Source of the DNA: Sphingomonas sp. EC-HK361 | GTDB lineage: Bacteria > Pseudomonadota > Alphaproteobacteria > Sphingomonadales > Sphingomonadaceae | Length of the DNA stretch: 64,000 nucleotides | NCBI RefSeq assembly: GCF_902498785.1 | Contig: NZ_LR701494.1 | Coordinates: 434,001-498,000, forward strand | Direction: 5' to 3' | In this document: piece by piece, positions 1 through 64,000 of the stretch | Layout: the number at the start of each line of letters is the position of its first letter | Numbering within the stretch: position 1 is the stretch's first letter | The notes under the pieces: generated by a model | Databases searched by the model: none | What the model was told of the DNA's origin: nothing | Seen by the model: only the letters and a program-made list of their open reading frames with translations | Translations under genes and position numbers: made by a program

Positions 1-330
1 GACTTGCTGGCGCGCGAAATAGAGGTCGGTCTTGTCGGTGAAGATCGCTGTGACCTGGCTGAAGCCGTTGCGCGAGATGGATCGCGTCGTCTCCAGGCCG
101 GGAATGCCGGCGAGCGAAATTTCGACCGGATAGGTGACGAGTTTCTCGATCTCGACCGGTGAAAGCCGCGGATCGACGGTGTTGATCTGGACCTGTTTCG
201 TAGTGATGTCGGGCACCGCGTCGATCGGCAGCTTGGTAAGCTGCCAGACACCGAGGCCGGCGATGACGAGGAAGAGCGCGAGCACCGTCCAGCGTGCGCG
301 GACGGAAAGCGCCATGAGGTTCGCTATCAT
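1..330 (-). CDS. czcA: CzcA-type RND metal efflux pump, N-terminal part (cut by window start)
   Basis: This is the first 110 codons of an inner-membrane heavy-metal RND pump, which exports divalent cations in exchange for protons. The visible part contains the first membrane helix and the start of the periplasmic porter domain, with the family motifs KLPIDAVPDIT and PVEIEKLVTYPVE. It is clearly paralogous to the complete CzcA at 6946-10227 but not identical to it. The ATG at 330 lies three bases after the czcB stop codon, so it is the last gene of a czcCBA operon read leftward. The rest of the gene is outside the window. Family assignment is firm; the metal (Co, Zn, Cd or Ni) is inferred only from the family. 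Confidence 0.93.
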   Translation of the reverse strand, partial: MIANLMALSVRARWTVLALFLVIAGLGVWQLTKLPIDAVPDITTKQVQINTVDPRLSPVEIEKLVTYPVEISLAGIPGLETTRSISRNGFSQVTAIFTDKTDLYFARQQV

Positions 331-333
331 GGT

Positions 334-1515
334 CTATTCTTCCTCGCCCGCGCCCTTGCCGAGTTCGGCCTTGAGCAGGAATGCATTCTTGGTCGCGACC
401 TGGCTGCCGTCCGGCAGACCCTTGAGGATCTCGACACGGCCGTTGCTGCGTTGGCCGATTGTGACCGTTTGCGCGCGGAAGCCTTTCGCGGTGCGGACGA
501 ACACCACGTCGCGCCCTTCGAGCGATTGCACCGCGTCTTCCGGCACGACGATCGCGTTCGAGGTATCGCCGCGGCTAGGTAGCAGCCGCACCCTTACCGC
601 GAGGCCTGGTTGAAGCGCGCCGGGAACATCGAGGACCGCCGTCGCCGAGCGGGTCTCGCTCGCCAGCCCCGGCGTGACCGCACGCACCCGCGCATCGATC
701 GTGCGCCCATCGGCCAACTCGATGATGGCACGGTCGCCGGGCGAGAGCCGCTGCGCGTCCCCCGGTCCGACCGCTGCCTCGATCTGCACCTTCGAGGCAT
801 CCGCGACGCGCATCAGCTCGGTTTCGGGCTGCACGAACGCGCCTAGGGTGGCGCTCTCGGCCGTGACGCGTCCCGAGATCGGGCTAGTCACGATCACGCC
901 TCGACCATCTGCTGTTACACGGGCAGCACCCGCCGCCACGCTCGCGCGCCGCGCTTCCGCTGCGGCCGATGCCGCTTCGGCCTGCGCCTGTTCCAGCTCC
1001 ACTCGCGCCGACACCTTCTGGCGATAGAGGTAGCTTTCTCGCGCGAGCGCCTTCTGCGCCAGCGTCGACTTGGCCGCTGCTGCGGTGCGATCGGCCGCGA
1101 TCTGCGCCGCCTCGCGGCTTTCGACGATCGCCAACGTTTCGCCGGCGCGGACCGGATCGCCAAGCCGCTTCATCAGCCGCGTGACGGCACCGGCTGCGCG
1201 CGCGGTGACAATCGCCTCGCCCTGCGGTGAGGCGTTCACCGTCGCCTGCGCGACAATCTCTGCGCCAAGCCCGCCGGACCGGATCGTCTCGGTCGCGATT
1301 CCTGCCTGGTCGATCGCCTGCGCGGTCATCGTCAAGGTATCCGGGGCTTTTTCTTCCGGGGCAGCGGCGGTGCTGTTGCCGGTCGCGGCTTCAGTCGTGG
1401 CGGGCTGGTCGGCGCTGCACCGCGCGACGGCGAAGCCGCCGAGCGCGGCGACGAGGGCAATGGCGGCACCGCCGCCCAGCAGGCGCCGCTTCTGGTTAGC
1501 GTCCTGATCGATCAT
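334..1515 (-). CDS. czcB: CzcB-type periplasmic adaptor (membrane fusion protein)
   Basis: The 393-residue protein links the RND pump to the outer-membrane channel. A membrane-anchoring helix lies near residues 12-32. A barrel-sandwich/hairpin region with a long Ala-rich coiled coil follows, then beta-barrel segments, and the tail ends in EEE. I chose the ATG at 1515 because it forms an ATGA overlap with the czcC stop codon. Starting further upstream would add an arginine-rich stretch read out of frame through czcC. It is paralogous to the CzcB at 5770-6942, including the shared end LLKAELGKGAGEEE. It is the middle gene of a leftward czcCBA operon. Confidence 0.92.
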   Translation of the reverse strand: MIDQDANQKRRLLGGGAAIALVAALGGFAVARCSADQPATTEAATGNSTAAAPEEKAPDTLTMTAQAIDQAGIATETIRSGGLGAEIVAQATVNASPQGEAIVTARAAGAVTRLMKRLGDPVRAGETLAIVESREAAQIAADRTAAAAKSTLAQKALARESYLYRQKVSARVELEQAQAEAASAAAEARRASVAAGAARVTADGRGVIVTSPISGRVTAESATLGAFVQPETELMRVADASKVQIEAAVGPGDAQRLSPGDRAIIELADGRTIDARVRAVTPGLASETRSATAVLDVPGALQPGLAVRVRLLPSRGDTSNAIVVPEDAVQSLEGRDVVFVRTAKGFRAQTVTIGQRSNGRVEILKGLPDGSQVATKNAFLLKAELGKGAGEEE

Positions 1516-2858
1516 CGATTGTCTCCAGAAGAGGGGGCCGGCGTCGTGAGCCGGTCGAGCCGCGCCTGTGCGTCGTGATAAGCCGCGAGGGCATCGACGT
1601 AGGTCTGGCGGGTCTGTGACAGGGTGCGCTCGGCATCGAGGAGCGCGATCTGGTCGAACTTGCCCTGCGCCCATCCAATCCGCGCAATGCGGGCGGCTTC
1701 CTGCGCCGCGGCGAGACCGGGACCACCGGCCGCACGAGCAGTCGCGGCGGCATTCGCCACTTCCGTTTGTGCGCTGGCAATGGCCTGGCGGGTGTCGATC
1801 AGCGCGAGATTGCGCTGCGCGAGCGCCACCGTCTGTTCTGATCGCGACTGCGCCACGAACGCACTGCCGTTGTTAAATAGCGGGATCGGAATCGAGATGC
1901 CGACCACCGCGGCGGTGTCACCCGTTGCCTTTAACCGCCGGGCGAAGGTGCTGACGGTCAGGTCCGGCACGCGGAGCGACCGCGCGACGCGCACTTGTGC
2001 GTCGGCGGTGCGAACGTCGGCTTCCGCCGCCGCAAGCGTCAGGGTACCCTCGACCTCGGTCGGGCGCGGCGGGCCATAGCCGTCGATCCGTTCGAACCAT
2101 GCGCGATCAAGCGGGCCGTCGATCGGACCGGAGAGCAAGGTCGCGAGATTGGCTCGCGCGGCCTGTGCCTGCCGCGCCGCGCTGTCGGCAGCGACTTGTG
2201 CGTTGATCCGCAGCACATCGGCGCGTTGCTGCTCGATCGGCCCAACGTCGCCAACCTGGACGCGGTCGCTGGCGATGCGAAACGCATTGTTGGCGATGCT
2301 CGCCTGCTCACCCAGCACTTCGGCGCGCCGCTCGGCTGCCGCTGCTTCGATATAGAGCTGGGTGATCCGCAGCCGCAGGTCGGCGCGCGCGATTTCGGTC
2401 TGAACCTGCGCCCGCGTTAGGCGTGCGGTCGCCAGGGCTACGCGCGCCGGACGTTTGCCGCCAAGTTCGAGAGGCAGGGCGACGCCGACCGTCGTTTCGG
2501 AGCTGCGCAGCCCCTTATAGGCGCCCGTCCCGGCGATGTTTTCGACCTGGGCCTGCACTTCGGGATTGGGACGCAAGCCGGCGACGCGCCGGGCGGCCGT
2601 GGCGGCATCGACGCTGGCGCTCGCCGCCGCGACCGACGGCAACGCCGACGTCGAGCTGGCCCCCGAACTTGAAGACGCGGCAGAACTGGCGGTGGCAGAC
2701 GGCACACCGCCGGCTGCGAGTGCGCTTTCGAGCGAAAATGCGCCCATCGCCTGAGGTGAAGCGGTCGCTGCCGGGAAGCCCGGCGGCGGTGCCGTCTGCG
2801 CGCCCGCTGTATCGGCGAGCGACGCCGCAGCCAGCACGGCCGCGATGATACGATGCAT
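1512..2858 (-). CDS. czcC: CzcC-type outer-membrane efflux protein (TolC family)
   Basis: The 448-residue outer-membrane factor completes the tripartite czcCBA exporter. A signal peptide ending near TAGAQ is followed by the two helical-repeat halves of the OEP/TolC fold; motifs such as LRPNPEV and VALPLELGGKR are shared with the second CzcC at 4430. The ATG at 2858 follows an AGGAG-like ribosome site and precedes the signal peptide. Residues about 60-95 form an unusual Ala/Ser-rich low-complexity insert that the second copy lacks. The stop overlaps the czcB start (ATGA). The His-rich gene upstream is probably in the same transcript. Confidence 0.92.
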   Translation of the reverse strand: MHRIIAAVLAAASLADTAGAQTAPPPGFPAATASPQAMGAFSLESALAAGGVPSATASSAASSSSGASSTSALPSVAAASASVDAATAARRVAGLRPNPEVQAQVENIAGTGAYKGLRSSETTVGVALPLELGGKRPARVALATARLTRAQVQTEIARADLRLRITQLYIEAAAAERRAEVLGEQASIANNAFRIASDRVQVGDVGPIEQQRADVLRINAQVAADSAARQAQAARANLATLLSGPIDGPLDRAWFERIDGYGPPRPTEVEGTLTLAAAEADVRTADAQVRVARSLRVPDLTVSTFARRLKATGDTAAVVGISIPIPLFNNGSAFVAQSRSEQTVALAQRNLALIDTRQAIASAQTEVANAAATARAAGGPGLAAAQEAARIARIGWAQGKFDQIALLDAERTLSQTRQTYVDALAAYHDAQARLDRLTTPAPSSGDNR

Positions 2859-2923
2859 TGATGATGTCTCCTGACGAACCGGGTCCGCCCCGCACGGCAC
2901 AGGCCGGCAGGGTCAGCGGATCG

Positions 2924-3274
2924 TCAGGCTTGCGGCGGCCTCAGCGCAGGATCGGCCGTCGAGCGCGGACGCACCGTCTCGACCAGCGGCACTGGGATCG
3001 TGCGGTGATCGCGCACGGCCGTATCGGAGACGACCTTGACCGGCGCTGCGACGTGATCGCCGTGGCAGCCGCCATGATGGTGCGGAAAAGCCTTGTCGCC
3101 ATCCGCCGGCACTTCGTCAGAATCGCCGGGCGCGTGGCCTTGGACTATTTGCTCGCCCGCCGACGTATAACCCGCGACGCTGACATCCGGACGCTCCAGC
3201 GCGTGCGCGGTCGCCGTCGTTCCCAAGGAAGCGACGAGCGTGAGGCAAGCAAGGATGTTCAGCAGGCGTCGCAC
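2924..3274 (-). CDS. Small His-rich periplasmic protein preceding czcCBA
   Basis: A putative 116-residue exported protein with a signal peptide (LLNILACLTLVASLG, cleaved near TAHA), an acidic stretch and a histidine cluster PHHHGGCHGDH that could bind metal. It ends in DPALRPPQA. I know of no named family; similar small proteins precede czc operons in sphingomonads (from memory, not searched). The GTG at 3274 was chosen because it places the signal peptide at the N-terminus; a TTG at 3319 would add 15 residues. A fragment with the same histidine cluster and the same last nine residues lies at 3862-4052 on the other strand, ahead of the second czc operon, which supports a role linked to these pumps. 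Confidence 0.7.
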   Translation of the reverse strand: MRRLLNILACLTLVASLGTTATAHALERPDVSVAGYTSAGEQIVQGHAPGDSDEVPADGDKAFPHHHGGCHGDHVAAPVKVVSDTAVRDHRTIPVPLVETVRPRSTADPALRPPQA

Positions 3275-3386
3275 GTTTGTCTTGTTAGCAGCATCGTTGT
3301 TCGTGGGATAGCGCTTCAATCTTCACAGCAGCATGGCGGGACGGCGAGACGCGCGGAGGCAAAAGCGCAGAGCTTGGCGAAAAGTA

Positions 3387-3404
3387 GGGGCGGTTGCCCG
3401 CCCC
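3387..3404 (-). terminator. Rho-independent terminator after the Cys-rich gene
   Basis: A 7-bp GC-only stem (GGGGCGG / CCGCCCC) with a four-base loop lies 11 bases after the stop codon of the leftward gene at 3416. On the minus strand it is followed by a short T-rich run (TACTTTT). Confidence 0.6.
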
Positions 3405-3415
3405 CGCCCTATGAA

Positions 3416-3604
3416 CTAGCGATGCTGTTCGGCTGAGGCGGGCGCGGCGTGGTCGCCACCCTTGGCCTCGCCACTATCACCGCAAGGGTCCGCGCTGTCT
3501 TTGCAGCACACCATATCCGGGCAGCAATCGGCCGCGATGGCGGCGAAAGCGGCGGACGAAATGGTGAGCGCGACAGCCGCGCCGATGAGCTTGAACTTCG
3601 ACAT
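3416..3604 (-). CDS. Small Cys-rich exported protein
   Basis: A 62-residue protein with an N-terminal signal sequence (KLIGAAVALTISSAAFA). The mature part is rich in cysteine, CCPDMVCC followed by a further cysteine, with scattered histidines at the end. This composition suggests periplasmic metal binding, but no named family is recognised. The ATG at 3604 follows a GGAG site at a normal distance; the upstream in-frame ATG would disrupt the signal peptide. It lies between the His-rich gene and a fragment of an iron/lead permease, within the metal-efflux cluster. Function is inferred from composition and context only. Confidence 0.65.
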   Translation of the reverse strand: MSKFKLIGAAVALTISSAAFAAIAADCCPDMVCCKDSADPCGDSGEAKGGDHAAPASAEQHR

Positions 3605-3655
3605 TCTTAGTTCTCCGAACAACAATGTGTGAGTTTGGATCGTCACATGGTTCGC

Positions 3656-3866
3656 CTAGTGAGCTGTCGCTGAGCCAGAACCCGAGCGAGATCGGTTGCG
3701 CCCGTTCCAAGCTAATCCGACCGCGATGACAACCGCCATCAGAAGTTGCGCCAGCACCGATTGCCAGGTGGGGAACACGCCTAGAACCGACAGCCGTGGC
3801 ACGTCCGTGAGCGGCGCGATGTTAATAAGGCCGGCTTCCTGGAGCGCGGCGACGCCTTTGCCGGTG
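3656..3866 (-). pseudogene. Truncated 3' end of an FTR1-type permease gene
   Basis: The minus strand encodes GKGVAALQEAGLINIAPL and continues to the end RSGSGSATAH. This matches the last 70 or so residues of the complete cytochrome c-FTR1 permease at 13278-15239, with about 85-90% of bases identical by eye. Homology stops abruptly near 3866, where it runs into a fragment of a different gene on the opposite strand. No start or upstream part is present, so this is a rearrangement relic, not a functional gene. Confidence 0.85.
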
Positions 3867-4052
3867 CCAGCCGATTCCGACAAGGGTTATCCGCACCATC
3901 ATGTGACTTGCCATGGCGACCACATCGGCGTGCCGGTGACGCCCGCCCCCGTGTTCTCGGCGAGCGCAATGCGCGTGTGCCCGCTGTCGTGGGATCAAGG
4001 GTCGATCACGCCCGCGACGAGCGACCCGGCTTTACGGCCTCCACAAGCCTGA
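3862..4052 (+). pseudogene. 3' fragment of a His-rich periplasmic protein gene
   Basis: The plus strand encodes PVPADSDKGYPHHH, then CHGDH, and ends in DPALRPPQA. This is the C-terminal half of a paralogue of the gene at 2924-3274. The signal peptide and first half are missing and replaced by the FTR1 fragment. Its position and orientation before the rightward czcC mirror the intact gene before the leftward czcC. It is therefore probably what remains of the second operon's own leader gene. Confidence 0.8.
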
Positions 4053-4112
4053 CGAACCCCTAGCACCTGTGCGCGCGCACGGGCTTCCAGGTTTGTCAGG
4101 AGACGATCATTC

Positions 4113-4342
4113 ATGTCCCGTGTCATCGCGGCCCTTATGGCCATCGCGTCAGGCGCTTCGATAGCGCAGGCGCAAACGGCCGCGCGGCCATCCCAGGCCG
4201 CTACCGATCCGCCCTTCATCCTTGAACGCGCGCTCGCACCGGGCGGCGCTGCATTCCATCCGCTGGTGGTCAGCAATGCCGGCGTGCAGGCCGTGACCGC
4301 ACGCCGGGTCGTCGTCGCCCTTCGCCCCAGTTTCGAGATGGG
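4113..4342 (+). pseudogene. czcC: Truncated czcC, N-terminal fragment
   Basis: This begins with an ATG behind a GGAGA site and encodes a signal peptide, then PPFILERALAPGGA, GVQA and VALRPSFEM. These align with PPFTLERALALGGA, GVQA and AALRPNPEI of the intact CzcC that starts at 4430. Homology ends near 4342 and the frame then runs through unrelated sequence into the promoter region of the intact czcC. It is probably non-functional, although a short secreted peptide could still be made. Confidence 0.8.
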
Positions 4343-4366
4343 AAAGCACAGCAGCGAAATTAGGGC

Positions 4367-4397
4367 TTGCTCCTCTAGAGACTGTAGGTTGCATGAG
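4367..4397 (+). promoter_or_regulatory. MerR-type promoter of the rightward czcCBA operon
   Basis: A TTGCTC -35 element and CATGAG -10 element are separated by exactly 19 bp, the overlong spacing typical of MerR-activated promoters. The spacer contains CCTCTAGAGACTGTAGG, an imperfect dyad. It resembles CCTCCAGTCGCTGTAG in the CDF promoter at 15873-15903. Both may answer to the same regulator, probably the MerR protein at 15941. Confidence 0.65.
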
Positions 4398-4429
4398 CGC
4401 AACCTGCGACATGAATCGCGGGAAATCGG

Positions 4430-5773
4430 ATGAGCAAGCACCAAGTTCGACAGAAAAGCTGGAAGAGGAAGAGCCTAGTCGCAGTTCTGCTCCTCGCATT
4501 CCCCGTGTCGGGATCACTGGCGCAGACGTCCGCACCGTCATCGGCCGTGCCTTCGGAGCCTCCCTTCACCCTTGAGCGCGCTCTGGCGCTTGGCGGCGCC
4601 GTTTCTCCTTCGATTGCGGCCGGAACTGCAGGCGTACAGGCCGCGACGGCTGGTCGCCGCGTGGCGGCGCTTCGCCCCAACCCCGAGATCGTCGTCGAAA
4701 CCGAGAACGTCGCCGGCAGCGGCGAATATCGCGGACTCCGCAGCGCGGAAACTACCGCGGGCTTGGCGCTTCCGATCGAGCTTGGCGGCAAGCGATCGGC
4801 GCGAGTCGCGGTCGCGGACGCGCAGATCGACCGGGCGCGGATCGGCGCGGCCATCGCGATCGCCGACCTCACACTCTCAATCACGCAGAGCTACATCGAG
4901 GCTGCGGCGGCCGAGCGGCGGTTGATTGTCGCACGCGAGCAAGCCGGCCTTGCGGCTGAGGGCGCGCGGGCGGCACGGGTGCGTGTGACAGCAGGCGCGG
5001 CGTCGCCGATCGAGCAACAGCGCGCCGAGGTGCTTCGCATCAACGCGGAGACCGCGGTGGAACGGGCCGCGCGCACTGCCGAGGTGGCGCGCGCGAACCT
5101 GGCGAGGCTGATCGGCCAGCCCGTGACCGGGCCGCTGGATACGGCTTGGTTCGAGCGGATCGGCGGCTACGGACCCACCCAGCTTATCTCGGCCGAGGGC
5201 ACGCTGGCGCTGGCAGCGGCCAATGCTGACGCGCGCACCGCGAGCGCCCAGGTCCGGCTCGCGCGGGCGCAGCGCATCCCCGACGTGACGGTGAGCGCGA
5301 GCGCGCGCCGACTTGAGGCAACGAACGATGTGGCGGCGGTATTCGGCGTGTCGGTCCCCTTTCCGGTGTTCAACAATGGTCGCGCGGCCATTGCCCAGGC
5401 CCAGGCACAGGCAACCCAGGCGGAGGCGCTACGCCGGGTGGCGTTGCTAGAGGCCGATCGGTCGATCGCGAGCGCGCAGGCCGAGCTTGCCAATGCCGCG
5501 ACGACAGCGCGCACGGCGGGAGGACCGGCGCTGACCGCAGCCGCGGAGGCCGCCCGCATCGCACGCCTCGGCTACGCGGCGGGCAAGTTCAGCCAACTCG
5601 ATCTTTTGGAGGCCGAGCGGACGCTTCGCGAAACGCGCGCCGCAGCGATCGACGCCCTTGCCACATACCGCGACGCGGAGGCCCGCCTGGCGCGGCTCAC
5701 CGCGCCAGCCACCCTATCGGCCGAGCAGACGCCCTCGAGTGCGCGCCCCGCCATCCCCGGAGATATTCGATGA
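4430..5773 (+). CDS. czcC: CzcC-type outer-membrane efflux protein (second copy)
   Basis: The 447-residue TolC-family channel is the first gene of the rightward czcCBA operon. A basic, hydrophobic leader (KSWKRKSLVAVLLLAFPVSG) is cleaved near SLAQ. It is followed by two OEP repeats with AALRPNPEIVVETENVAGSG and LALPIELGGKRSARVAVA. It lacks the Ala/Ser-rich insert of the leftward copy. A MerR-type promoter ends about 30 bases upstream of the ATG, and a truncated czcC start lies just before that promoter. The stop overlaps the czcB start as ATGA. Confidence 0.93.
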   Translation: MSKHQVRQKSWKRKSLVAVLLLAFPVSGSLAQTSAPSSAVPSEPPFTLERALALGGAVSPSIAAGTAGVQAATAGRRVAALRPNPEIVVETENVAGSGEYRGLRSAETTAGLALPIELGGKRSARVAVADAQIDRARIGAAIAIADLTLSITQSYIEAAAAERRLIVAREQAGLAAEGARAARVRVTAGAASPIEQQRAEVLRINAETAVERAARTAEVARANLARLIGQPVTGPLDTAWFERIGGYGPTQLISAEGTLALAAANADARTASAQVRLARAQRIPDVTVSASARRLEATNDVAAVFGVSVPFPVFNNGRAAIAQAQAQATQAEALRRVALLEADRSIASAQAELANAATTARTAGGPALTAAAEAARIARLGYAAGKFSQLDLLEAERTLRETRAAAIDALATYRDAEARLARLTAPATLSAEQTPSSARPAIPGDIR

Positions 5774-6942
5774 TCTTATCTGACAAGCGTTTGTTGGGCG
5801 GCGTGGCAGCGGCGGTGCTCGTTGCGGCGGCGGGCGGGTTCACCGTCGCACGATGGACGGCCGACACCCCGGCCGCGCCCGCGCCCGAGGGTGGCAAGTC
5901 CGAGGCGGCCGAAGCGGAGGCGGCGCCGAGCGATACGCTCCCGATGAGCGCCGAGATGATGAAGAGAACGGGCGTCACCACCGAAACCGTCAATCCAGGC
6001 GGGTTGGCGGCCGAGATCGTGGCCCAGGCGACGGTCGCACCGTCGCCCACGGGCGAGGCGATCGTGACGGCGCGCGCGGGGGGCGCGGTGACGCGGGTAT
6101 TCAAACGATTGGGCGATCCTGTCAGACGCGGCGAGGCGCTGGCGATCGTCGAAAGCCGCGACGCCGCCCAGATCGCGGCCGACCGGACAGCGGCCGCGGC
6201 GAAAGCGACTCTTGCCCAACGCAACCTTGCGCGCGAACGCTATCTTTACGGCCAAAAGGTCTCGCCGCGTGTTGACCTCGAAACGGCGCAGGCGGAAGCC
6301 GCATCAGCGGCGGCCGAGGCGCGGCGTGCGAGCGTCGCGGCAGGAGCGGCCAATGTCACCAGCGACGGGCGCGGCGTCGTCGTCGCCTCTCCAATCGCGG
6401 GACGCGTGACATCGGAAAATGTCAGCCTGGGCGCGTTCGTGCAACCGGAGACCGAGTTGTTCCGCGTCGCCGATTCCAGTCAGATACAGATCGAGGCGGC
6501 GGTTGGACCTGCGGACGCGCAGCGGCTCGCGCCTGGTGACAGGGCGATCATCGACCTGCCAGACGGATCCACGACCAGCGCCCGTGTTCGCGCCGTGACG
6601 CCGACCTTGAGCGGCGAAACTCGCGCTGCGACCGCGGTGCTCGACGTGATCGGCGGTCGGCTTCAGCCGGGCTTGGCCGTGCGCGTGCGGCTGTTTCCGA
6701 GCCGCAGCGGTGCATCGACCGCGATCGTGGTGCCCGAGGAGGCGGTGCAATCGCTCAATGCTCGCGACGTGGTGTTCGTCCGCACGCCCAAGGGGTTCAA
6801 AGCCGTCCCCGTCACCACCGGGCAGCGCAGCGCCGGCCGCATCGAGATCGTGTCCGGTCTCGCATCGGGTCAGACCATCGCCACCAAGAACGCATTCCTG
6901 CTCAAGGCCGAACTCGGCAAGGGCGCGGGCGAGGAAGAATAA
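5770..6942 (+). CDS. czcB: CzcB-type periplasmic adaptor (second copy)
   Basis: The 390-residue membrane-fusion protein bridges CzcA and CzcC. It has one N-terminal anchor helix near residues 9-29 (LGGVAAAVLVAAAGGFTVARW). An acidic Ala-rich linker follows, then a lipoyl-like half motif (VTARAGGAVTRVFKRLGD), an alpha-helical hairpin and a C-terminal barrel. No His-rich metal-binding extension of the Cupriavidus CzcB type is visible. It starts inside the czcC stop codon and ends four bases before the czcA ATG, so translation is probably coupled. Confidence 0.93.
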   Translation: MILSDKRLLGGVAAAVLVAAAGGFTVARWTADTPAAPAPEGGKSEAAEAEAAPSDTLPMSAEMMKRTGVTTETVNPGGLAAEIVAQATVAPSPTGEAIVTARAGGAVTRVFKRLGDPVRRGEALAIVESRDAAQIAADRTAAAAKATLAQRNLARERYLYGQKVSPRVDLETAQAEAASAAAEARRASVAAGAANVTSDGRGVVVASPIAGRVTSENVSLGAFVQPETELFRVADSSQIQIEAAVGPADAQRLAPGDRAIIDLPDGSTTSARVRAVTPTLSGETRAATAVLDVIGGRLQPGLAVRVRLFPSRSGASTAIVVPEEAVQSLNARDVVFVRTPKGFKAVPVTTGQRSAGRIEIVSGLASGQTIATKNAFLLKAELGKGAGEEE

Positions 6943-6945
6943 CAG

Positions 6946-9900
6946 ATGATCGTCAATCTCATTGCGCTGGCTGTCCGCGCGCGTTGGGCGGTTCTGTTCA
7001 TAATTTTGGGGATCGCCGGCATCGGTGTTTGGCAGCTCACCAAGCTGCCGATCGACGCCGTGCCCGACATCACCAACAACCAGGTGCAGATCAACACGGT
7101 CGATCGGCGTCTTTCGCCGGTCGAAATGGAAAAGCTCGTCACTTATCCGATCGAGACCGCGCTTGCCGGCATCCCCGGCCTAGAGACGACCCGATCGATT
7201 TCGCGCAACGGTTTCAGCCAGGTCAGTGCGATCTTCTCCGAAGGCACTGACCTCTATTTCGCGCGGCAGCAGGTAGGCGAGCGGCTGACCCAGGCGCGCG
7301 ACACGCTTCCCGATGGTGTCCAGCCGCAGATCGGCCCCGTGACCACCGGGCTCGGCGAAATCGTGATGTATACGGTCCGCTTCGCCAATCCGGGAGGAAA
7401 AGGAGCCAGGAGCGCGAACGGCCAGCCCGGCTGGCAGTCTGACGGGAGCTATCTGACGCCGGAAGGCGAGCGGCTGACCAACGAGGTTGAACAAGCCGGA
7501 TACCTGCGCACCGTGCAGGACTGGATCGTCCGGCCGCAGCTACGTTCTGTTCCCGGCGTGGCCGGCGTCGACTCGATCGGCGGATATGCCAAGACGTTCG
7601 TGGTCGAACCCGATCCGGTGAAGCTCTCCACCTACGGCATCTCCTACAGCGAGCTTGGTGAGGCTCTGGAGAACGCCAATCTGGCGGTAGGCGCTAACTA
7701 CTATAATCGCGGCGGTGAAGGCTATCTCGTGCGCCTCGACGCGCGGGTGCGCTCGGTGGACGAGATCAAGAACGCCGTCGCTGCCACCCGAGGCGGCGTG
7801 CCGATCACGGTGGGACAGATCGCCAACGTTGAGAGCGGGGGCGATCTTCGCACCGGCGGGGGCAGCGTGAACGGCAAGGAAGCCGTGATCGGCACCGTTT
7901 TGATGTTGATCGGCCAAAACAGTCGGATCGTCGCGCAGGACGTGGCCGCGAAGCTGGATCAGATCGGGAAAACATTGCCGCCGGGCGTCGAAGTCGAGAT
8001 CGTGCTCGATCGCGCCAAGCTCGTCAGTGCCACGGTCGCGACGGTCGAACGTAACCTGACCGAGGGCGCGATCCTTGTTGCCGCGGCGCTATTTCTGTTG
8101 CTCGGCAATTGGCGCGCGGCGCTGATCGCGGTGCTCGTGATCCCGTTCTCGTTCCTGATGATGGCGATGGGGATGAACGCCTTTCGCGTCCCCGGAAACC
8201 TGATGAGCCTGGGCGCGCTCGACTTCGGCCTGATCGTCGATGGCGCGGTCATCATCATCGAAAACTGCCTGGCGAGGCTCGCGCACCGGCAGGAGCATGA
8301 GGGGCGGCTCCTCACCCTTCGCGAGCGGCTTGAGGAGACCATGCGGGCCTCCCAGGAGATGATTAAGCCCACCGTGTTCGGGCAGGCAATCATCCTGCTC
8401 GCGTTCGCGCCGCTGCTCATGTTCACCGGCGTTGAGGGCAAGACCTTCTCGCCGATGGCGATCACGATCATGCTCGCGCTTGTCGCCGCGTTCATCCTCG
8501 CGCTGACCTTCGTGCCCGCGATGGTCGCGCTGCTGATCCGGGGCCGCGTCGCCGAGAAGGAAGTGTGGCTGATCGCCAAGACCAAGGCACGCTATCTACC
8601 GCTCCTCGACAAGGCAATTGCGCGCCCGTGGCCGTTCATCCTTGGCGGCCTGGCATTCTTTCTGGCGGCGATCCCCGCGTTCGGGCTTCTGGGAAGCGAG
8701 TTCATCCCCCAGCTCGACGAGAAGAACATCGCGCTCGCGTCCACACGCGTGCCATCCGTCAGCCTGGAACAGTCGTTGGTGATGCAGCGCGAGGTTGAAG
8801 CGGCCGTCACCAAGCTGCCCGAGGTCGAATTGATGTTCTCGAAAACCGGCACGGCCGAGGTCGCGACCGACCCCATGCCGCAGAATATGTCGGACGGGTA
8901 TGTAATTCTTAAGCCGCAGGATCAGTGGCCGGCAGGCGTCCATACCAAAGCGGACGTGATCGAGCGGATTGAGAAAGCGTCTCGGGGTCAGCTCGGTCAG
9001 CTCTACGAGATGAGCCAGCCGATCCAGCTCCGCTTCAACGAGCTGATCGCCGGCGTGCGCGGAGACGTCGCGATCAAGCTCTACGGCGACGATCTCGACA
9101 AGATGGCGCAGACCGCTGGCGAGATGGTCCGCATTCTACAGTCGATCCCCGGAGCGGGCAGCGTCAAGGCCGACCAGGTTGGCGGTGCGCCCACGCTCGA
9201 CGTCAAGCTCGATCGCGCCGCCATCGCGCGCTACGGCCTGACGGTTAGGGAAGTCGCCGATACCGTCTCCGCGGCGTTGGGCGGTCGCGAATCCGGGTTG
9301 CTCTACGAGGGCGACCGGCGGTTCGACATCACCGTGCGGGTGCCCGAGGCTACACGAATCAACCTCGATGAAATTCAGGCGCTACCGGTGTTGCTGCCCA
9401 GCGAAGCCGGCCAAGCGCGCCAGCAGGTGCCGCTTGCCCAGGTGGCGCAGATACGCGTCACCGAGGGGCTGAATGAGATCAGGCGCGAGAACGGCAAACG
9501 TCGCCTCGCCATCCAGGTCAACCTCTTAGGTCGCGATGCCGGGTCGTTCGTCACAGAGGCACAAGCCAAGATCGCGCGGGTGAAGCTGCCTGCCGGTTAT
9601 TATCTTGAATGGGGCGGACAGTTCCAGAGCCTCCAGGATGCGAGCCGCAGGCTCGCGGTCGTGGTGCCCTTGTGCTTCCTTGCCATCTTCGGGTTGCTTT
9701 ACATGGCGTTGGGCGGGTTCGCGCGCGCCGGGGCGGTATTCTTGGCCGTGCCCTTAGGGCTGGCGGGCGGTGTGTTCACGCTCGCGCTGACCGGCATCGC
9801 CTTTTCGGTGTCGGCCGCGGTCGGGTTCATCTGCCTTGCCGGCGTTGCCGTGCTGAACGGACTGGTCGTGATGACCGCGATCCGGGAGCGTATCGAGAAC

Positions 9901-10227
9901 GGCGCGCCGATCGCCGAGGCGATCCGCAACGGCATGGCGGACAAGATGCGCGCGGTTGTCATGACCGGGTTCGTGCCGGCGATCGGCTTCGTGCCGATGG
10001 CACTCGCGCACGGCACCGGCGCCGAGGTGCAAAAGCCTTTGGCGACGACGGTGATCGGCGGCCTAATCGCCGCCACCATCCTGACGCTGCTCGTCCTTCC
10101 CGCCATTGCGCGGGTGGTGCTCGGCTGGGGCGAGCGGGCGAGCAAGCGCGGTGATCCCGCACGGCATGATCCCGAACCGCACGACGGCGGGGGAGCGCAC
10201 CAGCTCCCTGGACCGGGCACGATATGA
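6946..10227 (+). CDS. czcA: CzcA-type heavy-metal RND efflux pump
   Basis: This 1093-residue inner-membrane proton/cation antiporter is complete. It shows the HME-RND N-terminus (PIDAVPDITNNQVQINT) and two porter-domain halves. The fourth-helix charged motif ALDFGLIVDGAVIIIEN is the form found in divalent-cation (CzcA/CnrA) pumps, not the copper form seen in the CusA at 39285. The C-terminal half repeats the fold (YMALGGFARAGAVFLAVPLG). It is followed by a short polar tail and an ATGA junction with the DUF190 gene. Substrate range Co/Zn/Cd/Ni is inferred from family and motif, not shown. Confidence 0.95.
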   Translation: MIVNLIALAVRARWAVLFIILGIAGIGVWQLTKLPIDAVPDITNNQVQINTVDRRLSPVEMEKLVTYPIETALAGIPGLETTRSISRNGFSQVSAIFSEGTDLYFARQQVGERLTQARDTLPDGVQPQIGPVTTGLGEIVMYTVRFANPGGKGARSANGQPGWQSDGSYLTPEGERLTNEVEQAGYLRTVQDWIVRPQLRSVPGVAGVDSIGGYAKTFVVEPDPVKLSTYGISYSELGEALENANLAVGANYYNRGGEGYLVRLDARVRSVDEIKNAVAATRGGVPITVGQIANVESGGDLRTGGGSVNGKEAVIGTVLMLIGQNSRIVAQDVAAKLDQIGKTLPPGVEVEIVLDRAKLVSATVATVERNLTEGAILVAAALFLLLGNWRAALIAVLVIPFSFLMMAMGMNAFRVPGNLMSLGALDFGLIVDGAVIIIENCLARLAHRQEHEGRLLTLRERLEETMRASQEMIKPTVFGQAIILLAFAPLLMFTGVEGKTFSPMAITIMLALVAAFILALTFVPAMVALLIRGRVAEKEVWLIAKTKARYLPLLDKAIARPWPFILGGLAFFLAAIPAFGLLGSEFIPQLDEKNIALASTRVPSVSLEQSLVMQREVEAAVTKLPEVELMFSKTGTAEVATDPMPQNMSDGYVILKPQDQWPAGVHTKADVIERIEKASRGQLGQLYEMSQPIQLRFNELIAGVRGDVAIKLYGDDLDKMAQTAGEMVRILQSIPGAGSVKADQVGGAPTLDVKLDRAAIARYGLTVREVADTVSAALGGRESGLLYEGDRRFDITVRVPEATRINLDEIQALPVLLPSEAGQARQQVPLAQVAQIRVTEGLNEIRRENGKRRLAIQVNLLGRDAGSFVTEAQAKIARVKLPAGYYLEWGGQFQSLQDASRRLAVVVPLCFLAIFGLLYMALGGFARAGAVFLAVPLGLAGGVFTLALTGIAFSVSAAVGFICLAGVAVLNGLVVMTAIRERIENGAPIAEAIRNGMADKMRAVVMTGFVPAIGFVPMALAHGTGAEVQKPLATTVIGGLIAATILTLLVLPAIARVVLGWGERASKRGDPARHDPEPHDGGGAHQLPGPGTI

Positions 10228-10241
10228 AAATGGAGCCAAGC

Positions 10242-10589
10242 ATGAACCAGCAAGCCAGACTGCTCCGCATCTACACCGACGAGGCCGCCTATGTCGGAGA
10301 TCGCAAGGTCTATGAGGTTGTCGCCTCTCGGGCGCGAGACGCCGGGCTTGCCGGAGTGACGGTCCTGGAGGCGCTCATCGGATTCGGCCGATCGGCGCAC
10401 GTCCACCGTCGCCATGTGCTCGAAAGCGACCGCGCCGTGGTCGTCGAGATCGTCGACGAAGACCCTAGGCTGCGTTCGTTTGCGACCCAGCTCGCCGACG
10501 TTCCGGAGATCGGACTGATTACCTTGGAGGCGGTCGAGATCATTACCCCGACGGCCGACGCTGACCACAACGGAGGGGCGAAACGATGA
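10242..10589 (+). CDS. DUF190 family protein
   Basis: A cytosolic protein of about 115 residues with the DUF190 pattern: LLRIYTDEAAYVGDRKVYEVV, AGVTVLEALIGFG, then a beta-strand-rich half. The fold resembles PII-like regulators, and the family commonly sits beside ion-transport genes. The ATG at 10242 is preferred because GGAG lies six bases before it; the ATG at 10224 overlaps the czcA stop and is also possible. The stop overlaps the next gene's ATG, so czcCBA, this gene and the exchanger form one transcript. A second, divergent DUF190 gene accompanies the fluoride exporter at 55310. The molecular role is unknown. Confidence 0.85.
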   Translation: MNQQARLLRIYTDEAAYVGDRKVYEVVASRARDAGLAGVTVLEALIGFGRSAHVHRRHVLESDRAVVVEIVDEDPRLRSFATQLADVPEIGLITLEAVEIITPTADADHNGGAKR

Positions 10590-11875
10590 TGAGGCAAGTC
10601 GATCTCTTCCCTTCGGAGGCGCATCCAGCATCGTTGCGCCGCTTCGTCATGCTGGTCGCGCTAACCGCGCTTGCCATGATCCCAGCCATTATTCTGAGGA
10701 TCGAGGGGTGGCGGCCAAACCCTCTGCTCGACGCCATGCTGTTCGGCGCTGCCATCCTGGCAGCCGGCTTCTACCTGTCATGGGGAGCGGAAGCCGCGGA
10801 GTCGCGCATCTCCGCGGGCCTGATCGTCGCCATCGTGGCGCTGATCACCGTGCTCCCGGAATATGCCGTGGACTTCTACTACGCCTACTCGGCTGGGGCT
10901 AATCCAGGGTCCAATTACGTCCACTATGCGGCAGCAAATATGACCGGTGCGAACCGGCTGCTGGTCGGCATCGCCTGGCCGCTTCTGGTGCTGCTTCATT
11001 GGCGCAAGACAGGCGAACGCGCAATTTCGCTTTCTAGCGCCAACCGGGTCGAGATCCTCTTCCTCCTCGTGCCCAGCCTTTATGCGTTCAGCGTCCTCTT
11101 GAAGGACGCAATCAGCATCGTCGATACGGTCCTGCTCATTGCTTTGTTCGGCCTGTATATGTGGCGAGCGAGCGACAAGGGTGAAGGCGCGGGCAGCGAC
11201 GACGACGATGATGACGAGCCCGGTCCTGCGGCTGCGCTCACCCTGCTCTCTCCGACGCGCCAATGGCTTGTCATGGGCGGACTGACCTTGGTGGCAGCCG
11301 CGGTAATCCTCGCGTCGGCGGAGCCGTTCGCCGAAGCGATGGTCGACTCCGGCCGTCAGCTCGGGTTCGACGAGTTCCTGCTGATCCAATGGCTCGCGCC
11401 GCTCGCCAGCGAAGCCCCCGCGGTCACAGTCGCCATTCTCTTCGTGTTGGCGAGGCGGTCCGAACAGGGCTTAGCGACGATGATTTCCGACAAGATCAAC
11501 CAGTGGACCTTGCTGGTCGGCATGTTGCCCCTCGCCGTCAGTCTAGGTGCGGGCCAGCTTTCGAGTTTACCACTCGACGCGCGCCAGCATGAGGAGTTCT
11601 TCCTGACCGCGGCGCAGTCGCTGTTCGGCATCGCCCTCCTACTTCGCCTCGGGCTGAGCTTGCTTGGGGCGGCAGCGCTTGCCGGGCTATTCATCGTTCA
11701 GGTCGTGCTCGCTGTAGCCTGGCAGGGTGATGAGGCACGCACTGTCGCCAGCTTGACCGCACTCGGCTGGTTTTACATCGTGCTCGCCGGCGGGCTCTTT
11801 GCTTTGAACGCCAAGTATCTGGCGGGACTCGTGGGTGCCATTCGACCTCAAAGGCATCGGGGAGAAAATGCATGA
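10586..11875 (+). CDS. Sodium/calcium exchanger-like cation antiporter
   Basis: A 429-residue membrane protein with about ten to eleven helices in two inverted halves. Each half carries an alpha-repeat-like signature: ITVLPEYAVDFYYAYSAG with YAAANMTGANRLLVG in the first, and LAPLASEAPAVTVAILF with ISDKINQWTLLVG in the second. The loop between the halves (about residues 195-215) has an uninterrupted run of six aspartates, which may bind divalent cations. It is the last gene of the czc-DUF190 transcript, so it probably moves a divalent cation across the inner membrane. Ion identity is not deducible. Confidence 0.8.
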   Translation: MMRQVDLFPSEAHPASLRRFVMLVALTALAMIPAIILRIEGWRPNPLLDAMLFGAAILAAGFYLSWGAEAAESRISAGLIVAIVALITVLPEYAVDFYYAYSAGANPGSNYVHYAAANMTGANRLLVGIAWPLLVLLHWRKTGERAISLSSANRVEILFLLVPSLYAFSVLLKDAISIVDTVLLIALFGLYMWRASDKGEGAGSDDDDDDEPGPAAALTLLSPTRQWLVMGGLTLVAAAVILASAEPFAEAMVDSGRQLGFDEFLLIQWLAPLASEAPAVTVAILFVLARRSEQGLATMISDKINQWTLLVGMLPLAVSLGAGQLSSLPLDARQHEEFFLTAAQSLFGIALLLRLGLSLLGAAALAGLFIVQVVLAVAWQGDEARTVASLTALGWFYIVLAGGLFALNAKYLAGLVGAIRPQRHRGENA

Positions 11876-12000
11876 TGTTTCGGCAATGACGATGGAACCG
11901 TTGGCAGGATGAAACAGCGGCACCCCGTCGTCCTCGATCGCGATTACGTGCCGCGCTGGGCCGCCCCGAGCTGACCGGTCTATACGATCATGCGATAGCG

Positions 12001-12582
12001 TTGCTGACGCGCGAGCGCCGATGGCGAACCGCGCTGCTGCAATTGGCGGCCCCCAGCCCGAGCGAAACGATTCTAGATGTAGGATGCGGGACGGGCAGCT
12101 TCGCAATCATGGTGAAGCGGCAATGCCCGGCCGCGCGCGTTATCGGGGTGGACCCCGACCCGTCCGTGTTGAAGATCGCCCACGCGAAGGCAGCCAAAAC
12201 GCGCGCCGCGATCGAATGGACCGAGGCGATGGGTGACGAGCTGGCGAGGACCGGGATCGAGCCGGTCGATAAGGTCGTGTCGAGATTGATATTCCATCAA
12301 TGCCCGCTTGTCATAAAACGGGCGATCCTTGACGCGATATTTGACGTTCTGCGGCCAAGCGGCGCGCGTTTCGTTGCCGACTATGGCGAGCAGCGCAGCC
12401 GGACGATGCGGGCTCTGTTTCGGCAGATTCAGCGCCTCGACGGGTTCGCGAACACCCAGCCGAACGCTGATGGCGTGCTACCCCGCATGTTCGCCGCGGC
12501 GGGGTTCGATCGCGTGATCGAGCGCCAGTCGATATCAACGCCGACCGGCTCCATTTCTATCTACTCGGCACACAAGCCTTAG
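12001..12582 (+). CDS. Class I SAM-dependent methyltransferase, possible frameshift at the start
   Basis: The readable 193 residues contain the SAM-binding motif ILDVGCGTGSFAI, an acidic residue after strand 2 (VIGVDPDPSV) and a C-terminal sheet. No metal- or arsenic-specific cysteines stand out and the substrate is unknown. The only usable in-frame start is a TTG at 12001. The coding frame clearly continues upstream (ELTGLYDHAIALLTRERRW) without an ATG. An ATG at 11909 in another frame opens a 22-codon reading frame that could join by a one-base shift near 11960-11968. The gene may be frameshifted or start from a rare codon. Confidence 0.7.
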   Translation: MLTRERRWRTALLQLAAPSPSETILDVGCGTGSFAIMVKRQCPAARVIGVDPDPSVLKIAHAKAAKTRAAIEWTEAMGDELARTGIEPVDKVVSRLIFHQCPLVIKRAILDAIFDVLRPSGARFVADYGEQRSRTMRALFRQIQRLDGFANTQPNADGVLPRMFAAAGFDRVIERQSISTPTGSISIYSAHKP

Positions 12583-12656
12583 CTCGGTATCAGCCGAAAA
12601 GGCGGGGGCGGACGGTTGCCTCCATCAAGGGCGCCTGTCGCGAGAACTCTCTGTCA

Positions 12657-13181
12657 TCACGGCCCTCCGTCCGTAGCTGCCGGGCGTTCAGCGCCATTCC
12701 GGCGAAACGCTTCGGCCGTCGATCCTCTTGCGGGTAAGTATGGCCCGAGCAGCAGTAGCCCGACCCCGAGCGAAATCCACACGTCGGCGAGGTTGAAAAC
12801 GAAGGGGTGCCAGCTCCCGAAGTGCAGCCCGAGGAAGTCGGTTACAGACCAGCGTGCGGCGCGGTCGATCAGATTGCCCACGGCGCCGGCCGCGGCGACC
12901 GCTAAGGCCGTGCGCTGCCAGCCCTGCGAGCGGTAGGCCCACGCGACAAGGCCGAGGGTCAGGATTGCCGTGAGCCCGATCAGGAGGGCGCGCCCGACGT
13001 CGCCATCAGAGGCGAGCAGGCTGAACGACACGCCCTCGTTAAAGGTCAGGCGCAGCGAGACGAAGGGCAGGAAATCGCCCGCCGGCCCATAGGGTTCGAG
13101 CGCAGCCCGCGCCCATGCCTTGGTCGCCAGGTCTAGCGCGGCCCCCGTGGCGATCAGCAGCGTGGCCGTGCCCGCTTTCAT
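12657..13181 (-). CDS. lspA: Lipoprotein signal peptidase II
   Basis: The 174-residue inner-membrane aspartic protease removes signal peptides from prolipoproteins. Four membrane helices are evident. The two catalytic aspartates fit D115 (VTDFLGLHF) and D133 (FNLADVWISLG), with the conserved GNLIDR at 102-107. It lies downstream of the FTR1-type permease and CDF genes. An LspA-like gene is also part of pbr lead-resistance operons of Cupriavidus, so this copy is probably an accessory one and not the housekeeping lspA. The C-terminal tail is longer than usual and polar. Confidence 0.9.
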   Translation of the reverse strand: MKAGTATLLIATGAALDLATKAWARAALEPYGPAGDFLPFVSLRLTFNEGVSFSLLASDGDVGRALLIGLTAILTLGLVAWAYRSQGWQRTALAVAAAGAVGNLIDRAARWSVTDFLGLHFGSWHPFVFNLADVWISLGVGLLLLGPYLPARGSTAEAFRRNGAERPAATDGGP

Positions 13182-13277
13182 GTCCGCTGCGTACCCGCGA
13201 GGTCCTGGCGCCCGTCGCGGATGCGCGACATGCCGGCCAGTGTGCGCGAGCGAAGCGGGGGCAAATGCGAGCCTCGC

Positions 13278-15239
13278 CTAGTGAGCCGTCGCCGGGCCGG
13301 AACCCGAGCGAGATCGGTTGCGCCGATTCCAGGCAAACCCCACTGCGATGGCGACCGCCATCAGGAGTTGCGCCAGCACCGATTGCCAGGTGGGGAATAA
13401 CCCTAGCATCGACAGCCGCGGCACGTCCGCGAGCGGTGCGATGTTGATAAGGCCGGCCTCCTGGAGAGCGGCGACGCCCTTGCCCGCAAGCACGACGGTC
13501 AGAACGGCCATGAGCCAGGAGCTATAGCGGAAGAACTGCGCGATCGGCAGCTTGCGGCTGTAGCGGAGCATTGCCCAGGCGATCACACCAAGCAGTCCAA
13601 TGGCCGATCCGGCACCGGCGAGCAGCATCCCGTTGTCACCTTGCGCGGAGAGAGCGGCGTAGAACAGGATCGTCTCGAAAACCTCGCGATAGACGACCAC
13701 GAAGGCGAGTCCGAACAGGAACCAGCCCGACCCGCCCGAGAGCGCCCGCGACATCTTCTCGCGAATATAGCGCTGCCACTGATCGGCTTGCGCCTTACCG
13801 TGCATCCAAATCCCGACCGAGAGCAGCACGACCGCGGCGAACAGCGAGCCGAACCCTTCGGTCAGCTCCCGGCTCGCGCCGCTGATCCCGATTGCATAGG
13901 TGGCGACCGCCCAGGTGATTCCGCCCGCGATGATCGCGCTGACCCAGCCGCCATGAACGTAGCGCAGCGCCTCGCCGCGGTCGGCTTTACGCAGGAATGC
14001 GATCATGGCGACGACGATGAGCAGGGCTTCGAGCCCTTCACGCAGCAGGATCGTGAACGCGCCCAGGAACGTGGACGCCTCGGTGGCGGCATCGGGCGCG
14101 AGCGCCGCTTCTGCATCATCGAAAAAGCCGCCCAGCACCGTGACCTTCTCCGCGAGATCATCGGGCGATGCGCCCCGGTCGATCGCGGCGCGGAACTCCC
14201 CCATGGCGCCCTCGATTCGGCCCATCAGCGTCGCGTCGCGCGCGGTGAGCGTTGGTTCGATCGGCTCGAACCCATCGAGATAGGCTGACAGCGCCAGCTC
14301 TTTTGCCATCCGCGCATCGCCACGCCGGGCAGCGGCCACGCTTTCGGCGAGTTTGGCGCGGGCGACCGCGAGCGAGCCGGGAGCCTGTTGCATCACCTGT
14401 TCAGGGTGGCGACGCAGGAACGCGAGCACGGCGTCAGCCTTGGCGTCGCCGATCGCCGCGCCGAGCGCGGCCGGGGTGAGTGCGACCAGGGTTTTCAGGT
14501 CCGGGATGCGACGGCGAAGGGTCGGATCGGATTTCCACAGCCGCTCGCCTTCGCGCGCCTGCGCGTCCGTGAAGGCGAAGCTCCCGGCTCGGAATGCTAC
14601 CGCCCAGCGCTGATCGTTCGGCAGATCGGCGAAGCTCTGCATCGCCGTCCCGTCGATGCCCTGCGTCACCACCTGATAGAGCGCGAAGACGCTGCGCTGG
14701 CGCGCACGTTCGGCATCGGTAAAGGCGATCGGGGGTGTCGCGAGCTTGGCGGCGTCGGGGCCACGGCCGTTGCCCGTCATGCCGTGACAGGACGCGCAGG
14801 ATTGTTGGAACAGGGCATGGCCGGAGACGAGGTTCGGAGCCTTATCGGGCGCGAGCGGCACCGGGTAGGCGCGCAGCAGATCGGCCGCGAGCCCGTGCGC
14901 CAGTGTTGCCACCTGTTCAGTCGATCCCTTTTCCGCGATTACCGCTTGGAGGTTGGCGGCCCGCTGAATGAGGGCTTGGCGCTCCGGCTTCGCCGGCAGG
15001 CCTTGAAGCCGTGTCGAGACCGACGCGGCAAACTCATTCATTTCGGCGTATTCCGACGCGCTCTTGATCCGACCGTTCGCGACCGCGCCTCCATAATCGA
15101 CGGCCATATAGTCGAGCAGCCGCCATGCGGTTTGCACGTCGCCGGGTTCGGCGAATGCCGCAGCAGGGATCAGCAGCGCAGCGAGCGCGGCGAGCAGCCG
15201 CAGCGAGAGCATTGCCCGGATCAAGGTGAGCAGACGCAC
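13278..15239 (-). CDS. Cytochrome c-FTR1 fusion metal permease (PbrT-like)
   Basis: The 653-residue protein has a signal peptide, a periplasmic c-type cytochrome with heme site CASCH at 148-152, a helical linker, and a seven-helix FTR1 permease. The permease carries two REXXE motifs, REGLE (400-404) and REVFE (518-522). FTR1 permeases import oxidised iron; PbrT of lead operons is a family member. The gene follows a CDF transporter under a MerR promoter and precedes lspA, an arrangement like pbr clusters. The GTG start at 15239 has a strong GGGAGAG site and overlaps the CDF stop; an ATG at 15212 is an alternative. Its 3' end is duplicated at 3656-3866. Confidence 0.88.
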   Translation of the reverse strand: MRLLTLIRAMLSLRLLAALAALLIPAAAFAEPGDVQTAWRLLDYMAVDYGGAVANGRIKSASEYAEMNEFAASVSTRLQGLPAKPERQALIQRAANLQAVIAEKGSTEQVATLAHGLAADLLRAYPVPLAPDKAPNLVSGHALFQQSCASCHGMTGNGRGPDAAKLATPPIAFTDAERARQRSVFALYQVVTQGIDGTAMQSFADLPNDQRWAVAFRAGSFAFTDAQAREGERLWKSDPTLRRRIPDLKTLVALTPAALGAAIGDAKADAVLAFLRRHPEQVMQQAPGSLAVARAKLAESVAAARRGDARMAKELALSAYLDGFEPIEPTLTARDATLMGRIEGAMGEFRAAIDRGASPDDLAEKVTVLGGFFDDAEAALAPDAATEASTFLGAFTILLREGLEALLIVVAMIAFLRKADRGEALRYVHGGWVSAIIAGGITWAVATYAIGISGASRELTEGFGSLFAAVVLLSVGIWMHGKAQADQWQRYIREKMSRALSGGSGWFLFGLAFVVVYREVFETILFYAALSAQGDNGMLLAGAGSAIGLLGVIAWAMLRYSRKLPIAQFFRYSSWLMAVLTVVLAGKGVAALQEAGLINIAPLADVPRLSMLGLFPTWQSVLAQLLMAVAIAVGFAWNRRNRSRSGSGPATAH

Positions 15240-15865
15240 TACCGCTCTCCCAGTTCGCGCCGAGCGCCAGTGACGATTTCATAAGCGGAGTGGAGGAACA
15301 GGAGGGCGATGAGGCCGGCGACGGCGAGGTCCGGCCAGGCGCTTCCTGTCCACGCCACCAGACCGGCCGCGGCGATCACCGCGACATTGGCGAGCGCGTC
15401 GTTGCGGCTGAACAGCCAGATCGCGCGAACATTGGCGTCCCCTTCCCGGAAACGCGCAAGCACCAAGGCGGACACGACATTGATCGCGAGCGCGACAACG
15501 CCGATTGTGCCCATCAGTTCGGCATCCGGCGCGGTTGCGTTCAGGGCGCGCCAAATCGCGAAACCGATTACGCCCACGCCAAGCGCACCGAGAAACAACC
15601 CCTGCGTCAGCGCGACCTTTGCCCTCGCCCGTGCGGACCAGGCAAGCGCGAGAAGACCGATAAGGCTGATCGACCCGTCCCCGAGAAAATCGAGGGAATC
15701 CGCTTTCAGCGCTTGGCTATCGGCGATGAACCCGCCGAACAGCTCGGCGACTCCGAAGCCGAGGTTGAGCACCACGACGGTCAGCAGCGCACGGCGATAG
15801 GCCGGATCGGTTTGCGCGCGCGCGGGCTCCCCGTGGCACCCGCAGCTTTCGGTAGAAGCATTCAT
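15239..15865 (-). CDS. Cation diffusion facilitator family transporter
   Basis: The 208-residue inner-membrane protein has about six helices. It carries the CDF site KADSLDFLGDGSISLIG in helix 2 and SRNDALANVAVIAAAG in helix 5. An N-terminal CGCHGEP motif could capture metal. The cytosolic C-terminal domain of classical CDF proteins is missing, as in the short sub-family. The ATG at 15865 lies just downstream of a MerR-type promoter that diverges from the merR gene at 15941. It heads the transcript CDF, FTR1 permease, lspA. Export of Zn, Cd, Pb or Co is plausible; which one cannot be read from sequence. Confidence 0.88.
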   Translation of the reverse strand: MNASTESCGCHGEPARAQTDPAYRRALLTVVVLNLGFGVAELFGGFIADSQALKADSLDFLGDGSISLIGLLALAWSARARAKVALTQGLFLGALGVGVIGFAIWRALNATAPDAELMGTIGVVALAINVVSALVLARFREGDANVRAIWLFSRNDALANVAVIAAAGLVAWTGSAWPDLAVAGLIALLFLHSAYEIVTGARRELGER

Positions 15866-15872
15866 GCGGCCT

Positions 15873-15903
15873 TCCTTACCACCTCCAGTCGCTGTAGAAG
15901 CAA
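15873..15903 (-). promoter_or_regulatory. MerR-type promoter of the CDF-FTR1-lspA operon
   Basis: Read leftward, TTGCTT and TAAGGA are separated by exactly 19 bp containing CTACAGCGACTGGAGG, an imperfect dyad. The long spacer is the hallmark of promoters untwisted by MerR-family activators. It lies between the CDF gene and the divergent merR gene, so it is very probably bound by that regulator. Confidence 0.8.
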
Positions 15904-15940
15904 GCGAAATGTGCGACACGTTCGCATTAGCAAGGATGGC

Positions 15941-16360
15941 ATGATGAAGCCGGTGATGATTGGGCAGCTCGCCAGCGAGACGTCGACAAAAGTGACGACG
16001 ATCCGGTTTTATGAGTCGATCGGGTTGCTGCGCTCCGCCCCGCGCACGGCGTCGGGCCGTAGAACCTATGATGCCAGCGACATCGAGCGTTTGCACTTCA
16101 TCCGCAACGGTCGCCGGCTCGGCTTTTCGGTCGACGAAATACGATCGTTGATGGGGCTGGCGCAGAACCCGGACCAGGATTGTGGTGCCGCCTCAGCTAT
16201 CGCTGCTCAGCACCTCAAGGATGTTGAGGAGAGGCTGGCGCAACTCGCGGTGTTGCGGGATGAGTTGGCAATGCTCAGCCAGAGCTGCACCAAGGCGCGC
16301 ATGGCCGATTGTCGGATCATGAAGGCGATCGGCAAAGGCCACCCTCAAGCCGATCAGTAA
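15941..16360 (+). CDS. MerR-family metal regulator (PbrR/CadR/ZntR type)
   Basis: The 139-140-residue activator has an N-terminal winged helix (VTTIRFYESIGLLRSAPRTASGRR), a long dimerisation helix and a C-terminal metal loop. Cysteines at about 81, 116 and 124 (counted from the ATG at 15941) resemble the three-cysteine arrangement of divalent or Hg/Pb sensors, not the two-cysteine Cu(I) type. It diverges from the CDF operon across a 19-bp-spacer promoter. A similar operator lies upstream of the rightward czcCBA operon. Its 3' end overlaps the convergent protease gene by seven bases. Confidence 0.88.
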   Translation: MMKPVMIGQLASETSTKVTTIRFYESIGLLRSAPRTASGRRTYDASDIERLHFIRNGRRLGFSVDEIRSLMGLAQNPDQDCGAASAIAAQHLKDVEERLAQLAVLRDELAMLSQSCTKARMADCRIMKAIGKGHPQADQ

Positions 16361-17556
16361 TAGTCGGCTAGCCTGAGGTCGCGCACATCACCCGAGGCCA
16401 TCGTCAGCTTTACGAGGGTGCCAGCAGGCCGGGAGCGCACTTGCCAGAGCTCCCCACGCGTATAGTTCGCATCGATCGAATGGCCGTTCACCGCCACGAT
16501 CCGGTCGCCGACCGCCCAGCCAGCCTTTTCCGCGGGACTGTTCGCCGCCACATGAACGACGGTGAGCGCCGTTGGTGAGGCTGCGAGGCCAAGGCCGCTA
16601 CGGTCCTTCAGCATCGGCAGGCGACGACGAGGACCGAGTGGCCGGAGCCACACGAATCCGGCGGTCACGTCGAACACCACGTCGAATTGAGCGATCAGCG
16701 GTAGGCCGACATTGCCAACCGTGCTGGTGGAGAGCCAAGCTCTCATCCCGAGTGTGGGGACGTTCGAGACGCCAAGCCCTTCAATGTTGATGTTCTGGGT
16801 TGTGAAAGCATCGTTGACTCGCACGCCATCGACGCCGCCGATCGCCGCGGTCGAGACGAGCTTCCCGTTCAACAGCCCTTGATCGCGGGCATAGGCCGAC
16901 GAGAGCATCAGCGCGGCCGAGCTGCCAAGATCGATCATCAAGGGCACGGGAGACAGGCCCTCGACGGAGGCCCGGATGAACAGCTCCTGCTTGGCACCGC
17001 GTCCGAGCGCGACAGCGCGCCAGTCGGGGCCGGCGAGAAACGTGCCTGACTTGACGACCGCCATACGCCTGTTCGCGAAATCGAGCGCGATGCAGCTGCC
17101 CGTGAACATATCGGCACCGAGGAGAACGTCGATCGGTCGTCCGAAGGCCGCCGACACTGAACTCAGATCACCAACAACGGCAAAGGGTAAGCGACGGGTT
17201 TCGCGGGCGAGCTGTACGTCGATGTCGCGGACCAGCAGCACCGGGGCCTTGGCGCTCAGCCCGCTAATCATGCGCCGCTCACCATTGTTCAAGCCGAGCT
17301 TCGCCGCGAGCGCCGTGCTCATGATCGACGCGCCGCTGCCACTGTCGAGCACCGCCCGCGCCGGCACTCCGCGCACTTGTGCCGAAACAAGGAGGGTATC
17401 ACCCGTGCCGACTTCCAGCGGCTCCCATTCGAGGTGAGCCGCGCCGAAGTTCCACGAGGCCGCAGACCGGGAAGTCTGTCGCGCGAGCGTTGGAGAACCG
17501 AGCACCAAGCCGGTTCCACAGGCCACCAGCCGCGCCACTAATGAGCGTCGAGACAT
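16354..17556 (-). CDS. Exported retropepsin-like aspartyl protease with PDZ domain
   Basis: The 400-residue protein has a signal sequence (LVARLVACGTGLVLGSPTLA). It is followed by two half-domains of the retroviral aspartyl-protease fold and a C-terminal PDZ domain (GLGLAASPTALTVVHVAANS, GWAVGDRIVAVNG). The first active-site triad is intact as AVLDSGSGASIM. The second half has LMIDLGSSAALM, with Leu in the Ser/Thr position, so full catalytic function is uncertain. The ATG at 17556 was chosen to start the signal peptide. It converges with the merR gene and has no obvious functional link to the metal genes. Lines 17557-17818 upstream contain nothing I can support. Confidence 0.82.
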   Translation of the reverse strand: MSRRSLVARLVACGTGLVLGSPTLARQTSRSAASWNFGAAHLEWEPLEVGTGDTLLVSAQVRGVPARAVLDSGSGASIMSTALAAKLGLNNGERRMISGLSAKAPVLLVRDIDVQLARETRRLPFAVVGDLSSVSAAFGRPIDVLLGADMFTGSCIALDFANRRMAVVKSGTFLAGPDWRAVALGRGAKQELFIRASVEGLSPVPLMIDLGSSAALMLSSAYARDQGLLNGKLVSTAAIGGVDGVRVNDAFTTQNINIEGLGVSNVPTLGMRAWLSTSTVGNVGLPLIAQFDVVFDVTAGFVWLRPLGPRRRLPMLKDRSGLGLAASPTALTVVHVAANSPAEKAGWAVGDRIVAVNGHSIDANYTRGELWQVRSRPAGTLVKLTMASGDVRDLRLADYY

Positions 17557-17818
17557 ACCGATTGCTTCAACACGGGCCGTCAAAAAGCCACCTCCAGCCC
17601 CCCGTCCGCAGGAGAGCAAATTGCGGTTACATGCTCTAGCAACTGGAGGAGCAAGGGTTTTTGAAGCGCCCGAAATGCTATCCTGTTCAAATGCCCTCTC
17701 GAAAATGAGCAGTTGAGGCAGGTCAGGAACCGGTCGAATAAGACCGAAGTAGGCAATTTCGCTTGCGCGACCTTGGCGAGCAGGACCCCAGTTCACGAAG
17801 AAACGTGAAGCTATCGCC

Positions 17819-18040
17819 TCACCCGCAGCAGCCCGCCACAGTCCCGTTTGCTTTCGCTTCCTGGATCGGAGGGCATGGGACATCGCCAAATGAGCAGAAC
17901 ACGCAGCAGTCGCCAGCCAGGGGCCGCAGCACCACCGCGCAATGCCGGCAATCATAGAAGAATTGGCAGGCGTTGGTGGGCATCCTTTCGGTGGCCACCC
18001 CGCCGCATTTGGGACAGGTCAGGGTTGAGGTGAGCTGCAT
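17819..18040 (-). CDS. GDCCVxC-domain small zinc-ribbon protein
   Basis: The 73-residue cysteine-rich protein carries CPKCGG, CRHC and the diagnostic GDCCVFCSFGDVPCPPIQ, ending in CCG. Proteins with this GDCCVxC domain are known neighbours of mercury and other metal resistance genes, but their biochemical function is not established. The ATG at 18040 overlaps the merT stop as ATGA, so the two are translationally coupled. With at least ten cysteines it could act as a cytosolic thiol buffer or metal relay; this is inference. Confidence 0.85.
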   Translation of the reverse strand: MQLTSTLTCPKCGGVATERMPTNACQFFYDCRHCAVVLRPLAGDCCVFCSFGDVPCPPIQEAKANGTVAGCCG

Positions 18041-18456
18041 CAGGAAAGCGCGTTCATCAGCGGCGCTTCTAGGAGGTCCCAGGCGAACGCGATAAGCGTC
18101 AGAACCGTTCCAATCGCGAGCAGGATAGGTGTCGCGCGCGAGGGCAGCGGCATTGTGCAGGACCGGTCCCCAGCACAGGACCTCCGCCGCTGCGCGTAGG
18201 CCCACCACCCAGCAGCCAAGCCGATGAGGGAGGTCGCCGTTAGCGGCCACCGTAGTGGTATCAGCGCGGCGAAGTTGCTGGACAGGCCCGCCCCCAGGCC
18301 GAGCGCCGCGAGTGCGAGGGGCAGGACGCAGCATGACGCCGCAGCTAGAACAGCGGCTAAGCTCGCAAGCGCGCCGAGGGCGGATAGCCCCGTGTCGGCG
18401 CGACGTCGTGACGTTGGTGCGCCTAGGGGTTCACGCGGGATGGTCTCTTGGTTCAT
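18040..18456 (-). CDS. merT: Mercuric transport protein MerT
   Basis: The 138-residue inner-membrane protein has about three helices. The Cys-Cys pair in helix 1 (C42-C43 in AASCCVLPLA) and the second pair in the cytosolic loop (C94 and C100, RRSCAGDRSC) are the Hg(II)-handling cysteines of MerT. It is transcribed from a MerR operator shared with the divergent merR gene and is coupled to the GDCCVxC gene. No merP or merA is present in the window, so imported Hg(II) would need another sink. The protein is slightly longer than typical MerT because of an N-terminal polar extension. Confidence 0.85.
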   Translation of the reverse strand: MNQETIPREPLGAPTSRRRADTGLSALGALASLAAVLAAASCCVLPLALAALGLGAGLSSNFAALIPLRWPLTATSLIGLAAGWWAYAQRRRSCAGDRSCTMPLPSRATPILLAIGTVLTLIAFAWDLLEAPLMNALS

Positions 18457-18480
18457 CTATCGCCTCTAGCGGGTTAGCCC

Positions 18481-18511
18481 GTTATGCATCCTGTAGTGAC
18501 TACAGGAGCAA
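18481..18511 (-). promoter_or_regulatory. MerR operator and promoter of merT
   Basis: Read leftward, TTGCTC and CATAAC are separated by 19 bp. Within the spacer is a perfect dyad, CCTGTAG-TGA-CTACAGG on the plus strand (18490-18506), centred where MerR dimers bind. It lies between merT and the divergent merR, so MerR should control both directions. Confidence 0.82.
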
Positions 18512-18518
18512 GCAATAT

Positions 18519-18935
18519 ATGCGCGTTGAGGAAAGCATCACGATCGGCGAGCTGTCTCGCCGGACTGGCGTGAATATCGAGACGATCCGGTACTTCGAGC
18601 GCGTTGGTGTTCTCGCAACGCCACCCCGCACAAGCGGCGGGCGGCGGGTATATGGGACCGGTCACGTCCGCGCACTTGGGTTCGTCCGTCGCGCGCGCGA
18701 ACTCGGCTTCTCCCCGGCCGAGGTGCGCGCGATCCTGTCTCTTGGCGGTTCTGCGCAGGCGTCATGCAGTGAGGTCCGCGAGATCGCGGCTCACCATCTA
18801 GAGCGTGTGCGCGCTAAGATGGAGGATCTGGCGCAACTAGAAAGCCTGCTGGCTGCGACCATCGACCGTTGCGAAGGCGACGGGGCGGCGAGGTGCGCCG
18901 TGATCGACTTGCTGAACCAACATTCGACTGCGTAG
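18519..18935 (+). CDS. merR: Mercury-type MerR regulator
   Basis: The 138-residue MerR-family protein has a winged-helix DNA-binding domain (NIETIRYFERVGVL) and a long dimerisation helix. Its cysteines at 83, 118 and 126 match the three Hg(II) ligands of Tn501 MerR (82, 117, 126) in number and spacing. The ATG at 18519 places the DNA-binding domain at the usual distance; any upstream start would read through the operator. It diverges from merT. Hg(II) response is well supported by the ligand set; other soft metals cannot be excluded. Confidence 0.9.
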   Translation: MRVEESITIGELSRRTGVNIETIRYFERVGVLATPPRTSGGRRVYGTGHVRALGFVRRARELGFSPAEVRAILSLGGSAQASCSEVREIAAHHLERVRAKMEDLAQLESLLAATIDRCEGDGAARCAVIDLLNQHSTA

Positions 18936-19008
18936 ATGTCGCATCGCACCCCGTACTCGCGCAAACGGTCGATAACGGAGCCGATCACCATCACCACGGC
19001 ACGCGGCC

Positions 19009-20256
19009 CTAGCCACCTATGTGGACGTTGCGCATCACGAAGCCGCTTTTCGGAAGCGCTGGCAGCCTGGCGAAATCGATGCTCAGGTCTTGGTCCGGTA
19101 CGTCATAGCGCATCGCGTTGACGAGGAGGTGTGCCGCCACCTTCATGATCGCGAGGACGATCCATTCGCCGGGACAGCGATGGCCGAGATAGTGATCGCC
19201 GCCGCCCTGCGGAATGAAGTTGAAGGAGTCTTCGTCCCAAGCCCTGAAACGCTCAGGGCGAAACTCCTGGGGGTCGGCCCAGGTCGCTGCGTCGTGATTG
19301 CTCCCATAAAGGTCTAGCACCACTTGACGCCCTTCCGGAAAGGCCATCCCCTCCCACTCGAAATCTTGGCTCGCGCGCGCCACCACAGCGGGAAAGAAGG
19401 GATAGAATCGGCGGACCTCTTGGACGAAGAGCTCGGCATAGTCCGGCTGCTGAACCAAGGCCGCCCTGATCCCTGAACAGGTTTGCAGCGCGTGGGCGAC
19501 GAAGGTGATGTACACTGCGATCGCGACGGTCGGGCGAAGGACATTTACCAGTTCGACCGCTGCGACGTGCGGCGAAAGAAGATCGTCGTGCCGGTCGCGA
19601 TGCCAGGCTATCGCGTAAGCCGCGGTCCCCGAGCCCGAGCCGATGCTCCCGGCCCGAATGCCTTCAATGATCCGCTTCGCCCATGCGTCGACGCGACGAC
19701 GGGCCAGCCGTGACCAAAGATGCCTTGGGCTCGCCGAGCCGGCGGCGTCGAACAGCGCCCGCAGCTCGCCCGCGCGGTTGCCGGCTTCATCGTCCGGAAG
19801 AGGAACTCCCGCCCAAGCGCATACCGCTCGCGTCAGCGGCTCATGCAACTCGTCATAGAAGACGATCTCTCCTTTGCGCGTCCAGCCCGGCACCGCCCTG
19901 CGCCACTCGGCCTCGAACAATTGCGCCAGCGCCCGCACGCGCTCTGGTGTCATCAGGCCCATGAACATCTGCTTGCGGTGCCGATGGGTCTCGCCGTCCA
20001 GACCCTGAACGCCGCCTTGGCCCAGCAGTGTCTTCTGAATAGCGACCGGCATGGCACCTTCGCGCTCGAAGCGGGTCGTATCGTAGAAGATTTCGGCGGC
20101 CTTGGCCCCCTTAAGGCAGTTGGTCTTTTTCAGCAGGAAACGGGATTCAAAAGCGTTTGCGCCTAGGCGCTGGCACTGCCTGGAGATGAACCGATAGGGA
20201 TCGGCGAGGAGAGAAAGGGTTTCGTCCGGGCCTTTCGTGTGTGGTGTCTTAGGCAT
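19009..20256 (-). CDS. CYP152B1: Cytochrome P450 fatty-acid alpha-hydroxylase, CYP152B1-like
   Basis: This soluble 415-residue P450 uses hydrogen peroxide to hydroxylate fatty acids. The heme ligand is C361 in PQGGGDHYLGHRCPGEW, the compact CYP152 form of the heme loop. Arg241-Pro242 replaces the usual acid-alcohol pair; in CYP152 this Arg binds the substrate carboxylate that helps activate peroxide. Length and both residue positions agree with P450-SPalpha of Sphingomonas paucimobilis, and the whole sequence looks the same from memory. No redox partner is needed or present. A possible AAGGAG site is rather far upstream of the ATG. It sits between merR and the DUF6118 remnant with no operon partner. 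Confidence 0.93.
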   Translation of the reverse strand: MPKTPHTKGPDETLSLLADPYRFISRQCQRLGANAFESRFLLKKTNCLKGAKAAEIFYDTTRFEREGAMPVAIQKTLLGQGGVQGLDGETHRHRKQMFMGLMTPERVRALAQLFEAEWRRAVPGWTRKGEIVFYDELHEPLTRAVCAWAGVPLPDDEAGNRAGELRALFDAAGSASPRHLWSRLARRRVDAWAKRIIEGIRAGSIGSGSGTAAYAIAWHRDRHDDLLSPHVAAVELVNVLRPTVAIAVYITFVAHALQTCSGIRAALVQQPDYAELFVQEVRRFYPFFPAVVARASQDFEWEGMAFPEGRQVVLDLYGSNHDAATWADPQEFRPERFRAWDEDSFNFIPQGGGDHYLGHRCPGEWIVLAIMKVAAHLLVNAMRYDVPDQDLSIDFARLPALPKSGFVMRNVHIGG

Positions 20257-20328
20257 GACCGGTCCGGTGATTGTTGGGTCTCCTTTGATTAACTCGGAGG
20301 AATATCACGGGTTGCAGGCTCACGACAG

Positions 20329-21033
20329 GTGACGAACGAGGACGATCAGGGCGGAGCAGGCGCGGCCGAGGCGTTCGAGGCCATGCGCGGCGAGCTGGCG
20401 CTGCGCCGTGGAGGGCTTGGCGGCCGAGCGCGGCGATCGACATACCCGACCATACCGAGACGCTTGGCGTGCTCCAGCAGAACGTGAACACGGCAGGCGA
20501 GAACGTCGCGCGCATCGGCCAATTCCTGAAAGCGGCCCCGGCGCTGGCGATGACGCCGGAGCAGATGGCGCAGCGCATCGCCGCGGCGGGCAGCGCCGCC
20601 CGGCGCGAGGATCAGGCGGCGCTCGCCAAGGCGGGCGAGGACAAGGCCCGCATCATGGCCGATCTTCGCGCCATCGCCGGGTCCGCATGGACACGCGCCG
20701 ACCAGAAGAATCGGCAGCTATGGTTTGCCCTGGGTGGGGTGGCGGCCGGCATCCTCGCATGGGCGATCGTGCCGGGCCTGGTCGCGCGCGAGATCGCACC
20801 GGCGAGCTGGCAATGGCCCGAGCGCATGGCGGCGCGGACGCTCGACTTGCCCCGCTGGGAAGCCGGGCAGCGTATGATCCAGAGCGCCAGTCCCACCGCG
20901 TTCCGCGCCATCGTCGGGGCCGACAGGATCGTGACGGCCAACCGCGCGGCGATCGAGGGGTGCGGCAAAGCCGCAGCGCGAAACGCGTGAAACGGTGCGA
21001 CGCACGATCACGCTCAAGTGGAGTAAAAGTTAG
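20329..21033 (+). pseudogene. Frameshifted DUF6118 family gene
   Basis: The protein is recognisable only by joining three or four frames. It starts at a GTG at 20329 (TNEDDQGGAGAAEAFEAMRG), shifts near 20410 (VEGLAAER) and again near 20437. It then reads through IDIPDHTETLGVLQQNV and a membrane helix to SWQWPERMAARTLDLPRWEAG. A last shift near 20980 gives RRTITLKWSKS and a stop at 21033. These are DUF6118 features, a family with one transmembrane helix common on alphaproteobacterial plasmids. The longest intact frame (20469-20990, 173 codons) could still be translated. Sequencing error is possible but three shifts favour decay. Confidence 0.75.
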
Positions 21034-21042
21034 CCGCGCAAG

Positions 21043-21426
21043 TTATTCAGCCAAGCGTTCGATGATCGGACAATCAGGCCGATCATCGCCATGACAGGCT
21101 TGGGCGAGCCCGGTAAGCGAGCGGCGCATGGCGTCCAAGACGCGGACCTTGCGGCCCAGTTCGGCAGCGCGGGCTTCCGCCAGCGTCTTCACTTCCGCGC
21201 TCGACCGATCGCGATCCGACCACAGCCCCAGCAGCGTGCGGATTTCCTCGATCGGGAACCCCAGGTCGCGCGCGTTGGCGATAAATCGCAGCCGATGAAC
21301 GTCAGCGTCGGCGTAGTCCCGGTAGTTCCCGCGCCGTGGCGGCGCGGGCACCAAACCAATCTTTTCATAGTGGCGGATCATGCGTTGGGAGACGCCGCTG
21401 GCGTCCGACGCCGCTCCGATGTTCAC
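21043..21426 (-). CDS. cueR: Cu(I)-responsive MerR-family regulator CueR
   Basis: The 127-residue activator has the metal loop [13 protein letters not shown], with C111 and C119 matching C112 and C120 of E. coli CueR, which coordinate one Cu(I) linearly. Three or more cysteines, as in Hg or Zn sensors, are absent. The N-terminal winged helix is [21 protein letters not shown]. Translation begins at a GTG whose last two bases overlap the copper ATPase stop (GTGA). Regulator and target are therefore cotranscribed, and the operator lies upstream of the ATPase gene. Confidence 0.92.
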
Positions 21427-23897
21427 AGCTTTACCGCGTTGAGCCGCAGTGCGTTCAGGACCACGGTGAAGGACGAGAGCGCCATCGCTGCACCGGCCAG
21501 CATCGGCGACAGCAGGATACCGGCAACCGGGTAAAGCACGCCGGCCGCAACCGGCACGCCGATTCCGTTGAACAAGAACGAGAAGAACAGGTTTTGGCGG
21601 ATATTTCGCATCGTCGCGCGAGCGAGCTTGCGGGCGCGCACGATCGCCGAGAGATCGCCGCGCGTGAGCGTCATGCCGGCGCTTTCGATCGCCACGTCTG
21701 TTCCCGTTCCCATCGCCAAGCCGACATCCGCGGCGGCGAGCGCCGGGGCGTCGTTGATCCCATCGCCCGCCATTGCGACCCTTGCGCCGCTCGCTTTCAG
21801 CTCGCCGATGATACGCGCCTTGTCTTCCGGCAGCAGATCGGCGCGCACGTCATCAAGACCGCCCACGGCGCGCGCGACAGCATCGGCCGTCCCACGATTG
21901 TCGCCGGTGAGCATGACGACCCGCAGGCCCTCCTTGCGAAGCGCGGCAATAGCGTCGCGCGCCGATGCGCGCACCGGATCGGCGACTGCGAGCAGACCGG
22001 CGAGCGCCCCGTCGATCGCGACGAGGATGATGCCCGCGCCTTCGCCACGGTGACGATCGGCCGCGGCGTCGACCGGCTTGAGATCAGCGCCGATCCGGCT
22101 CATTTGCACCGCATTGCCAATCACGACCGAGCGGCCGCCCACCGTGGCGCTGACACCCAGCCCGGTTTGCGAGGCAAAGTCCGCGACTGTGCCGAGCTGC
22201 AATCCTCGTTCTTTGGCGGCAACGACGATTGCGTGCGCGAGCGGATGTTCGGATTGGCCTTCGACGGCCGCGGCAAGCGCGAGCATGTCGTTCTCTCCGA
22301 CCGCGCTGACCGTCTCGACCGCGATCAGCTTGGGCTTGCCTTCCGTGAGCGTACCCGTCTTGTCGATGACAAGGGTATCGACCTTTTCCAGCCCCTGTAA
22401 GGCTTCCGCGTTCTTCACCAGCACGCCGGCCTGAGCGCCGCGTCCCGTGCCGACCATGATCGACATGGGCGTGGCGAGCCCGAGCGCGCACGGGCAGGCG
22501 ATCACCAGCACTGCGATGGCGTTAAGCAGGGCATGGCCCATGCGCGGCTCAGGGCCGACCAGCGACCAAGTGATGAAGGTCGCAATCGAGATCAGCACGA
22601 CGAGCGGCACGAACCATCCTGAAACCCGATCGGCGACCGCCTGTATCGGGGCGCGGCTTCGCTGCGCTTCCGCGACCATGCGGACGATACGCGCGAGCAT
22701 CGTGTCCGAACCAACCGCGCGGGCTTCCATCACCAGGCTGCCCGTCCCGTTGACGGTGCCCCCGGTAACGATCGCCTCGACTTCCTTGAGGACCGGCGCG
22801 GGTTCGCCGGTGAGCATGGCTTCGTCGACCGACGAACGACCCTCGACCACGACGCCATCGACCGGGATGGCTTCACCGGGGCGGACCCGCAGCCGGTCAC
22901 CGGTTGCCACGTCGGCAAGCCCGACTTCTTCTTCAGAACCGTCAGGCTGCAAGCGTTGCGCCGTCTTGGGGGCGAGATCCATGAGAGCGCGGATCGCGCG
23001 CCCTGTCGCCGCCCTAGCGCGCAGTTCGAGCACTTGCCCGAGCAGCACCAGTGTCACCACGACGCCGGCCGCCTCGTAATAGACGGGAACCATGCTCCCA
23101 TGCGTGCGGAAGGTCGCTGGGAAGATGCCCGGCGCGAGCGTCGCGACCACGCTATAGAGGAAGGCGGCACCTACGCCGATCGCGATCAGTGTGAACATAT
23201 TGAGATGGCGGGTACGAAGCGATGTCCACCCCCGCTCGAAAAACGGCCAGCCCGCCCACAGCACGATCGGCGCGGTGAGTGCGAGCTGGACCCAAGGCGA
23301 GGCCGCAGGGCTAACCACATGCAGGCCTAACATTTCCGCGAACATCGAGACGACGAGCAGCGGGATCGTGAGCGCGCCCGCCACCCACAGTCGGCGCGTG
23401 AAGTCGACCAGCTCAGGGTTGGGAGTATCGTCGAGCGACGGTTCTTCGGGTTCGAGCGCCATGCCGCAGATTGGGCAAGTTCCCGGCCCTTCCTGGCGAA
23501 TTTGCGGGTGCATCGGGCACGTCCACATCGCCCCCGGCGTCGCCATCGGCTCCGGTTTCGGCTTATCGCTCAGATAGGCGTCAGGATTGGCGACAAACTT
23601 GCTCCGGCACCCTGCGCTACAGAAATGATAGGCATGACCAGCGTGCTCGGCATGGTGTGTCGTTTTTGCGGGATCGACCGTCATGCCGCACACCGCGTCG
23701 ATCACTGCTGCTGCGGCATCGTTGTCCTTACTGCCCGAGCAGCAGCCGCCCGCTTCGGTGTGATGATGTTCGTGCTCGATCTTTGCGGGAGCGGCCGAGC
23801 CGCCCCCGCAACAGGATGAGGGCGTGGAGACCGATTCAGGCGCAGGCTTCGAACAGCCGCAACCCCCGGCTTGGGAATGGGAATGAGGGTCGTTCAT
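21423..23897 (-). CDS. copA: Copper-exporting P1B-type ATPase with YHS and metal-binding N-terminus
   Basis: The 824-residue inner-membrane ATPase pumps Cu(I) out of the cytosol. Domains in order: a Cys/His-rich leader (CGCSK, SCCGGG, EHEHHH), a YHS domain (about 66-108, [12 protein letters not shown]), a heavy-metal-binding motif WTCPMHP with CPICGM (125-146), TGEP actuator (363-366), the CPC ion site ACPCALG (468-470), DKTGT phosphorylation site (512-516) and the [10 protein letters not shown] hinge. Classical CXXC HMA domains are absent. The ATG at 23897 follows an AAGGAG site and a CueR-type promoter. It is cotranscribed with cueR. Confidence 0.95.
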
Positions 23898-23921
23898 GGC
23901 AAGACTCCTTCGACCCGAGAG

Positions 23922-23952
23922 CATGTAGGGTATGACACCGTGTTAGGGTCAA
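23922..23952 (-). promoter_or_regulatory. CueR-type promoter of the copper ATPase-cueR operon
   Basis: Read leftward, TTGACC and TACATG are separated by 19 bp containing the near-palindrome TAACACGGTGTCA. The spacing and position, 25 bases before the ATPase start, fit a promoter activated by a MerR-family protein, here CueR encoded by the next gene. Confidence 0.75.
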
Positions 23953-24111
23953 GGCCCTGTCGGCACCGCTGGCGTGTATGTTGAATCTACGCGCGGGAGC
24001 GGCGTTGCCCTCATATTGCGGGGGCCAGCTCTACACCCTCGACGCCATAAGGGCCGCAGCTTAGGTCTATTACTAGCTCGCCAAACGCGGGCCGGGGGCA
24101 ATCGGGGACAT

Positions 24112-25425
24112 ATGGCAGCGCAGATCGACAGTCTTTCTACTGGCACCGACCATGACGGCCTGGTGCGCCGCTTAATTGCCCGCTGGCGTGACGATCAGGG
24201 CGCGACCTATCGGAGCTGGTTTCTTTGGGACGAACGGTTGAAGAACTTCCGATCAATCCGGCGCGGCATCACCCAGGTTGTCGGCGAGATCGAGCGCGGC
24301 ACGTTCGGCGTCGCCTACCGCGGATCGTCGCTCGAAACCGTCGTCCATTCCGTCGCCGAGCAGCGGCAAATCTTCAAGGGCGCGGACCATGCGTTCCTCT
24401 GGAAGCCGAAGCTCCGCATCCCCGACATTTACGAGAGCCCCGACAATCAGCGCGCGTTCGGCCGCTTGCTCGACGCCTGTTCCTGTTGCGACACGGCCGA
24501 GGAGATCATCAGCCATATCCACGCGATCGACCGTTTGAAGATCAAGGGGCTGGGTCCGGCGGTCGCCAACCTCCTCTACTTCCTTCACCCGACGCTGGTG
24601 CCGCCCTTCAACACCGCAATCGTTAAGGGCTACAACGCGCTGACGGGGGCGAATGTGAAGCTCGGGAGCTGGGAGCATTTTCTGGCGATGCGGACCGGCA
24701 TCCTCGATCTCAACGACCGCTTCCGCGAGCTGCTATCGAATGATTTAGGCGCGATCGGCGGTCTGTTGTTCGACATCGGCTCCGATCGCTATCCGGCTCC
24801 GCCCCTCGACGTGAGCGGCGCGACGCTGGCGAGCTGGGGGCAGCGGCTTGAGGCGGCGCGCGAGGAAGCGCGCACGCTCAGCAAGGCCGCTCAGCGCGAG
24901 GGCGAGAACGAGCGCACCCATACCGAAATCCAGGCATGGCTTCGCGATCTAGGGTTGGCGCTCGGCTATGACGTATGGATCGCCGCGAACGACCGCAGCC
25001 GCGCCTTCGACGGATCACCCTTGGGCGCAGGATGCCTTGAGCGCCTGCCCGACACGATCGCGACGTCGAAGGGCGCTGACTCGATCCGGCTGATCGACGT
25101 GCTGTGGCTTGAGAAGGCCGGCGATCATGTCGCCGCGGCGTTCGAGGTGGAGCATTCGACCTCGATCTATTCGGGCATCGTCAGGATGCTCGACCTGGCC
25201 TTGAGCGGTGGCGACCTTCACGCGACCGCGGGGCTGTTCCTTGTCGCGCCCGACGCGCGCGAGACGGACGTTCGCGCGCAGTTGCAGCGGCCCGCGTTCA
25301 GCCGCGTAGCCGACCTCGACATATCCTACCTGCCCTATGGCGAGCTGGAGAAGAACCGGGAGGCCATCGCGCGGTTCGGATCGGGACTGAAAGCGATCAA
25401 GGCCGTTTCCAGCAAGCTCGCCTAG
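24112..25425 (+). CDS. Putative PD-(D/E)XK-like nuclease of unknown role
   Basis: A soluble 437-residue protein. The C-terminal part has SIRLIDVLWLEKAGDHVAAA then FEVEHSTSIYSGIVRMLDL, a D...ExE arrangement on adjacent strands typical of restriction-endonuclease-like folds. The N-terminal half is helical, includes KIKGLGPAVANLLYFLHP (a helix-hairpin-helix-like GxGPA turn), and ends in a coiled region near residues 270-300. No methyltransferase or other restriction partner adjoins it. It is divergent from the copper ATPase gene and starts behind a GGGGA site. The role could be restriction, repair or plasmid defence; I do not recognise a named family. Confidence 0.6.
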   Translation: MAAQIDSLSTGTDHDGLVRRLIARWRDDQGATYRSWFLWDERLKNFRSIRRGITQVVGEIERGTFGVAYRGSSLETVVHSVAEQRQIFKGADHAFLWKPKLRIPDIYESPDNQRAFGRLLDACSCCDTAEEIISHIHAIDRLKIKGLGPAVANLLYFLHPTLVPPFNTAIVKGYNALTGANVKLGSWEHFLAMRTGILDLNDRFRELLSNDLGAIGGLLFDIGSDRYPAPPLDVSGATLASWGQRLEAAREEARTLSKAAQREGENERTHTEIQAWLRDLGLALGYDVWIAANDRSRAFDGSPLGAGCLERLPDTIATSKGADSIRLIDVLWLEKAGDHVAAAFEVEHSTSIYSGIVRMLDLALSGGDLHATAGLFLVAPDARETDVRAQLQRPAFSRVADLDISYLPYGELEKNREAIARFGSGLKAIKAVSSKLA

Positions 25426-25438
25426 CCCGCTCCGCGCA

Positions 25439-25463
25439 AGGGATGATCCGGAGAGCCGCGTAT
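25439..25463 (+). promoter_or_regulatory. ECF-type promoter, copy A (before DUF4396 gene)
   Basis: AGGGAT, 13 bp, GCGTAT. It is one of six promoters in this window with the same two elements at identical spacing. The start codon lies 26 bases downstream of the -10 element. Confidence 0.75.
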
Positions 25464-25489
25464 CCTCTAGCATGTAGAGGAGTGCTGCC

Positions 25490-26374
25490 GTGACGATGCC
25501 ATCCCCGGCCCCCTGGCTCGACGCCGTGCTGATCGGGTGGTTCGTGCTGACCGCCCTTTCGGTCGCTTACGTCGCGTGGGATGCCTTCACCCGCAACCCC
25601 GAGCTGCGCGTGATGAAATGGGGGTGGCTGTTGGTCACGCTCTATGGTGGCCCGATCATGGCCGCGGCCTATGTCCTGTCCTGCCAGGAGCCGGCGAACG
25701 AGCGGCACGAGGATTTCGTTCGACCGCTCTGGAAGCAGGCGTTCGGCTCGGCCATCCATTGCATGGCGGGCGATGCAACCGGCGTCATCGCCGCAGCCGC
25801 GATCACCACGGCGCTCGGCCTGCCGATGTGGCAGGACGTGATCGCGGAATATGTGTTCGGCTTCGCGTTCGGACTGCTGATTTTCCAGGCGCTTTTCATG
25901 CGCGACATGGCGGGCGGTTCCTATTGGGGCGCGCTTCGCATGTCGTTCATCCCCGAATGGCTGTCGATGAATGCCGTCATGGCCGGCATGATCCCGACGA
26001 TGGTGGTGTTGATGAGCCGCGACATGGCCGCGATGCACGCCAGCTCGCTCCGCTTTTGGGGCGTCATGTCGCTGGCGACACTCGTCGGGTTCGCAGTCGC
26101 CTATCCGATCAACCTTTGGCTGGTTGGCGTGCGCTTGAAGCACGGCATGGGCACGGTGCGCGCGCTGGGGCATGGCGGACACGAAGTCGGCGCGGACCGG
26201 CAATCGGCCACGCCGATGCCGGACATGGGACACGACGCAATGGCAGGGATGAGCGGCATGGCGGCCGGCGCGCGCGTGACCGGACCTCAGATCGCCGCGA
26301 TGACAGTGTTGACGCTCATCATGCTTGGCGCGGGCATCATCATTGCGACGCTGTTCGGTCGGTGGGCCATGTAA
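25490..26374 (+). CDS. DUF4396 membrane protein
   Basis: The 294-residue inner-membrane protein has about seven helices. Helix cores include AVLIGWFVLTALSVAYVAWDAF and LMLGAGIIIATLFGRW. It carries the DUF4396 pattern AGDATGVIAAAAI and a loop rich in His and Met (about 233-258: GHGGHEV, MPDMGHDAMAGMSGM). Met/His-rich loops of this type bind Cu(I) in copper-handling proteins, so a copper role is plausible. The GTG at 25490 follows AGAGGAG at seven bases; an ATG at 25496 is possible. A promoter of the ECF family described here lies directly upstream. Exact function is unknown. Confidence 0.8.
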   Translation: MTMPSPAPWLDAVLIGWFVLTALSVAYVAWDAFTRNPELRVMKWGWLLVTLYGGPIMAAAYVLSCQEPANERHEDFVRPLWKQAFGSAIHCMAGDATGVIAAAAITTALGLPMWQDVIAEYVFGFAFGLLIFQALFMRDMAGGSYWGALRMSFIPEWLSMNAVMAGMIPTMVVLMSRDMAAMHASSLRFWGVMSLATLVGFAVAYPINLWLVGVRLKHGMGTVRALGHGGHEVGADRQSATPMPDMGHDAMAGMSGMAAGARVTGPQIAAMTVLTLIMLGAGIIIATLFGRWAM

Positions 26375-26402
26375 CTTGCCGCGAACGACGGAGATCGCGG
26401 CA

Positions 26403-26427
26403 AGGGGTGATCGCGCGGCGCGCGTAT
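26403..26427 (+). promoter_or_regulatory. ECF-type promoter, copy B (before Csp-like gene)
   Basis: AGGGGT, 13 bp, GCGTAT, ending 36 bases before the ATG at 26464. It matches the other five promoters in element sequence and spacing. Confidence 0.75.
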
Positions 26428-26463
26428 CTAGGAACAGGCGGGGGCTCATACGGAGATAATGCG

Positions 26464-26796
26464 ATGCACCAGATCGACCCCGGCATGAAGGCGTGCATGG
26501 ACGCCTGCCACGAATGCCATGTGACCTGTCTTCACATGGCGATGAACCATTGCCTCGAAATGGGCGGCCAGCACGCCGCGCCCGAGCATATGAAGATCAT
26601 GGCCGACTGCGCGCAAATTTGCGCGGTTGCGATCGACTTCATGGCGCGCAAGTCCGCCCACCATCAGCATATCTGCCGCGAGTGTGCCGAGATCTGCCGG
26701 GTTTGCGCAGCGAGCTGCGAGGCCCTGGGCGGCATGGAGGATTGCGTGGCAGCGTGCCGGAAGTGCGCCGATTCCTGCGATCGGATGGCGGCATAG
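26464..26796 (+). CDS. Four-helix-bundle copper-binding protein (Csp/DUF326-like)
   Basis: The 110-residue protein has cysteines spaced along four predicted helices: CMDACHECHVTCLHM, HCLEMGG, CAQICAV, HICRECAEICRVCAASC, CVAACRKCADSC. This pattern fits the Csp/DUF326 copper-storage family, where Cys residues line the bundle core and bind many Cu(I) ions. There is no signal peptide, so a cytosolic Csp3-like location is likely. It has its own ECF-type promoter and faces fliQ across a GC hairpin. Copper buffering inside the cell is well supported by family; the number of ions bound is not known here. Confidence 0.88.
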   Translation: MHQIDPGMKACMDACHECHVTCLHMAMNHCLEMGGQHAAPEHMKIMADCAQICAVAIDFMARKSAHHQHICRECAEICRVCAASCEALGGMEDCVAACRKCADSCDRMAA

Positions 26797-26804
26797 CGGG
26801 GCTT

Positions 26805-26828
26805 GCGCGGGCGGTCGCCCGCCCGCGC
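26805..26828. terminator. GC hairpin between convergent genes
   Basis: A perfect 10-bp stem (GCGCGGGCGG / CCGCCCGCGC) with a TCGC loop lies in the 45-bp gap between the Csp-like gene and fliQ, which converge. No long T tract follows on either side, so it may act as a bidirectional but weak terminator. Confidence 0.5.
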
Positions 26829-26841
26829 AGCTATCTGCATA

Positions 26842-27111
26842 TCAACGGCCCATGCTCGCGATCACAGCGAACAGCTCGGCCGTGAACTTGGTCAGGAGCT
26901 CGGTCGCTGCGCTCCCGAAAATCACCAAACATACGCCTAGCGCGATCAGCTTAGGCACGAAGCTCAGCGTCTGTTCGCTAATCGACGTCGCCGCCTGGAT
27001 GATGCTGATTATCAGCCCGACGATCATCATCGGCACGAGCAGCACCACGCAGATCAGGCCGGCCACGGCCAGCATCCTCCCCGTCTCGTCGAGCAGGATC
27101 GACTGATCCAT
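26842..27111 (-). CDS. fliQ: FliQ-family export-apparatus protein, isolated copy
   Basis: The 89-residue membrane protein has two helices. It has the FliQ/SctS core VGLIISIIQAATSISEQTLSFVPKLIA, very close to GLIISILQAATQINEMTLSFIPKIIA of E. coli FliQ, and the same total length. FliQ is an inner-membrane component of the flagellar and type III export gate and normally works with FliP and FliR. Here it is the last gene of a copC-copD transcript and no other flagellar gene is in the window. Either it has been captured and lost its context, or it has been recruited to another function. Family identity is secure; function here is open. Confidence 0.88.
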   Translation of the reverse strand: MDQSILLDETGRMLAVAGLICVVLLVPMMIVGLIISIIQAATSISEQTLSFVPKLIALGVCLVIFGSAATELLTKFTAELFAVIASMGR

Positions 27112-27163
27112 CAGGCGCGGCCCCGTGAACGGCCGGGGACCGCGAGGGCTCCCCGGCCGCGCA

Positions 27164-28090
27164 TCACATCGCCGATGCAGGCGGCGCGAGCGTCCCGAGC
27201 CAGGCGATCAGCCCGAGAACCGCGATGACACAGGCGGTTTCGATCGCCAGACTTGTCCGCAGCGCGCCGAGGGCGCCCTTGTGATCGTCCGCTGCGATCG
27301 ACCGCTCGAATGCCGGCGTGAGCCGGAAGCGGTTGAGCGAGGCGAGCCCTAGCATGGCGACGAACAGCGCCAGCTTTGCGATCAGGAGCTGACCATAGAG
27401 CGTCGCAGGAAGCGTGGCGAGGTTGCCGATCCCGACCAGCATCCAGCCGTTGACCAGGCCGGTGACGAGGATCGTGCCGACCACAACCGTCCCGATCGCG
27501 CCGAACCCGTGCAGCGCGCGGTGCGTCAGCCCCAGATGCGCCGCGTCTACGCGCGCCGCGGGTCGGGAGACGAGCAGGAGCAGCCCCAGTAGTGCGCCAA
27601 CCCAAGCGCCCGAGGCGATCAGATGGAGAATGTCGACGATGAGGTGGACCCAGCCCATCACGGCTTCGTCCATCGCGCCGTGTCCGGTCCACGCCAGCGT
27701 TGCGAGTGCCACGGCCGAGCAGAGCGCGACGATGCTCAGCCAGATGCCGCGCCCGCCCGCGACCAGCGCTGCCAGCGCCGCGAGGGCCACCATGACCATG
27801 CGCAGCTTCCATGCTGCTCCGATCGCAGAGCCGGTGAGCAGCGCGCCGACTGCTTCACGGTCGATCGGCCAGGCCGGCGTTCCGGCCATTGAGGAGGCCA
27901 TCAGCACGACCCAGGCGCCTGAAAACAACAGGCTCAGGCCAGCGCTGGCGATGAACCAGGGACGCAGCGCGAGCGCGTCGCCGCGCTCGCGCGCCCGCAG
28001 CCCATAAAGGCTGAATGCGGCAAGGCCGAACAGCGCAGCCAGCGTCACGTAGAGCGCGAAGCGGACGCCGATAAGCGACCAGTCCCCCAT
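27164..28090 (-). CDS. copD: CopD-family copper resistance membrane protein
   Basis: The 308-residue inner-membrane protein has about eight helices, with the CopD domain in the second half (GAWVGALLGLLLLVSRP, THRALHGFGAIGTVVVGTILVTGLVNGWM). Conserved His residues lie in the helices (TGHGAMDEAVMGWVHLIVDILHLIASGAW). CopD works with periplasmic CopC in copper uptake or handling. It starts four bases after the copC stop and is driven by the leftward ECF-type promoter at 28499. fliQ follows in the same direction after a GC-rich gap with an inverted repeat. Confidence 0.9.
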   Translation of the reverse strand: MGDWSLIGVRFALYVTLAALFGLAAFSLYGLRARERGDALALRPWFIASAGLSLLFSGAWVVLMASSMAGTPAWPIDREAVGALLTGSAIGAAWKLRMVMVALAALAALVAGGRGIWLSIVALCSAVALATLAWTGHGAMDEAVMGWVHLIVDILHLIASGAWVGALLGLLLLVSRPAARVDAAHLGLTHRALHGFGAIGTVVVGTILVTGLVNGWMLVGIGNLATLPATLYGQLLIAKLALFVAMLGLASLNRFRLTPAFERSIAADDHKGALGALRTSLAIETACVIAVLGLIAWLGTLAPPASAM

Positions 28091-28094
28091 CGCC

Positions 28095-28463
28095 TCACTT
28101 CACCGCGAAGACGTAGGTTCCTGCGACCTTGTGGGTGTCGGTCGAGACGACATTCCACGCGACGCTATACCGACCCGATGGGAGCGGCGATTTCGGGGTG
28201 ATGACGAGGGTCCGGCCATCGGACGAGAGCGCGGAGGCGCTGGCCATCTTCATGGCTGCCATGCCGGGCATCGCTGCCATCGTGAGATCGGCCTTGGAGA
28301 AGGCTGGCATCAGCTTCTCGCTGAAATGAAGTTCGATACGAGCGGGCTTCGCGACCGTCGCATTGGCGGCCGGCGATGCCGACACCAGCTTAGGATGGGC
28401 GTTCGCCGTTCCGGCGAACATGACGAGAGCGGCAGCAGCAGTCAGAACGGATAGGCGGCGCAT
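28095..28463 (-). CDS. copC: Periplasmic copper-binding protein CopC
   Basis: The 122-residue secreted beta-barrel protein has a signal peptide ending TANA before HPKLVSASPAAN, so the mature protein starts with the His that forms the Cu(II) site in CopC. A Met-rich loop (TMAAMPGMAAMKM) could bind Cu(I), and the C-terminal SVVSTDTHKVAG-like segment supplies Asp and His ligands. The ATG at 28463 places the signal peptide correctly; an ATG at 28496 would overlap the promoter. It is the first gene of copC-copD-fliQ under the ECF-type promoter at 28499-28523. Confidence 0.9.
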   Translation of the reverse strand: MRRLSVLTAAAALVMFAGTANAHPKLVSASPAANATVAKPARIELHFSEKLMPAFSKADLTMAAMPGMAAMKMASASALSSDGRTLVITPKSPLPSGRYSVAWNVVSTDTHKVAGTYVFAVK

Positions 28464-28498
28464 AGGGGGCCTTTCGACAGGAGGGTTCCTGTCCTTCA

Positions 28499-28523
28499 TT
28501 ACGCGCCCCGATCGACCACCCCT
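28499..28523 (-). promoter_or_regulatory. ECF-type promoter, copy F (before copC)
   Basis: Read leftward: AGGGGT, 13 bp, GCGTAA. It points at copC, with 35 bases between the -10 element and the ATG. It lies back to back with copy C, which serves the regulator genes. Confidence 0.75.
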
Positions 28524-28537
28524 CACGGATGGATTTG

Positions 28538-28562
28538 AGGGATGGGCGCGTCGCTTGCGTAA
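28538..28562 (+). promoter_or_regulatory. ECF-type promoter, copy C (before the YXH regulator operon)
   Basis: AGGGAT, 13 bp, GCGTAA. The start codon of the anti-sigma-like gene is only 19 bases downstream. Because the sigma-factor gene is third in this operon, the promoter makes the system autoregulated. Confidence 0.78.
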
Positions 28563-28581
28563 TCCATGCTAGAGGGGTGGA

Positions 28582-28860
28582 GTGAACGACATGGACCTCG
28601 ACGCAGTATTGATGAGGCTGGCGCAAGCACCCGTGCCCGCGAGCCTTGATGGCATGGAAGATCGCGTGCTGGCGCGGGTCGCCGCACGTCCAGCGGCGCG
28701 CGCCGGCTTAGGCGTTGGGGCAATGACGATCGCTGCGGCGCTCGTCATGGGCATCTTCGGTGCCGGTGTGCCCGCGAAGGAAGCCAGCGCGGCTTCGCTA
28801 TCGCCCTTGGGGCCGGTGTCGCCGCTCGCGCCCTCCACGCTGCTCGTCGGCGTGCAATGA
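28582..28860 (+). CDS. CnrY-like membrane anti-sigma protein
   Basis: A 92-residue protein with a short cytosolic N-terminus (about 1-40, with LDAVLMRLAQAP and a helix MEDRVLARVAARP), one membrane helix (about 43-62) and a Ser/Pro-rich periplasmic tail. Size, topology and position match CnrY (95 aa) of the Cupriavidus cnrYXH unit. In that system the cytosolic segment sequesters the sigma factor and the periplasmic end contacts CnrX. Direct sequence similarity to CnrY is weak, so the call rests on topology and gene order. The GTG at 28582 follows AGAGG; an ATG at 28591 is possible. The stop overlaps the sensor gene start. Confidence 0.72.
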   Translation: MNDMDLDAVLMRLAQAPVPASLDGMEDRVLARVAARPAARAGLGVGAMTIAAALVMGIFGAGVPAKEASAASLSPLGPVSPLAPSTLLVGVQ

Positions 28861-29297
28861 GCGGCCGCATCCGCCTTCTGCTTGGCATTGTCGCGTGCTT
28901 CATCGCCGCGATCATCGGTGTGTTCGTGGGGCGGGCGCTACTTCCGCCACGTGCCCAGCCCGGCTCGGAGCTGCACGACGTGCTGCATCATAAGCTGGCG
29001 CTGGACGCCAACCAGGAAGCGCGACTTGAAGTGCTGGAGCAGCGTTTCGCCGTGCAGCGGCGCGCATTCGAGCTGGAATTGCGGGCGAACAATGCCCGGC
29101 TCGCTGAAGCGATCGAGGCCGAGCATGGCAACGGGCCGCGCGTCGCCGCAGCGGTCGACCAGAGCCACGCCGTCATGGGCGAGCTCCAGAAAGCGACGCT
29201 GGCGCACATCTTCGCCATGCGCCAGCTCTTGCGGCCCAATCAGACCGGCCAGTTCGATCAGGCCGTGGTGAAGGCGCTCACCGACGACGCACGTTGA
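28857..29297 (+). CDS. CnrX-like periplasmic metal sensor
   Basis: The 146-residue protein is anchored by one N-terminal helix (7-29) with a helical periplasmic domain of the Metal_resist/CnrX type. CnrX of Cupriavidus binds metal through H42, H46, E63, H119 and M123. Here the same residues occur shifted by exactly two: H40 and H44 (ELHDVLHHK), E61 (LEVLEQRF), H117 and M121 (LAHIFAMRQ). That is strong evidence for a working metal site. It should hold the anti-sigma protein until metal binds. It lies between the CnrY-like and ECF sigma genes with an ATGA overlap upstream. Which metal it senses here is unknown; the regulated genes are copper genes. Confidence 0.85.
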   Translation: MSGRIRLLLGIVACFIAAIIGVFVGRALLPPRAQPGSELHDVLHHKLALDANQEARLEVLEQRFAVQRRAFELELRANNARLAEAIEAEHGNGPRVAAAVDQSHAVMGELQKATLAHIFAMRQLLRPNQTGQFDQAVVKALTDDAR

Positions 29298-29307
29298 GGT
29301 TCGGCGC

Positions 29308-29877
29308 GTGAGCCTCGACTGGACCACGCTTACGGACGGCGAGCTGGCGACCCTCAGCATCGCCGGGCGCGAAGCCGCCTTCGCCGAGATCATGCGCCGC
29401 CATCGGCAGTCAATCTTCCGCATGGTGCGCGCGTGCGTCGGCGAGGCCGACGAGGCGCTGGACCTTCTGCAGGAGACCTTCGTCGCGGCGCATCAGGCCC
29501 TGCCCCGCTACGACGGCGATCGATCGATGCGCGCGTGGCTATCGACGATCGCGATCAACAAGTGCCGCGATTGGGGGCGCAAGCGCACCGTGCGGCGCTT
29601 TCTGGCGTTCGCCGCACCGATCGGCCCGGAAGCCGAAGCCATTGCAGACGACCAGGTGGCGATCGACGACGCGACGGGCGACCGACAGGAACTCGACCGC
29701 GTGACGCGCGCCATTGCGGGCTTGCCGACCGCATTGAAGGAATCCTTGGTGCTGCGCACGATCGAGGGGTTGAGCCAGGCTGAAACCGCGGCAGTGTTGT
29801 CGATCAGCGAAAAGGCGGTAGAAACCCGCCTCTATCGCGCGCGATCGAAGTTGCTGGAGCGATTGGGCGGGCGCTGA
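29308..29877 (+). CDS. CnrH-like ECF sigma factor
   Basis: The 189-residue RNA polymerase sigma factor has region 2 (about 24-92, FAEIMRRHRQSIFRMVRACV, DLLQETFVAAHQAL, RAWLSTIAINKCRDWGR) and region 4 (about 130-185, LKESLVLRTIEGLSQAETAAVL, KAVETRLYRARSKLLERL). Length and third position match CnrH (191 aa) of cnrYXH. It starts at a GTG at 29308. The final A of its stop codon is the first base of the promoter for the multicopper oxidase gene. It is the best candidate to recognise the AGGG(A/G)T-N13-GCGTA promoters around it. Confidence 0.9.
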   Translation: MSLDWTTLTDGELATLSIAGREAAFAEIMRRHRQSIFRMVRACVGEADEALDLLQETFVAAHQALPRYDGDRSMRAWLSTIAINKCRDWGRKRTVRRFLAFAAPIGPEAEAIADDQVAIDDATGDRQELDRVTRAIAGLPTALKESLVLRTIEGLSQAETAAVLSISEKAVETRLYRARSKLLERLGGR

Positions 29878-29901
29878 GGGATAGCGCCCTGAGCTGCGTA
29901 T
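29877..29901 (+). promoter_or_regulatory. ECF-type promoter, copy D (before copA-copB)
   Basis: AGGGAT, 13 bp, GCGTAT. The -35 element begins in the sigma-gene stop codon. The promoter serves the copA, copB, cytochrome c and PepSY genes that follow. Confidence 0.77.
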
Positions 29902-29944
29902 CAAGGCTAGAGGGACACTCCCGTTCGAGAGCCTTGAGGACCGT

Positions 29945-31978
29945 ATGAGCCGCACTATCGATCGCCGCCAGATGCTTCGCGGCGCCGCCCTTGCTGGCGG
30001 TGGCATGGCGCTGACCGCCTATATGCCCGCGTGGGCGCAGCCTGTCTCGGGCGGGATCGTCAAACCGCTGCCGACCGTCTCGGGCACTGACATCGCGCTG
30101 ACGATCGACAGTTTCAGACTTCCCGTCGACGGCAAGTCGACGCCCGCAATCGGCGTCAACGGCACGGTGCCGGCCCCTCTCATTCGCTTGAAGGAGGGGC
30201 AAAAGGTCCGCCTCTCCGTCACCAACAATCTCGACGAGGACAGTTCGATCCACTGGCATGGGCTGCTCGTGCCGTTCGCGATGGACGGCGTGCCCGGCAT
30301 CAGCTTCCCCGGCATCAAGGCGCGCTCGACCTTCATCTACGAGTTCCCGATCATCCAGTCGGGCACCTACTGGTATCACAGCCATTCCGGCGAGCAGGAG
30401 CAGGGCGGACTTTACGGGCCGATCGTGATCGACCCGGCCGGTGCCGATCCGATCGCGTTCGACCGCGAGCATGTGATCGTGCTGTCCGACCACAGCCAGA
30501 TGACCGGCGAGCAGATTTTCCGGAAGCTGAAGCAGATGGGCGGCGCCTATTTCAACTATCAGCGGCCGACCCTCGCGGGCTTGCTCGCGGGTCGGGAAAT
30601 GCCGCTCAAGGACCGGATCGAGTGGGGAAAGATGCGAATGGACCCCGCCGACATCGCCGACGTCACCGGCTCGACCTATACCTTCCTGGTCAACGGCTAC
30701 GGGCCGTATGACAACTGGACGGGGCTGTTCAAGCCGGGCGAGCGGGTCCGCTTGCGGATCATCAACGCCGCGGCGCAGACCAACTTCAACGTCCGCATCC
30801 CCGACCTGCCGATGACCGTCGTGCAGGCCGATGGGCAGAATGTCCGTCCGGTGAAGATCGACGAGTTCCAGATCGGCGTTGCCGAGACGTTCGACGTGAT
30901 CGTGACGCCCGAGGACCGGGCCTACAGCTTCGTCTCCGAGGCTATCGATCGCTCCGGCATGGGCCGGGCGACGCTCGCCCCGCGTGAGGGGATGGTCGCC
31001 CCGGTCCCGCCGCTTCGTCCGCGCACGCTGCTGACCATGACCGATATGGGCATGGACATGGGGAGCATGGGCGGGATGCAGGGCATGTCCGGCATGAAGG
31101 ACGAGAGCCCGGTCGCCACGCGCGGGCCGGACCCCACCTTGATGCAGAACGCCTCGCGCAATCTTTGGAAGCTGACGGGCTGGAAGGGGCCGACCGATCA
31201 CGGGACGGTCGCGGCAGGCGCAGCGATGGCGGGCATGTCCGGCATGTCGGGCATGGACCACAGCCAGATGGGCGGCGCTGTAATGCCCGGGATGGACCAT
31301 AGCCAAATGGCAGCGGGCGGTGCTGGCATGGCCGGCATGGACCATAGTGCCATGTCGGGCGGATCGGGCCAGGCTGGCGGCATGGCCGGGATGGACCACG
31401 GGTCGGGTGGCGGCATGAACATGAACATGCGCGACCCGAAGAATGCGCCGGGCGTGAAGATGGGGCCGGGCGTGCAGACCATCTCCCCGATGCCGAAGGA
31501 CCGTAGCGGTGAACCGCCCCAGGGTCTGGAGGGCCTGGATCACCGCGTCCTCACCTATCGCGACCTCGTTTCGCTCGCGCCCAACCCCGACGTGCGCGCG
31601 CCGTCGCGTCAGTTCGAGATCCATCTGACCGGTAACATGGAGCGCTACATGTGGGGCTTCGACGGGCAGAAGCTGAGCGATCCCGCCGACCCCATCCCGT
31701 TCCGCAAAGGCGAGCGGGCGCGGGTGACGTTGGTCAACGATACGATGATGCCGCACCCCATCCATCTCCACGGCCATTTCTTCGAGCTGGTGACGGGGCA
31801 CGGCAATCATGCGCCGCGCAAGCACACCGTCAACGTGCCGCCTGGAGGCAAGATGACCTTTGATCTGACCGCCGATGCACCCGGCGATTGGGCGTTCCAC
31901 TGTCACAATCTCTACCACATGACCGCAGGCATGATGCGCGTCGTCACCGTTCGCCCGTTCGCGGGAGAGGCGGCATGA
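29945..31978 (+). CDS. copA: Periplasmic multicopper oxidase CopA (copper resistance)
   Basis: The 677-residue protein has a Tat signal (DRRQMLRGAALAGGG), so it is exported folded with copper. Three cupredoxin domains carry the copper ligands: SSIHWHGLLVPF and YWYHSHSGEQ in domain 1, and HPIHLHGHFFELV and WAFHCHNLYHMTAGMM at the C-terminus, giving the type 1 and trinuclear sites. A Met/His-rich segment between about 360 and 510 repeats MGSM, MSGMD and MAGMDHS, the hallmark of PcoA/CopA proteins that bind extra copper and oxidise Cu(I). It is coupled to copB by an ATGA overlap and has its own ECF-type promoter. Confidence 0.95.
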   Translation: MSRTIDRRQMLRGAALAGGGMALTAYMPAWAQPVSGGIVKPLPTVSGTDIALTIDSFRLPVDGKSTPAIGVNGTVPAPLIRLKEGQKVRLSVTNNLDEDSSIHWHGLLVPFAMDGVPGISFPGIKARSTFIYEFPIIQSGTYWYHSHSGEQEQGGLYGPIVIDPAGADPIAFDREHVIVLSDHSQMTGEQIFRKLKQMGGAYFNYQRPTLAGLLAGREMPLKDRIEWGKMRMDPADIADVTGSTYTFLVNGYGPYDNWTGLFKPGERVRLRIINAAAQTNFNVRIPDLPMTVVQADGQNVRPVKIDEFQIGVAETFDVIVTPEDRAYSFVSEAIDRSGMGRATLAPREGMVAPVPPLRPRTLLTMTDMGMDMGSMGGMQGMSGMKDESPVATRGPDPTLMQNASRNLWKLTGWKGPTDHGTVAAGAAMAGMSGMSGMDHSQMGGAVMPGMDHSQMAAGGAGMAGMDHSAMSGGSGQAGGMAGMDHGSGGGMNMNMRDPKNAPGVKMGPGVQTISPMPKDRSGEPPQGLEGLDHRVLTYRDLVSLAPNPDVRAPSRQFEIHLTGNMERYMWGFDGQKLSDPADPIPFRKGERARVTLVNDTMMPHPIHLHGHFFELVTGHGNHAPRKHTVNVPPGGKMTFDLTADAPGDWAFHCHNLYHMTAGMMRVVTVRPFAGEAA

Positions 31979-33267
31979 ACCGGCTGACCGCGGCGCTCGC
32001 CGCCACCACCATGCTCGGCATCGCCGGTCCTGTCGCCGCTCAGTCGATGCAGGGCATGGATCATTCGGCAATGCCGGGCATGACCATGCCGATGCCTGCG
32101 AAAAAGAAGCCGGTGGTGAAGCCCACGGCCAAAGGCAAGCCGGCCAAGACTAGGTCAGCTCCTGCGAGGCGACCATCAGCTTCGACGACGAAACGCCGCG
32201 CCGCGCCAACGGCCGGCATGAATGGTATGGATCACGGGACCATGCCGGGCATGGATCACTCGTCTATGCCCGGCATGGACCATGCGGCTCCGCAGGGCTC
32301 ACAGCAGGGCATGGAAGCCATGCCGGGGATGCAGATGCCCGGAAACGGCCAAACGGTCCCTCAGGGCTCCCAGCAGCCGATGCAGGGCATGGACCATTCG
32401 GCGATGCCGGGGATGACCATGCCAGCCGACCAGCACAGCGGCCACGACATGCAGGGCATGTCGGGAATGGCCGGAATGCCAGGCATGGCGGCCGATGGGG
32501 TGCAGCAGACTGGCACCGCGCTTCCCGCAGGAAACGCCCCCGCCCCGCCCCTGCCGACCGACCATGCGGCCGACAGCGTTTACGGCGCGGACGCGATGGC
32601 GATGGGTCGCCATCACCTTCAGCAGCATCACGGCGGTCAAAACTTCAGCCAGGTGCTATTGAACCTCGCTGAGTATCAATTCCGCAACGGTCGTGACGGC
32701 TATCGCTGGGATGGCGAGGCGTGGTTCGGGGGTGACATCAACCGCCTCTTCATCAAGTCTGAGGGCGAGGGAGCCTTCCGCGAGGGCATCGAGAGCGCCG
32801 AGGTGCAGGCGCTCTATAGCCGGACCATTGGCCCTTATTTCAATCTACAAGCGGGTGTCCGCCAAGATTTGGGGCCGTCCCCGAAACGCACCTATGCGAC
32901 CGTCGGGCTGGAGGGGCTGGCACCGGGCTTCTTCGAGCTAGAGGGCGCGGTATTCCTGTCCAACAAGGGCGACCTGCTAGGGCGGCTTGAGGGCTATTAC
33001 GACCAGCGCATCACCCAGCGGCTGATCCTGCAACCGCGCGCCGAGCTCAATTTCGCTGCGCAGGACGTGCCGGAAAACCGGATCGGATCGGGCCTATCCA
33101 ACGCCGAGCTTGGATTGCGGCTGCGTTATGAGATCCGGCGCGAGTTCGCCCCCTATGTCGGCGTGTCATGGGATCGCCGCTTCGGCGACACCGCCCGCTA
33201 CGCGCGCGCCGATGGGGATCGCGCAACGTCCAAGAGCATCGTCGCCGGCGTTCGTGTCTGGTTCTGA
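31975..33267 (+). CDS. copB: Outer-membrane copper resistance protein CopB
   Basis: The 430-residue protein has a signal peptide (LAATTMLGIAGPVAAQ). An N-terminal half of about 180 residues is full of Met/His repeats (GMDHSAMPGMTM, GMDHGTMPGMDHS), with a Lys/Arg-rich stretch near 42-72. A C-terminal CopB/PcoB beta-barrel domain follows (about 205-430, ending RVWF). PcoB-type barrels are thought to move or bind copper at the outer membrane. The repeat block is unusually long and resembles the insert in the preceding CopA. It is cotranscribed with copA, cytochrome c and PepSY genes. Confidence 0.93.
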   Translation: MNRLTAALAATTMLGIAGPVAAQSMQGMDHSAMPGMTMPMPAKKKPVVKPTAKGKPAKTRSAPARRPSASTTKRRAAPTAGMNGMDHGTMPGMDHSSMPGMDHAAPQGSQQGMEAMPGMQMPGNGQTVPQGSQQPMQGMDHSAMPGMTMPADQHSGHDMQGMSGMAGMPGMAADGVQQTGTALPAGNAPAPPLPTDHAADSVYGADAMAMGRHHLQQHHGGQNFSQVLLNLAEYQFRNGRDGYRWDGEAWFGGDINRLFIKSEGEGAFREGIESAEVQALYSRTIGPYFNLQAGVRQDLGPSPKRTYATVGLEGLAPGFFELEGAVFLSNKGDLLGRLEGYYDQRITQRLILQPRAELNFAAQDVPENRIGSGLSNAELGLRLRYEIRREFAPYVGVSWDRRFGDTARYARADGDRATSKSIVAGVRVWF

Positions 33268-33282
33268 TCGTTGGAGGAACAG

Positions 33283-33867
33283 ATGGCTCAAGACGGCAGG
33301 CGCTCGATAAGGCAGCACTTCCCGAGCCTGCCGTTCGTAGGCGCCCTGGCGATCGTCCTGGCGCTGGGCGCAGCCGCGTTTATCTACCTTGGCGTGTATA
33401 ACATCGCGGCCGACGAACCGCACACGCCGGCGGTCTATTCAATGCTCGAACGCCTGCGCGATCGGTCGATTGAGGCACGCGCGCGCGGCATAACACCCCC
33501 GGCCGATCTGGCATCGGCGCAGCGCGTGTCAGTCGGCGCGGGCCTTTACGGAGAAGTGTGTTCCGGTTGCCATCTCGGCCCCGGCGTCGAGAAATCCGAG
33601 ATGAGCCAGGGCCTCTATCCACAGGCGCCGGAACTCGCGCGCGCTCAAGATCTCACCCCCGCCCAGCAATTCTGGATCATCAAGCACGGGGTGAAGCTCA
33701 GCGCCATGCCGGCATGGGGCAAGACGCATCCCGACCCCCTAATTTGGAATATGGTCGCGTTCGTCCGCAAGCTCCCCGGCATGACGCCCGAACAGTATAA
33801 GGCACTGGTCGCGAGCGCCCCGGCCGATCACGACGAGATGATGAAGGACATGCCGGGTATGAAGTGA
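33283..33867 (+). CDS. Membrane-anchored mono-heme cytochrome c
   Basis: The 194-residue protein has one N-terminal membrane helix (about 19-41, FVGALAIVLALGAAAFIYLGV), a periplasmic c-type domain with heme site CSGCH, and a likely axial Met in LSAMPAWG. The tail ends in MMKDMPGMK, a short Met-rich copper-binding-like end. The ATG at 33283 follows GGAGGAAC. It lies between copB and a PepSY gene. It may accept electrons from the multicopper oxidase reaction or help recycle copper; this is inferred from position only. Confidence 0.85.
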   Translation: MAQDGRRSIRQHFPSLPFVGALAIVLALGAAAFIYLGVYNIAADEPHTPAVYSMLERLRDRSIEARARGITPPADLASAQRVSVGAGLYGEVCSGCHLGPGVEKSEMSQGLYPQAPELARAQDLTPAQQFWIIKHGVKLSAMPAWGKTHPDPLIWNMVAFVRKLPGMTPEQYKALVASAPADHDEMMKDMPGMK

Positions 33868-33892
33868 CCCCGGCGACGAGGTTGAGGGAGGA

Positions 33893-34630
33893 GTGGTTCT
33901 GAAAAGCGCGAAACTGAGGCTGCATCTACTCGCGAGCCGCACGCACAAATGGCTCGCGATCATCATCGGCGCGCAGCTCCTGCTATGGTTCGCAAGCGGC
34001 GCCCTGATGAGCTTCCTGCCGATCGATCGGGTGCATGGCGATCACCTCGTTGACCGCAAAGCCGCGGCGCCCCTTCCCCGCGGCAGCACGTTCGCCCCAC
34101 CATCGGCGATCGTAGGCGCAGCAGATGCGCCCATCGAGGCCATCACCTATCGCATGTGGCTTGGCCGCCCGGTCGCCGAGGTCGCGACAGCCAAGGGAAC
34201 GCGCCTGTTCGACGCCGCGACGGGCCAAGCGCTGCCAGCACCAACGGCTCGTGAGGCCGAGGAGATCGCGCGTTTGGCATGGCGTGGCGGTGCTCGACCA
34301 GCGGCGAAGGTAGAGCGGATCGAGCGCGCCAGCCCCGAATATCGCGGCACGCTCCCCGCCTGGCGCGTCGCGTTCGCCGACCTCGATTCCACCCGCGTCT
34401 TTGTCGCGGCCGACACCGGTCGGATCTCGGCTGTCCGAACCGGCACTTGGCGGCTCTACGACTTCTTCTGGGGCCTTCACATCATGGATTGGACGAATCA
34501 CGAGAACTTCAACACGCCCTGGCTGCTCGCCTTCGCGATCGGTGGGCTTGCGCTTTGGTTAGGGGGGGCAGTGCTTCTCTACATGCGATGGCCCAAAACG
34601 CGGCGTCGCAACATCGTGATCGAGGCATAA
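33893..34630 (+). CDS. PepSY-domain membrane protein
   Basis: The 245-residue protein has an N-terminal membrane helix (WLAIIIGAQLLLWFASGALMSF), a periplasmic PepSY-like region and a C-terminal helix pair (WLLAFAIGGLALWLGGAVLLYM). It has the HKWLAIIIGAQ and GLHIMDWTNHENFNT signatures of PepSY-TM proteins, which are often linked to iron or copper reduction at the membrane. The GTG at 33893 follows GAGGGAGGA; no ATG is suitably placed. It is the last gene of the copA-copB transcript. Redox partner or chaperone function is a guess. Confidence 0.8.
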   Translation: MVLKSAKLRLHLLASRTHKWLAIIIGAQLLLWFASGALMSFLPIDRVHGDHLVDRKAAAPLPRGSTFAPPSAIVGAADAPIEAITYRMWLGRPVAEVATAKGTRLFDAATGQALPAPTAREAEEIARLAWRGGARPAAKVERIERASPEYRGTLPAWRVAFADLDSTRVFVAADTGRISAVRTGTWRLYDFFWGLHIMDWTNHENFNTPWLLAFAIGGLALWLGGAVLLYMRWPKTRRRNIVIEA

Positions 34631-34711
34631 TATACGCGGCTCAGGAGCGTAGCCCTCGGAAATAAAGTCCTGTTTCCTGACAATTTCTCGCGCGTTCTAG
34701 CACCCCGGGTG

Positions 34712-34736
34712 AGGGATAGCCGCCTCGCACGCGTAG
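34712..34736 (+). promoter_or_regulatory. ECF-type promoter, copy E (before DUF305 gene)
   Basis: AGGGAT, 13 bp, GCGTAG, 27 bases before the ATG of the DUF305 gene. It has the same elements and spacing as copies A-D and F. Confidence 0.75.
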
Positions 34737-34763
34737 AAGTCTTAGAACCCAGGGAGATCAATA

Positions 34764-35156
34764 ATGCGCTTCGCACCAACATTCGCAGCTTTGGCGCTGC
34801 TCGCCACGCCCGCCCTCGCGCAGCAGAGCGGCGGAATGCAGGGCATGAACCACGGTCAGATGGCCGGCATGAACCACGACGACATGGCGGGCATGATGGC
34901 CGGCAATCCCTACGGCCAGGCCGAGATGGACATGCATCAGAAGATGATGGCGGCCAAGCAGGGCGACGCGGCCGAAATGTGGACGCGCAAGATGATCGAG
35001 CATCACCGAGGCGCCATCGCCATGTCGCGCGTTGCGGTGCGTGACGCGCGCGACGCCGAGACCAAGCGCATGGCGCAGATGACGATCACGAAACAGGAAA
35101 AGGATATTGCCGAGCTGCAGGCGTGGCTCAGCAAGCACGGCAAGCGCCCGCAATAA
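34764..35156 (+). CDS. DUF305 exported Met/His-rich protein
   Basis: The 130-residue protein has a signal peptide cleaved near PALAQ, then a Met/His/Asn-rich segment (QGMNHGQMAGMNHDDMAGMM) and the DUF305 four-helix core (MIEHHRGAIAMSRVAVRDA, MTITKQEKDIAELQAWL). DUF305 is a ferritin-like fold frequent beside copper genes; the HH pair could bind metal. It is monocistronic with its own ECF-type promoter and a strong terminator. It probably acts as a periplasmic copper-binding protein, by composition. A second DUF305 gene at 57323 is controlled by a different promoter. Confidence 0.88.
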   Translation: MRFAPTFAALALLATPALAQQSGGMQGMNHGQMAGMNHDDMAGMMAGNPYGQAEMDMHQKMMAAKQGDAAEMWTRKMIEHHRGAIAMSRVAVRDARDAETKRMAQMTITKQEKDIAELQAWLSKHGKRPQ

Positions 35157-35166
35157 GGGAGCGCTG

Positions 35167-35206
35167 CCCCGCCCTGTCGATCCCCCTACCCCCCGGCAGG
35201 GCGGGG
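35167..35206 (+). terminator. Rho-independent terminator after DUF305 gene
   Basis: A perfect 10-bp stem (CCCCGCCCTG / CAGGGCGGGG) begins 10 bases after the stop codon and is followed by ATTTCCTTTT up to 35216, a good T-rich tail. Confidence 0.82.
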
Positions 35207-35227
35207 ATTTCCTTTTAGGAGCTGATG

Positions 35228-35677
35228 ATGAAGAATGGTGTTCGTGGCGCCGTCGCCGCCTTGCTAATGACCATCCCAGCGGTCGCATCGGCCGCGGCCG
35301 ACATCGCCATGCACCGCGATCCGGGTTGCGGCTGTTGCGAGAAATGGGCGGCGCAGGTGCGTCAGCAGTTCGGCCGCAAGGTCCAGATCATCGACGATGA
35401 TCGCCGTGAGGTGCTGCAGCGTAAGATCGGCCTGCCCGCTGACCTCGCGTCCTGCCATACCGCGATCATCGACGGCATGGCGTTTGAGGGACATGTCCCG
35501 ATCGCGGACATGAAGCGCGCGCTGGCCCAGCATCCTAAAGGCGTGCGCGGCTTGGCCGTGGCCGGAATGCCGATGGGCTCACCGGGCATGGAGGTGCCCG
35601 GCATGAGAACCCAGCCCTATGACGTCATTGCGTTCGGTGCCGCTGGCCGGCGTGTCTTTGCTAGCCACGGCGCCTAA
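35228..35677 (+). CDS. DUF411 exported metal-binding protein
   Basis: About 149 residues with a signal peptide (AAVAALLMTIPAVASA) and the DUF411 core: HRDPGCGCCEKWAAQV, with a CGCC metal site, then LPADLASCHTAIIDGMAFEGHVP. A Met-rich end segment (AGMPMGSPGMEVPGM) is typical of the copper-linked members. The ATG at 35228 is six bases after AGGAG; the adjacent ATG at 35225 is equally possible in frame. It lies after a terminator, so it needs its own promoter, which I could not identify. A periplasmic copper-binding role is likely. Confidence 0.87.
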   Translation: MKNGVRGAVAALLMTIPAVASAAADIAMHRDPGCGCCEKWAAQVRQQFGRKVQIIDDDRREVLQRKIGLPADLASCHTAIIDGMAFEGHVPIADMKRALAQHPKGVRGLAVAGMPMGSPGMEVPGMRTQPYDVIAFGAAGRRVFASHGA

Positions 35678-35790
35678 ACGACAGGTTGTCTTGTGAGCGG
35701 CAAATCTTCCCCGGCGCTTCATGCCGGCACTACGGCACCCGGCAAACCACCCGTATTGACCTCGGCGTTGACAATTGGGATAGTATCCGG

Positions 35791-36147
35791 GTGTTGAAAG
35801 CTCGTCTTTCTCTCTTGCTTCTTGTTGGAGCGTTGCTTGGCCTTTTGGGCCAAGGAATTGCGTATGCGGCCGGCCCATCGCTCTCACCCAAGATGGCGAT
35901 GAGCCATGTCACCCCATCCCGCATGGATTGCGCGGGTATGGCGACCCCGGATCCGTCATCGGAACACCCATGCAAAGGACTGACGCTGGCGTGTATCGCC
36001 CAAATGGGATGCGTTGTTCCCATGACGTTTGAGGAGCCGGCAAGAGTGCTGAAGCGCTCGATCGCATCTCAAATCGTTATCTGGCCTGCCAGCCGGGCAC
36101 TTGCCGGCCTCAACGTCGCTCCCGAGCCCGAACCGCCTACCGTTTGA
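35791..36147 (+). CDS. Hypothetical exported protein
   Basis: From a GTG at 35791 the frame encodes 118 residues with a hydrophobic leader (LSLLLLVGALLGLLGQGIAYA). The mature region has four cysteines (MDCAGM, HPCKGLTLACIAQMGCVV) and a hydrophobic segment before a Pro-rich end. I do not recognise a family. Similar small proteins precede cus-type operons in related bacteria (from memory). The start is uncertain; the frame stays open back to 35686. Metal binding through the cysteines is only a suggestion. Confidence 0.55.
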   Translation: MLKARLSLLLLVGALLGLLGQGIAYAAGPSLSPKMAMSHVTPSRMDCAGMATPDPSSEHPCKGLTLACIAQMGCVVPMTFEEPARVLKRSIASQIVIWPASRALAGLNVAPEPEPPTV

Positions 36148-36229
36148 TCGAGTCAAGCCGTGTCAGGCTGCAGCCGTTCGCCGGTTGCGGCTCTGCCGAT
36201 TTTAAATCTCGATCAAATTGGAAAGTGAC

Positions 36230-36481
36230 ATGAAAACGTTCATCTTGGCGGTATTTGCCGCTAGCCTCGCCGCGTCGGCAGCGACGGCGGCCACATCTGA
36301 AAATAAAAGCAATGGTCATTGGGAGTGGCGTTCCAATTACCAGCCGGGCCCGCGGGCGCCGCTTCAAGCCCCACGTCGCGTATGGGTTACGGACGTTCCC
36401 CAGTCGAGCGCCTGCGTGTGCCCGATGATGGAACGCGGTCGCGACGCCTGCATGTCAATGAAGGGCGGCCAGTCAACTTAA
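36230..36481 (+). CDS. Hypothetical small exported protein
   Basis: The 83-residue protein has a clear signal peptide (TFILAVFAASLAASAATAA) and a polar mature part with WEWRSNYQPGPRAP and a Cys/Met-containing end, CVCPMMERGRDACMSM. The cysteines and methionines could bind copper. No named family is recognised. It is upstream of cusCBA and separated from it by a hairpin, so it is probably a single-gene transcript or attenuated leader. The ATG at 36230 was chosen to begin the signal peptide. Confidence 0.6.
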   Translation: MKTFILAVFAASLAASAATAATSENKSNGHWEWRSNYQPGPRAPLQAPRRVWVTDVPQSSACVCPMMERGRDACMSMKGGQST

Positions 36482-36501
36482 GCTGGCGAGCCTGAACAGG
36501 T

Positions 36502-36533
36502 GCCGGGCTCCGATCAACCATTTGGAGCCCGGC
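36502..36533 (+). terminator. Hairpin between small exported gene and cusC
   Basis: A perfect 10-bp GC-rich stem (GCCGGGCTCC / GGAGCCCGGC) with a 12-base loop lies 30 bases before the cusC ATG. Only CATCATTATG follows, so it may be a weak terminator or attenuator. Confidence 0.5.
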
Positions 36534-36562
36534 CATCATTATGACATGAAGGGACTAGAGGG

Positions 36563-37792
36563 ATGCGCGCATCCATGATGCTCGCGGTCGCCGCGCTCAC
36601 GACGAGCGCCGCGCACGCGCAGACACTTACCTATGACCAAGCGCTGCGCGATGCGGTTGCCAACGCCCCGGGAGCGGTTGCCGGTCGCGCGGGGGTCAGC
36701 GCCGCCCAAGCCGATGCACGTGCGGCGGGAAGCCTTCCGGACCCCCGTGTGTCGATCGGAATCGAGAATTATCCTGTCTCTGGGCCACCCGCCTTCTCCC
36801 TATCCAGAGACGACATGACGATGGGGCGTGTCGGTTTCCAACAGGACCTACCCAACCTTGCCAAGCGTCATGCCGCGCAAGCGCAGGCACGCGCCGTGAT
36901 CGCAACGGCAGAAGCATCGCAAGCGACCAAGCTCCGGGAGGTGCGATTGGGAGCGGGGCAGGCATGGATCGACCTTGCTTATGCCGAGCGTCGACTAGCT
37001 GCCCTCGACACCGTTCTGCTATTCCTTCGATCTCTCCCTTCCGCTGCGCGGGCCGCCGTGACGACCGGTTCGGTCCGCCCTGGTCAGACACTGACGACCG
37101 ATCAGGAGATCGCGGCACTCGACGACCGCCGCGACGAGTTGATGGCCGCCGTTGCGCGCGCCCGCGCGATGCTGGCTCGCTGGACCGGCGTATCGGCGCC
37201 CGAGATTGCCGGCGATATGCCCGCGATCGATCTGGCTCCGGCGCGGCTGCGGGACGCGCTCAGCCTTCACTCCGACATGGTTCTCGCCGAGGCCGGTATT
37301 CAGCGCGCCCAGGCCGACGTGGATGCGGCGCGAGCGGAGAAGCGACCCGATTGGGGGGTAGAGGTAGCTTATCAACGCCGTGACCCCCGGTATGGCGACA
37401 TGGTGTCGGCGGGAGTTTCGATGAGCCTGCCGCTGTTCGCTCGATCGCGTCAGAACCCGCGCATCGAAGCCCGCAAATCCGCACAGGCGCAGGCCGAGGC
37501 CGCGCGCGAAGAAACCCGGCGCACATTGGCAGCCGATCTGGAGGCCGCGCTGGCGGACCACCAAATGCATCACAGCCAATGGCAGCGCGCGCGCGACGTG
37601 CTCCTTCCGCTCGCTCGGAAGCGAGCCGATCTGGAGATAGCGAGCTACTCTGCCGGTCGCGCGAGTCTTGCGGATGCCATCGAAGCCAAGACCGCGCTCG
37701 CCGACGCCGAGCTGACCGTGCTCGACCGTGAGGCGCTCGTCGCCGCAGACTCTGTCCGCCTCACCATTACCTTCGGGAGCGCCGATCGATGA
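36563..37792 (+). CDS. cusC: CusC-like outer-membrane efflux protein (TolC family)
   Basis: The 409-residue outer-membrane factor is the first gene of a Cu/Ag RND exporter. A signal peptide ending AHAQ is followed by OEP repeats: YDQALRDAVANAPGAVAGRAG, PDPRVSIGIENYPVSGPPAF and, in the second half, VSMSLPLFARSRQNPRIEARK. There is no lipobox cysteine, unlike E. coli CusC. Its sequence is clearly different from the two CzcC proteins of region 1, which agrees with the copper-type pump encoded downstream. The stop overlaps the adaptor start as ATGA. Confidence 0.88.
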   Translation: MRASMMLAVAALTTSAAHAQTLTYDQALRDAVANAPGAVAGRAGVSAAQADARAAGSLPDPRVSIGIENYPVSGPPAFSLSRDDMTMGRVGFQQDLPNLAKRHAAQAQARAVIATAEASQATKLREVRLGAGQAWIDLAYAERRLAALDTVLLFLRSLPSAARAAVTTGSVRPGQTLTTDQEIAALDDRRDELMAAVARARAMLARWTGVSAPEIAGDMPAIDLAPARLRDALSLHSDMVLAEAGIQRAQADVDAARAEKRPDWGVEVAYQRRDPRYGDMVSAGVSMSLPLFARSRQNPRIEARKSAQAQAEAAREETRRTLAADLEAALADHQMHHSQWQRARDVLLPLARKRADLEIASYSAGRASLADAIEAKTALADAELTVLDREALVAADSVRLTITFGSADR

Positions 37793-39288
37793 GCGACACT
37801 ACCATTACCCGCGCCCGCCTTGTCACCGCGGTAAGCGCGCTGGTGCTGGTCGCAGGGGGCGTGGGCTTCGGGCTCGCGAAACTTGGCACGTCCTCGGCTG
37901 CCGATCAAACGGCATCCCCAGCCCCGCAGAAGAAGATCCTCTACTGGTATGATCCGATGATCCCGGGGGAGCGGCACGACGGCCCGGGTCTCTCGTCGAT
38001 GGGGATGAAACTGATCCCCCGCTATGCCGACGAGGGCGCAGGCGGTAGCGCCGCACCGGGCGTAGCGATCGATCCGGCCAGCCTCCAGCGGGTCGGCGCG
38101 CGGATCGTCACGGTCGAACGCGGATCGTTGTCAAACTCGGCCTCGGCAACCGGCAGCATCGAGTTCAATGACCGCAACGTTGCGGTCGTGCAGGCACGCA
38201 GCGGCGGCTTCGTTCAGCGCGTCTATGCGCGCGCGCCAGGCGATGTCGTGCCGGCAGGCGCCCCGCTCGCCGATATCCTTGTGCCCGAATGGGCGGGCGC
38301 GCAGGCGGAGTATCTCGCCGTGCGCCGCACCGGGGATGCCGGGCTCACGCGGGCGGCACGAGAGCGCCTGTTGCTTCTCGGGATGCCCGCCGGATCGATT
38401 GCATCGGCGGAGTGGCGCGGCCGACCGCAAGGTGTGACGACGATCAGCACGCCCGTGGGGGGCGTCATCAAGACGCTCGGCGTCCGACAGGGGATGACGG
38501 TCGCGCAAGGACAGACACTGGCGGAGGTGAACGGCCTCGCCACCGTGTGGCTGAACGCGGCTGTCCCTGAGGCCCTCGCAGGAAACCTGCGGATCGGCAC
38601 GCCCGTCATCGCCACGCTGGCGGCTTTCCCGGGCGAAAGCTTCAGGGGCCGCATCGCTGCGATCCTGCCCCAGGCCGAGGCAGCGAGCCGCACGCTCACA
38701 ATCCGCGTCGAGCTCCCCAACCGTGCCGGCCGGTTGCGCCCCGGTATGTTCGCCAGCGTGGCGCTCGACCAGGGGAGCCGCGATGCACTCCTTGTTCCGA
38801 GTGAGGCCGTGATCCGGACCGGCCGGCGCACACTCGTCATGTTGGCAGGGCCGGGTGGACGCTTTCGACCCGCCGAGGTTCGCACTGGCGCAGAAGGCGG
38901 CGGCAAAACCGAGATAGTCGCCGGCCTGACCGAGGGTGAGAAGGTTGTCGCGTCGGGCCAGTTCCTGATCGACTCCGAAGCGAGCCTCGCTGGCCTCGAT
39001 GCGCGTCCGATTGGTGTCGAAGCGTCACCCGCAACAAAGCCGGCCGTGAAACCCACCGCGTCGATCTACGAGACGGTCGGCAGCATCGAGGCGATCGATC
39101 GCAGTTCCGTCACCCTGTCCCATCAGCCCGTTCCGGCGATCGGCTGGCCGGCCATGACAATGACGTTCCGCGTCGCCGATCCCGCGTTGGTGCGTGGGTA
39201 TCGCAAGGGTGAGCGGGTGCGGTTCGGCTTTGATCAACCCGCCGATGGTCCAACGCTGCGCCGCATGACGCGCGAGGCTGGGCGATGA
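37789..39288 (+). CDS. cusB: CusB-like adaptor with N-terminal metal-binding and C-terminal CusF domains
   Basis: The 499-residue periplasmic adaptor has a membrane anchor (about 9-30). A heavy-metal-binding motif [16 protein letters not shown] with [10 protein letters not shown] lies near 50-77, followed by hairpin and barrel domains. The C-terminal 75 residues form a CusF-like fold, [20 protein letters not shown] and [12 protein letters not shown], with the W and Met residues that hold Cu(I) or Ag(I). Fusion of CusF to the adaptor would keep the metallochaperone at the pump; a separate CusF gene also follows. The stop overlaps the cusA start. Confidence 0.92.
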
Positions 39289-42200
39289 TTGCCGCGATCA
39301 TCCGCTGGTCGGTCGCGAACCGCTTCCTCGTCGTCCTGGCGGCCATCGCGCTCGCCATGGCCGGGGTGTTCGCAATGCGTGCCACCCCCGTCGATGCGCT
39401 CCCCGACCTGTCCGACACGCAGGTCATCATCCGCACGAGCTGGCCGGGCCAAGCCCCGCAGATCGTCGAGAACCAGGTGACGTATCCGCTCACCACGACG
39501 ATGCTGTCCGTGCCTGGCGCGAAAACCGTGCGCGGCTATTCGTTCTTCGGCGACAGCTACGTCTATGTCCTCTTCGAGGATGGGACCGACCTCTATTGGG
39601 CGCGCTCACGCGTGCTGGAGTATCTGAGCCAGGTGCAGGGACGGCTTCCCCAAGGCGCGCAGGCCGCGCTGGGTCCTGATGCGACGGGGGTCGGCTGGGT
39701 CTATGAATACACGCTGTTGGACCGCACCGGCCGCCGTGACCTGTCGCAGCTCCGATCCTTGCAGGACTGGTTCCTACGTTATGAACTGAAAACGCTGCCC
39801 GGCGTTGCGGAGGTGGCGAGCATCGGCGGAATGGTGAAGCAATATCAGGTGCTGCTCGACCCGACGCGGCTCGCCGCATTCGGTGTCACGCACACTCAGG
39901 CCGTCGATGCCATTCGCCGCGCCAATCAGGAGGCCGGCGGGTCCGTCCTCGAGCTGGGCGAAGCCGAATATATGGTGCGCGCGTCAGGTTACTTGCGCAC
40001 CGTCGACGATTTCCGCGCGATCCCGCTCAAGGTCGCCGGTGCCGGCGTCCCCGTTACCTTGGGCGACGTCGCGTCGATCCAGATCGGCCCCGAGATGCGC
40101 CGCGGCATCGCCGAGCTGAACGGCGAAGGCGAGGTCGCGGGCGGAGTCGTCATCCTGCGTCAGGGCAAGAATGCACGGCAGACGATCGAAGCCGTCAAGG
40201 CCAAGCTCGCGGAACTGAAAGCGAGCCTTCCCCCCGGCGTCGAGATCGTCACCACCTATGACCGCTCGCAATTGATCGACCGCGCGGTGGAGAATTTGAC
40301 GGGCAAGCTGATCGAGGAGTTCGTCGTCGTCGCGATCATCTGCGGGTTGTTTCTGTGGCATGTCCGGTCTGCGCTGGTCGCGATCGTCACCTTGCCTCTG
40401 GGGGTGCTCGCGGCCTTGCTCGTCATGCGTGTGCAGGGGGTGAACGCCAACATCATGTCTTTGGGCGGTATCGCCATCGCGATCGGCGCGATGGTCGATG
40501 CCGCGATCGTGATGATCGAGAACGCGCACAAGCGGATCGAGCGATGGGAACACGACCATCCGGGCGTGGCGCTGGCGGGCGAGGAACGCTGGCGCGTCAT
40601 CACCGAGGCCGCGGCCGAGGTCGGGCCGGCGCTGTTCTTCAGCCTCGTCATCATCACGCTGTCGTTCGTGCCGGTGTTCACGCTCGAAGCGCAGGAGGGA
40701 CGGCTGTTCGCCCCGCTCGCCTTCACCAAGAGCTATGCGATGGCGGCAGCGGCGATCCTGTCGGTAACGCTCGTGCCGGTCCTGATGGGATGGCTGATCC
40801 GGGGACGCATTCCGGCCGAGAACGACAACATTATCAACCGCGTGCTCACCCGTGCCTATCGCCCGGCGCTCGACCGCGTGTTGGCGCGGCCTTGGGCGGC
40901 GATCGGCATCGCCGCCCTGGTACTGGCGACGACGGCATGGCCGCTGACCCGATTGGGTGGCGAGTTCATCCCGACGATGGATGAGGGCGATCTGCTCTAC
41001 ATGCCGTCCGCGCTTCCCGGCCTTTCGGCCGCGAGCGCCTCGGCCCTGCTCCAGCGCACAGACCGGCTGATAAAAACCGTTCCCGAGGTCAAAACCGTGT
41101 TCGGCAAAGCCGGGCGCGCCGAGACCGCGACCGACCCGGCACCGCTCGAGATGTTCGAGACGACCATCCAATTCAAGCCGCGCGATCAATGGCGCGCGGG
41201 GATGACGCCGGCAAAGCTGGTGGAGGAGCTGGACCGCACAGTGCGCGTGCCCGGCCTCACGAACGTATGGGTGCCTCCGATCCGCAATCGGATCGATATG
41301 CTCGCGACCGGCATCAAGAGTCCCATCGGGGTGAAAGTGTCGGGGTCCAACCTCTCCGAGCTGGACCGCATCGCCGGCAGCATCGAACGTGTCGCCAGGA
41401 CCGTGCCGGGCGTCAGCTCGGCATTGGCAGAACGGTTGACCGGAGGCCGCTATGTCGATGTCGATATCGATCGGGTGACCGCGGGGCGCTACGGTCTCAA
41501 CATCGCCGATGTGCAGGAGATTGTGTCCGGCGCGATCGGCGGCGAGACGATCGGCCAGACGGTGGAGGGCCTTGCCCGCTACCCGATCAGCGTCCGCTAC
41601 CCCCGCGAGCTGCGTGACAGTCCGGAGGGACTGCGAACTCTCCCAATCGTCACCGCATCGGGTCAGCAGATCACACTCGGCACCGTCGCATCCGTGTCGA
41701 TCGCGGAAGGTCCACCGATGCTCAAGACGGAAAATGGTCGACTCTCGACATGGGTCTATGTCGACGTGCGCGGGCGCGACCTGGCCTCCACGGTCGCCGA
41801 TCTGCGCCGTGCTGTTGGCAAAGATGTTCGGCTCAGCCCCGGCGTCTCGATCGCCTATTCCGGACAATTCGAGTATCTGCAGCGTGCCGAGGCTCGGTTG
41901 ATGCTCGTCGTGCCGGCGACACTCGCGATCATCTTCCTTCTCCTCTACCTTACCTTCGGTCGCCTCGACGAGGCGGCGCTTATCATGGGCACACTGCCCT
42001 TCGCGCTGACCGGCGGCATCTGGACATTATGGCTGCTCGGCTATGCGCAATCGGTCGCCACAGGTGTCGGGTTCATCGCGCTCGCCGGCGTGTCGGCGGA
42101 GTTCGGCGTCGTCATGCTGATCTACCTGAAACACGCATTGGCCGAGCGCGGGCCGTCACCGTCGGGCGAGCAAGTATCGGAAGCGATCAGGGAGGGCGCG

Positions 42201-42422
42201 CTGTTGCGGGTACGTCCCAAGGCGATGACCGTCGCTGTCATCGTCGCCGGGCTGTTCCCCGTGCTGATCGGGCATGGCGCCGGATCGGAGGTGATGAGCC
42301 GGATCGCCGCGCCGATGATCGGTGGAATGCTGACCGCCCCTTTCCTCTCCATGTTCATCCTGCCAGCCGCCTACTTGCTCTTGCGGCGGCGAGCTTCAAC
42401 CCGCCCCGAAAGGAAGATCTGA
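39285..42422 (+). CDS. cusA: CusA-type copper/silver RND efflux pump
   Basis: The 1045-residue inner-membrane pump expels Cu(I)/Ag(I) in exchange for protons. It has the CusA-specific fourth-helix motif [24 protein letters not shown], versus DFGLIVDGAV in the CzcA here. Typical CusA segments include [40 protein letters not shown] and [20 protein letters not shown], the last containing a Met expected at the substrate relay. Length matches the family (about 1045). It sits between cusB and cusF with overlapping stops and starts. Confidence 0.95.
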
Positions 42423-42748
42423 TGAAAGCCACTTTCTCCATGCGCGCCGCATTCATGCTACTAGTCACGCCGATCGCAGCGAGCGCTCTTGCTCAAGGCA
42501 GCAGGCCGGCTGCATCGGCTGTAAAATCCGGCAGCGGATCGGGGACGATCACTGCCGTCGACGCGAAAGGTGGAACCGTAACCATCAAGCACGGCCCGAT
42601 CCCGACGATCGGCTGGCCCGCAATGACGATGACCTTCCGGGCATCCCCCCCGACCCTGCTCAAGGGACTGCGGTCGGGGCAGCGGGTCGCATTCACCGCC
42701 AAGGCGAAGGGTATGACGGCAGAAGTTACGGCGATCAGCCCGCATTGA
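42422..42748 (+). CDS. cusF: CusF-like periplasmic copper chaperone
   Basis: The 108-residue secreted protein has a signal peptide ending SALAQ and one CusF beta-barrel: GSGTITAVDAKGGTVTIKHGPI, then [15 protein letters not shown]. The H, W and Met residues are those that bind Cu(I) in CusF (His, Met, Met and a stacking Trp). It overlaps the cusA stop by one base (TGATG) and completes the operon. The same fold is fused to the end of the CusB upstream. Confidence 0.92.
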   Translation: MKATFSMRAAFMLLVTPIAASALAQGSRPAASAVKSGSGSGTITAVDAKGGTVTIKHGPIPTIGWPAMTMTFRASPPTLLKGLRSGQRVAFTAKAKGMTAEVTAISPH

Positions 42749-42769
42749 CGACGCGTGCCGACCTTCGCG

Positions 42770-43537
42770 TCAGTGCGCCATCGCCAGCACGGGCGGCGCA
42801 GCGATCATCCACAGCGCCATCGCGACCATCATCAGGTTTTCGGTGAGCGAGATGAAGCCGAGCGGCACGTTGCTGTCCCCGCCCACGCACGCGCATTTCA
42901 GCTCACGCTTGTCGATGTAGACGGCCTTGAACACCGACACCGCGCCGATCGTACCGATAACGAGCGCGACGGGCACCGACAGCCAGGTCAACGCGCCGGC
43001 TGCCATCAGGACGCCCGCCGCTCCTTCCGCGTAGGGATAGACATAGGAATAGGGCACCCAGCGCTTCGCGAGCAGATCGTAGTTGAGGAACATGCTCGAG
43101 AAGCTCTCGACGTTCTGGAGCTTGAGCATCGCCAGAGCGCACATCGAGAACGCGATGAACCATTCACCCGCCCGCACCGTGAAGGGCGTGCCGAGTACCG
43201 CATAGCTGGCGGCGAGCGCCATCAGCGCCGTCATCGCGAACACGGCAATCACCGGGCGATAGGTGACGGCCTTGGGGTCGCGGACCATCTTGCCGAAGAA
43301 GCGGCGCAGATCGTCATAGCCGCCGACCCGCTCCCCGGCGATAAAGATCTGCGGGGTCGTCTTGACGCCGTGCTTCGCCTTGAAAGCGTCGGTTTCTTCC
43401 CGCGTCATCAGCCAATGGTCATCGACCGCATAGCCTTCCCGGCGCAGAAGATCCTTCGCCTTCAGCCCGAAAGGGCAGGTATGTTCCGGCATCACCATCC
43501 GGTAGATCGTCGCCTGTTTGGCGGGGGCGCTCGCCAT
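42770..43537 (-). CDS. Glutaredoxin-MauE fusion membrane protein
   Basis: The 255-residue protein joins an N-terminal glutaredoxin-like domain (about 1-85) to a four-helix MauE/DoxX-type domain (about 95-255). The glutaredoxin active site is PEHTCPFGLKA, with one cysteine only. The MauE domain ends in KRELKCACVGGDSNVPLGF, the CACVGG motif of this redox-associated group. Such proteins may pass electrons or thiols across the inner membrane to metal-stressed periplasmic proteins. It diverges from a merR gene over a mercury-like operator, so metal induction is likely. The substrate is unknown. Confidence 0.85.
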   Translation of the reverse strand: MASAPAKQATIYRMVMPEHTCPFGLKAKDLLRREGYAVDDHWLMTREETDAFKAKHGVKTTPQIFIAGERVGGYDDLRRFFGKMVRDPKAVTYRPVIAVFAMTALMALAASYAVLGTPFTVRAGEWFIAFSMCALAMLKLQNVESFSSMFLNYDLLAKRWVPYSYVYPYAEGAAGVLMAAGALTWLSVPVALVIGTIGAVSVFKAVYIDKRELKCACVGGDSNVPLGFISLTENLMMVAMALWMIAAPPVLAMAH

Positions 43538-43566
43538 GCCGCTTCTCCAATATCCTCGCCCCGCCT

Positions 43567-43597
43567 ATATAGGGTCCGTACCATAGTACGGAGTCAA
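43567..43597 (-). promoter_or_regulatory. Mercury-like MerR operator and promoter
   Basis: Read leftward, TTGACT and CTATAT are separated by 19 bp. A perfect dyad TCCGTAC-CATA-GTACGGA lies at 43575-43592; these arms are those I recall from Tn501/Tn21 mer operators. It lies between the glutaredoxin-MauE gene and the divergent merR gene. Confidence 0.82.
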
Positions 43598-43600
43598 GGC

Positions 43601-44014
43601 ATGACCGGCATGACGATCGCGGCGCTCGCGCGCGAGGGCGGCGTCGGCGTCGAAACGGTGCGCTACTATCAGCGTCGCGGTTTGCTGGACGAGCCAGACC
43701 GGCCGACCGGGGCTGGCGCCGGAGGCGGCATCCGGCGCTACGGCACCGATGACGCCCGCCGCCTTCGCTTCATCCGCTCGGCGCAGGCAGCCGGTTTCAC
43801 GCTCGAGCAGATCGGTGAGCTTCTGGCGCTGGATGCGACCGACGATCGCGCGCGTGCGCGCCAGCTCGCCCATGAGCAGATGGCGGCGCTGGATGCGAAG
43901 ATCGCCGAGCTTGAACAGGCGCGTGCTTCGCTGCGTCGGCTTGCCAGCGAGTGCGGCTCGGGATCGGCAGGGCCGTGCCCAATCCTGACAGCGTTCGATT
44001 CACCGACTGAGTGA
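43601..44014 (+). CDS. MerR-family regulator lacking the first Hg cysteine
   Basis: The 137-residue protein has a winged helix (VGVETVRYYQRRGLLDEPDRP) with MerR-like recognition residues and a long helix. It has only two cysteines, C117 and C125, in ASECGSGSAGPCPI. The position equal to Cys82 of Tn501 MerR is occupied by the stretch ALDATDDRARA without cysteine. Its operator nevertheless has mercury-operon arms. It may respond to Cu(I), a thiol stress or another metal through two cysteines; I cannot tell. It diverges from the glutaredoxin-MauE gene. Confidence 0.85.
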   Translation: MTGMTIAALAREGGVGVETVRYYQRRGLLDEPDRPTGAGAGGGIRRYGTDDARRLRFIRSAQAAGFTLEQIGELLALDATDDRARARQLAHEQMAALDAKIAELEQARASLRRLASECGSGSAGPCPILTAFDSPTE

Positions 44015-44054
44015 TCTTTGATTAGCTCCCAGGCGGTCAGCAGGAGATTTCGGA

Positions 44055-44507
44055 TCAGGCAAATAGATCGCCGATCGCACGCATACGGAAGGCGTTGATC
44101 CACCGACGTCGGCGATGCTCGCTGGCGTCGTGGCGCATGTGGCACCGCTGGCAGAGTGCAGCGAGGTTGCGTGGTCGGTTATCGCTCGGATCATGGTTCA
44201 GATGCGCGCTAGCAAGAACCACGCGCGTGATCCGCACTTGTGAAGGTGGATCAATGCCGACGAAGCCAGGTTGCGCGCATAAGAGGGCGTCGGGCGGCGG
44301 CAGGCGGCGAACGCACCTGCCCTGCCCGTTGCGCCACCTGCTTATGTCCTCATCCCACCAAACACCATCGCCCAGATGCAGCACATGACGACCATGCGGG
44401 CGCTGACAATGTTCGCAGCGTCCTTTGGCGCGGCCAAACCGGATGAAGGCAGATAGTTCACGCCAGTCAATCGGGTAGAGCCAGCGATGTTCACGCGCGA
44501 TTGGCAT
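44055..44507 (-). CDS. HNH-type endonuclease-like protein
   Basis: The 150-residue protein has a zinc-ribbon CEHCQRPHG near the start and an HNH-like end, SAHLNHDPSDNRPRNLAALC with QRCHMRHD, where His, Asn and the last His would form the nuclease centre. Cysteine pairs hold the zinc. HNH proteins of this length are frequent on plasmids and phages and nick or cut DNA. The ATG at 44507 was chosen because it begins the conserved part; a start at 44573 would add a low-complexity leader. No partner gene adjoins it. It marks the left outside of the repeat-bounded sulfur module. Confidence 0.75.
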   Translation of the reverse strand: MPIAREHRWLYPIDWRELSAFIRFGRAKGRCEHCQRPHGRHVLHLGDGVWWDEDISRWRNGQGRCVRRLPPPDALLCAQPGFVGIDPPSQVRITRVVLASAHLNHDPSDNRPRNLAALCQRCHMRHDASEHRRRRWINAFRMRAIGDLFA

Positions 44508-44620
44508 AACAATTCTATGATTCAGTATCGTGGAGAACGAAAGCAGAAAACAGCAGTGACTCAACTTATCCATTACGGCTAGGTCACTAAGCGATTAGCT
44601 GACTTGGCTACTCAAGGAAT

Positions 44621-44648
44621 GGTGTCAAAACCGTTCGGTTGTGACACT
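44621..44648. repeat. 28-bp palindrome, left copy
   Basis: GGTGTCAAAACCG, TT, CGGTTGTGACACT: a near-perfect inverted repeat that matches the right copy at 54580-54607 in all but three positions. The two copies enclose the complete sulfur-oxidation gene set. It lies in the 159-bp gap between the HNH gene and the cytochrome gene; nothing else is evident there. Confidence 0.8.
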
Positions 44649-44666
44649 GGTTAGGAAGCCGAGCGA

Positions 44667-45623
44667 TCAGCTGCCAAGCATTTTTCCGTCAATCTCCTGA
44701 CCATAATAGTCCCCTTTGGGGTGAAACTGCTTACGTGCGCTCTCGACAGTCCCGGTCTGCCGCGGATCGCGGGGTCGCTCGCGACTATCGACATAGGCGG
44801 CGACATCCCACGCCTGCTGATCCGTCAGCGTGTTGCCCTCACCATAAGGCATGTTGGCCTTGATGAACCCGGCAGCCGACGCCAGCCCGGTCATGCCCGC
44901 ACCCCAATTGTAGGAGCGCGCTCCCCACAGCGGCGGGATAGTATAGCTGCCGTCCGGGTTCGCCTGCCCTTGGCCGTTCGCACCGTGGCATGATGCGCAC
45001 TGGCCGGCGAACACAATCGCGCCGCGAACCGGATCGTGCCCGATCGGGGTTGTGGCGAGCTTTATGAACCCGCGACCGGGCAGCGGCTTGCCGGATGGCG
45101 CGCCGGTCGCGAGCCAGGCGAAATAGCTCTGGAGATCGCGGTAGATATCGTCGCCATAGGGCGGCGGGGCGCCGGCTTTCGAGGCGGGCGCGTTCATCGA
45201 GTAGAGGAAGCAGTCGCGGATGCGATCCTCCATCGTGTTCACCCGGCCGTTCTTCGCGCGATAAGCTGGGTAGCTGACCCAGGCCGCCCACATCGGGGAC
45301 GCATCGGCCTTCCGCCCGGCATCGAGGTGACAGTTGCTGCACGTCAGGCCGTTGCCGACGTACTGGCCGGCATGAGCCGCGCTCGCGGTGAAGATCAGTC
45401 GACCGCGCCGGATCGCGTCGCCGTCCGGCCCGGCGGGGATGGTGCTTTCCGCCGGTGGCGAAAAGGCGGCGTCCGCTGCTACCTCGACGGGTGCCTGCAC
45501 GGGCGCGTCAGACTGCCCTACCTTGTAGGTGACGACGAGGACGAGCAGCGCGGCGGTAATGGCGAAGATGATACGCTGGGCATCGCCATCATCACCGGGC
45601 GTTGGCGGCGTTGGTTCGGTCAT
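44667..45623 (-). CDS. TsdA-like di-heme cytochrome c (thiosulfate dehydrogenase family)
   Basis: The 318-residue protein is anchored by one N-terminal helix (about 18-33) and has two c-type heme sites, CSNCH (95-99) and CASCH (209-213). Between them DRIRDCFLYSMN provides C138 in the place of the unusual Cys heme ligand of TsdA, which links two thiosulfates to tetrathionate. The final domain has the Met ligand region of the second heme. It is the last gene of the leftward sulfur operon, overlapping the dioxygenase stop. Thiosulfate as substrate fits the context but is not proven. Confidence 0.85.
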   Translation of the reverse strand: MTEPTPPTPGDDGDAQRIIFAITAALLVLVVTYKVGQSDAPVQAPVEVAADAAFSPPAESTIPAGPDGDAIRRGRLIFTASAAHAGQYVGNGLTCSNCHLDAGRKADASPMWAAWVSYPAYRAKNGRVNTMEDRIRDCFLYSMNAPASKAGAPPPYGDDIYRDLQSYFAWLATGAPSGKPLPGRGFIKLATTPIGHDPVRGAIVFAGQCASCHGANGQGQANPDGSYTIPPLWGARSYNWGAGMTGLASAAGFIKANMPYGEGNTLTDQQAWDVAAYVDSRERPRDPRQTGTVESARKQFHPKGDYYGQEIDGKMLGS

Positions 45624-46507
45624 TTGCCCGCGCCGAAGTGGTTGAGCGGCACCTTGAGGAACGCTGTGCCGCACGCCTCCGGCTCCGGCAGGCGACCGCC
45701 GCGGATGTTCACCTGGAGCGCGGCAAGCATCAGGTCCGGCAGCGGCAGGGTTGCGTCGCGCTTCTCGCGGGTGGCGACGAACTCGGCCTCACCGATGCCG
45801 TTGTGCACATGGATGTTGTCACGACGCTGGTCCGCCACGGTCGATCGTCCAAAGACTTCGCGCCCGTCCTTGCCGTAGTCGTGGCCGACATAGGTCGCGG
45901 TGCTGGGCGGCAGTTCGAGGATCGCCCGGATCGAGCGCCACAGCGCGCGCGCGTTGCCGCCTGGAAAGTCAGCCCGACTGGTGCCGCTGTCGGGCACCAT
46001 CAGCGTGTCGTGGACGAACGCCGCGTCGCCGACGACGTAGGTGATCGAGGCGAGCGTGTGGCCGGGCGACAGCATGACGTGCGCGTCGAGCGAGCCGATC
46101 CTGAACTGCTCGCCATCGGCGAACAGGCGATCCCACTGGCTACCATCGACGGGCAGGTCAGGCAGGCAGTAGATGTCCTGCCAGAGCTTCTGCACCTCCA
46201 CGACCTTGGTGCCGATCGCGGTTTTGCCCCCTGTCTTTTCCGCGAGATACGGCGCGGCCGAGAAGTGATCGGCATGGGGATGGGTATCGAGCACCCATTC
46301 CACAGTAAGTCCCTTGGCGCGGACATATTCGAGGATCATATCGGCATTGTCGGTTGCGGTCGCACCGGCACGGGGATCGAAGTCGAGGACCGGATCGATA
46401 ATCGCGGCGGTCTTCGTGGCTTCGTCGACCACGACATACTGGAAGCTGCCGGTGCGCTCGTCATGGAGCGACGCAACCGTCATGCCCTTGTGATTATACT
46501 CGATCAT
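45620..46507 (-). CDS. MBL-fold persulfide dioxygenase (ETHE1/Blh-like), first copy
   Basis: The 295-residue cytosolic metallo-beta-lactamase-fold enzyme has the iron site HPHADH (76-81) and later H and D ligands in MLSPGHTLASITYVVGD and YVGHDYGKDGR. This family oxidises glutathione persulfide to sulfite. It is about half-identical by eye to a second copy at 51928, including the shared ends LQVNIRGGRLPEPE and VQVNMRGGHLPEPE. It follows the DsbA gene and precedes the TsdA-like cytochrome. The sulfite it forms would be removed by the TauE exporter in the same operon. Confidence 0.88.
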   Translation of the reverse strand: MIEYNHKGMTVASLHDERTGSFQYVVVDEATKTAAIIDPVLDFDPRAGATATDNADMILEYVRAKGLTVEWVLDTHPHADHFSAAPYLAEKTGGKTAIGTKVVEVQKLWQDIYCLPDLPVDGSQWDRLFADGEQFRIGSLDAHVMLSPGHTLASITYVVGDAAFVHDTLMVPDSGTSRADFPGGNARALWRSIRAILELPPSTATYVGHDYGKDGREVFGRSTVADQRRDNIHVHNGIGEAEFVATREKRDATLPLPDLMLAALQVNIRGGRLPEPEACGTAFLKVPLNHFGAGK

Positions 46508-46528
46508 GTTTCGTATCCTCTCGCATCG

Positions 46529-47170
46529 TCAGCTTTCTTCCCGCGCACGCGCGAACAGCCGTTGGAAATCGCTGGCGTCGATCGCGCCCATCACCAGCAT
46601 GGGACCGGCAAGATAACCCGGGGTGCCCGCCAGTCCGATCGAATAGGCTTCCTGTCCGTTCGCCCGCAGGCGGGCTGCGACAGCGTCCGCGTGGGCGGCA
46701 AGCCAGGTCATCGCGCGCAGCCAATCGCCGCCAGCGCGCATCACGACGTCCCGCAACACGTCGTCGTCGATCGTGCGGCTGTCCGTCATCAACGCACGAT
46801 GGACGGTCGGGTAAACTCCCTGTTCGGCGCACGCGAGCGCCACGCTTGCGGCACGTTCGGATGGCGGACCGAAGATGGGCCAATCCTTGTAGATGACCCG
46901 CACCTTGCCGTCGCGTTGCACAGCCTCTTCCAGGGCGGAAAATCCATGACGGCAGGCCGGGCAACGATAGTCGGTGAACACGGCAAGCCGGAGCGTAGCA
47001 TCGGCAGGTCCGTCCTCGGGCGAGCCGTTACCGGCAAGGATCAGGTCGGCGGTCGGCCCGACGTCGCGCCCGATCGGGGCGGTACGCCGTAGAACCTGCC
47101 CGACTGCCCAACCACCCACGACCACCGCGCCCAAGCCGGCAAGCTGTCTCCGATTGAGCGGCCCGGGCAT
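46529..47170 (-). CDS. DsbA-family thiol oxidoreductase, copy 1 (CPAC)
   Basis: The 213-residue protein has an N-terminal signal/anchor helix (LAGLGAVVVGGWAVGQVL) and a thioredoxin fold with active site YRCPACRHGF. The cis-Pro loop is AGTPGYLAG. It starts two bases after the preceding dsbA stop; the pair is probably translationally coupled. DsbA-like proteins oxidise or relay thiols in the periplasm; in a sulfide module they may handle protein persulfides. The exact substrate is unknown. Confidence 0.85.
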   Translation of the reverse strand: MPGPLNRRQLAGLGAVVVGGWAVGQVLRRTAPIGRDVGPTADLILAGNGSPEDGPADATLRLAVFTDYRCPACRHGFSALEEAVQRDGKVRVIYKDWPIFGPPSERAASVALACAEQGVYPTVHRALMTDSRTIDDDVLRDVVMRAGGDWLRAMTWLAAHADAVAARLRANGQEAYSIGLAGTPGYLAGPMLVMGAIDASDFQRLFARAREES

Positions 47171-47172
47171 GG

Positions 47173-47799
47173 TCAGCGCGCCGCTGGTTTTTTGCGCGCT
47201 TCCGCGACGAGACGACGCAACGTCGGGAGATCGACAGCACCGGCGACGACCTGCGAGCCGACGATCAGCGCTGGTGTTCCGTTGAAACCGATCGCCTGGG
47301 CGATGCTATCGGTGCGCGTAAGCAGCGCGTCGATTTCGGCGCCACGGTTCTTCAAATCGCGTTGCAGACGGGGCCAGTCGACCTTGGCTTTGGCAGCCGC
47401 TGCCTTGACGCCCGCGCTGTCGAGCCGCGCCGGCGAGGTCATCAGGGCCTCGTGAAAGGCGGCATGCCTGCCCTGCCATTGGCTCGCGACAGCCGCGCGT
47501 GACGCCTCACGCGAGGCAGGTCCGAAGATCGGCCAGTCCCGGTACACGACCCGTACCTTCGGGTCGGAGCGAAGCAGGGCGTTCAGCACCGGCTCCATGC
47601 GACGGCAATAGGGGCAGTTATAGTCGAAAAACTCGACAACCGTGACGTCGTAGGTCCTGCCGGCGCGCTTGGAAGCCACGGGATCGTCAACGACCGCCTT
47701 GCGCGACAGATCGGGCTGCTGGGCCATGAGAGGCGTGATCGGCGCGGCGAAGGCAAGCGCGGCCAGGAGGCCCCGAGACAACAGGTTGCGACGATTCAT
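47173..47799 (-). CDS. DsbA-family thiol oxidoreductase, copy 2 (CPYC)
   Basis: The 208-residue secreted protein has a signal peptide ending PLMAQ, active site YNCPYCRRMEPVL and cis-Pro loop NGTPALIVG. It shares VIYKDWPIFGP-like segments with the neighbouring copy (VVYRDWPIFGP), indicating a local duplication with changed active-site dipeptide. It lies between the Lgt-TlpA chimera and the CPAC copy, with short overlaps on the upstream side. A periplasmic disulfide or persulfide relay role is inferred. Confidence 0.86.
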   Translation of the reverse strand: MNRRNLLSRGLLAALAFAAPITPLMAQQPDLSRKAVVDDPVASKRAGRTYDVTVVEFFDYNCPYCRRMEPVLNALLRSDPKVRVVYRDWPIFGPASREASRAAVASQWQGRHAAFHEALMTSPARLDSAGVKAAAAKAKVDWPRLQRDLKNRGAEIDALLTRTDSIAQAIGFNGTPALIVGSQVVAGAVDLPTLRRLVAEARKKPAAR

Positions 47800-48605
47800 C
47801 GGTGTTTCCTTGCTAATTCGATTCCATCGGCGAGCGCAGCGCGTGACAATTCACCGAGCTGGAGCTGTACGATCGTGCCGTCGCCCGCAACGAAGGCCGT
47901 TGCGGGATACCCCGCCACCTTCAGGGCTTGAGAAAGGCCACGATCGGGGTCGAGCGCGACATGGCGCGCTCCGATATTTTCACGGCCGAGAAAACCGCTG
48001 ACGATCGCTTGCGCCTCGCCCTGATCGGCAAGAAGGATCGGGACCTCGCCAGGGCGCGACGCAACCGCATCGAGCATCGGCAGCTCACGCCGACACGGAC
48101 CGCACCATGTCGCCCACAGGTTGACCACGAAGGGCCTGCCACGGAAGCGATCGAGTGGAAGCGGCGCGCCGGACGGGGTTGTCAGGTTGAGATGATAGGG
48201 GAACGGGCCGTAGGTCACGGGAGGGATCAGCGCCTGAAGCGAGAACCAGAGGCCACCCGCAACAGCCAACGCTCCCCAGCCTGCCGCCAGCGCGCTTGAG
48301 CGGCCAAGCCGGATCGCCAGCATCGCCGCAGCGCCCAGAAGCCCTGCAACGGGGGAAAAGCCACCCTGCCACACGGCAAGGATGGACAGCGGAGCGCCGG
48401 TGTAGCTCGACCAATGCGCTGCGACGTAACCGATCCGTGCCGTGACCAGTCCAGCGACGATGGCGCTGGTGGAGACCGTCGATACGCGAGGGAAGCGGAA
48501 CCGACCGGCCAGTGTCGTGAGGCCAAGGAACACGACGATGCACAGCACGGCAAGCCCGCGATCGACGGCCAGCATCAGCGGCCCGATGGCAATCGCACCC
48601 GCCAT
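47796..48605 (-). CDS. Lgt-like membrane domain fused to TlpA thioredoxin
   Basis: The 269-residue protein begins with about four helices that match the first half of prolipoprotein diacylglyceryl transferase (TARIGYVAAHWSSYTGAPLS, AVWQGGFSPVAGLLGA), missing the second catalytic half. The C-terminal 130 residues are a TlpA/ResA thioredoxin with WATWCGPCRREL (C168, C171). Loss of half the Lgt fold makes lipid transfer unlikely; the helices may just anchor the thioredoxin. Start ATG 48605 is right behind the TauE stop. It is part of the leftward sulfur operon. Confidence 0.85.
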   Translation of the reverse strand: MAGAIAIGPLMLAVDRGLAVLCIVVFLGLTTLAGRFRFPRVSTVSTSAIVAGLVTARIGYVAAHWSSYTGAPLSILAVWQGGFSPVAGLLGAAAMLAIRLGRSSALAAGWGALAVAGGLWFSLQALIPPVTYGPFPYHLNLTTPSGAPLPLDRFRGRPFVVNLWATWCGPCRRELPMLDAVASRPGEVPILLADQGEAQAIVSGFLGRENIGARHVALDPDRGLSQALKVAGYPATAFVAGDGTIVQLQLGELSRAALADGIELARKHR

Positions 48606-49387
48606 CAGAGAAACGCGGCCGCGCTTTTCCAGAGCATGTAGGCCGCCACCACGAAGATCAGGACGGCGAAGACCGTGGTGAGCGTGCCGCCCGTACCGAG
48701 GCGCTTCGCGATGCGCGTGCCGATCAAGCCGCCGACAACTCCACCGGCGATGAACACGAAAGCCAGCGGCCAGTCCACCAGACCCGAAAATGCGTAATTG
48801 GCGGCCGTCGTCAGCCCGAACGCGGTGACGGCGATCAATGACGTGCCGACGGCGTTCAGGATCGGCATGCCCGTCGATCCGATCAGGCCGGGGACGATCA
48901 GAAAGCCCCCGCCGATGCCGAAGAAGCCCGAGAACAGACCGGTGCCGAGGCCGTAGCCCAGCACCTTCGGCGCCTTTTCCCGGTTGCACTCCGCCCCCGG
49001 GTTGCCCGTGTCACCGCGCCCGCGCAGCATCAGGACGCCGACGACGACCATGACCAGTGCGAACAGAAACAGGAGCTTGCCGCCGTCGACGGCCTTGCCC
49101 GCGGTAGAGCCGAACAGGGCGCCGATGACGCCGGCGGTCGCATACATGCCGCCACAGCGCCATTTGACGTTATGCGCCCTTGCATGGCCGATCAGCCCCG
49201 TGGCGGCGTTAGCCGCGACGGCGAACGCGCTCGTGCCGATGGCGAGATGGGCGTCGGGCACGCGCACCAGATAGACCATGAGTGGGACGGCGAGGATCGA
49301 GCCGCCCCCGCCGACAAGCCCGAGGGTAAAGCCCACCAGGCTGCCGGATAACGCACCCAGCAGATACTGGATCGGTTCGAGGGTCAT
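48605..49387 (-). CDS. TauE/SafE-family sulfite exporter
   Basis: The 260-residue inner-membrane protein has about eight helices and the two Gly-rich repeats of the family (LGLVGGGGSILAVPLMVYLV and SGFFGIGGGFLIVPGLIGS). The family exports sulfite, sulfoacetate or related anions. Here it is located between SQR and the TlpA chimera, which fits removal of sulfite made by the persulfide dioxygenases. It overlaps SQR by four bases at its start and abuts the chimera at its stop. Confidence 0.9.
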   Translation of the reverse strand: MTLEPIQYLLGALSGSLVGFTLGLVGGGGSILAVPLMVYLVRVPDAHLAIGTSAFAVAANAATGLIGHARAHNVKWRCGGMYATAGVIGALFGSTAGKAVDGGKLLFLFALVMVVVGVLMLRGRGDTGNPGAECNREKAPKVLGYGLGTGLFSGFFGIGGGFLIVPGLIGSTGMPILNAVGTSLIAVTAFGLTTAANYAFSGLVDWPLAFVFIAGGVVGGLIGTRIAKRLGTGGTLTTVFAVLIFVVAAYMLWKSAAAFL

Positions 49388-50616
49388 GCCGCTTTGCCGA
49401 TCTTATGCGGAGCCGCCATCCATTCATGGCCTTTCAGCATGCCTTGCCAGTAAATCGGGGGCAGCATCCGCTCCTTCAGGAACCAGGCAGCGCGCGTCGG
49501 GCGCGTGCCGTTCAGCAGCCACGACGGAAAGCTGGGGAGCAGTTTTCCACCATAGCCGAACTCGGCGAGGACGATCTTGCCGCGCTCGACGGTGAGCGGG
49601 CACGACCCATAGCCGTCATAGTCGACAACAGGAGGCTTGCCTTCGAGTGCGGCGAGCGCGTTGACCGCCACCACGGGTGCCTGCTTGCGGGCTGCCGCAG
49701 CCGTCTTCGCATTGCTCGTCCCCGCAGCATCGCCCAAGGCAAAGACGTTGTCGTATCGCTTGTGGCGCAGCGTCGCCTCATCGACCTCGACGAAGCCGTT
49801 TGCCGCCGCGAGCGAACTTTTGGCAACGACGTCATGCGACACCTGCGGCGGCACGACGTGGAGCATGTCGAACCCGCGCTCGATCCGCTCGCTGACACCG
49901 TTCTGCTTGCGCTCGAAGGTGGCAATACGCCGATCGGCGTCGACCGCGACGAGGTTGGATTCGAGCTTGAGGTTGATCCTATACTTCTCGACATATTCCA
50001 TCAGCGCAGGGACATAGGTCGCGACGCCGAACAGCGCCGCACCGGCGTTGTGAAATTCGACGTCGATCGCGGGGAGAACACCGCGTTCGCGCCAGATGTC
50101 GCAGGACAGGTACATCGCCTTTTGAGGCGCGCCGGCGCACTTGATCGGCATCGGCGGTTGCGAGAACAGCGCGCGTCCCCGCTGCAATTCCTGGACAAGC
50201 TGGTAGGTGTAGGGCGCCAGATCGTAGCGGTAGTTGGACGTGACCCCGTTGCGGCCCAACGCTTCGGTAAGCCCCGCGATCTTCTCCCACGCCAAACGCA
50301 GGCCGGGGGCGACGATCAGGACACGATAGGCGATCGTATCCCCGTCGCCCAGGGTGATCGCCTGACGCTCGGGGTCGATGGTGATCGCCGGCAGCCGGAT
50401 CCATTCGACGCCCTTGGGCATGACATCGGCTTCGGCCTTGCGGGTCTGTTCGGGGGTGAAAACGCCTGCCCCGACTAACGTCCAACCGGGCTGGTAATAA
50501 TGGTCCCGGGCCGCATCGACGACCGCGATCGACACCTTGGCGTTACGTTTCAGGATGCTGGCGGCGGTTGCGATGCCCGCAGCTCCGCCTCCGATGATGA
50601 CGATGTCGTAGGTCAT
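49384..50616 (-). CDS. sqr: Sulfide:quinone oxidoreductase (SQR)
   Basis: The 410-residue FAD enzyme oxidises sulfide and passes electrons to the quinone pool, leaving sulfane sulfur on a thiol. The dinucleotide-binding motif is VIIGGGAAGIATAASIL near the N-terminus. Cysteines in PIKCAGAPQKAMYLSCD and YGSCPLTV correspond to catalytic or conserved positions of type II SQR. The C-terminal amphipathic helices would attach it to the membrane. The ATG at 50616 overlaps the preceding TIGR01244 stop. It is the central enzyme of the module. Confidence 0.9.
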   Translation of the reverse strand: MTYDIVIIGGGAAGIATAASILKRNAKVSIAVVDAARDHYYQPGWTLVGAGVFTPEQTRKAEADVMPKGVEWIRLPAITIDPERQAITLGDGDTIAYRVLIVAPGLRLAWEKIAGLTEALGRNGVTSNYRYDLAPYTYQLVQELQRGRALFSQPPMPIKCAGAPQKAMYLSCDIWRERGVLPAIDVEFHNAGAALFGVATYVPALMEYVEKYRINLKLESNLVAVDADRRIATFERKQNGVSERIERGFDMLHVVPPQVSHDVVAKSSLAAANGFVEVDEATLRHKRYDNVFALGDAAGTSNAKTAAAARKQAPVVAVNALAALEGKPPVVDYDGYGSCPLTVERGKIVLAEFGYGGKLLPSFPSWLLNGTRPTRAAWFLKERMLPPIYWQGMLKGHEWMAAPHKIGKAA

Positions 50617-51047
50617 TTGCCGGTTCTTTCGGACCGGCGAGCGAGCGCCGGCTTCAGATCGGCCAGGTCGTACCCGGCTGCCTTGGCCTGACCGACGATC
50701 GTTTCGGGATCGGCATGACTCGCCTCCGCCAGCGCCCATAGGGTAGCCGCCCGCGTGCCGCTTCGGCAGAAGCCGAGCGTCGGTCCCGGCAGCGCAGTCA
50801 GCGCTTCCTTCATCCGGTCCGCATCGGCATCGGTCGCCTTGCCCGGCACGATCGGGACATGGGCGAACGCAAGGCCGTGTTCTTCGGCGATCCGGGCCAT
50901 CTCGTGTGCGCTCGGCTGTCCCTGCTCCTCGCCATTTGGCCGGCTCGAAACGATCGAGCGAAACCCCGCCTGTGCGGCGGCAGCGACATCATCCCGGGTG
51001 AGCTGGGGAGCAGCCGAGAAGGACGGTGTGATCTTCTTGAAGGCCAT
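50613..51047 (-). CDS. TIGR01244-family sulfurtransferase (Blh-associated, DUF442)
   Basis: The 144-residue cytosolic protein has a phosphatase-like fold and the catalytic loop GFCRSGTRAATLWAL, with one active-site cysteine that can carry sulfane sulfur. The family is often fused or adjacent to MBL persulfide dioxygenases, as here. Translation starts at ATG 51047 behind GGAGAC; the stop overlaps sqr. It probably moves persulfide from SQR to the dioxygenase. Confidence 0.88.
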   Translation of the reverse strand: MAFKKITPSFSAAPQLTRDDVAAAAQAGFRSIVSSRPNGEEQGQPSAHEMARIAEEHGLAFAHVPIVPGKATDADADRMKEALTALPGPTLGFCRSGTRAATLWALAEASHADPETIVGQAKAAGYDLADLKPALARRSERTGK

Positions 51048-51065
51048 GTAATGTCTCCTGTCCGG

Positions 51066-51491
51066 TCACGCCGAACGGCGTGGGATGAGTGCGAAGCGGT
51101 GGATGGCTGCGCCGAGCGCCATTGCAGCGGTGAAGAGCAGCGCGGGGGCAGGCTGGATCGCGAGCGCGGCGATGGCGGGGCCGGGGCACAGGCCGACAAG
51201 GCCCCAGCCTATGCCGAACAGGGCGGCACCGCCGAGGAGGCGCGCGTCGATCGGCGACGTGGCCGGCGTATGGAATTGCTCCGCGACGATCGGCGTAGAG
51301 CGTCCACGCACGATGAGCCAGGCTATCGCCATCGGCAGGATCGCTCCCGCCATGACGAATGCCAGGGTCGGGTCCCAGGCACCGGCGACGTCGAGAAACG
51401 CCCGTACCCGCGCAGGATCGATCATGCCGGACACGGCGAGGCCGGCGCCGAACAGCGTGCCGCTGACGAGCGAAAGAAGGCTCTGGCGCAT
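51066..51491 (-). CDS. YeeE/YedE family membrane protein, second half of a pair
   Basis: The 141-residue protein has about four helices and the conserved GLVGLCPGPAIAAL, whose cysteine is important in YeeE thiosulfate carriers. It starts at ATG 51491, on the same base where the preceding YeeE stop ends, so the two short proteins correspond to the halves of one full-length YeeE. Together they may move thiosulfate or sulfur compounds across the inner membrane. Confidence 0.85.
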   Translation of the reverse strand: MRQSLLSLVSGTLFGAGLAVSGMIDPARVRAFLDVAGAWDPTLAFVMAGAILPMAIAWLIVRGRSTPIVAEQFHTPATSPIDARLLGGAALFGIGWGLVGLCPGPAIAALAIQPAPALLFTAAMALGAAIHRFALIPRRSA

Positions 51492-51928
51492 CACGATACC
51501 ACTCCCGCGAGACGCATGAGGGTCACGGTGGCGATGCCGGTCGCCATGAACGTGCCGGTCGCGACGATGGACCGCGGCGACAGGCGCGACAGGCCGCAGA
51601 CGCCGTGACCGCTGGTGCACCCCGCGCCGAGCCGCGTCCCGATCCCGACGATCAGCCCGGCGACGGCGATCAGCCCGAGCGACGTCGGGAAGCGAGCTTC
51701 CACATTCACATTGGCTGCGGTCAGCGCCGCGCCCAGGGGCAGCCCCGCCGTGAAAAGCAAGGCCATCATCCAAGGCGCTCCCCCTTCAGAGAGAGCGAGG
51801 ACACGCGCGAACATGCCGCTGACCCCGGCGATGCGGCCGTTGCCCAGCAACATGATCGCCGCAGCGAACCCGATCATCAGGCCGCCGATGAAGCCGGCAA
51901 GCGGCATGGCATGGGGAAATCCGGGCAT
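51491..51928 (-). CDS. YeeE/YedE family membrane protein, first half of a pair
   Basis: The 145-residue protein has about four helices and the motif GAGCTSGHGVCGLSRLSPRS, with two cysteines typical of the first half of YeeE/YedE transporters. It begins at ATG 51928 on the TGATG junction with the dioxygenase gene. Together with the next gene it forms a split transporter, probably for thiosulfate or sulfite-linked sulfur. The split form is common in sulfur-oxidising clusters. Confidence 0.86.
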   Translation of the reverse strand: MPGFPHAMPLAGFIGGLMIGFAAAIMLLGNGRIAGVSGMFARVLALSEGGAPWMMALLFTAGLPLGAALTAANVNVEARFPTSLGLIAVAGLIVGIGTRLGAGCTSGHGVCGLSRLSPRSIVATGTFMATGIATVTLMRLAGVVS

Positions 51929-52845
51929 CACAGCGTATCCAGTGGAATCTTGAGGTAGCGGGTGCCGTTGACTTCCGGCTCCGGCAGATGGCCGCCGCGC
52001 ATATTGACCTGCACCGATGGCAGGATGAGCTTGGGCATCGACAAGGTGGCGTCCCGACTGGTGCGCATCGCGACGAAGTTGTCTTCGTCCACCCCCTCAT
52101 GAACGTGGACGTTGCCGACGCGCTGCGCGCCCACGGTCGTCTCCCAGACATACCGGTCGCGCCCCGCAGCCTTGTAGTCGTGGCACAGGAACAGCCGCGT
52201 CTCGTCGGGCAACTGCATCAGTCGACGGATCGAGCGGAATAGCTGGCGCGCATCACCACCGGGGAAGTCTGCGCGTGCGGTGCCGTAGTCCGGCATGAAC
52301 AGGGTATCGCCGGTGAAGACTGCGTCGCCGATGACATAGGCCATATCGGCGGGGGTGTGCCCCGGCACATGCAGCGCGATGGCCTCGATGTCGCCGATCG
52401 TAAAACGGTCGCCATCGTCGAACAGGTGGTCGAACTCGGAGCCGTCCCGTTCGAAGTCGGTGCCGGCGTTGAAAATCTTGCCGAAGACGTTCTGCACGCG
52501 AATGATGTCGCGGCCGATCGCGAGCTGACCGCCCAGCGCCTTTTGCAGATAGGGCGCCGCAGACAGGTGGTCGGCATGAGCATGGGTTTCGAGCAGCCAG
52601 TCGACCGAAAGGCCGTGCTCCCGCACATAAGCGATTACTGCATCCGCCGACGCCGTATTGGTGCGACCGGCCGCAGCGTCGAAGTTCAGGACACTGTCAA
52701 CGATCGCCGCCTTTCGCGTGGCGGGGTCCCAGACGACGTAGGTCGCGGTGTTGGTCGGCTCGTCGAAGAACGAGTGAACGACCGGCGCTACCGCCGCCTT
52801 CGCACGTTCAATCTGCGCAACTGCCTCATTCAACGCCGATTCCAC
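51928..52845 (-). CDS. MBL-fold persulfide dioxygenase, second copy (first gene of operon)
   Basis: The 305-residue MBL-fold enzyme has the metal site HAHADH (88-93) and ligands in VPGHTPADMAYVIGD and LCHDYKAAGRD. A short N-terminal helix (residues 1-20) is absent from the other copy. The GTG at 52845 has GGAGG at an ideal distance, so I prefer it to the TTG at 52857. It heads the leftward sulfur operon of eleven genes and is separated from the divergent peroxiredoxin by an 84-bp AT-rich gap that should contain both promoters. Confidence 0.88.
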   Translation of the reverse strand: MESALNEAVAQIERAKAAVAPVVHSFFDEPTNTATYVVWDPATRKAAIVDSVLNFDAAAGRTNTASADAVIAYVREHGLSVDWLLETHAHADHLSAAPYLQKALGGQLAIGRDIIRVQNVFGKIFNAGTDFERDGSEFDHLFDDGDRFTIGDIEAIALHVPGHTPADMAYVIGDAVFTGDTLFMPDYGTARADFPGGDARQLFRSIRRLMQLPDETRLFLCHDYKAAGRDRYVWETTVGAQRVGNVHVHEGVDEDNFVAMRTSRDATLSMPKLILPSVQVNMRGGHLPEPEVNGTRYLKIPLDTL

Positions 52846-52929
52846 GATCGCCTCCAATTATTGATTTCATGGTTTATGTAGTTGTGTAATCCGCTTGCGT
52901 CAACGGACTGCCCGTGCCATCTGAAAAGC

Positions 52930-53553
52930 ATGGAAACGATGGATGCAGACGTACCGCGCTCGTTGCGCATCGGGGACGCGGCCCCGAATTTCACCGCCCG
53001 CACGACGCAGGGCGCGATGTCGCTCGATCAGTATCGTGGTCGTTGGGTCGTGTTCTTTTCGCACCCGGCTGATTTCACGCCGGTCTGCACCAGCGAGTTC
53101 GTGGCCCTGGCGAAGGCCGCACCGCAATTCGAGGAGCTCGACTGCGCCTTGCTCGGGCTGTCGGTTGACAGCCTGTATTCGCATGTCGCCTGGTTGCGCG
53201 CGATCAAGGATGTCTTCGGTGTAGAGGTGCCGTTCCCGGTCGTGGAAGACCCGTCGATGGCGGTGGGTTACGCCTATGGCATGCTTGACGAACAGGCCGG
53301 CGACGCCTCGGCCGTGCGCGCGACCTATTTCATCGATCCTGAGGGCATCATCCGTGCGCTCAACTGGTATCCGATGAACGTCGGGCGATCGGTCGACGAG
53401 ATGCTCCGCACGGTGAGGGCATTGCAGCGATCGGCCGATGGGCAGGCCTATACGCCGGCCGACTGGCAGCCGGGTGACGACGTCCTGCTCCCGCCCGCCT
53501 TGCCGTGCAGCGCCGGTGCCGACTGGTTTCATCAGTTGAAGGCCGATCGATGA
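52930..53553 (+). CDS. Peroxiredoxin (1-Cys Prx6-like)
   Basis: The 207-residue thioredoxin-fold peroxidase has peroxidatic C53 in FFSHPADFTPVCTSEF, the family signature, and the Prx6-type segment SLYSHVAWLRAI. The C-terminal arm is long, as in 1-Cys proteins; two further cysteines (LDCALLG and LPCSAG) are present. It probably reduces peroxides or persulfides formed during sulfide oxidation. It diverges from the sulfur operon and overlaps the ArsR gene by ATGA. Confidence 0.88.
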   Translation: METMDADVPRSLRIGDAAPNFTARTTQGAMSLDQYRGRWVVFFSHPADFTPVCTSEFVALAKAAPQFEELDCALLGLSVDSLYSHVAWLRAIKDVFGVEVPFPVVEDPSMAVGYAYGMLDEQAGDASAVRATYFIDPEGIIRALNWYPMNVGRSVDEMLRTVRALQRSADGQAYTPADWQPGDDVLLPPALPCSAGADWFHQLKADR

Positions 53554-53960
53554 CGGCGATCCATCAATCCCGCGCGATCGCCGATGCGGCGGTCGAAAAG
53601 CTGCGCGTGTTCGCTCAACCCCAGCGCCTCATGATCCTGTCCTATCTGCTGGGCGGTGAGCGGCAGGTTGCGGACATAGAGGCTGCGACCGGCGTGACCC
53701 AGCCGGCCCTCAGCCAGCAGCTTGCCGAGCTGCGCCGCGCCGAGCTGGTGAAGACGAGACGCGAGGCAAAGCAGGTCCATTACCGGCTCGCCGATGACGC
53801 AGCCGCAATGTGCGTGCGCACGCTCGAGGCGATATTCGGCGCCGATGATCTAGCCGTGCATGAGGCAGCGCCCGCTTCCCGACCGTCGCGAGCGCGCGGG
53901 GCGTCGGCTGCCACGCGGCCGCAAAATATAGGCGCAGCCGTATTTGCGAGGGTCGGATAA
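53550..53960 (+). CDS. ArsR-family regulator (BigR/YgaV-like)
   Basis: The 136-residue winged-helix repressor has the ArsR core FAQPQRLMILSYLLGGERQV, VTQPALSQQLAELRRAELVKTRREAKQVHYRL. The family includes persulfide sensors SqrR and BigR, which use two cysteines. Here only one cysteine is present (C88); the position expected for the first is not a cysteine. It therefore probably senses through C88 alone or with a partner molecule. It is inside the module, between the peroxiredoxin and DsrE genes, so it is the natural regulator of both directions. Confidence 0.85.
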   Translation: MTAIHQSRAIADAAVEKLRVFAQPQRLMILSYLLGGERQVADIEAATGVTQPALSQQLAELRRAELVKTRREAKQVHYRLADDAAAMCVRTLEAIFGADDLAVHEAAPASRPSRARGASAATRPQNIGAAVFARVG

Positions 53961-53988
53961 TCATTCCGGTTTCGAAAGGACAAACCAG

Positions 53989-54534
53989 ATGCGGCTTCCC
54001 GCTATCGCAGTTGCAGGATGCTTGGCCGTCATGAGCAGTGCCGGGTCAGCAGGCGTCACCGCGCAACAACCCGTGATTGCCGGCTATGGCAGGATCACGC
54101 CGGTAGAAGGCGCGGTTGAGCGGCCGGACCACTCGCTGCGATATCGTGTGCTGTTCAGTGTGACGAAGGCGGCGTCATCTCCCGACAAGGTCAATCCCTC
54201 GCTGGAGAAGGTCGCACGCTTCCTGAACCTGCTCGGGGCGGACGGCGTGCGGCCGGCACAGGGAGATGTGATCGTGATCGTCCACGGGCCGGCGACACCG
54301 ATTATTGCCGATGATGAGGCATATGCGACGAAAACCGGTGCCACGACGAACCCCAATCTTGCCTTGATAGCGGCGCTAAGGCGGGCAGGCGTGTCCGTTC
54401 GAGTGTGCAGCCAGGCTTTAGTCGGGAATGGGATCGCTCCGGTCACGGTCGATAAGGCTATCGAAGTCGATGTCTCGGCTCTCACCACAATGGCGACATT
54501 GCAGATACGTGGTTGGGCGCTGATCCCTGACTGA
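53989..54534 (+). CDS. Exported DsrE-family sulfur-carrier protein
   Basis: The 181-residue protein has a signal peptide (AIAVAGCLAVMSSAGSAGV) and a DsrE fold with Cys in GVSVRVCSQALVGNGI, the position used for sulfur transfer in DsrE/F proteins. Exported DsrE proteins are found with SQR and Sox genes. ATG 53989 follows AAAGGA. It is the last gene before the right palindrome and probably binds sulfur released in the periplasm. Confidence 0.82.
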   Translation: MRLPAIAVAGCLAVMSSAGSAGVTAQQPVIAGYGRITPVEGAVERPDHSLRYRVLFSVTKAASSPDKVNPSLEKVARFLNLLGADGVRPAQGDVIVIVHGPATPIIADDEAYATKTGATTNPNLALIAALRRAGVSVRVCSQALVGNGIAPVTVDKAIEVDVSALTTMATLQIRGWALIPD

Positions 54535-54579
54535 TCGTACCGAACTTCCTGTTTTATCATTCCAGTCCGTAACGCGGCC

Positions 54580-54607
54580 GGTGTCACAACCGTCCGGTTG
54601 TGACACC
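54580..54607. repeat. 28-bp palindrome, right copy
   Basis: GGTGTCACAACCG, TC, CGGTTGTGACACC: a perfect inverted repeat with 13-bp arms, two bases from the recombinase stop codon. It matches the left copy at 44621-44648 except for three bases. The two bracket a 9.9-kb segment. It might be a terminator for the recombinase gene, but no T run follows. Confidence 0.82.
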
Positions 54608-54609
54608 AG

Positions 54610-55167
54610 CTATCGTTCGCCGGCTGGGAAGTGACGGTAGAAGGTCGAGCGGCCGACTTGCAGCAGTTTGGCGACCTTGGCGGGGCTGTCGCCCGCCGCC
54701 AGCAGCTTGCGCGCAGTGTCGAGCATGTCTGGCGTCATCACCGATTTGCGACCCCCGCCGGTGCCACCCTTGGCACGCGCTGCCGCTAGGCCGGCGATGG
54801 TCCGTTCTTTTATCAGCTCGCGCTCCATTTCCGCAACCGAGGCAAGGATATGGAACAGCAGCCGCCCCGATGGCGTGGACGTGTCGAACCCATCCGTCAG
54901 CGACCGGAAATCGACCTTGCGCGCCGAGAGGTCGGCCGCCAGTTCGATCAGGCCTTGGATCGAGCGGCCCAACCGATCGAGCTTCCAGATGACCAGCGTG
55001 TCGCCGGCCCGCACGAAATTGAGGGCCTCGATCAGGCCGGGCCGGTTCAGCTTCGCGCCGCTCACCTTGTCGGTGAACAGCATTTCGCACCCGGCTCTGG
55101 TCAGCGCATCGGTTTGCAGCGTCAGGTCCTGATCGGACGTCGAGACACGCGCATAACCAACCAGCAT
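54610..55167 (-). CDS. Serine recombinase (resolvase/invertase family)
   Basis: The 185-residue site-specific recombinase has the catalytic N-terminal YARVSTSDQDLTLQ with the nucleophilic Ser, the conserved LDRLGRSIQGL and the long E helix (ASVAEMERELIKERT). A C-terminal helix-turn-helix follows (GDSPAKVAKLLQVGRSTFYRH). Length and order fit TnpR/Hin-type enzymes. It abuts the right palindrome, and its upstream region has the repeats expected of a res-like site. No transposase gene is in the window, so it may resolve or mobilise the plasmid or the sulfur module. Confidence 0.92.
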   Translation of the reverse strand: MLVGYARVSTSDQDLTLQTDALTRAGCEMLFTDKVSGAKLNRPGLIEALNFVRAGDTLVIWKLDRLGRSIQGLIELAADLSARKVDFRSLTDGFDTSTPSGRLLFHILASVAEMERELIKERTIAGLAAARAKGGTGGGRKSVMTPDMLDTARKLLAAGDSPAKVAKLLQVGRSTFYRHFPAGER

Positions 55168-55236
55168 GAGTCCCGTTATCCCAACTCGAACAGCGAATTT
55201 CGGGACTCATATTTCGGGAACATATTTTGGGAAAGC
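55166..55236. repeat. Inverted and direct repeats upstream of the recombinase (res-like site)
   Basis: ATGAGTCCCG at 55166-55175, containing the recombinase start codon on the minus strand, is perfectly inverted at 55201-55210 (CGGGACTCAT). Three tandem versions of ATTTCGGGA-like repeats (the third is ATTTTGGGA) follow to 55236, spaced 13-15 bases apart. Such arrays bind resolvase dimers or repress the gene. Confidence 0.6.
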
Positions 55237-55309
55237 TCCGGCGTTCATCGGGCGCATTTTTATGCTGGTCCGATCCGTCCCGTTGAAGGTTCCTTTACGG
55301 GAACGCCGA

Positions 55310-55693
55310 TCAGGCTCTGGTTAGCTCAGTTTTGCGCGTGATAGTCCAATGCTCCAGTCGTTTGTAGACGATCACCTTGTCGCCGATCAGATCTCCATGC
55401 CGGCGACAGAAGAGGTCGAGCTGATCGCGATCGCCGACCAGTTCGACACAGATCGTCAGATGCGGATCGGCAATTTCCGAGCCGTTCTCCCGGATCGGTT
55501 CGTGATTGCTGAAGCCGTAATGGGTATTTTGCGCGACGGCGTTGATGATGCCGTCCGCCTTCGCGGTGCGAATCAGCTCGCGATAGAGCGGCTTTGCCCC
55601 CCAGAAGCGACGCGGGCCGATCTTGTCGGACGGTTTCAGATAGATGCGCAGCATCCCGACTTCGCGGTGATGGACGGTGAAACGATTGGGCAT
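55310..55693 (-). CDS. DUF190 family protein of the fluoride unit
   Basis: The 127-residue protein has the DUF190 start MLRIYLKPSDKIGPRRFW, then KPLYRELIRTAKADGIINAV and a beta-rich half with LTICVELVGDRDQL. DUF190 genes occur in fluoride-riboswitch operons with crcB or eriC^F, as here. It follows the CLC-F gene by 25 bases. The molecular role is not established; a PII-like regulation of the transporter is possible. A DUF190 relative accompanies the czc pump at 10242. Confidence 0.86.
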   Translation of the reverse strand: MPNRFTVHHREVGMLRIYLKPSDKIGPRRFWGAKPLYRELIRTAKADGIINAVAQNTHYGFSNHEPIRENGSEIADPHLTICVELVGDRDQLDLFCRRHGDLIGDKVIVYKRLEHWTITRKTELTRA

Positions 55694-55718
55694 GACGGGC
55701 TTTCGACAGGAAACAGGA

Positions 55719-57077
55719 TCAGGCGCGCGTGCGCCGGCGAGAAGCGCGGTGCGTGCGGGCATCGCGCAGGGTCGCGTCGGGTGTGAGGTGTGCGGCAGGT
55801 ACCTTTGGCACAGCGACGCGCTGCGACAGGTAGATGCCGTTGTGGCCTGAGCAGAGGTAGGCGACGAAGCACGCGACTGCGATCGGCACCGTATAGGCCG
55901 CGCCGAACAACTCGATCCCCATGAACGTGCAAGCCAGCGGTGTGTTGGCCGCGCCCGCGAACAGCGCGACGAAGCCGATCGCTGCGAATAGCCCCGACGG
56001 TACTCCGAACATCGGCGCGAGCGCATTGCCGAGCGCCGCGCCGATAAAGAACAGCGGCGTGACCTCGCCCCCCTTGAAGCCCGCGCTCAGGGTCACGACG
56101 GTAAAGAGCAGCTTCAGCGCCCAGCTCCACGAGTGCGTATCGGGACCAAAGAAGCTGGCGATGGTCAGGCTGTCCGGTGTCGCGGCGAGCGTACCCAGGC
56201 CAAGATAGTCGCGGGTTCCGAGCAGCCAGACCAGCGCAATCACGGCCAGCCCGCCGATAACGGGTCGTAGTGGGCCATAGGGGATCACGCGCTTCAACCA
56301 TCCGCCCAGCGCGTGATTGGCCTCGGCAAAGGTCAGCCCGGTCAGACCGAAGGCAATGCCGGCGACACCGGCCTTGGCGACGAGCAGCGCGTCGACCGGC
56401 ACCAGCGCATCGACATGGTAGACGCCGTGATGAATGCCCCAGGCAAGACAGGTCCAGTCACCGACCAGCGCCGCGACCAGGCATGGCACCAGCGCGCGAT
56501 ACTCGACCCGACCGATCGCCAGCACCTCCAGTGCAAAGACCGCGCCCGCAATCGGCGTCCCGAAGACCGCGCCGAACCCAGCCGCGATCCCGGTCATAAG
56601 GAGGGTGCGTGTCGCTTCCGCATCCAATCTGAGCGCGCGTCCAAACCCGCTGGCAAGACTGCCGCCCAACTGCACGGCGGTGCCTTCACGTCCCGCCGAT
56701 CCCCCGAACAGATGTGTCACGACCGTGCCGAAGAAGATGAGCGGAGCCATGCGCAGCGGCACGCCGCCCCCCGGTTCGTGGATTTGCTCGACGATGAGGT
56801 TGTTGCCGCCTTCGACCGAGCGCCCTGTCAGATGGTAGAGCAGTCCGACCACGAACCCGCCGATCGGCAGCAGGTAGAGCAGCCAGGGAAAGGCGAAGCG
56901 AAGCCGGGTTACGGCGTCGAGGCTCCGCAGGAAGGCCGCGCAGAGCGTTCCCACCGCTGCGGCCATCGGGACCAGGATCAAAGCCCACCGCAGTACCGAC
57001 GTGGCATGGGTGCGGCGATCGCGAATGAACGCTGCCATGTTGAACTGGTCATAGAGATTGCGAAATGTCGCGCGCAC
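55719..57077 (-). CDS. CLC-F type fluoride/proton antiporter (EriC^F)
   Basis: The 452-residue CLC-fold inner-membrane protein has about sixteen helices. Two motifs place it in the fluoride clade: GGNN at 90-93 ([11 protein letters not shown]) replaces GSGIP of chloride CLCs, and GREGT at 129-133 replaces GREGP while keeping the gating Glu. A fluoride riboswitch precedes it. The GTG at 57077 follows AGGAGG at a good distance. It exports fluoride from the cytosol in exchange for protons. The C-terminal extension is basic and unusual. The DUF190 gene is cotranscribed. Confidence 0.92.
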
Positions 57078-57105
57078 GATTCCTCCTTGCTGCCTTGCGG
57101 CGCCT

Positions 57106-57173
57106 GGTAGGAATCATCGGCCCTTGCGAGGGCGGTTCGACCGAATGGCCCGGCGGAAATCCATCGCCGTGCC
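57106..57173 (-). promoter_or_regulatory. Fluoride riboswitch (crcB motif)
   Basis: Read leftward from 57173: GGCACGGCGATGG, a short loop and TTCCGCC, then GAACCGCC, and a second stem ending GGGCCGATGATTCCTACC. These are the conserved blocks of the crcB RNA that binds fluoride and turns the downstream gene on. It ends 28 bases before the CLC-F start codon. Confidence 0.92.
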
Positions 57174-57266
57174 TGCGCATATGCTGTCCGACCGCGACCC
57201 GGTCAACCAACCGCAGAAGCATGAGACTATCGTTTTGGTGAGGACCGATAAAATGGCTTTGGCCAC

Positions 57267-57293
57267 GGAATAAACCCCGACGAGCATCGTCTA
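57267..57293 (+). promoter_or_regulatory. ECF-type promoter of the DUF305-propeller-sigma operon
   Basis: GGAATA, 15 bp, CGTCTA, ending 29 bases before the DUF305 start. This is a typical ECF-sigma promoter, unlike AGGGAT-N13-GCGTA, and the likely user is the sigma factor encoded at 59149 in the same operon. Confidence 0.65.
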
Positions 57294-57322
57294 CGCTTTC
57301 GAGACCGATGCGCTGGAGGCTT

Positions 57323-57706
57323 ATGCGTAGACGAGATTGGATGCTGGGTCTGACGGCTTCGGCCCTACTTACCGGCGCAGTCGCGGCCGCCCCCGCCGAT
57401 GGCTACGCTACCATGATGTCTGTCGCGATGGACCGGATGATGGCGGGCATGATGGTCAAGCCGTCCGGTGACGTCGACCGCGACTTCGTGGCGATGATGC
57501 TTCCGCATCATCAGGGTGCCATCGATATGGCGGTGGCGGAGCTGCGCTACGGCCATAACGAGCAGCTCAAGCGCATCGCGCAGGAAATCATCATCGATCA
57601 GCAGCAGGAGATCGCCGCCATGAAGCTGGCGATCGGCCAGCCGCTACCGCCTTCGACGCCAGCCCCGACGCAGGGCGGCGACCACCATAGCCCTATGGAG
57701 CACTGA
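57323..57706 (+). CDS. DUF305 exported protein (second copy)
   Basis: The 127-residue protein has a signal peptide of Tat-like form (MRRRDWMLGLTASALLTG) and a DUF305 core with MLPHHQGAIDMAVAELRYG and EIIIDQQQEIAAMKLA, plus scattered Met residues (MDRMMAGMM). The ATG at 57323 is preferred since GGAGG lies directly upstream. It starts a four-gene transcript with a propeller protein, ECF sigma and anti-sigma. It differs from the DUF305 protein at 34764 in lacking the Met/His repeat. Probably periplasmic copper or stress related. Confidence 0.86.
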   Translation: MRRRDWMLGLTASALLTGAVAAAPADGYATMMSVAMDRMMAGMMVKPSGDVDRDFVAMMLPHHQGAIDMAVAELRYGHNEQLKRIAQEIIIDQQQEIAAMKLAIGQPLPPSTPAPTQGGDHHSPMEH

Positions 57707-57707
57707 C

Positions 57708-59147
57708 ATGATCCGGACCATCCTGCGCTCGGCCGCCTTGCTGATGAGCGCCGCACCGGGCCTCGCCATGGCCCAGCAGGCGCCGTGGAACGCTAAGGAC
57801 ATGCCCGTCAGCCACCGCGACCGCGTCTATGCGTCTGAACAATTCTCCAACACGGTGTCGGTGACCGACCCGGCCGACAACCGGCTGCTCGGCGTCATCA
57901 AACTCGGCGATCCCCAGCCGATGAACTTCTCCCCGCTCTACAAGGGACAGGTGCTGGTTCACGGCCTGGGCTTCTCGCCGGACGGGAAGACCTTGGCGGT
58001 CGTGTCGATCGGATCGAACGCCGTGTCGTGGATCGACACCGCCACCAACACCGTCAAGCACACGACCTATGTCGGGCGCAGTCCGCACGAGGCGTTCTTC
58101 ACGCCGGACGGCAAGGAGGTGTGGGTCACGGTCCGCGGCGAGGATTATATCGCCGTGCTCGACCCCACGACGTACAAGGAGACGGGGCGCATCAAGACGC
58201 CCGGTGGTCCGGGCATGACGATCTTCTCTCCCGATGGCCGGTACGGCTATGTCTGCTCTTCGTTCAATCCGGTATTGGCTGTGTTCGATGTCGCGACCCA
58301 CGCGCAGGTCGGACAGGTGGCGCAGCCAAGCCCCTTCTGCCCCAACATCGCCGCGACGCCGGACGGCAAGCAAGTGTGGTTTACGCTGAAGGACATCGGC
58401 AAGACGGTCGCATTCGATGCTCGGCCACCCTTCGCGATCCTGAAGGTGCTGGATACCGGGCCTATCACGAACCATGTCAATTTCGCCCGCACGGCCAAGG
58501 GGCAGTTCGCGTATGTGACGGTCGGCGGAGAGAATGTGGTCAAGGTGTTCCGCACGTCCGACTTCACGCCGGTGGCAACAATTCCGGTCGGCAAGATGCC
58601 GCACGGTGTTTGGCCATCGGGCGACGGCCGGCGCGTTTATGTCGGGCTAGAGAATTCCGATGAGCTGGCCGCGATCGACACTGCCGGCAACACGGTCGTC
58701 GCTACCGTGCCGGTCGGACAGGCACCGCAGGCGATCGCCTATGTGTCGAACGCAGTTCCGACAGGCCCCGGCACCGACAATCTCCAGCCGCTCGGCACAG
58801 CGGGCAAGGCGCTGCATCTGACCATGGGGCCGATTGGCGGCAAAGGTACGGCAAGCAGCATCACCCTCTTCGACCAGGGCATCATTCAGGTCGTGCAGAG
58901 TGCCGTTACCGGTTTGCAGCCCAAGAAGCCTTACATGCTCGTACTGACCGCCAATGCGGACGGCAGCGGCGCTGTAGAGCCGCTTGCGAACTTCATGAGC
59001 AACCCGGCAGGTGCGGCGATCGTCAACGCATCGGGTCCGATCCGCCAGATCGTTCAGGGCAGCACCGCGACACCCCGGCGCTTTCTGGCGGTTGCGGAGG
59101 TGGTGAACGGCGCGCCGGGGCGCATCGTGCAGGTGCAGCGCGACTGA
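57708..59147 (+). CDS. Secreted YncE-like beta-propeller protein
   Basis: The 479-residue protein has a signal peptide ending AMAQQ and about seven blades with YVTN-type repeats: VYASEQFSNTVSVTDPADNR, GKTLAVVSIGSNAVSWIDTA, AYVTVGGENVVKVFRTSDFTP and RVYVGLENSDELAAIDTAGN. The last 110 residues form a separate, non-propeller domain. Such propellers bind partners or substrates in the periplasm but no active site is evident. It lies between DUF305 and ECF sigma genes and so is probably part of the regulon of that sigma. Confidence 0.85.
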   Translation: MIRTILRSAALLMSAAPGLAMAQQAPWNAKDMPVSHRDRVYASEQFSNTVSVTDPADNRLLGVIKLGDPQPMNFSPLYKGQVLVHGLGFSPDGKTLAVVSIGSNAVSWIDTATNTVKHTTYVGRSPHEAFFTPDGKEVWVTVRGEDYIAVLDPTTYKETGRIKTPGGPGMTIFSPDGRYGYVCSSFNPVLAVFDVATHAQVGQVAQPSPFCPNIAATPDGKQVWFTLKDIGKTVAFDARPPFAILKVLDTGPITNHVNFARTAKGQFAYVTVGGENVVKVFRTSDFTPVATIPVGKMPHGVWPSGDGRRVYVGLENSDELAAIDTAGNTVVATVPVGQAPQAIAYVSNAVPTGPGTDNLQPLGTAGKALHLTMGPIGGKGTASSITLFDQGIIQVVQSAVTGLQPKKPYMLVLTANADGSGAVEPLANFMSNPAGAAIVNASGPIRQIVQGSTATPRRFLAVAEVVNGAPGRIVQVQRD

Positions 59148-59148
59148 G

Positions 59149-59658
59149 ATGGACCCGCTTGCCGCCGCGATCGAACCGCTGATCCCTGGGCTGCGCCGCT
59201 ATGCCCGGTCGTGGTTGCGCGACCGGGTGATGGCGGATGACGTGGTGCAGGATTGCCTGGAGCGCGCGGTCGGGCGCTGGCGACAGCGACGGGGTGCGGA
59301 GGTCCGCCCGTGGGTCTATGCGATCCTGCACAATTTGTTGGTCGATCATCAGCGGCAGCATAGCCGGCGAGGTACGGCGGTTCCGCTCCACCTCGTGGAC
59401 GACGCCGCGCTCGGCCGCCCGGCCGATCAGGACACAGGCCTGCACCACCGCGACCTGCTGCGCGCGCTTGATGCGTTGCCTGAAGAACAGCGAACGGTGC
59501 TGCTCCTGGTCTCGGTCGAGGGCCTGCCCTATGCGGAGGTCGCTGCCGTAGTCGGCGTGCCGCTGGGCACGGTAATGTCGCGCATATCGCGGGGGCGCGA
59601 CCGTCTGGCGACCCTCCTCCGGGAGGGTGAACGGCCGCGATTGAGGAGCGTGCAATGA
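59149..59658 (+). CDS. ECF-family sigma factor
   Basis: The 169-residue sigma factor has region 2 (about 12-75, RYARSWLRDRVMADDVVQDCLERAV, RPWVYAILHNLLVDHQR) and region 4 (about 108-158, LPEEQRTVLLLVSVEGLPYAEVAAVVGV, GTVMSRISRGRDRL). It begins two bases after the propeller gene and its end overlaps the anti-sigma gene. A promoter of ECF form precedes the whole operon, which suggests autoregulation. It is unrelated in detail to the CnrH-like sigma at 29308. Confidence 0.92.
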   Translation: MDPLAAAIEPLIPGLRRYARSWLRDRVMADDVVQDCLERAVGRWRQRRGAEVRPWVYAILHNLLVDHQRQHSRRGTAVPLHLVDDAALGRPADQDTGLHHRDLLRALDALPEEQRTVLLLVSVEGLPYAEVAAVVGVPLGTVMSRISRGRDRLATLLREGERPRLRSVQ

Positions 59659-60425
59659 CCAGCCCGATCGGCGAGGACGATCTGGCCGCATGGATCGATG
59701 GCAGGCTGTCGCCCGAGCGGCAGCGCCTGGTCGACGCCTATCTTGAAGGCCAGCCGGACGTGCATGCCCGTGTGCGAGAGCAGGCGGAGCAGGCGCGAGC
59801 CCTTGCATCCCTGTTCGCCCCCGTCGCGGATGAACCGATCCCGGCGACGATGCGCGTGGCAGCGATCAGGGGACGGCAACGGCAACCGCGTTGGCAGCTC
59901 GCCATCGCCGCGTCACTTCTGCTGGCGTTGGGGTTTGGCGGTGGCTGGTCGAGCGCGCGGTGGAGCGGCGAACCCCGCGCGGGCATCGCGGCGCTGGCCA
60001 ACGAGGCGAGTGATAATTTCCGTGTCTATGCCGCCGACCGGATACGACCGGCGGAGATCGGCCCCGACCAGCGCGCCATGCTGATCCGATGGACCTCCGC
60101 TCGATTGGGTGAGCGCGTCACGATCCCGGACCTCAGCACGGCCGGCTATCGCTATGGCGGGGGGCGACTGGTCGCGACGCCCCACGGCCCTGCGGCACTG
60201 CTCCTCTACGACGGACCGCAAGCGTCGAAACTTGCGGTGCTGACGAGGCCCATGCAGATCGACAAGACCGCGAGCATGACCAGCACGTCCAGCGGGACCA
60301 TGGGCCGGGTCACATGGGCGGTCGACGGGATCGGCTATAGTGTGGTGGGCGAGCGACCCGCGGCCGAACTGCATCCGATCGCCGATGAAGTCCGGCGTCA
60401 GGCAGATGCCGCGCTTGTGTCCTGA
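59655..60425 (+). CDS. Anti-sigma factor
   Basis: The 256-residue protein has a cytosolic N-terminal anti-sigma domain (EDDLAAWIDGRLSPERQRLVDAYL), one membrane helix (about 81-98) and a periplasmic domain of about 155 residues that would receive a signal. There is no zinc-finger HxxxCxxC, as is common for this fold without the ZAS motif. The gene overlaps the sigma gene by ATGA, so the two are made together. The signal is unknown. Confidence 0.87.
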   Translation: MTSPIGEDDLAAWIDGRLSPERQRLVDAYLEGQPDVHARVREQAEQARALASLFAPVADEPIPATMRVAAIRGRQRQPRWQLAIAASLLLALGFGGGWSSARWSGEPRAGIAALANEASDNFRVYAADRIRPAEIGPDQRAMLIRWTSARLGERVTIPDLSTAGYRYGGGRLVATPHGPAALLLYDGPQASKLAVLTRPMQIDKTASMTSTSSGTMGRVTWAVDGIGYSVVGERPAAELHPIADEVRRQADAALVS

Positions 60426-60476
60426 TAGCGCCTTGCCGCCTCCCGGCGCCGACGGGCACCGGGCGGTCCAGCGCGA

Positions 60477-60989
60477 TCACGGCTTGCGCTCGACATCCTT
60501 CCTGTCGGTCTCGGCCGGCGTCAGACGGGCTCGCTCGCGGATGCGGCGTTCCAGCGGCGCGCCGACGAACAGGACGAGCATTGCAAGGCTCACCCCGCCG
60601 ATGATGAGCGGCCACACCGCCAACCCTGCTGCCGCGCCGATCGTGGCTGTCACCCAGATGCACGCGGCGGTCGCCAATCCATGCACTTCCTGACCCTGGC
60701 CGACCCGCAGCACCGCACCGGCACCGATGAAGCCGACGCCGGACAGAATGCCCTGCATCGCCCGTCCTGCGGCATCGGCGTTCACGTTCGGCAAGCCACT
60801 ATGCACGATCGCCTGAACGGCGATGCAACTCGCCAGACCGACCAGACCCAGCGTCCGCAGGCCCATGATCTGCCGGTTCTCACGCGAGCGTTCCCAGCCG
60901 AGCACCATCCCGGCCGCGGTCGCCACCACCAGCCGGCCAATCGCATCGATCCAGAAAGCGACGTCCGGTGCCGCTGATGCTTCGATCAT
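60477..60989 (-). CDS. MgtC/SapB family membrane protein
   Basis: The 170-residue inner-membrane protein has about four to five helices and the MgtC core LVVATAAGMVLGWERSRENR, GLRTLGLVGLASCIAVQAI, GILSGVGFIGAGAVLRVG and GLATAACIWVTATIGAAAGL. MgtC proteins support growth under low Mg2+ and regulate ATP synthase, but many members are uncharacterised. The C-terminal domain is short. ATG 60989 overlaps the sulfite oxidase stop, so they are cotranscribed. Confidence 0.88.
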   Translation of the reverse strand: MIEASAAPDVAFWIDAIGRLVVATAAGMVLGWERSRENRQIMGLRTLGLVGLASCIAVQAIVHSGLPNVNADAAGRAMQGILSGVGFIGAGAVLRVGQGQEVHGLATAACIWVTATIGAAAGLAVWPLIIGGVSLAMLVLFVGAPLERRIRERARLTPAETDRKDVERKP

Positions 60990-62053
60990 TCGACCAGCAC
61001 GTGAACGTGATGCCAGGCGGTGCACAGATAGCCGGCGAAATTCCACATCGTATCCGGCCGCTCGGGCTGTCCCTGCCCGGTCTCGTCGAAGGCACGGGCG
61101 ACAAGGTGCTGGCGTCCCTTGGCAAGTGTGGCGTCAAGGATCCAGCGCCGCCAGCCCCAGCGCGTCTCCGGATCATCGGCGAAGGTCGCCTGTTGCCAGT
61201 CGCGACCGCCGTTCACCGACACTTCGATCCGAGAAATACGGCGGTCATAGGCAATGGCATATCCCTCAATCCGCACCTCTCCGGCGGCCAAACTCTCGCC
61301 CGCACCGGGCGAGCAGATCGCGGCGTTGAGCGGCATGGCATTGATCGTCAGACCCTGGCTCCAGTCGACGGTGTCGCTCGTCACAGCGGCGGGGAAGAGC
61401 TTGTAGTCGTGCGCCTGGATCGGTGCCTCGGAGGGCGTTTCACGCACCTCGATCCGTGTCAGCCATTTGGCGCTGCGGACCCCGGCATAGCCAGGCACCA
61501 CCATGCGGAGCGGGGCGCCATGTTCGGGCGTCAGCGGCTCGCCATTCATCGCCCAGGCGAGGAGTACGTCGGGCTCCCGCGCCTTGCTCATGGCGATCGA
61601 TACCCCGAACAAGGCTTCTTCACCCTCCACGTCCACCTCGTCCGCGCCGGTGAACGCCACGAACAGCTCGGACGCATCCGGCGCGCCGACCGCATCGAGC
61701 ACATCGGCCAAGCGTACGCCGGTCCACTCCGCATTGCCGATCGCGCCTACGTCCCACGGATCGCCGGAGGTGTTGGCGACCTGCTGGAGATCGGTACGCC
61801 GGTTGCCGGCGCACTGGAGAACCGCCGTTACCGTGCGCGTGGCAAACGTGCTCTTCAGTTCCTGCACCGAGAAGAAGCGGCTCGCCATGCCCCTCCCGCT
61901 CACCTCGATCCGATGATTGGCGGGCAGATCCGGCACCGGCCCGTGGCTGCGCACGTAGAACAGCGCCTGCGGCGTCAGAAACCGCTCGATCAACGCACCG
62001 GGCGTCGGCTCGGCATTGTAGGGATCAGAACTGCGCTCGATCATATCGGTCAT
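60986..62053 (-). CDS. Sulfite oxidase-like molybdopterin enzyme
   Basis: The 355-residue protein has the molybdenum-cofactor domain with the Mo ligand Cys81 in AVLQCAGNRR and the segment AWAMNGEPLTPEHGAPLRMVVPGYAG. A Mo-co dimerisation domain follows (GYAIAYDRRISRIEVSVNGGRDW). No signal peptide or heme domain is seen, so it is probably cytosolic. It may oxidise sulfite to sulfate. It is cotranscribed with mgtC and divergent from lysR and a TDT transporter gene. Confidence 0.9.
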   Translation of the reverse strand: MTDMIERSSDPYNAEPTPGALIERFLTPQALFYVRSHGPVPDLPANHRIEVSGRGMASRFFSVQELKSTFATRTVTAVLQCAGNRRTDLQQVANTSGDPWDVGAIGNAEWTGVRLADVLDAVGAPDASELFVAFTGADEVDVEGEEALFGVSIAMSKAREPDVLLAWAMNGEPLTPEHGAPLRMVVPGYAGVRSAKWLTRIEVRETPSEAPIQAHDYKLFPAAVTSDTVDWSQGLTINAMPLNAAICSPGAGESLAAGEVRIEGYAIAYDRRISRIEVSVNGGRDWQQATFADDPETRWGWRRWILDATLAKGRQHLVARAFDETGQGQPERPDTMWNFAGYLCTAWHHVHVLVE

Positions 62054-62199
62054 GGACGATCAAACGTCGCGGGCACGCGTAACGCTTCAAGTCTTCGAGA
62101 CCATCGCAGACGAAAGGCTGCCGACCATTCCGATATCCAGATTGGAATGACCATATCAAACGGTTGGTCGTATCGATCTAAGTACGCGATATATGCTGC

Positions 62200-63072
62200 A
62201 TGACTTTGGAGCAGCTCAGAATATTCGTCGGTGTCGCGGAGCGCGAACACGTCACCAAGGCAGCGGAGGCGCTGAACGTCACGCAGTCTGCTGCCTCCGG
62301 GGCGGTTGCGGCCCTCGAAGCGCGCTACGGCGTTCCGCTGTTCCACCGCGTCGGGCGTGGCATCCAGCTTACCGAGGCAGGCCGCGGCTTTCTGGAGGAA
62401 GCGCGCGCGGTGCTGGGGCGGGCAGCGCATGCCGAGACGATGCTCGCGGACTATGCCGGGCTCGCGCGTGGTTCGTTGCGGATCGTCGCCAGCCAGACGA
62501 TCGCGAGCTACTGGTTGCCCGCAAAGCTCGCCGCCTTCCACGAACGCCACCCGCAGATCGCGGTCGAGCTGGCGATCGACAACACTGAGGGTGCAGCAGC
62601 GCAGGTCCTGAGCGGCGCGGCCGAACTCGGCTTTGTCGAGGGCGAGGTGGACGAACCGGCGCTGGCGCATTGGATCGTAGGGCGTGACCCGATGGTACTG
62701 GTCGGCCGCGAGGAAGCCGAACGCATCGACGATGCCTGGCTGCGCGCTGCACGCTGGATCGTCCGTGAGCAGGGATCGGGTACGCGCTCGACTTTCGAGG
62801 ACGTGCTGCGAACGCGCGGGTTTGATCCGGCCCAGCTGACGATAGCGATGACGCTGCCGTCCAACGAGGCGGTGCGCACCGCCGTTGAGGCCGGTGCCGG
62901 CGTTGCCGTCTTGTCGCGATTGGTCGTCGCGCGCGCGCTCAAGGCTGGCGATCTCGTCGAGCTGCCGCTCGGGCTGCCCGACCGCGCCTTTCACGCGCTG
63001 CGCCACAAGGAACGCTATCGCACCCGCGCGGCCGACGCGCTGACGGATCTCATCAAGGAGCAGGTCGCATGA
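62200..63072 (+). CDS. LysR-family transcription regulator
   Basis: The 290-residue protein has an N-terminal winged helix (LEQLRIFVGVAEREHVTKAAEAL, TQSAASGAVAALEARYGVPLF) and a substrate-binding domain of the CysB-like type. It diverges from the sulfite oxidase gene and overlaps the transporter gene by ATGA. It probably activates both in response to sulfite or a related anion. The 146-bp gap contains the promoters; no clear T-N11-A box was identified. Confidence 0.9.
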   Translation: MTLEQLRIFVGVAEREHVTKAAEALNVTQSAASGAVAALEARYGVPLFHRVGRGIQLTEAGRGFLEEARAVLGRAAHAETMLADYAGLARGSLRIVASQTIASYWLPAKLAAFHERHPQIAVELAIDNTEGAAAQVLSGAAELGFVEGEVDEPALAHWIVGRDPMVLVGREEAERIDDAWLRAARWIVREQGSGTRSTFEDVLRTRGFDPAQLTIAMTLPSNEAVRTAVEAGAGVAVLSRLVVARALKAGDLVELPLGLPDRAFHALRHKERYRTRAADALTDLIKEQVA

Positions 63073-64000
63073 CTGCCGACACGCACTCCGTTCTCAGCGG
63101 CCTCAAGCCGCTCAGCCGGCTCGATCACCCCCGCGAGATGATCCGCCAGTTCACGCCCAACTGGTTCGCCGCGACGATGGGCACGGGCATCCTTGCCCTC
63201 GCGCTGCCGCAGGTGCCCGGCATCGGGCCTTCGCTTAAACCTGTCGGCGAGGTGTTGTGGTTCTTCAATATCGCGCTCTTCGCGCTGTTCGCCGGCCTCT
63301 ATGGCGCGCGCTGGGTGATGTTCGGGCACGAGGCGCGGCGCATCTTCGGGCACAACACCGTGTCGATGTTCATCGGGACCATTCCGATGGGGCTGGCGAC
63401 GATCATCAACGGCTGTCTCGCCTTCGGCATCGCGCGGTTCGGAAATGGCATCGTGCCGGTCGCACATATCCTGTGGTGGATCGACGTCGCCATGTCGCTC
63501 GCCTGCGGCGTGCTGATCCCCTACCTGATGTTTACCCGCCACGAGCACAGCCTGGACGGCATGACCGCCGTATGGCTGCTGCCGGTCGTTGCTGCCGAAG
63601 TGGCGGGCGCCAGCGGCGGGCTGCTCGCGCCGCATCTAACCGATCCCCACGCGCAGATAGTGACGCTCGCGACCTCCTATGTGCTGTGGGCCTATTCGGT
63701 GCCGGTCGCGTTTGGCATCCTCGCCATCCTCATCCTGCGCATGGCACTCCACAAGTTGCCGCATGAAAGCATGGCGGCATCTTCCTGGCTGGCGCTGGGG
63801 CCGATCGGCACGGGTGCTCTGGGCATGCTGGTGCTCGGCGCGGATGCGCCGGCGATCCTCACCGCGCACGGGCTAGCCGGCGTCGGCACCGTCGCGCAGG
63901 GGATCGGCGTTGTCGCCGGGCTCTGCCTTTGGGGTTTCGGCCTGTGGTGGCTGGCGCTCGCGACGCTTATCACCATCCGCTACTGGCGCGCGGGCGTGCC
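63069..64000 (+). CDS. TDT-family transporter (sulfite or C4-dicarboxylate type), cut by window end
   Basis: At least 310 residues are visible with about nine helices. The start NWFAATMGTGILALAL and NTVSMFIGTIPMGLATIINGC are typical of SLAC1/TehA/Ssu1-like anion channels and exporters. The neighbouring sulfite oxidase suggests sulfite as cargo; other members carry malate or tellurite. The ATG at 63069 overlaps the LysR stop. The C-terminus lies outside the window. Confidence 0.85.
   Translation, partial: MTADTHSVLSGLKPLSRLDHPREMIRQFTPNWFAATMGTGILALALPQVPGIGPSLKPVGEVLWFFNIALFALFAGLYGARWVMFGHEARRIFGHNTVSMFIGTIPMGLATIINGCLAFGIARFGNGIVPVAHILWWIDVAMSLACGVLIPYLMFTRHEHSLDGMTAVWLLPVVAAEVAGASGGLLAPHLTDPHAQIVTLATSYVLWAYSVPVAFGILAILILRMALHKLPHESMAASSWLALGPIGTGALGMLVLGADAPAILTAHGLAGVGTVAQGIGVVAGLCLWGFGLWWLALATLITIRYWRAGV

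Follow-up and report, generated by a model that had tools for sequence, protein, structure and literature searches.

Copper genes are usually placed under CopRS or CueR, and the question that the present locus raises is whether its copper genes answer to a regulator of another kind, an ECF sigma factor encoded in their midst, and, if so, which metal is the signal. The window, a 64-kb stretch of DNA from Sphingomonas sp. EC-HK361 that was analysed over its full length, had been described in an earlier note as carrying six copies of an element AGGGRT-N13-GCGTA, from which a single self-wired ECF regulon for copper was proposed. Our analysis supports this proposal by the co-occurrence of sigma gene and motif over 151 genomes and by the operon-leading positions of the sites, and we consider it very probable that the locus represents an autoregulated ECF sigma regulon of a YXH system over copper genes, with copper as the most likely signal.

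Copper genes and their shared putative promoter element

The genes concerned were assigned as follows, with coordinates counted from the first letter of the window.

21043–21426, minus strand: CueR, downstream of the ATPase gene (TIGR02044, 150.1 bits, cut-off 147.4)
21423–23924, minus strand: copper-translocating P-type ATPase (TIGR01511, 571.6 bits, cut-off 397)
25490–26374, plus strand: DUF4396 membrane protein (PF14342, 2e-36)
26464–26796, plus strand: Csp3-type copper-storage protein (RkCSP3 6zif, E 1.2e-26)
26842–27111, minus strand: FliQ-like paralogue, third in the copCD operon (PF01313, 4.4e-21)
27164–28090, minus strand: copD (NF033808, 277.3 bits, cut-off 195)
28095–28463, minus strand: copC, start corrected by reading (NF033814, 127.6 bits, cut-off 95, with the longer ORF 28095–28526 as query)
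28582–28860, plus strand: Y, putative membrane anti-sigma factor of 92 aa (CnrY-like in layout only, from the alignment, by eye)
28857–29297, plus strand: X, periplasmic metal sensor related to CnrX/NccX (PF13801, 3.8e-17; NccX 4clv, 4.5e-21)
29308–29877, plus strand: H, ECF sigma factor related to CnrH (CnrH 4cxf, E 1.4e-29; next best 1.7e-14)
29945–31978, plus strand: copA, multicopper oxidase (TIGR01480, 765.7 bits, cut-off 478.95)
31975–33267, plus strand: copB (PF05275, 3.2e-88)
33283–33867, plus strand: cytochrome c-like protein (weak ccoP-type matches)
33893–34630, plus strand: PepSY-associated TM protein (PF03929, 4.4e-8)
34764–35156, plus strand: DUF305 protein, CopM-like (PF03713, 4.9e-12; CopM NF049983, 61.7 bits, under the cut-off of 90)
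35225–35677, plus strand: DUF411 protein (PF04214, 5.4e-23)

Upstream of these genes we predict six ECF promoters, all exact matches, and list two weaker sites after them; fractions give the distinct upstream regions of related genes that carry a site.

25439–25462, plus strand: before the DUF4396 gene, AGGGAT-N13-GCGTA (7/8)
26403–26426, plus strand: before the Csp3-type gene (27/29)
28500–28523, minus strand: before the copC-copD-fliQ-like operon, 28463 down to 26842 (70/73 for copC)
28538–28561, plus strand: before the Y-X-H operon, implying autoregulation (57/65 for Y)
29877–29900, plus strand: before the copA-copB-cytochrome c-PepSY operon (85/92 for copA)
34712–34735, plus strand: before DUF305-DUF411 (44/48 for DUF305)
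34633–34656, minus strand: divergent AGGGCT site of lower score, pointing at the 3' end of PepSY (matrix score 18.8)
23988–24011, minus strand: degenerate site (TGAGGGCAA...GCGTAG), some 63 nt upstream of the gene for the copper ATPase (matrix score 9.1–9.2)

The six sites were thus found where the earlier note had placed them, except that the minus-strand site, given as starting at 28499, occupies 28500–28523. The genes behind them are also those that had been named, including an operon for an ECF sigma factor whose best solved-structure match is CnrH; copC alone required correction, as its listed start (GTG, 28526) would put the promoter within the reading frame, and the ATG at 28463 (MRRLSVLTA...) is the probable start instead. 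The assertion that such a set is very unlikely by chance holds, with 0.03 sites expected from shuffled sequence and none of 100 shuffles containing six or more. When two mismatches are allowed the pattern occurs 24 times against 24.03 expected, and therefore only its exact or weighted form is informative. To build the weight matrix we used exact matches taken from other loci, excluding 13 near-identical island copies, and it therefore leans towards the pattern that had been proposed. In a scan of the window with this matrix the six sites scored 26.0–33.1, the sites at 34633 and 23988 scored 18.8 and 9.2, and beyond these eight no position in the 64 kb reached 5. Over 80 related loci the motif occurs 279 times at a spacing of 13, against one occurrence of the reversed pattern and three in total at all other spacings from 8 to 21, which bears out the invariant spacing. 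Copper genes that lead their operons are preceded by sites, as is the sigma operon, whereas internal genes rarely are.

Transcription from the site at 34712 possibly extends into cusCBA-F, up to 42748: from DUF305 onwards the genes lie closely spaced on one strand with terminator-like matches at chance level, and the scan of the 64 kb placed no further site between DUF305-DUF411 and this position. The copper ATPase appears to be a marginal member, since 11 of the 32 distinct upstream regions of ATPase genes reached a score of 8 or more. The minus-strand site at 34633 is exact in two lineages (L020 and L024) and scores 10.1 in a third (L034) and negatively elsewhere among the listed lineages. 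As it is patchy, and as the gene downstream of it looks different in L020, its reading as a conserved antisense promoter was dropped and we claim no function for it.

The Y, X and H proteins and the question of the metal

Judged by sequence, a system of CnrYXH type appears here to be coupled to copper genes. The gene order Y-X-H is common to it and to the nickel-cobalt systems CnrYXH of Cupriavidus metallidurans and NccYXH, and CnrH and NccX/CnrX (E about 5e-21 for X) are the nearest relatives of H and X with solved structures. Y sits where a CnrY-like anti-sigma factor would be expected, is of fitting length and carries an apparent single TM segment (by eye); it has no Pfam match, and a comparison with CnrY gave no profile match (hhalign probability 0.4%), so that Y was dropped as a sequence homologue of CnrY and is a candidate anti-sigma factor by position and layout. 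The present locus, where the promoters are predicted, and Cnr likewise have one promoter ahead of Y and another just behind H, the latter here standing before copA, the usual gene after H (57/65 and 85/92 distinct upstreams). The starts of the two cnr promoters have been mapped at distances of 24 and 25 nt from their genes, upstream of them (PMC9045368). These promoters read GGGGGA and GGGGAA, each N13 before CCGTA, and by eye share with AGGGRT/GCGTA the 13-nt spacer between a GGG block and a CGTA block while differing in letters; since our matrix does not recognise them (scores −15.4 and −14.1), this likeness rests on reading by eye. The targets differ as well: efflux genes cnrCBAT in Cnr, copABCD, csp3 and DUF305 genes here. 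The site-bearing genes in the window are copper genes rather than cnrCBAT, and a cus-type copper efflux set follows them.

This kinship brings up the most serious alternative, in which YXH, like CnrYXH, responds to nickel and cobalt, or else to several divalent metals, and drives the copper genes as part of a general periplasmic metal response. The positions H42, H46, E63, H119 and M123, which correspond to the full set of CnrX nickel ligands, are invariant in 67/67 X proteins (and also in 20/20). Among the 20 loci from the wider order, four distant ones (L153, L154, L161 and L162, of a second family) hold YXH but no copA, a czcC-like gene being present in some of them, and L153 and L161 have no clear copper gene by our reference set. 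Furthermore, nickel raised the transcripts of CopA, CopB and CopC in RNA-seq of Sphingobium sp. ba1 (PMC5557971), whose genes may or may not carry this promoter. Because X keeps the CnrX ligands and nickel raises these transcripts in that report, the inducer may not be copper alone, and could be nickel or several metals. Against this stand the recognised targets, which are copper genes in the large majority of loci examined, the Csp3 copper-storage gene inside the regulon, and a His106/Met109 pair in X that is absent from CnrX and NccX and is a candidate copper-tuning change; X proteins usually carry His92 too, and the close set also His47. We therefore regard a nickel or multi-metal sensor as unlikely and keep copper as the preferred signal.

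Other copper-linked sigma factors are built differently. CorE of Myxococcus is linked to copper genes and is controlled by its own Cys-rich C-terminal extension rather than by an anti-sigma factor (PMC10141476, from an excerpt). H, with 189 aa and region 4 at 130–182, ends soon after that region, lacks such an extension and lies next to a Y-X pair, and was for these reasons rejected as a CorE-type sigma factor. SigAb of Acinetobacter baumannii is copper-induced and, in a model, bound by its anti-sigma factor in a CnrY-like mode; its copper regulon is mainly indirect, the anti-sigma genes follow that for the sigma factor, and a CnrX-type periplasmic sensor, present here as X, is unmentioned in the cited parts of the report (PMC12153292). 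Among the open-licence PMC papers searched we recognised no description of a copper YXH system in sphingomonads.

Association of the element with the sigma gene

The 43 genomes that encode a close sigma average 6.28 exact motifs each; the mean falls to 2.89 where the sigma is more distant or partial (55 genomes) and to 0.68 in 53 sigma-less genomes (36 matches), while the reversed pattern stays flat at 2.4–2.7 over the same three classes. A copA match was found in 98/98 sigma-bearing and 22/53 sigma-less genomes; no site precedes copA in any of 13 sigma-less genomes fetched, nor any of six second copA copies fetched from sigma-bearing genomes, and one sigma-bearing genome (G060) has an unlinked copA with a site. 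A matrix site of at least 8 was present in all 18 further loci of the genus (sigma identity 50–90%) and in 18 of the 20 from the order, including loci with sigma at 34–40% identity; L155 and L159 had no site.

As to whether the motif is scattered at random, six of the eight exact matches in the nearest genome (G001) lie at this locus. The other two (C13 and C20) were considered as further regulon members; one falls in a dnaE2-like ORF and one, with no clear target, beside an ssb-like gene, both genes being named by reading translations, and the two sites were treated as chance. Among the matches listed, the ssb-side site recurs in G084, and G139 carries it with a single change.

These data bear on whether the element might instead be the binding site of another copper regulator of the CopR or CueR type, the CopRS/CusRS and CueR systems being ones which govern the same classes of target genes by two-component or MerR-type control and not by a sigma factor. 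A CueR gene does lie nearby, beside the ATPase. However, the element consists of two blocks without dyad symmetry (by eye), in fixed orientation, and its distance from the start codon is mostly short and steady. It tracks the sigma gene, and no copy precedes copA in the fetched sigma-less genomes, which makes this reading very improbable. Least credible of all is that the fixed spacing reflects common ancestry, one promoter copied with a mobile 9.8-kb island (99.8–99.9% identical on five plasmids, with near-copies at 13 of the 80 loci) and not continuing selection by the sigma factor, given that sites occur before non-homologous genes in 151 distinct contexts with differing spacers and at loci with sigma at 34–66% identity, and are missing before copA where the sigma is missing.

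Proposed regulon and its meaning

For the favoured ECF regulon, the sites, their fixed spacing and positions, the association with the sigma gene and the CnrH/CnrX kinship are sequence-based; we infer the directions of induction, the recognition of the sites by H, the inhibition of H by Y and the sensing of copper by X. Y, apparently a single-pass membrane protein, would hold H inactive until X, a metal-binding domain in the periplasm, detects an excess of metal, in all likelihood copper, and frees H. RNA polymerase carrying H would then start at promoters of the form [TC][GA]AGGGRT-N12-[CT]GCGTA, serving yxh, copAB-cytochrome-PepSY, copCD-fliQ, the DUF305-DUF411 group, csp3 and DUF4396, and weakly the ATPase. 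Cytosolic Cu(I) would fall to the CueR encoded next to the ATPase, and the two sensors would thereby divide the compartments.

Copper resistance thus appears to be run by a rewired metal-sensing switch of nickel type. It is conceivable, if somewhat short of probable, that in sphingomonads and their kin the CnrYXH surface switch became a dedicated copper switch through the gain of a second His/Met feature (His106, Met109 and often His92), with the CnrX site otherwise unchanged, and that the defence against copper in the periplasm, which includes a copper-storage protein and a FliQ paralogue recruited to it, came under one sigma factor on mobile DNA, perhaps replacing the usual two-component system.

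If our reading is true, these bacteria, whose order is used in bioremediation, would possess an ECF regulon that responds to copper, has a defined promoter, a sensor and a candidate anti-sigma factor, and is portable on plasmids and found across a bacterial order. The promoter, being specific and rare in sigma-less genomes, could serve as a metal-inducible part. Since the known ligands are unchanged and it is His106 and Met109 that set these X proteins apart from CnrX and NccX, the family would moreover offer a natural experiment in which one sensor fold is tuned to another metal.

Candidate ECF promoters of copper genes in the window

The six sites of the motif AGGGRT-N13-GCGTA, candidate promoter of the ECF sigma factor H, that an earlier note had reported all proved exact and in place, the minus-strand one lying at 28500-28523, while dinucleotide shuffles of the 64-kb window gave a mean of 0.03 exact matches and none of 100 shuffles gave six. 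Allowing two mismatches, the count in the window was at chance level.

Sites in the window and the genes around them
25439, plus strand: DUF4396 gene
26403, plus strand: Csp3-type copper-storage protein gene (product matches RkCSP3 6zif, E 1.2e-26)
28500-28523, minus strand: copC-copD-fliQ-like genes
28538, plus strand: Y-X-H (putative membrane anti-sigma, periplasmic metal sensor, sigma)
29877, plus strand: copA-copB-cytochrome-PepSY genes
34712, plus strand: DUF305-DUF411 genes
23988, minus strand: ATPase site, found by weight matrix and absent from the earlier note's list
34633, minus strand: second extra site, divergent from the DUF305 promoter

The -35 elements of the back-to-back promoters at 28500 (minus) and 28538 (plus) are separated by 14 bp, and as the annotated copC start sits 5' of copC's own promoter, the true start is likely ATG 28463. 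A FliQ-like gene (26842-27111, minus strand, PF01313) takes third place in the copCD operon; such genes also lie 3' of copD in L079, L083, L085, L086, L101 and L102, whereas the one in L092 stands away from copD and has a separate matrix site at 7467 (minus). The five genomes searched each have one or more other FliQ genes besides this extra copy. At 29869-29889 the copA promoter overlaps the sigma gene end and carries a 7-bp inverted repeat, GGGCGCT...AGCGCCC, spanning the sigma stop codon. The stretch between the 34633 site and the DUF305 promoter (34633-34735) contains the block GAAATAAAGT...GTTTC, which has an imperfect inverted repeat; among the 30 DUF305 upstream rows listed, GAAATAAA is present in five, namely those with a minus site scoring at least 10. 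Downstream of DUF305-DUF411, in the same orientation, comes a cusCBA-type efflux set (36563-42748) in which CusB bears a CusF domain and a further CusF is encoded separately; the set has no ECF site of its own and may be transcribed from the 34712 promoter.

The motif in close relatives and within operons

The scan of related genomes proposed in the earlier note supports its reading. Loci around the best 80 of 285 relatives found in a sigma protein search of the genome collection (63–99% identity; 1.22 Mb) held 279 exact motifs against one reversed pattern, and all spacings from 8 to 21 other than 13 gave three matches in total. Near-identical island copies account for 13 of these loci, the 9.8-kb stretch being 99.8–99.9% identical on five Sphingomonas plasmids; the occurrences comprise 151 distinct 54-nt contexts, which extend the motif to [TC][GA]AGGGRT-N12-[CT]GCGTA. 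A recognisable gene of this locus follows within 900 nt for 272 of the 279 motifs (Y 70, copC 63, copA 52, DUF305 49, csp 22, DUF4396 15, ATPase 1) and is missing for seven. Distances are short and steady for Y (21–25 nt), csp (36–39) and copA (36–49); some DUF305 genes lie about 690–720 nt away, another gene thus intervening first.

Scores were also taken over a region reaching from 250 nt before each gene to 40 nt into it, identical upstreams counting once, in the window, in the 80 close loci, in another 18 loci of the genus and in 24 others. Sites precede operon-leading genes (copA 85/92, copC 70/73, csp 27/29, DUF305 44/48, DUF4396 7/8) and rarely internal ones (PepSY 0/48, DUF411 1/52, cytochrome 2/22, czcC-like 0/23, fliQ-like 1/14), ATPase upstreams being intermediate (11/32, mostly with a variant -35). 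The arrangement behind the self-wiring proposed earlier recurs, with a site at 57 of 65 distinct Y upstreams.

In G142 (L101 16403-18901) the ATPase is 100% identical to that of the window, whereas identity is 75–92% for its cop, Y-X-H, csp, DUF4396, cytochrome, PepSY and FliQ-like genes, which points to recent recombination in the island. An exact motif with no obvious target gene adjoins an ssb-like gene in G001 (L008 620-643) and recurs, among the matches listed, in G084 and, with one change, in G139; all three genomes carry the sigma gene.

Association with the sigma gene and reach

Across 151 genus genomes the motif tracks the sigma gene, as expected of the single ECF copper regulon that had been proposed. 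Exact motifs numbered 6.28 per genome where sigma identity was at least 69% (n=43), 2.89 with a more distant sigma (n=55, among them G080, which matches through a fragment of 99% identity) and 0.68 with none at E 1e-20 or better (n=53), against 2.72, 2.58 and 2.38 for the reversed pattern; genomes without any motif numbered 0/43, 4/55 and 32/53. A copA match occurs in 98/98 sigma-bearing versus 22/53 sigma-less genomes. Upstream regions taken from 13 of these 22, those with a listed copA position, held no site before copA (0/13), best matrix scores of -8.7 to -23.3 falling within the random range (mean -15.1, maximum -0.6 in 3000 random window segments), and the whole 2.6-kb stretches around these genes had none either. 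Hand-picked second copA copies from sigma-bearing genomes also lacked it (0/6). In G060, where the fetched YXH stretch lacks copA, a copA on another contig has a site scoring 20.4, 43 nt before its start, which suggests that the sigma factor acts in trans.

With a matrix score of at least 8 required, another 18 loci of the genus (sigma identity 50–90%, 16 of them 50–64%) held 70 sites versus one in reversed sequence, with a site in 18/18. X was detected in 58 of the 196 order genomes searched, and 20 fetched order loci, some with sigma proteins 34–40% identical, held 46 sites versus one; 18 had sites, L155 and L159 none. A copA match occurs in 16 of the 20, and YXH is followed by copA and copB in 4/4 annotated plasmid loci. 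The four loci without copA (L153, L154, L161, L162) come from another family, a second one: copC, copD and a copper ATPase match are present in L162, L154 has DUF411, and L153 and L161 show no clear copper gene by the reference set used. The -10 element reads TCGTA in L153 and L162.

A probable CnrYXH-type switch and its presumed metal

Among solved structures H is nearest to CnrH (E 1.4e-29; next match 1.7e-14) and X to NccX and CnrX, while the likeness of Y to CnrY is confined to its position and layout. By eye, the motif is like GGGGGA-N13-CCGTA and GGGGAA-N13-CCGTA, read on pMOL28 upstream of cnrY and cnrC and consistent with the transcription starts 24 and 25 nt before these genes given in PMC9045368. 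The matrix fails on both cnr promoters (-15.4 and -14.1).

All 67 distinct X proteins keep H42, H46, E63, H119 and M123, which we take to be the CnrX ligand positions. They further carry His106 (67/67), Met109 (66/67), His92 (66/67) and His47 (57/67). The corresponding residues of CnrX are E, A, P and E, and NccX agrees with CnrX at the first three. Twenty more distant X proteins all share His106 and Met109, with His92 in 13 and His47 in none. We hypothesise from these alignments that His106/Met109 tunes the CnrX-type fold to copper; as the pair is kept in all four loci without copA, it may be a feature of the branch rather than a sign of the metal.

The wiring of the regulon under H is strongly supported by the sequence comparisons. 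In the mechanism that we infer, X would bind periplasmic metal, the presumed inducer, Y would then release H, and H would directly recognise the shared promoters and initiate there, its own included; the neighbouring CueR and ATPase would respond to cytosolic Cu(I). In Sphingobium sp. ba1, according to PMC5557971, CopA, CopB and CopC increased on exposure to nickel, which would fit a sensor still answering nickel. We recognised no description of a copper YXH system in sphingomonads in the open-licence literature searched. We read the locus as a CnrYXH-type switch rewired to copper genes, very likely a real regulon.
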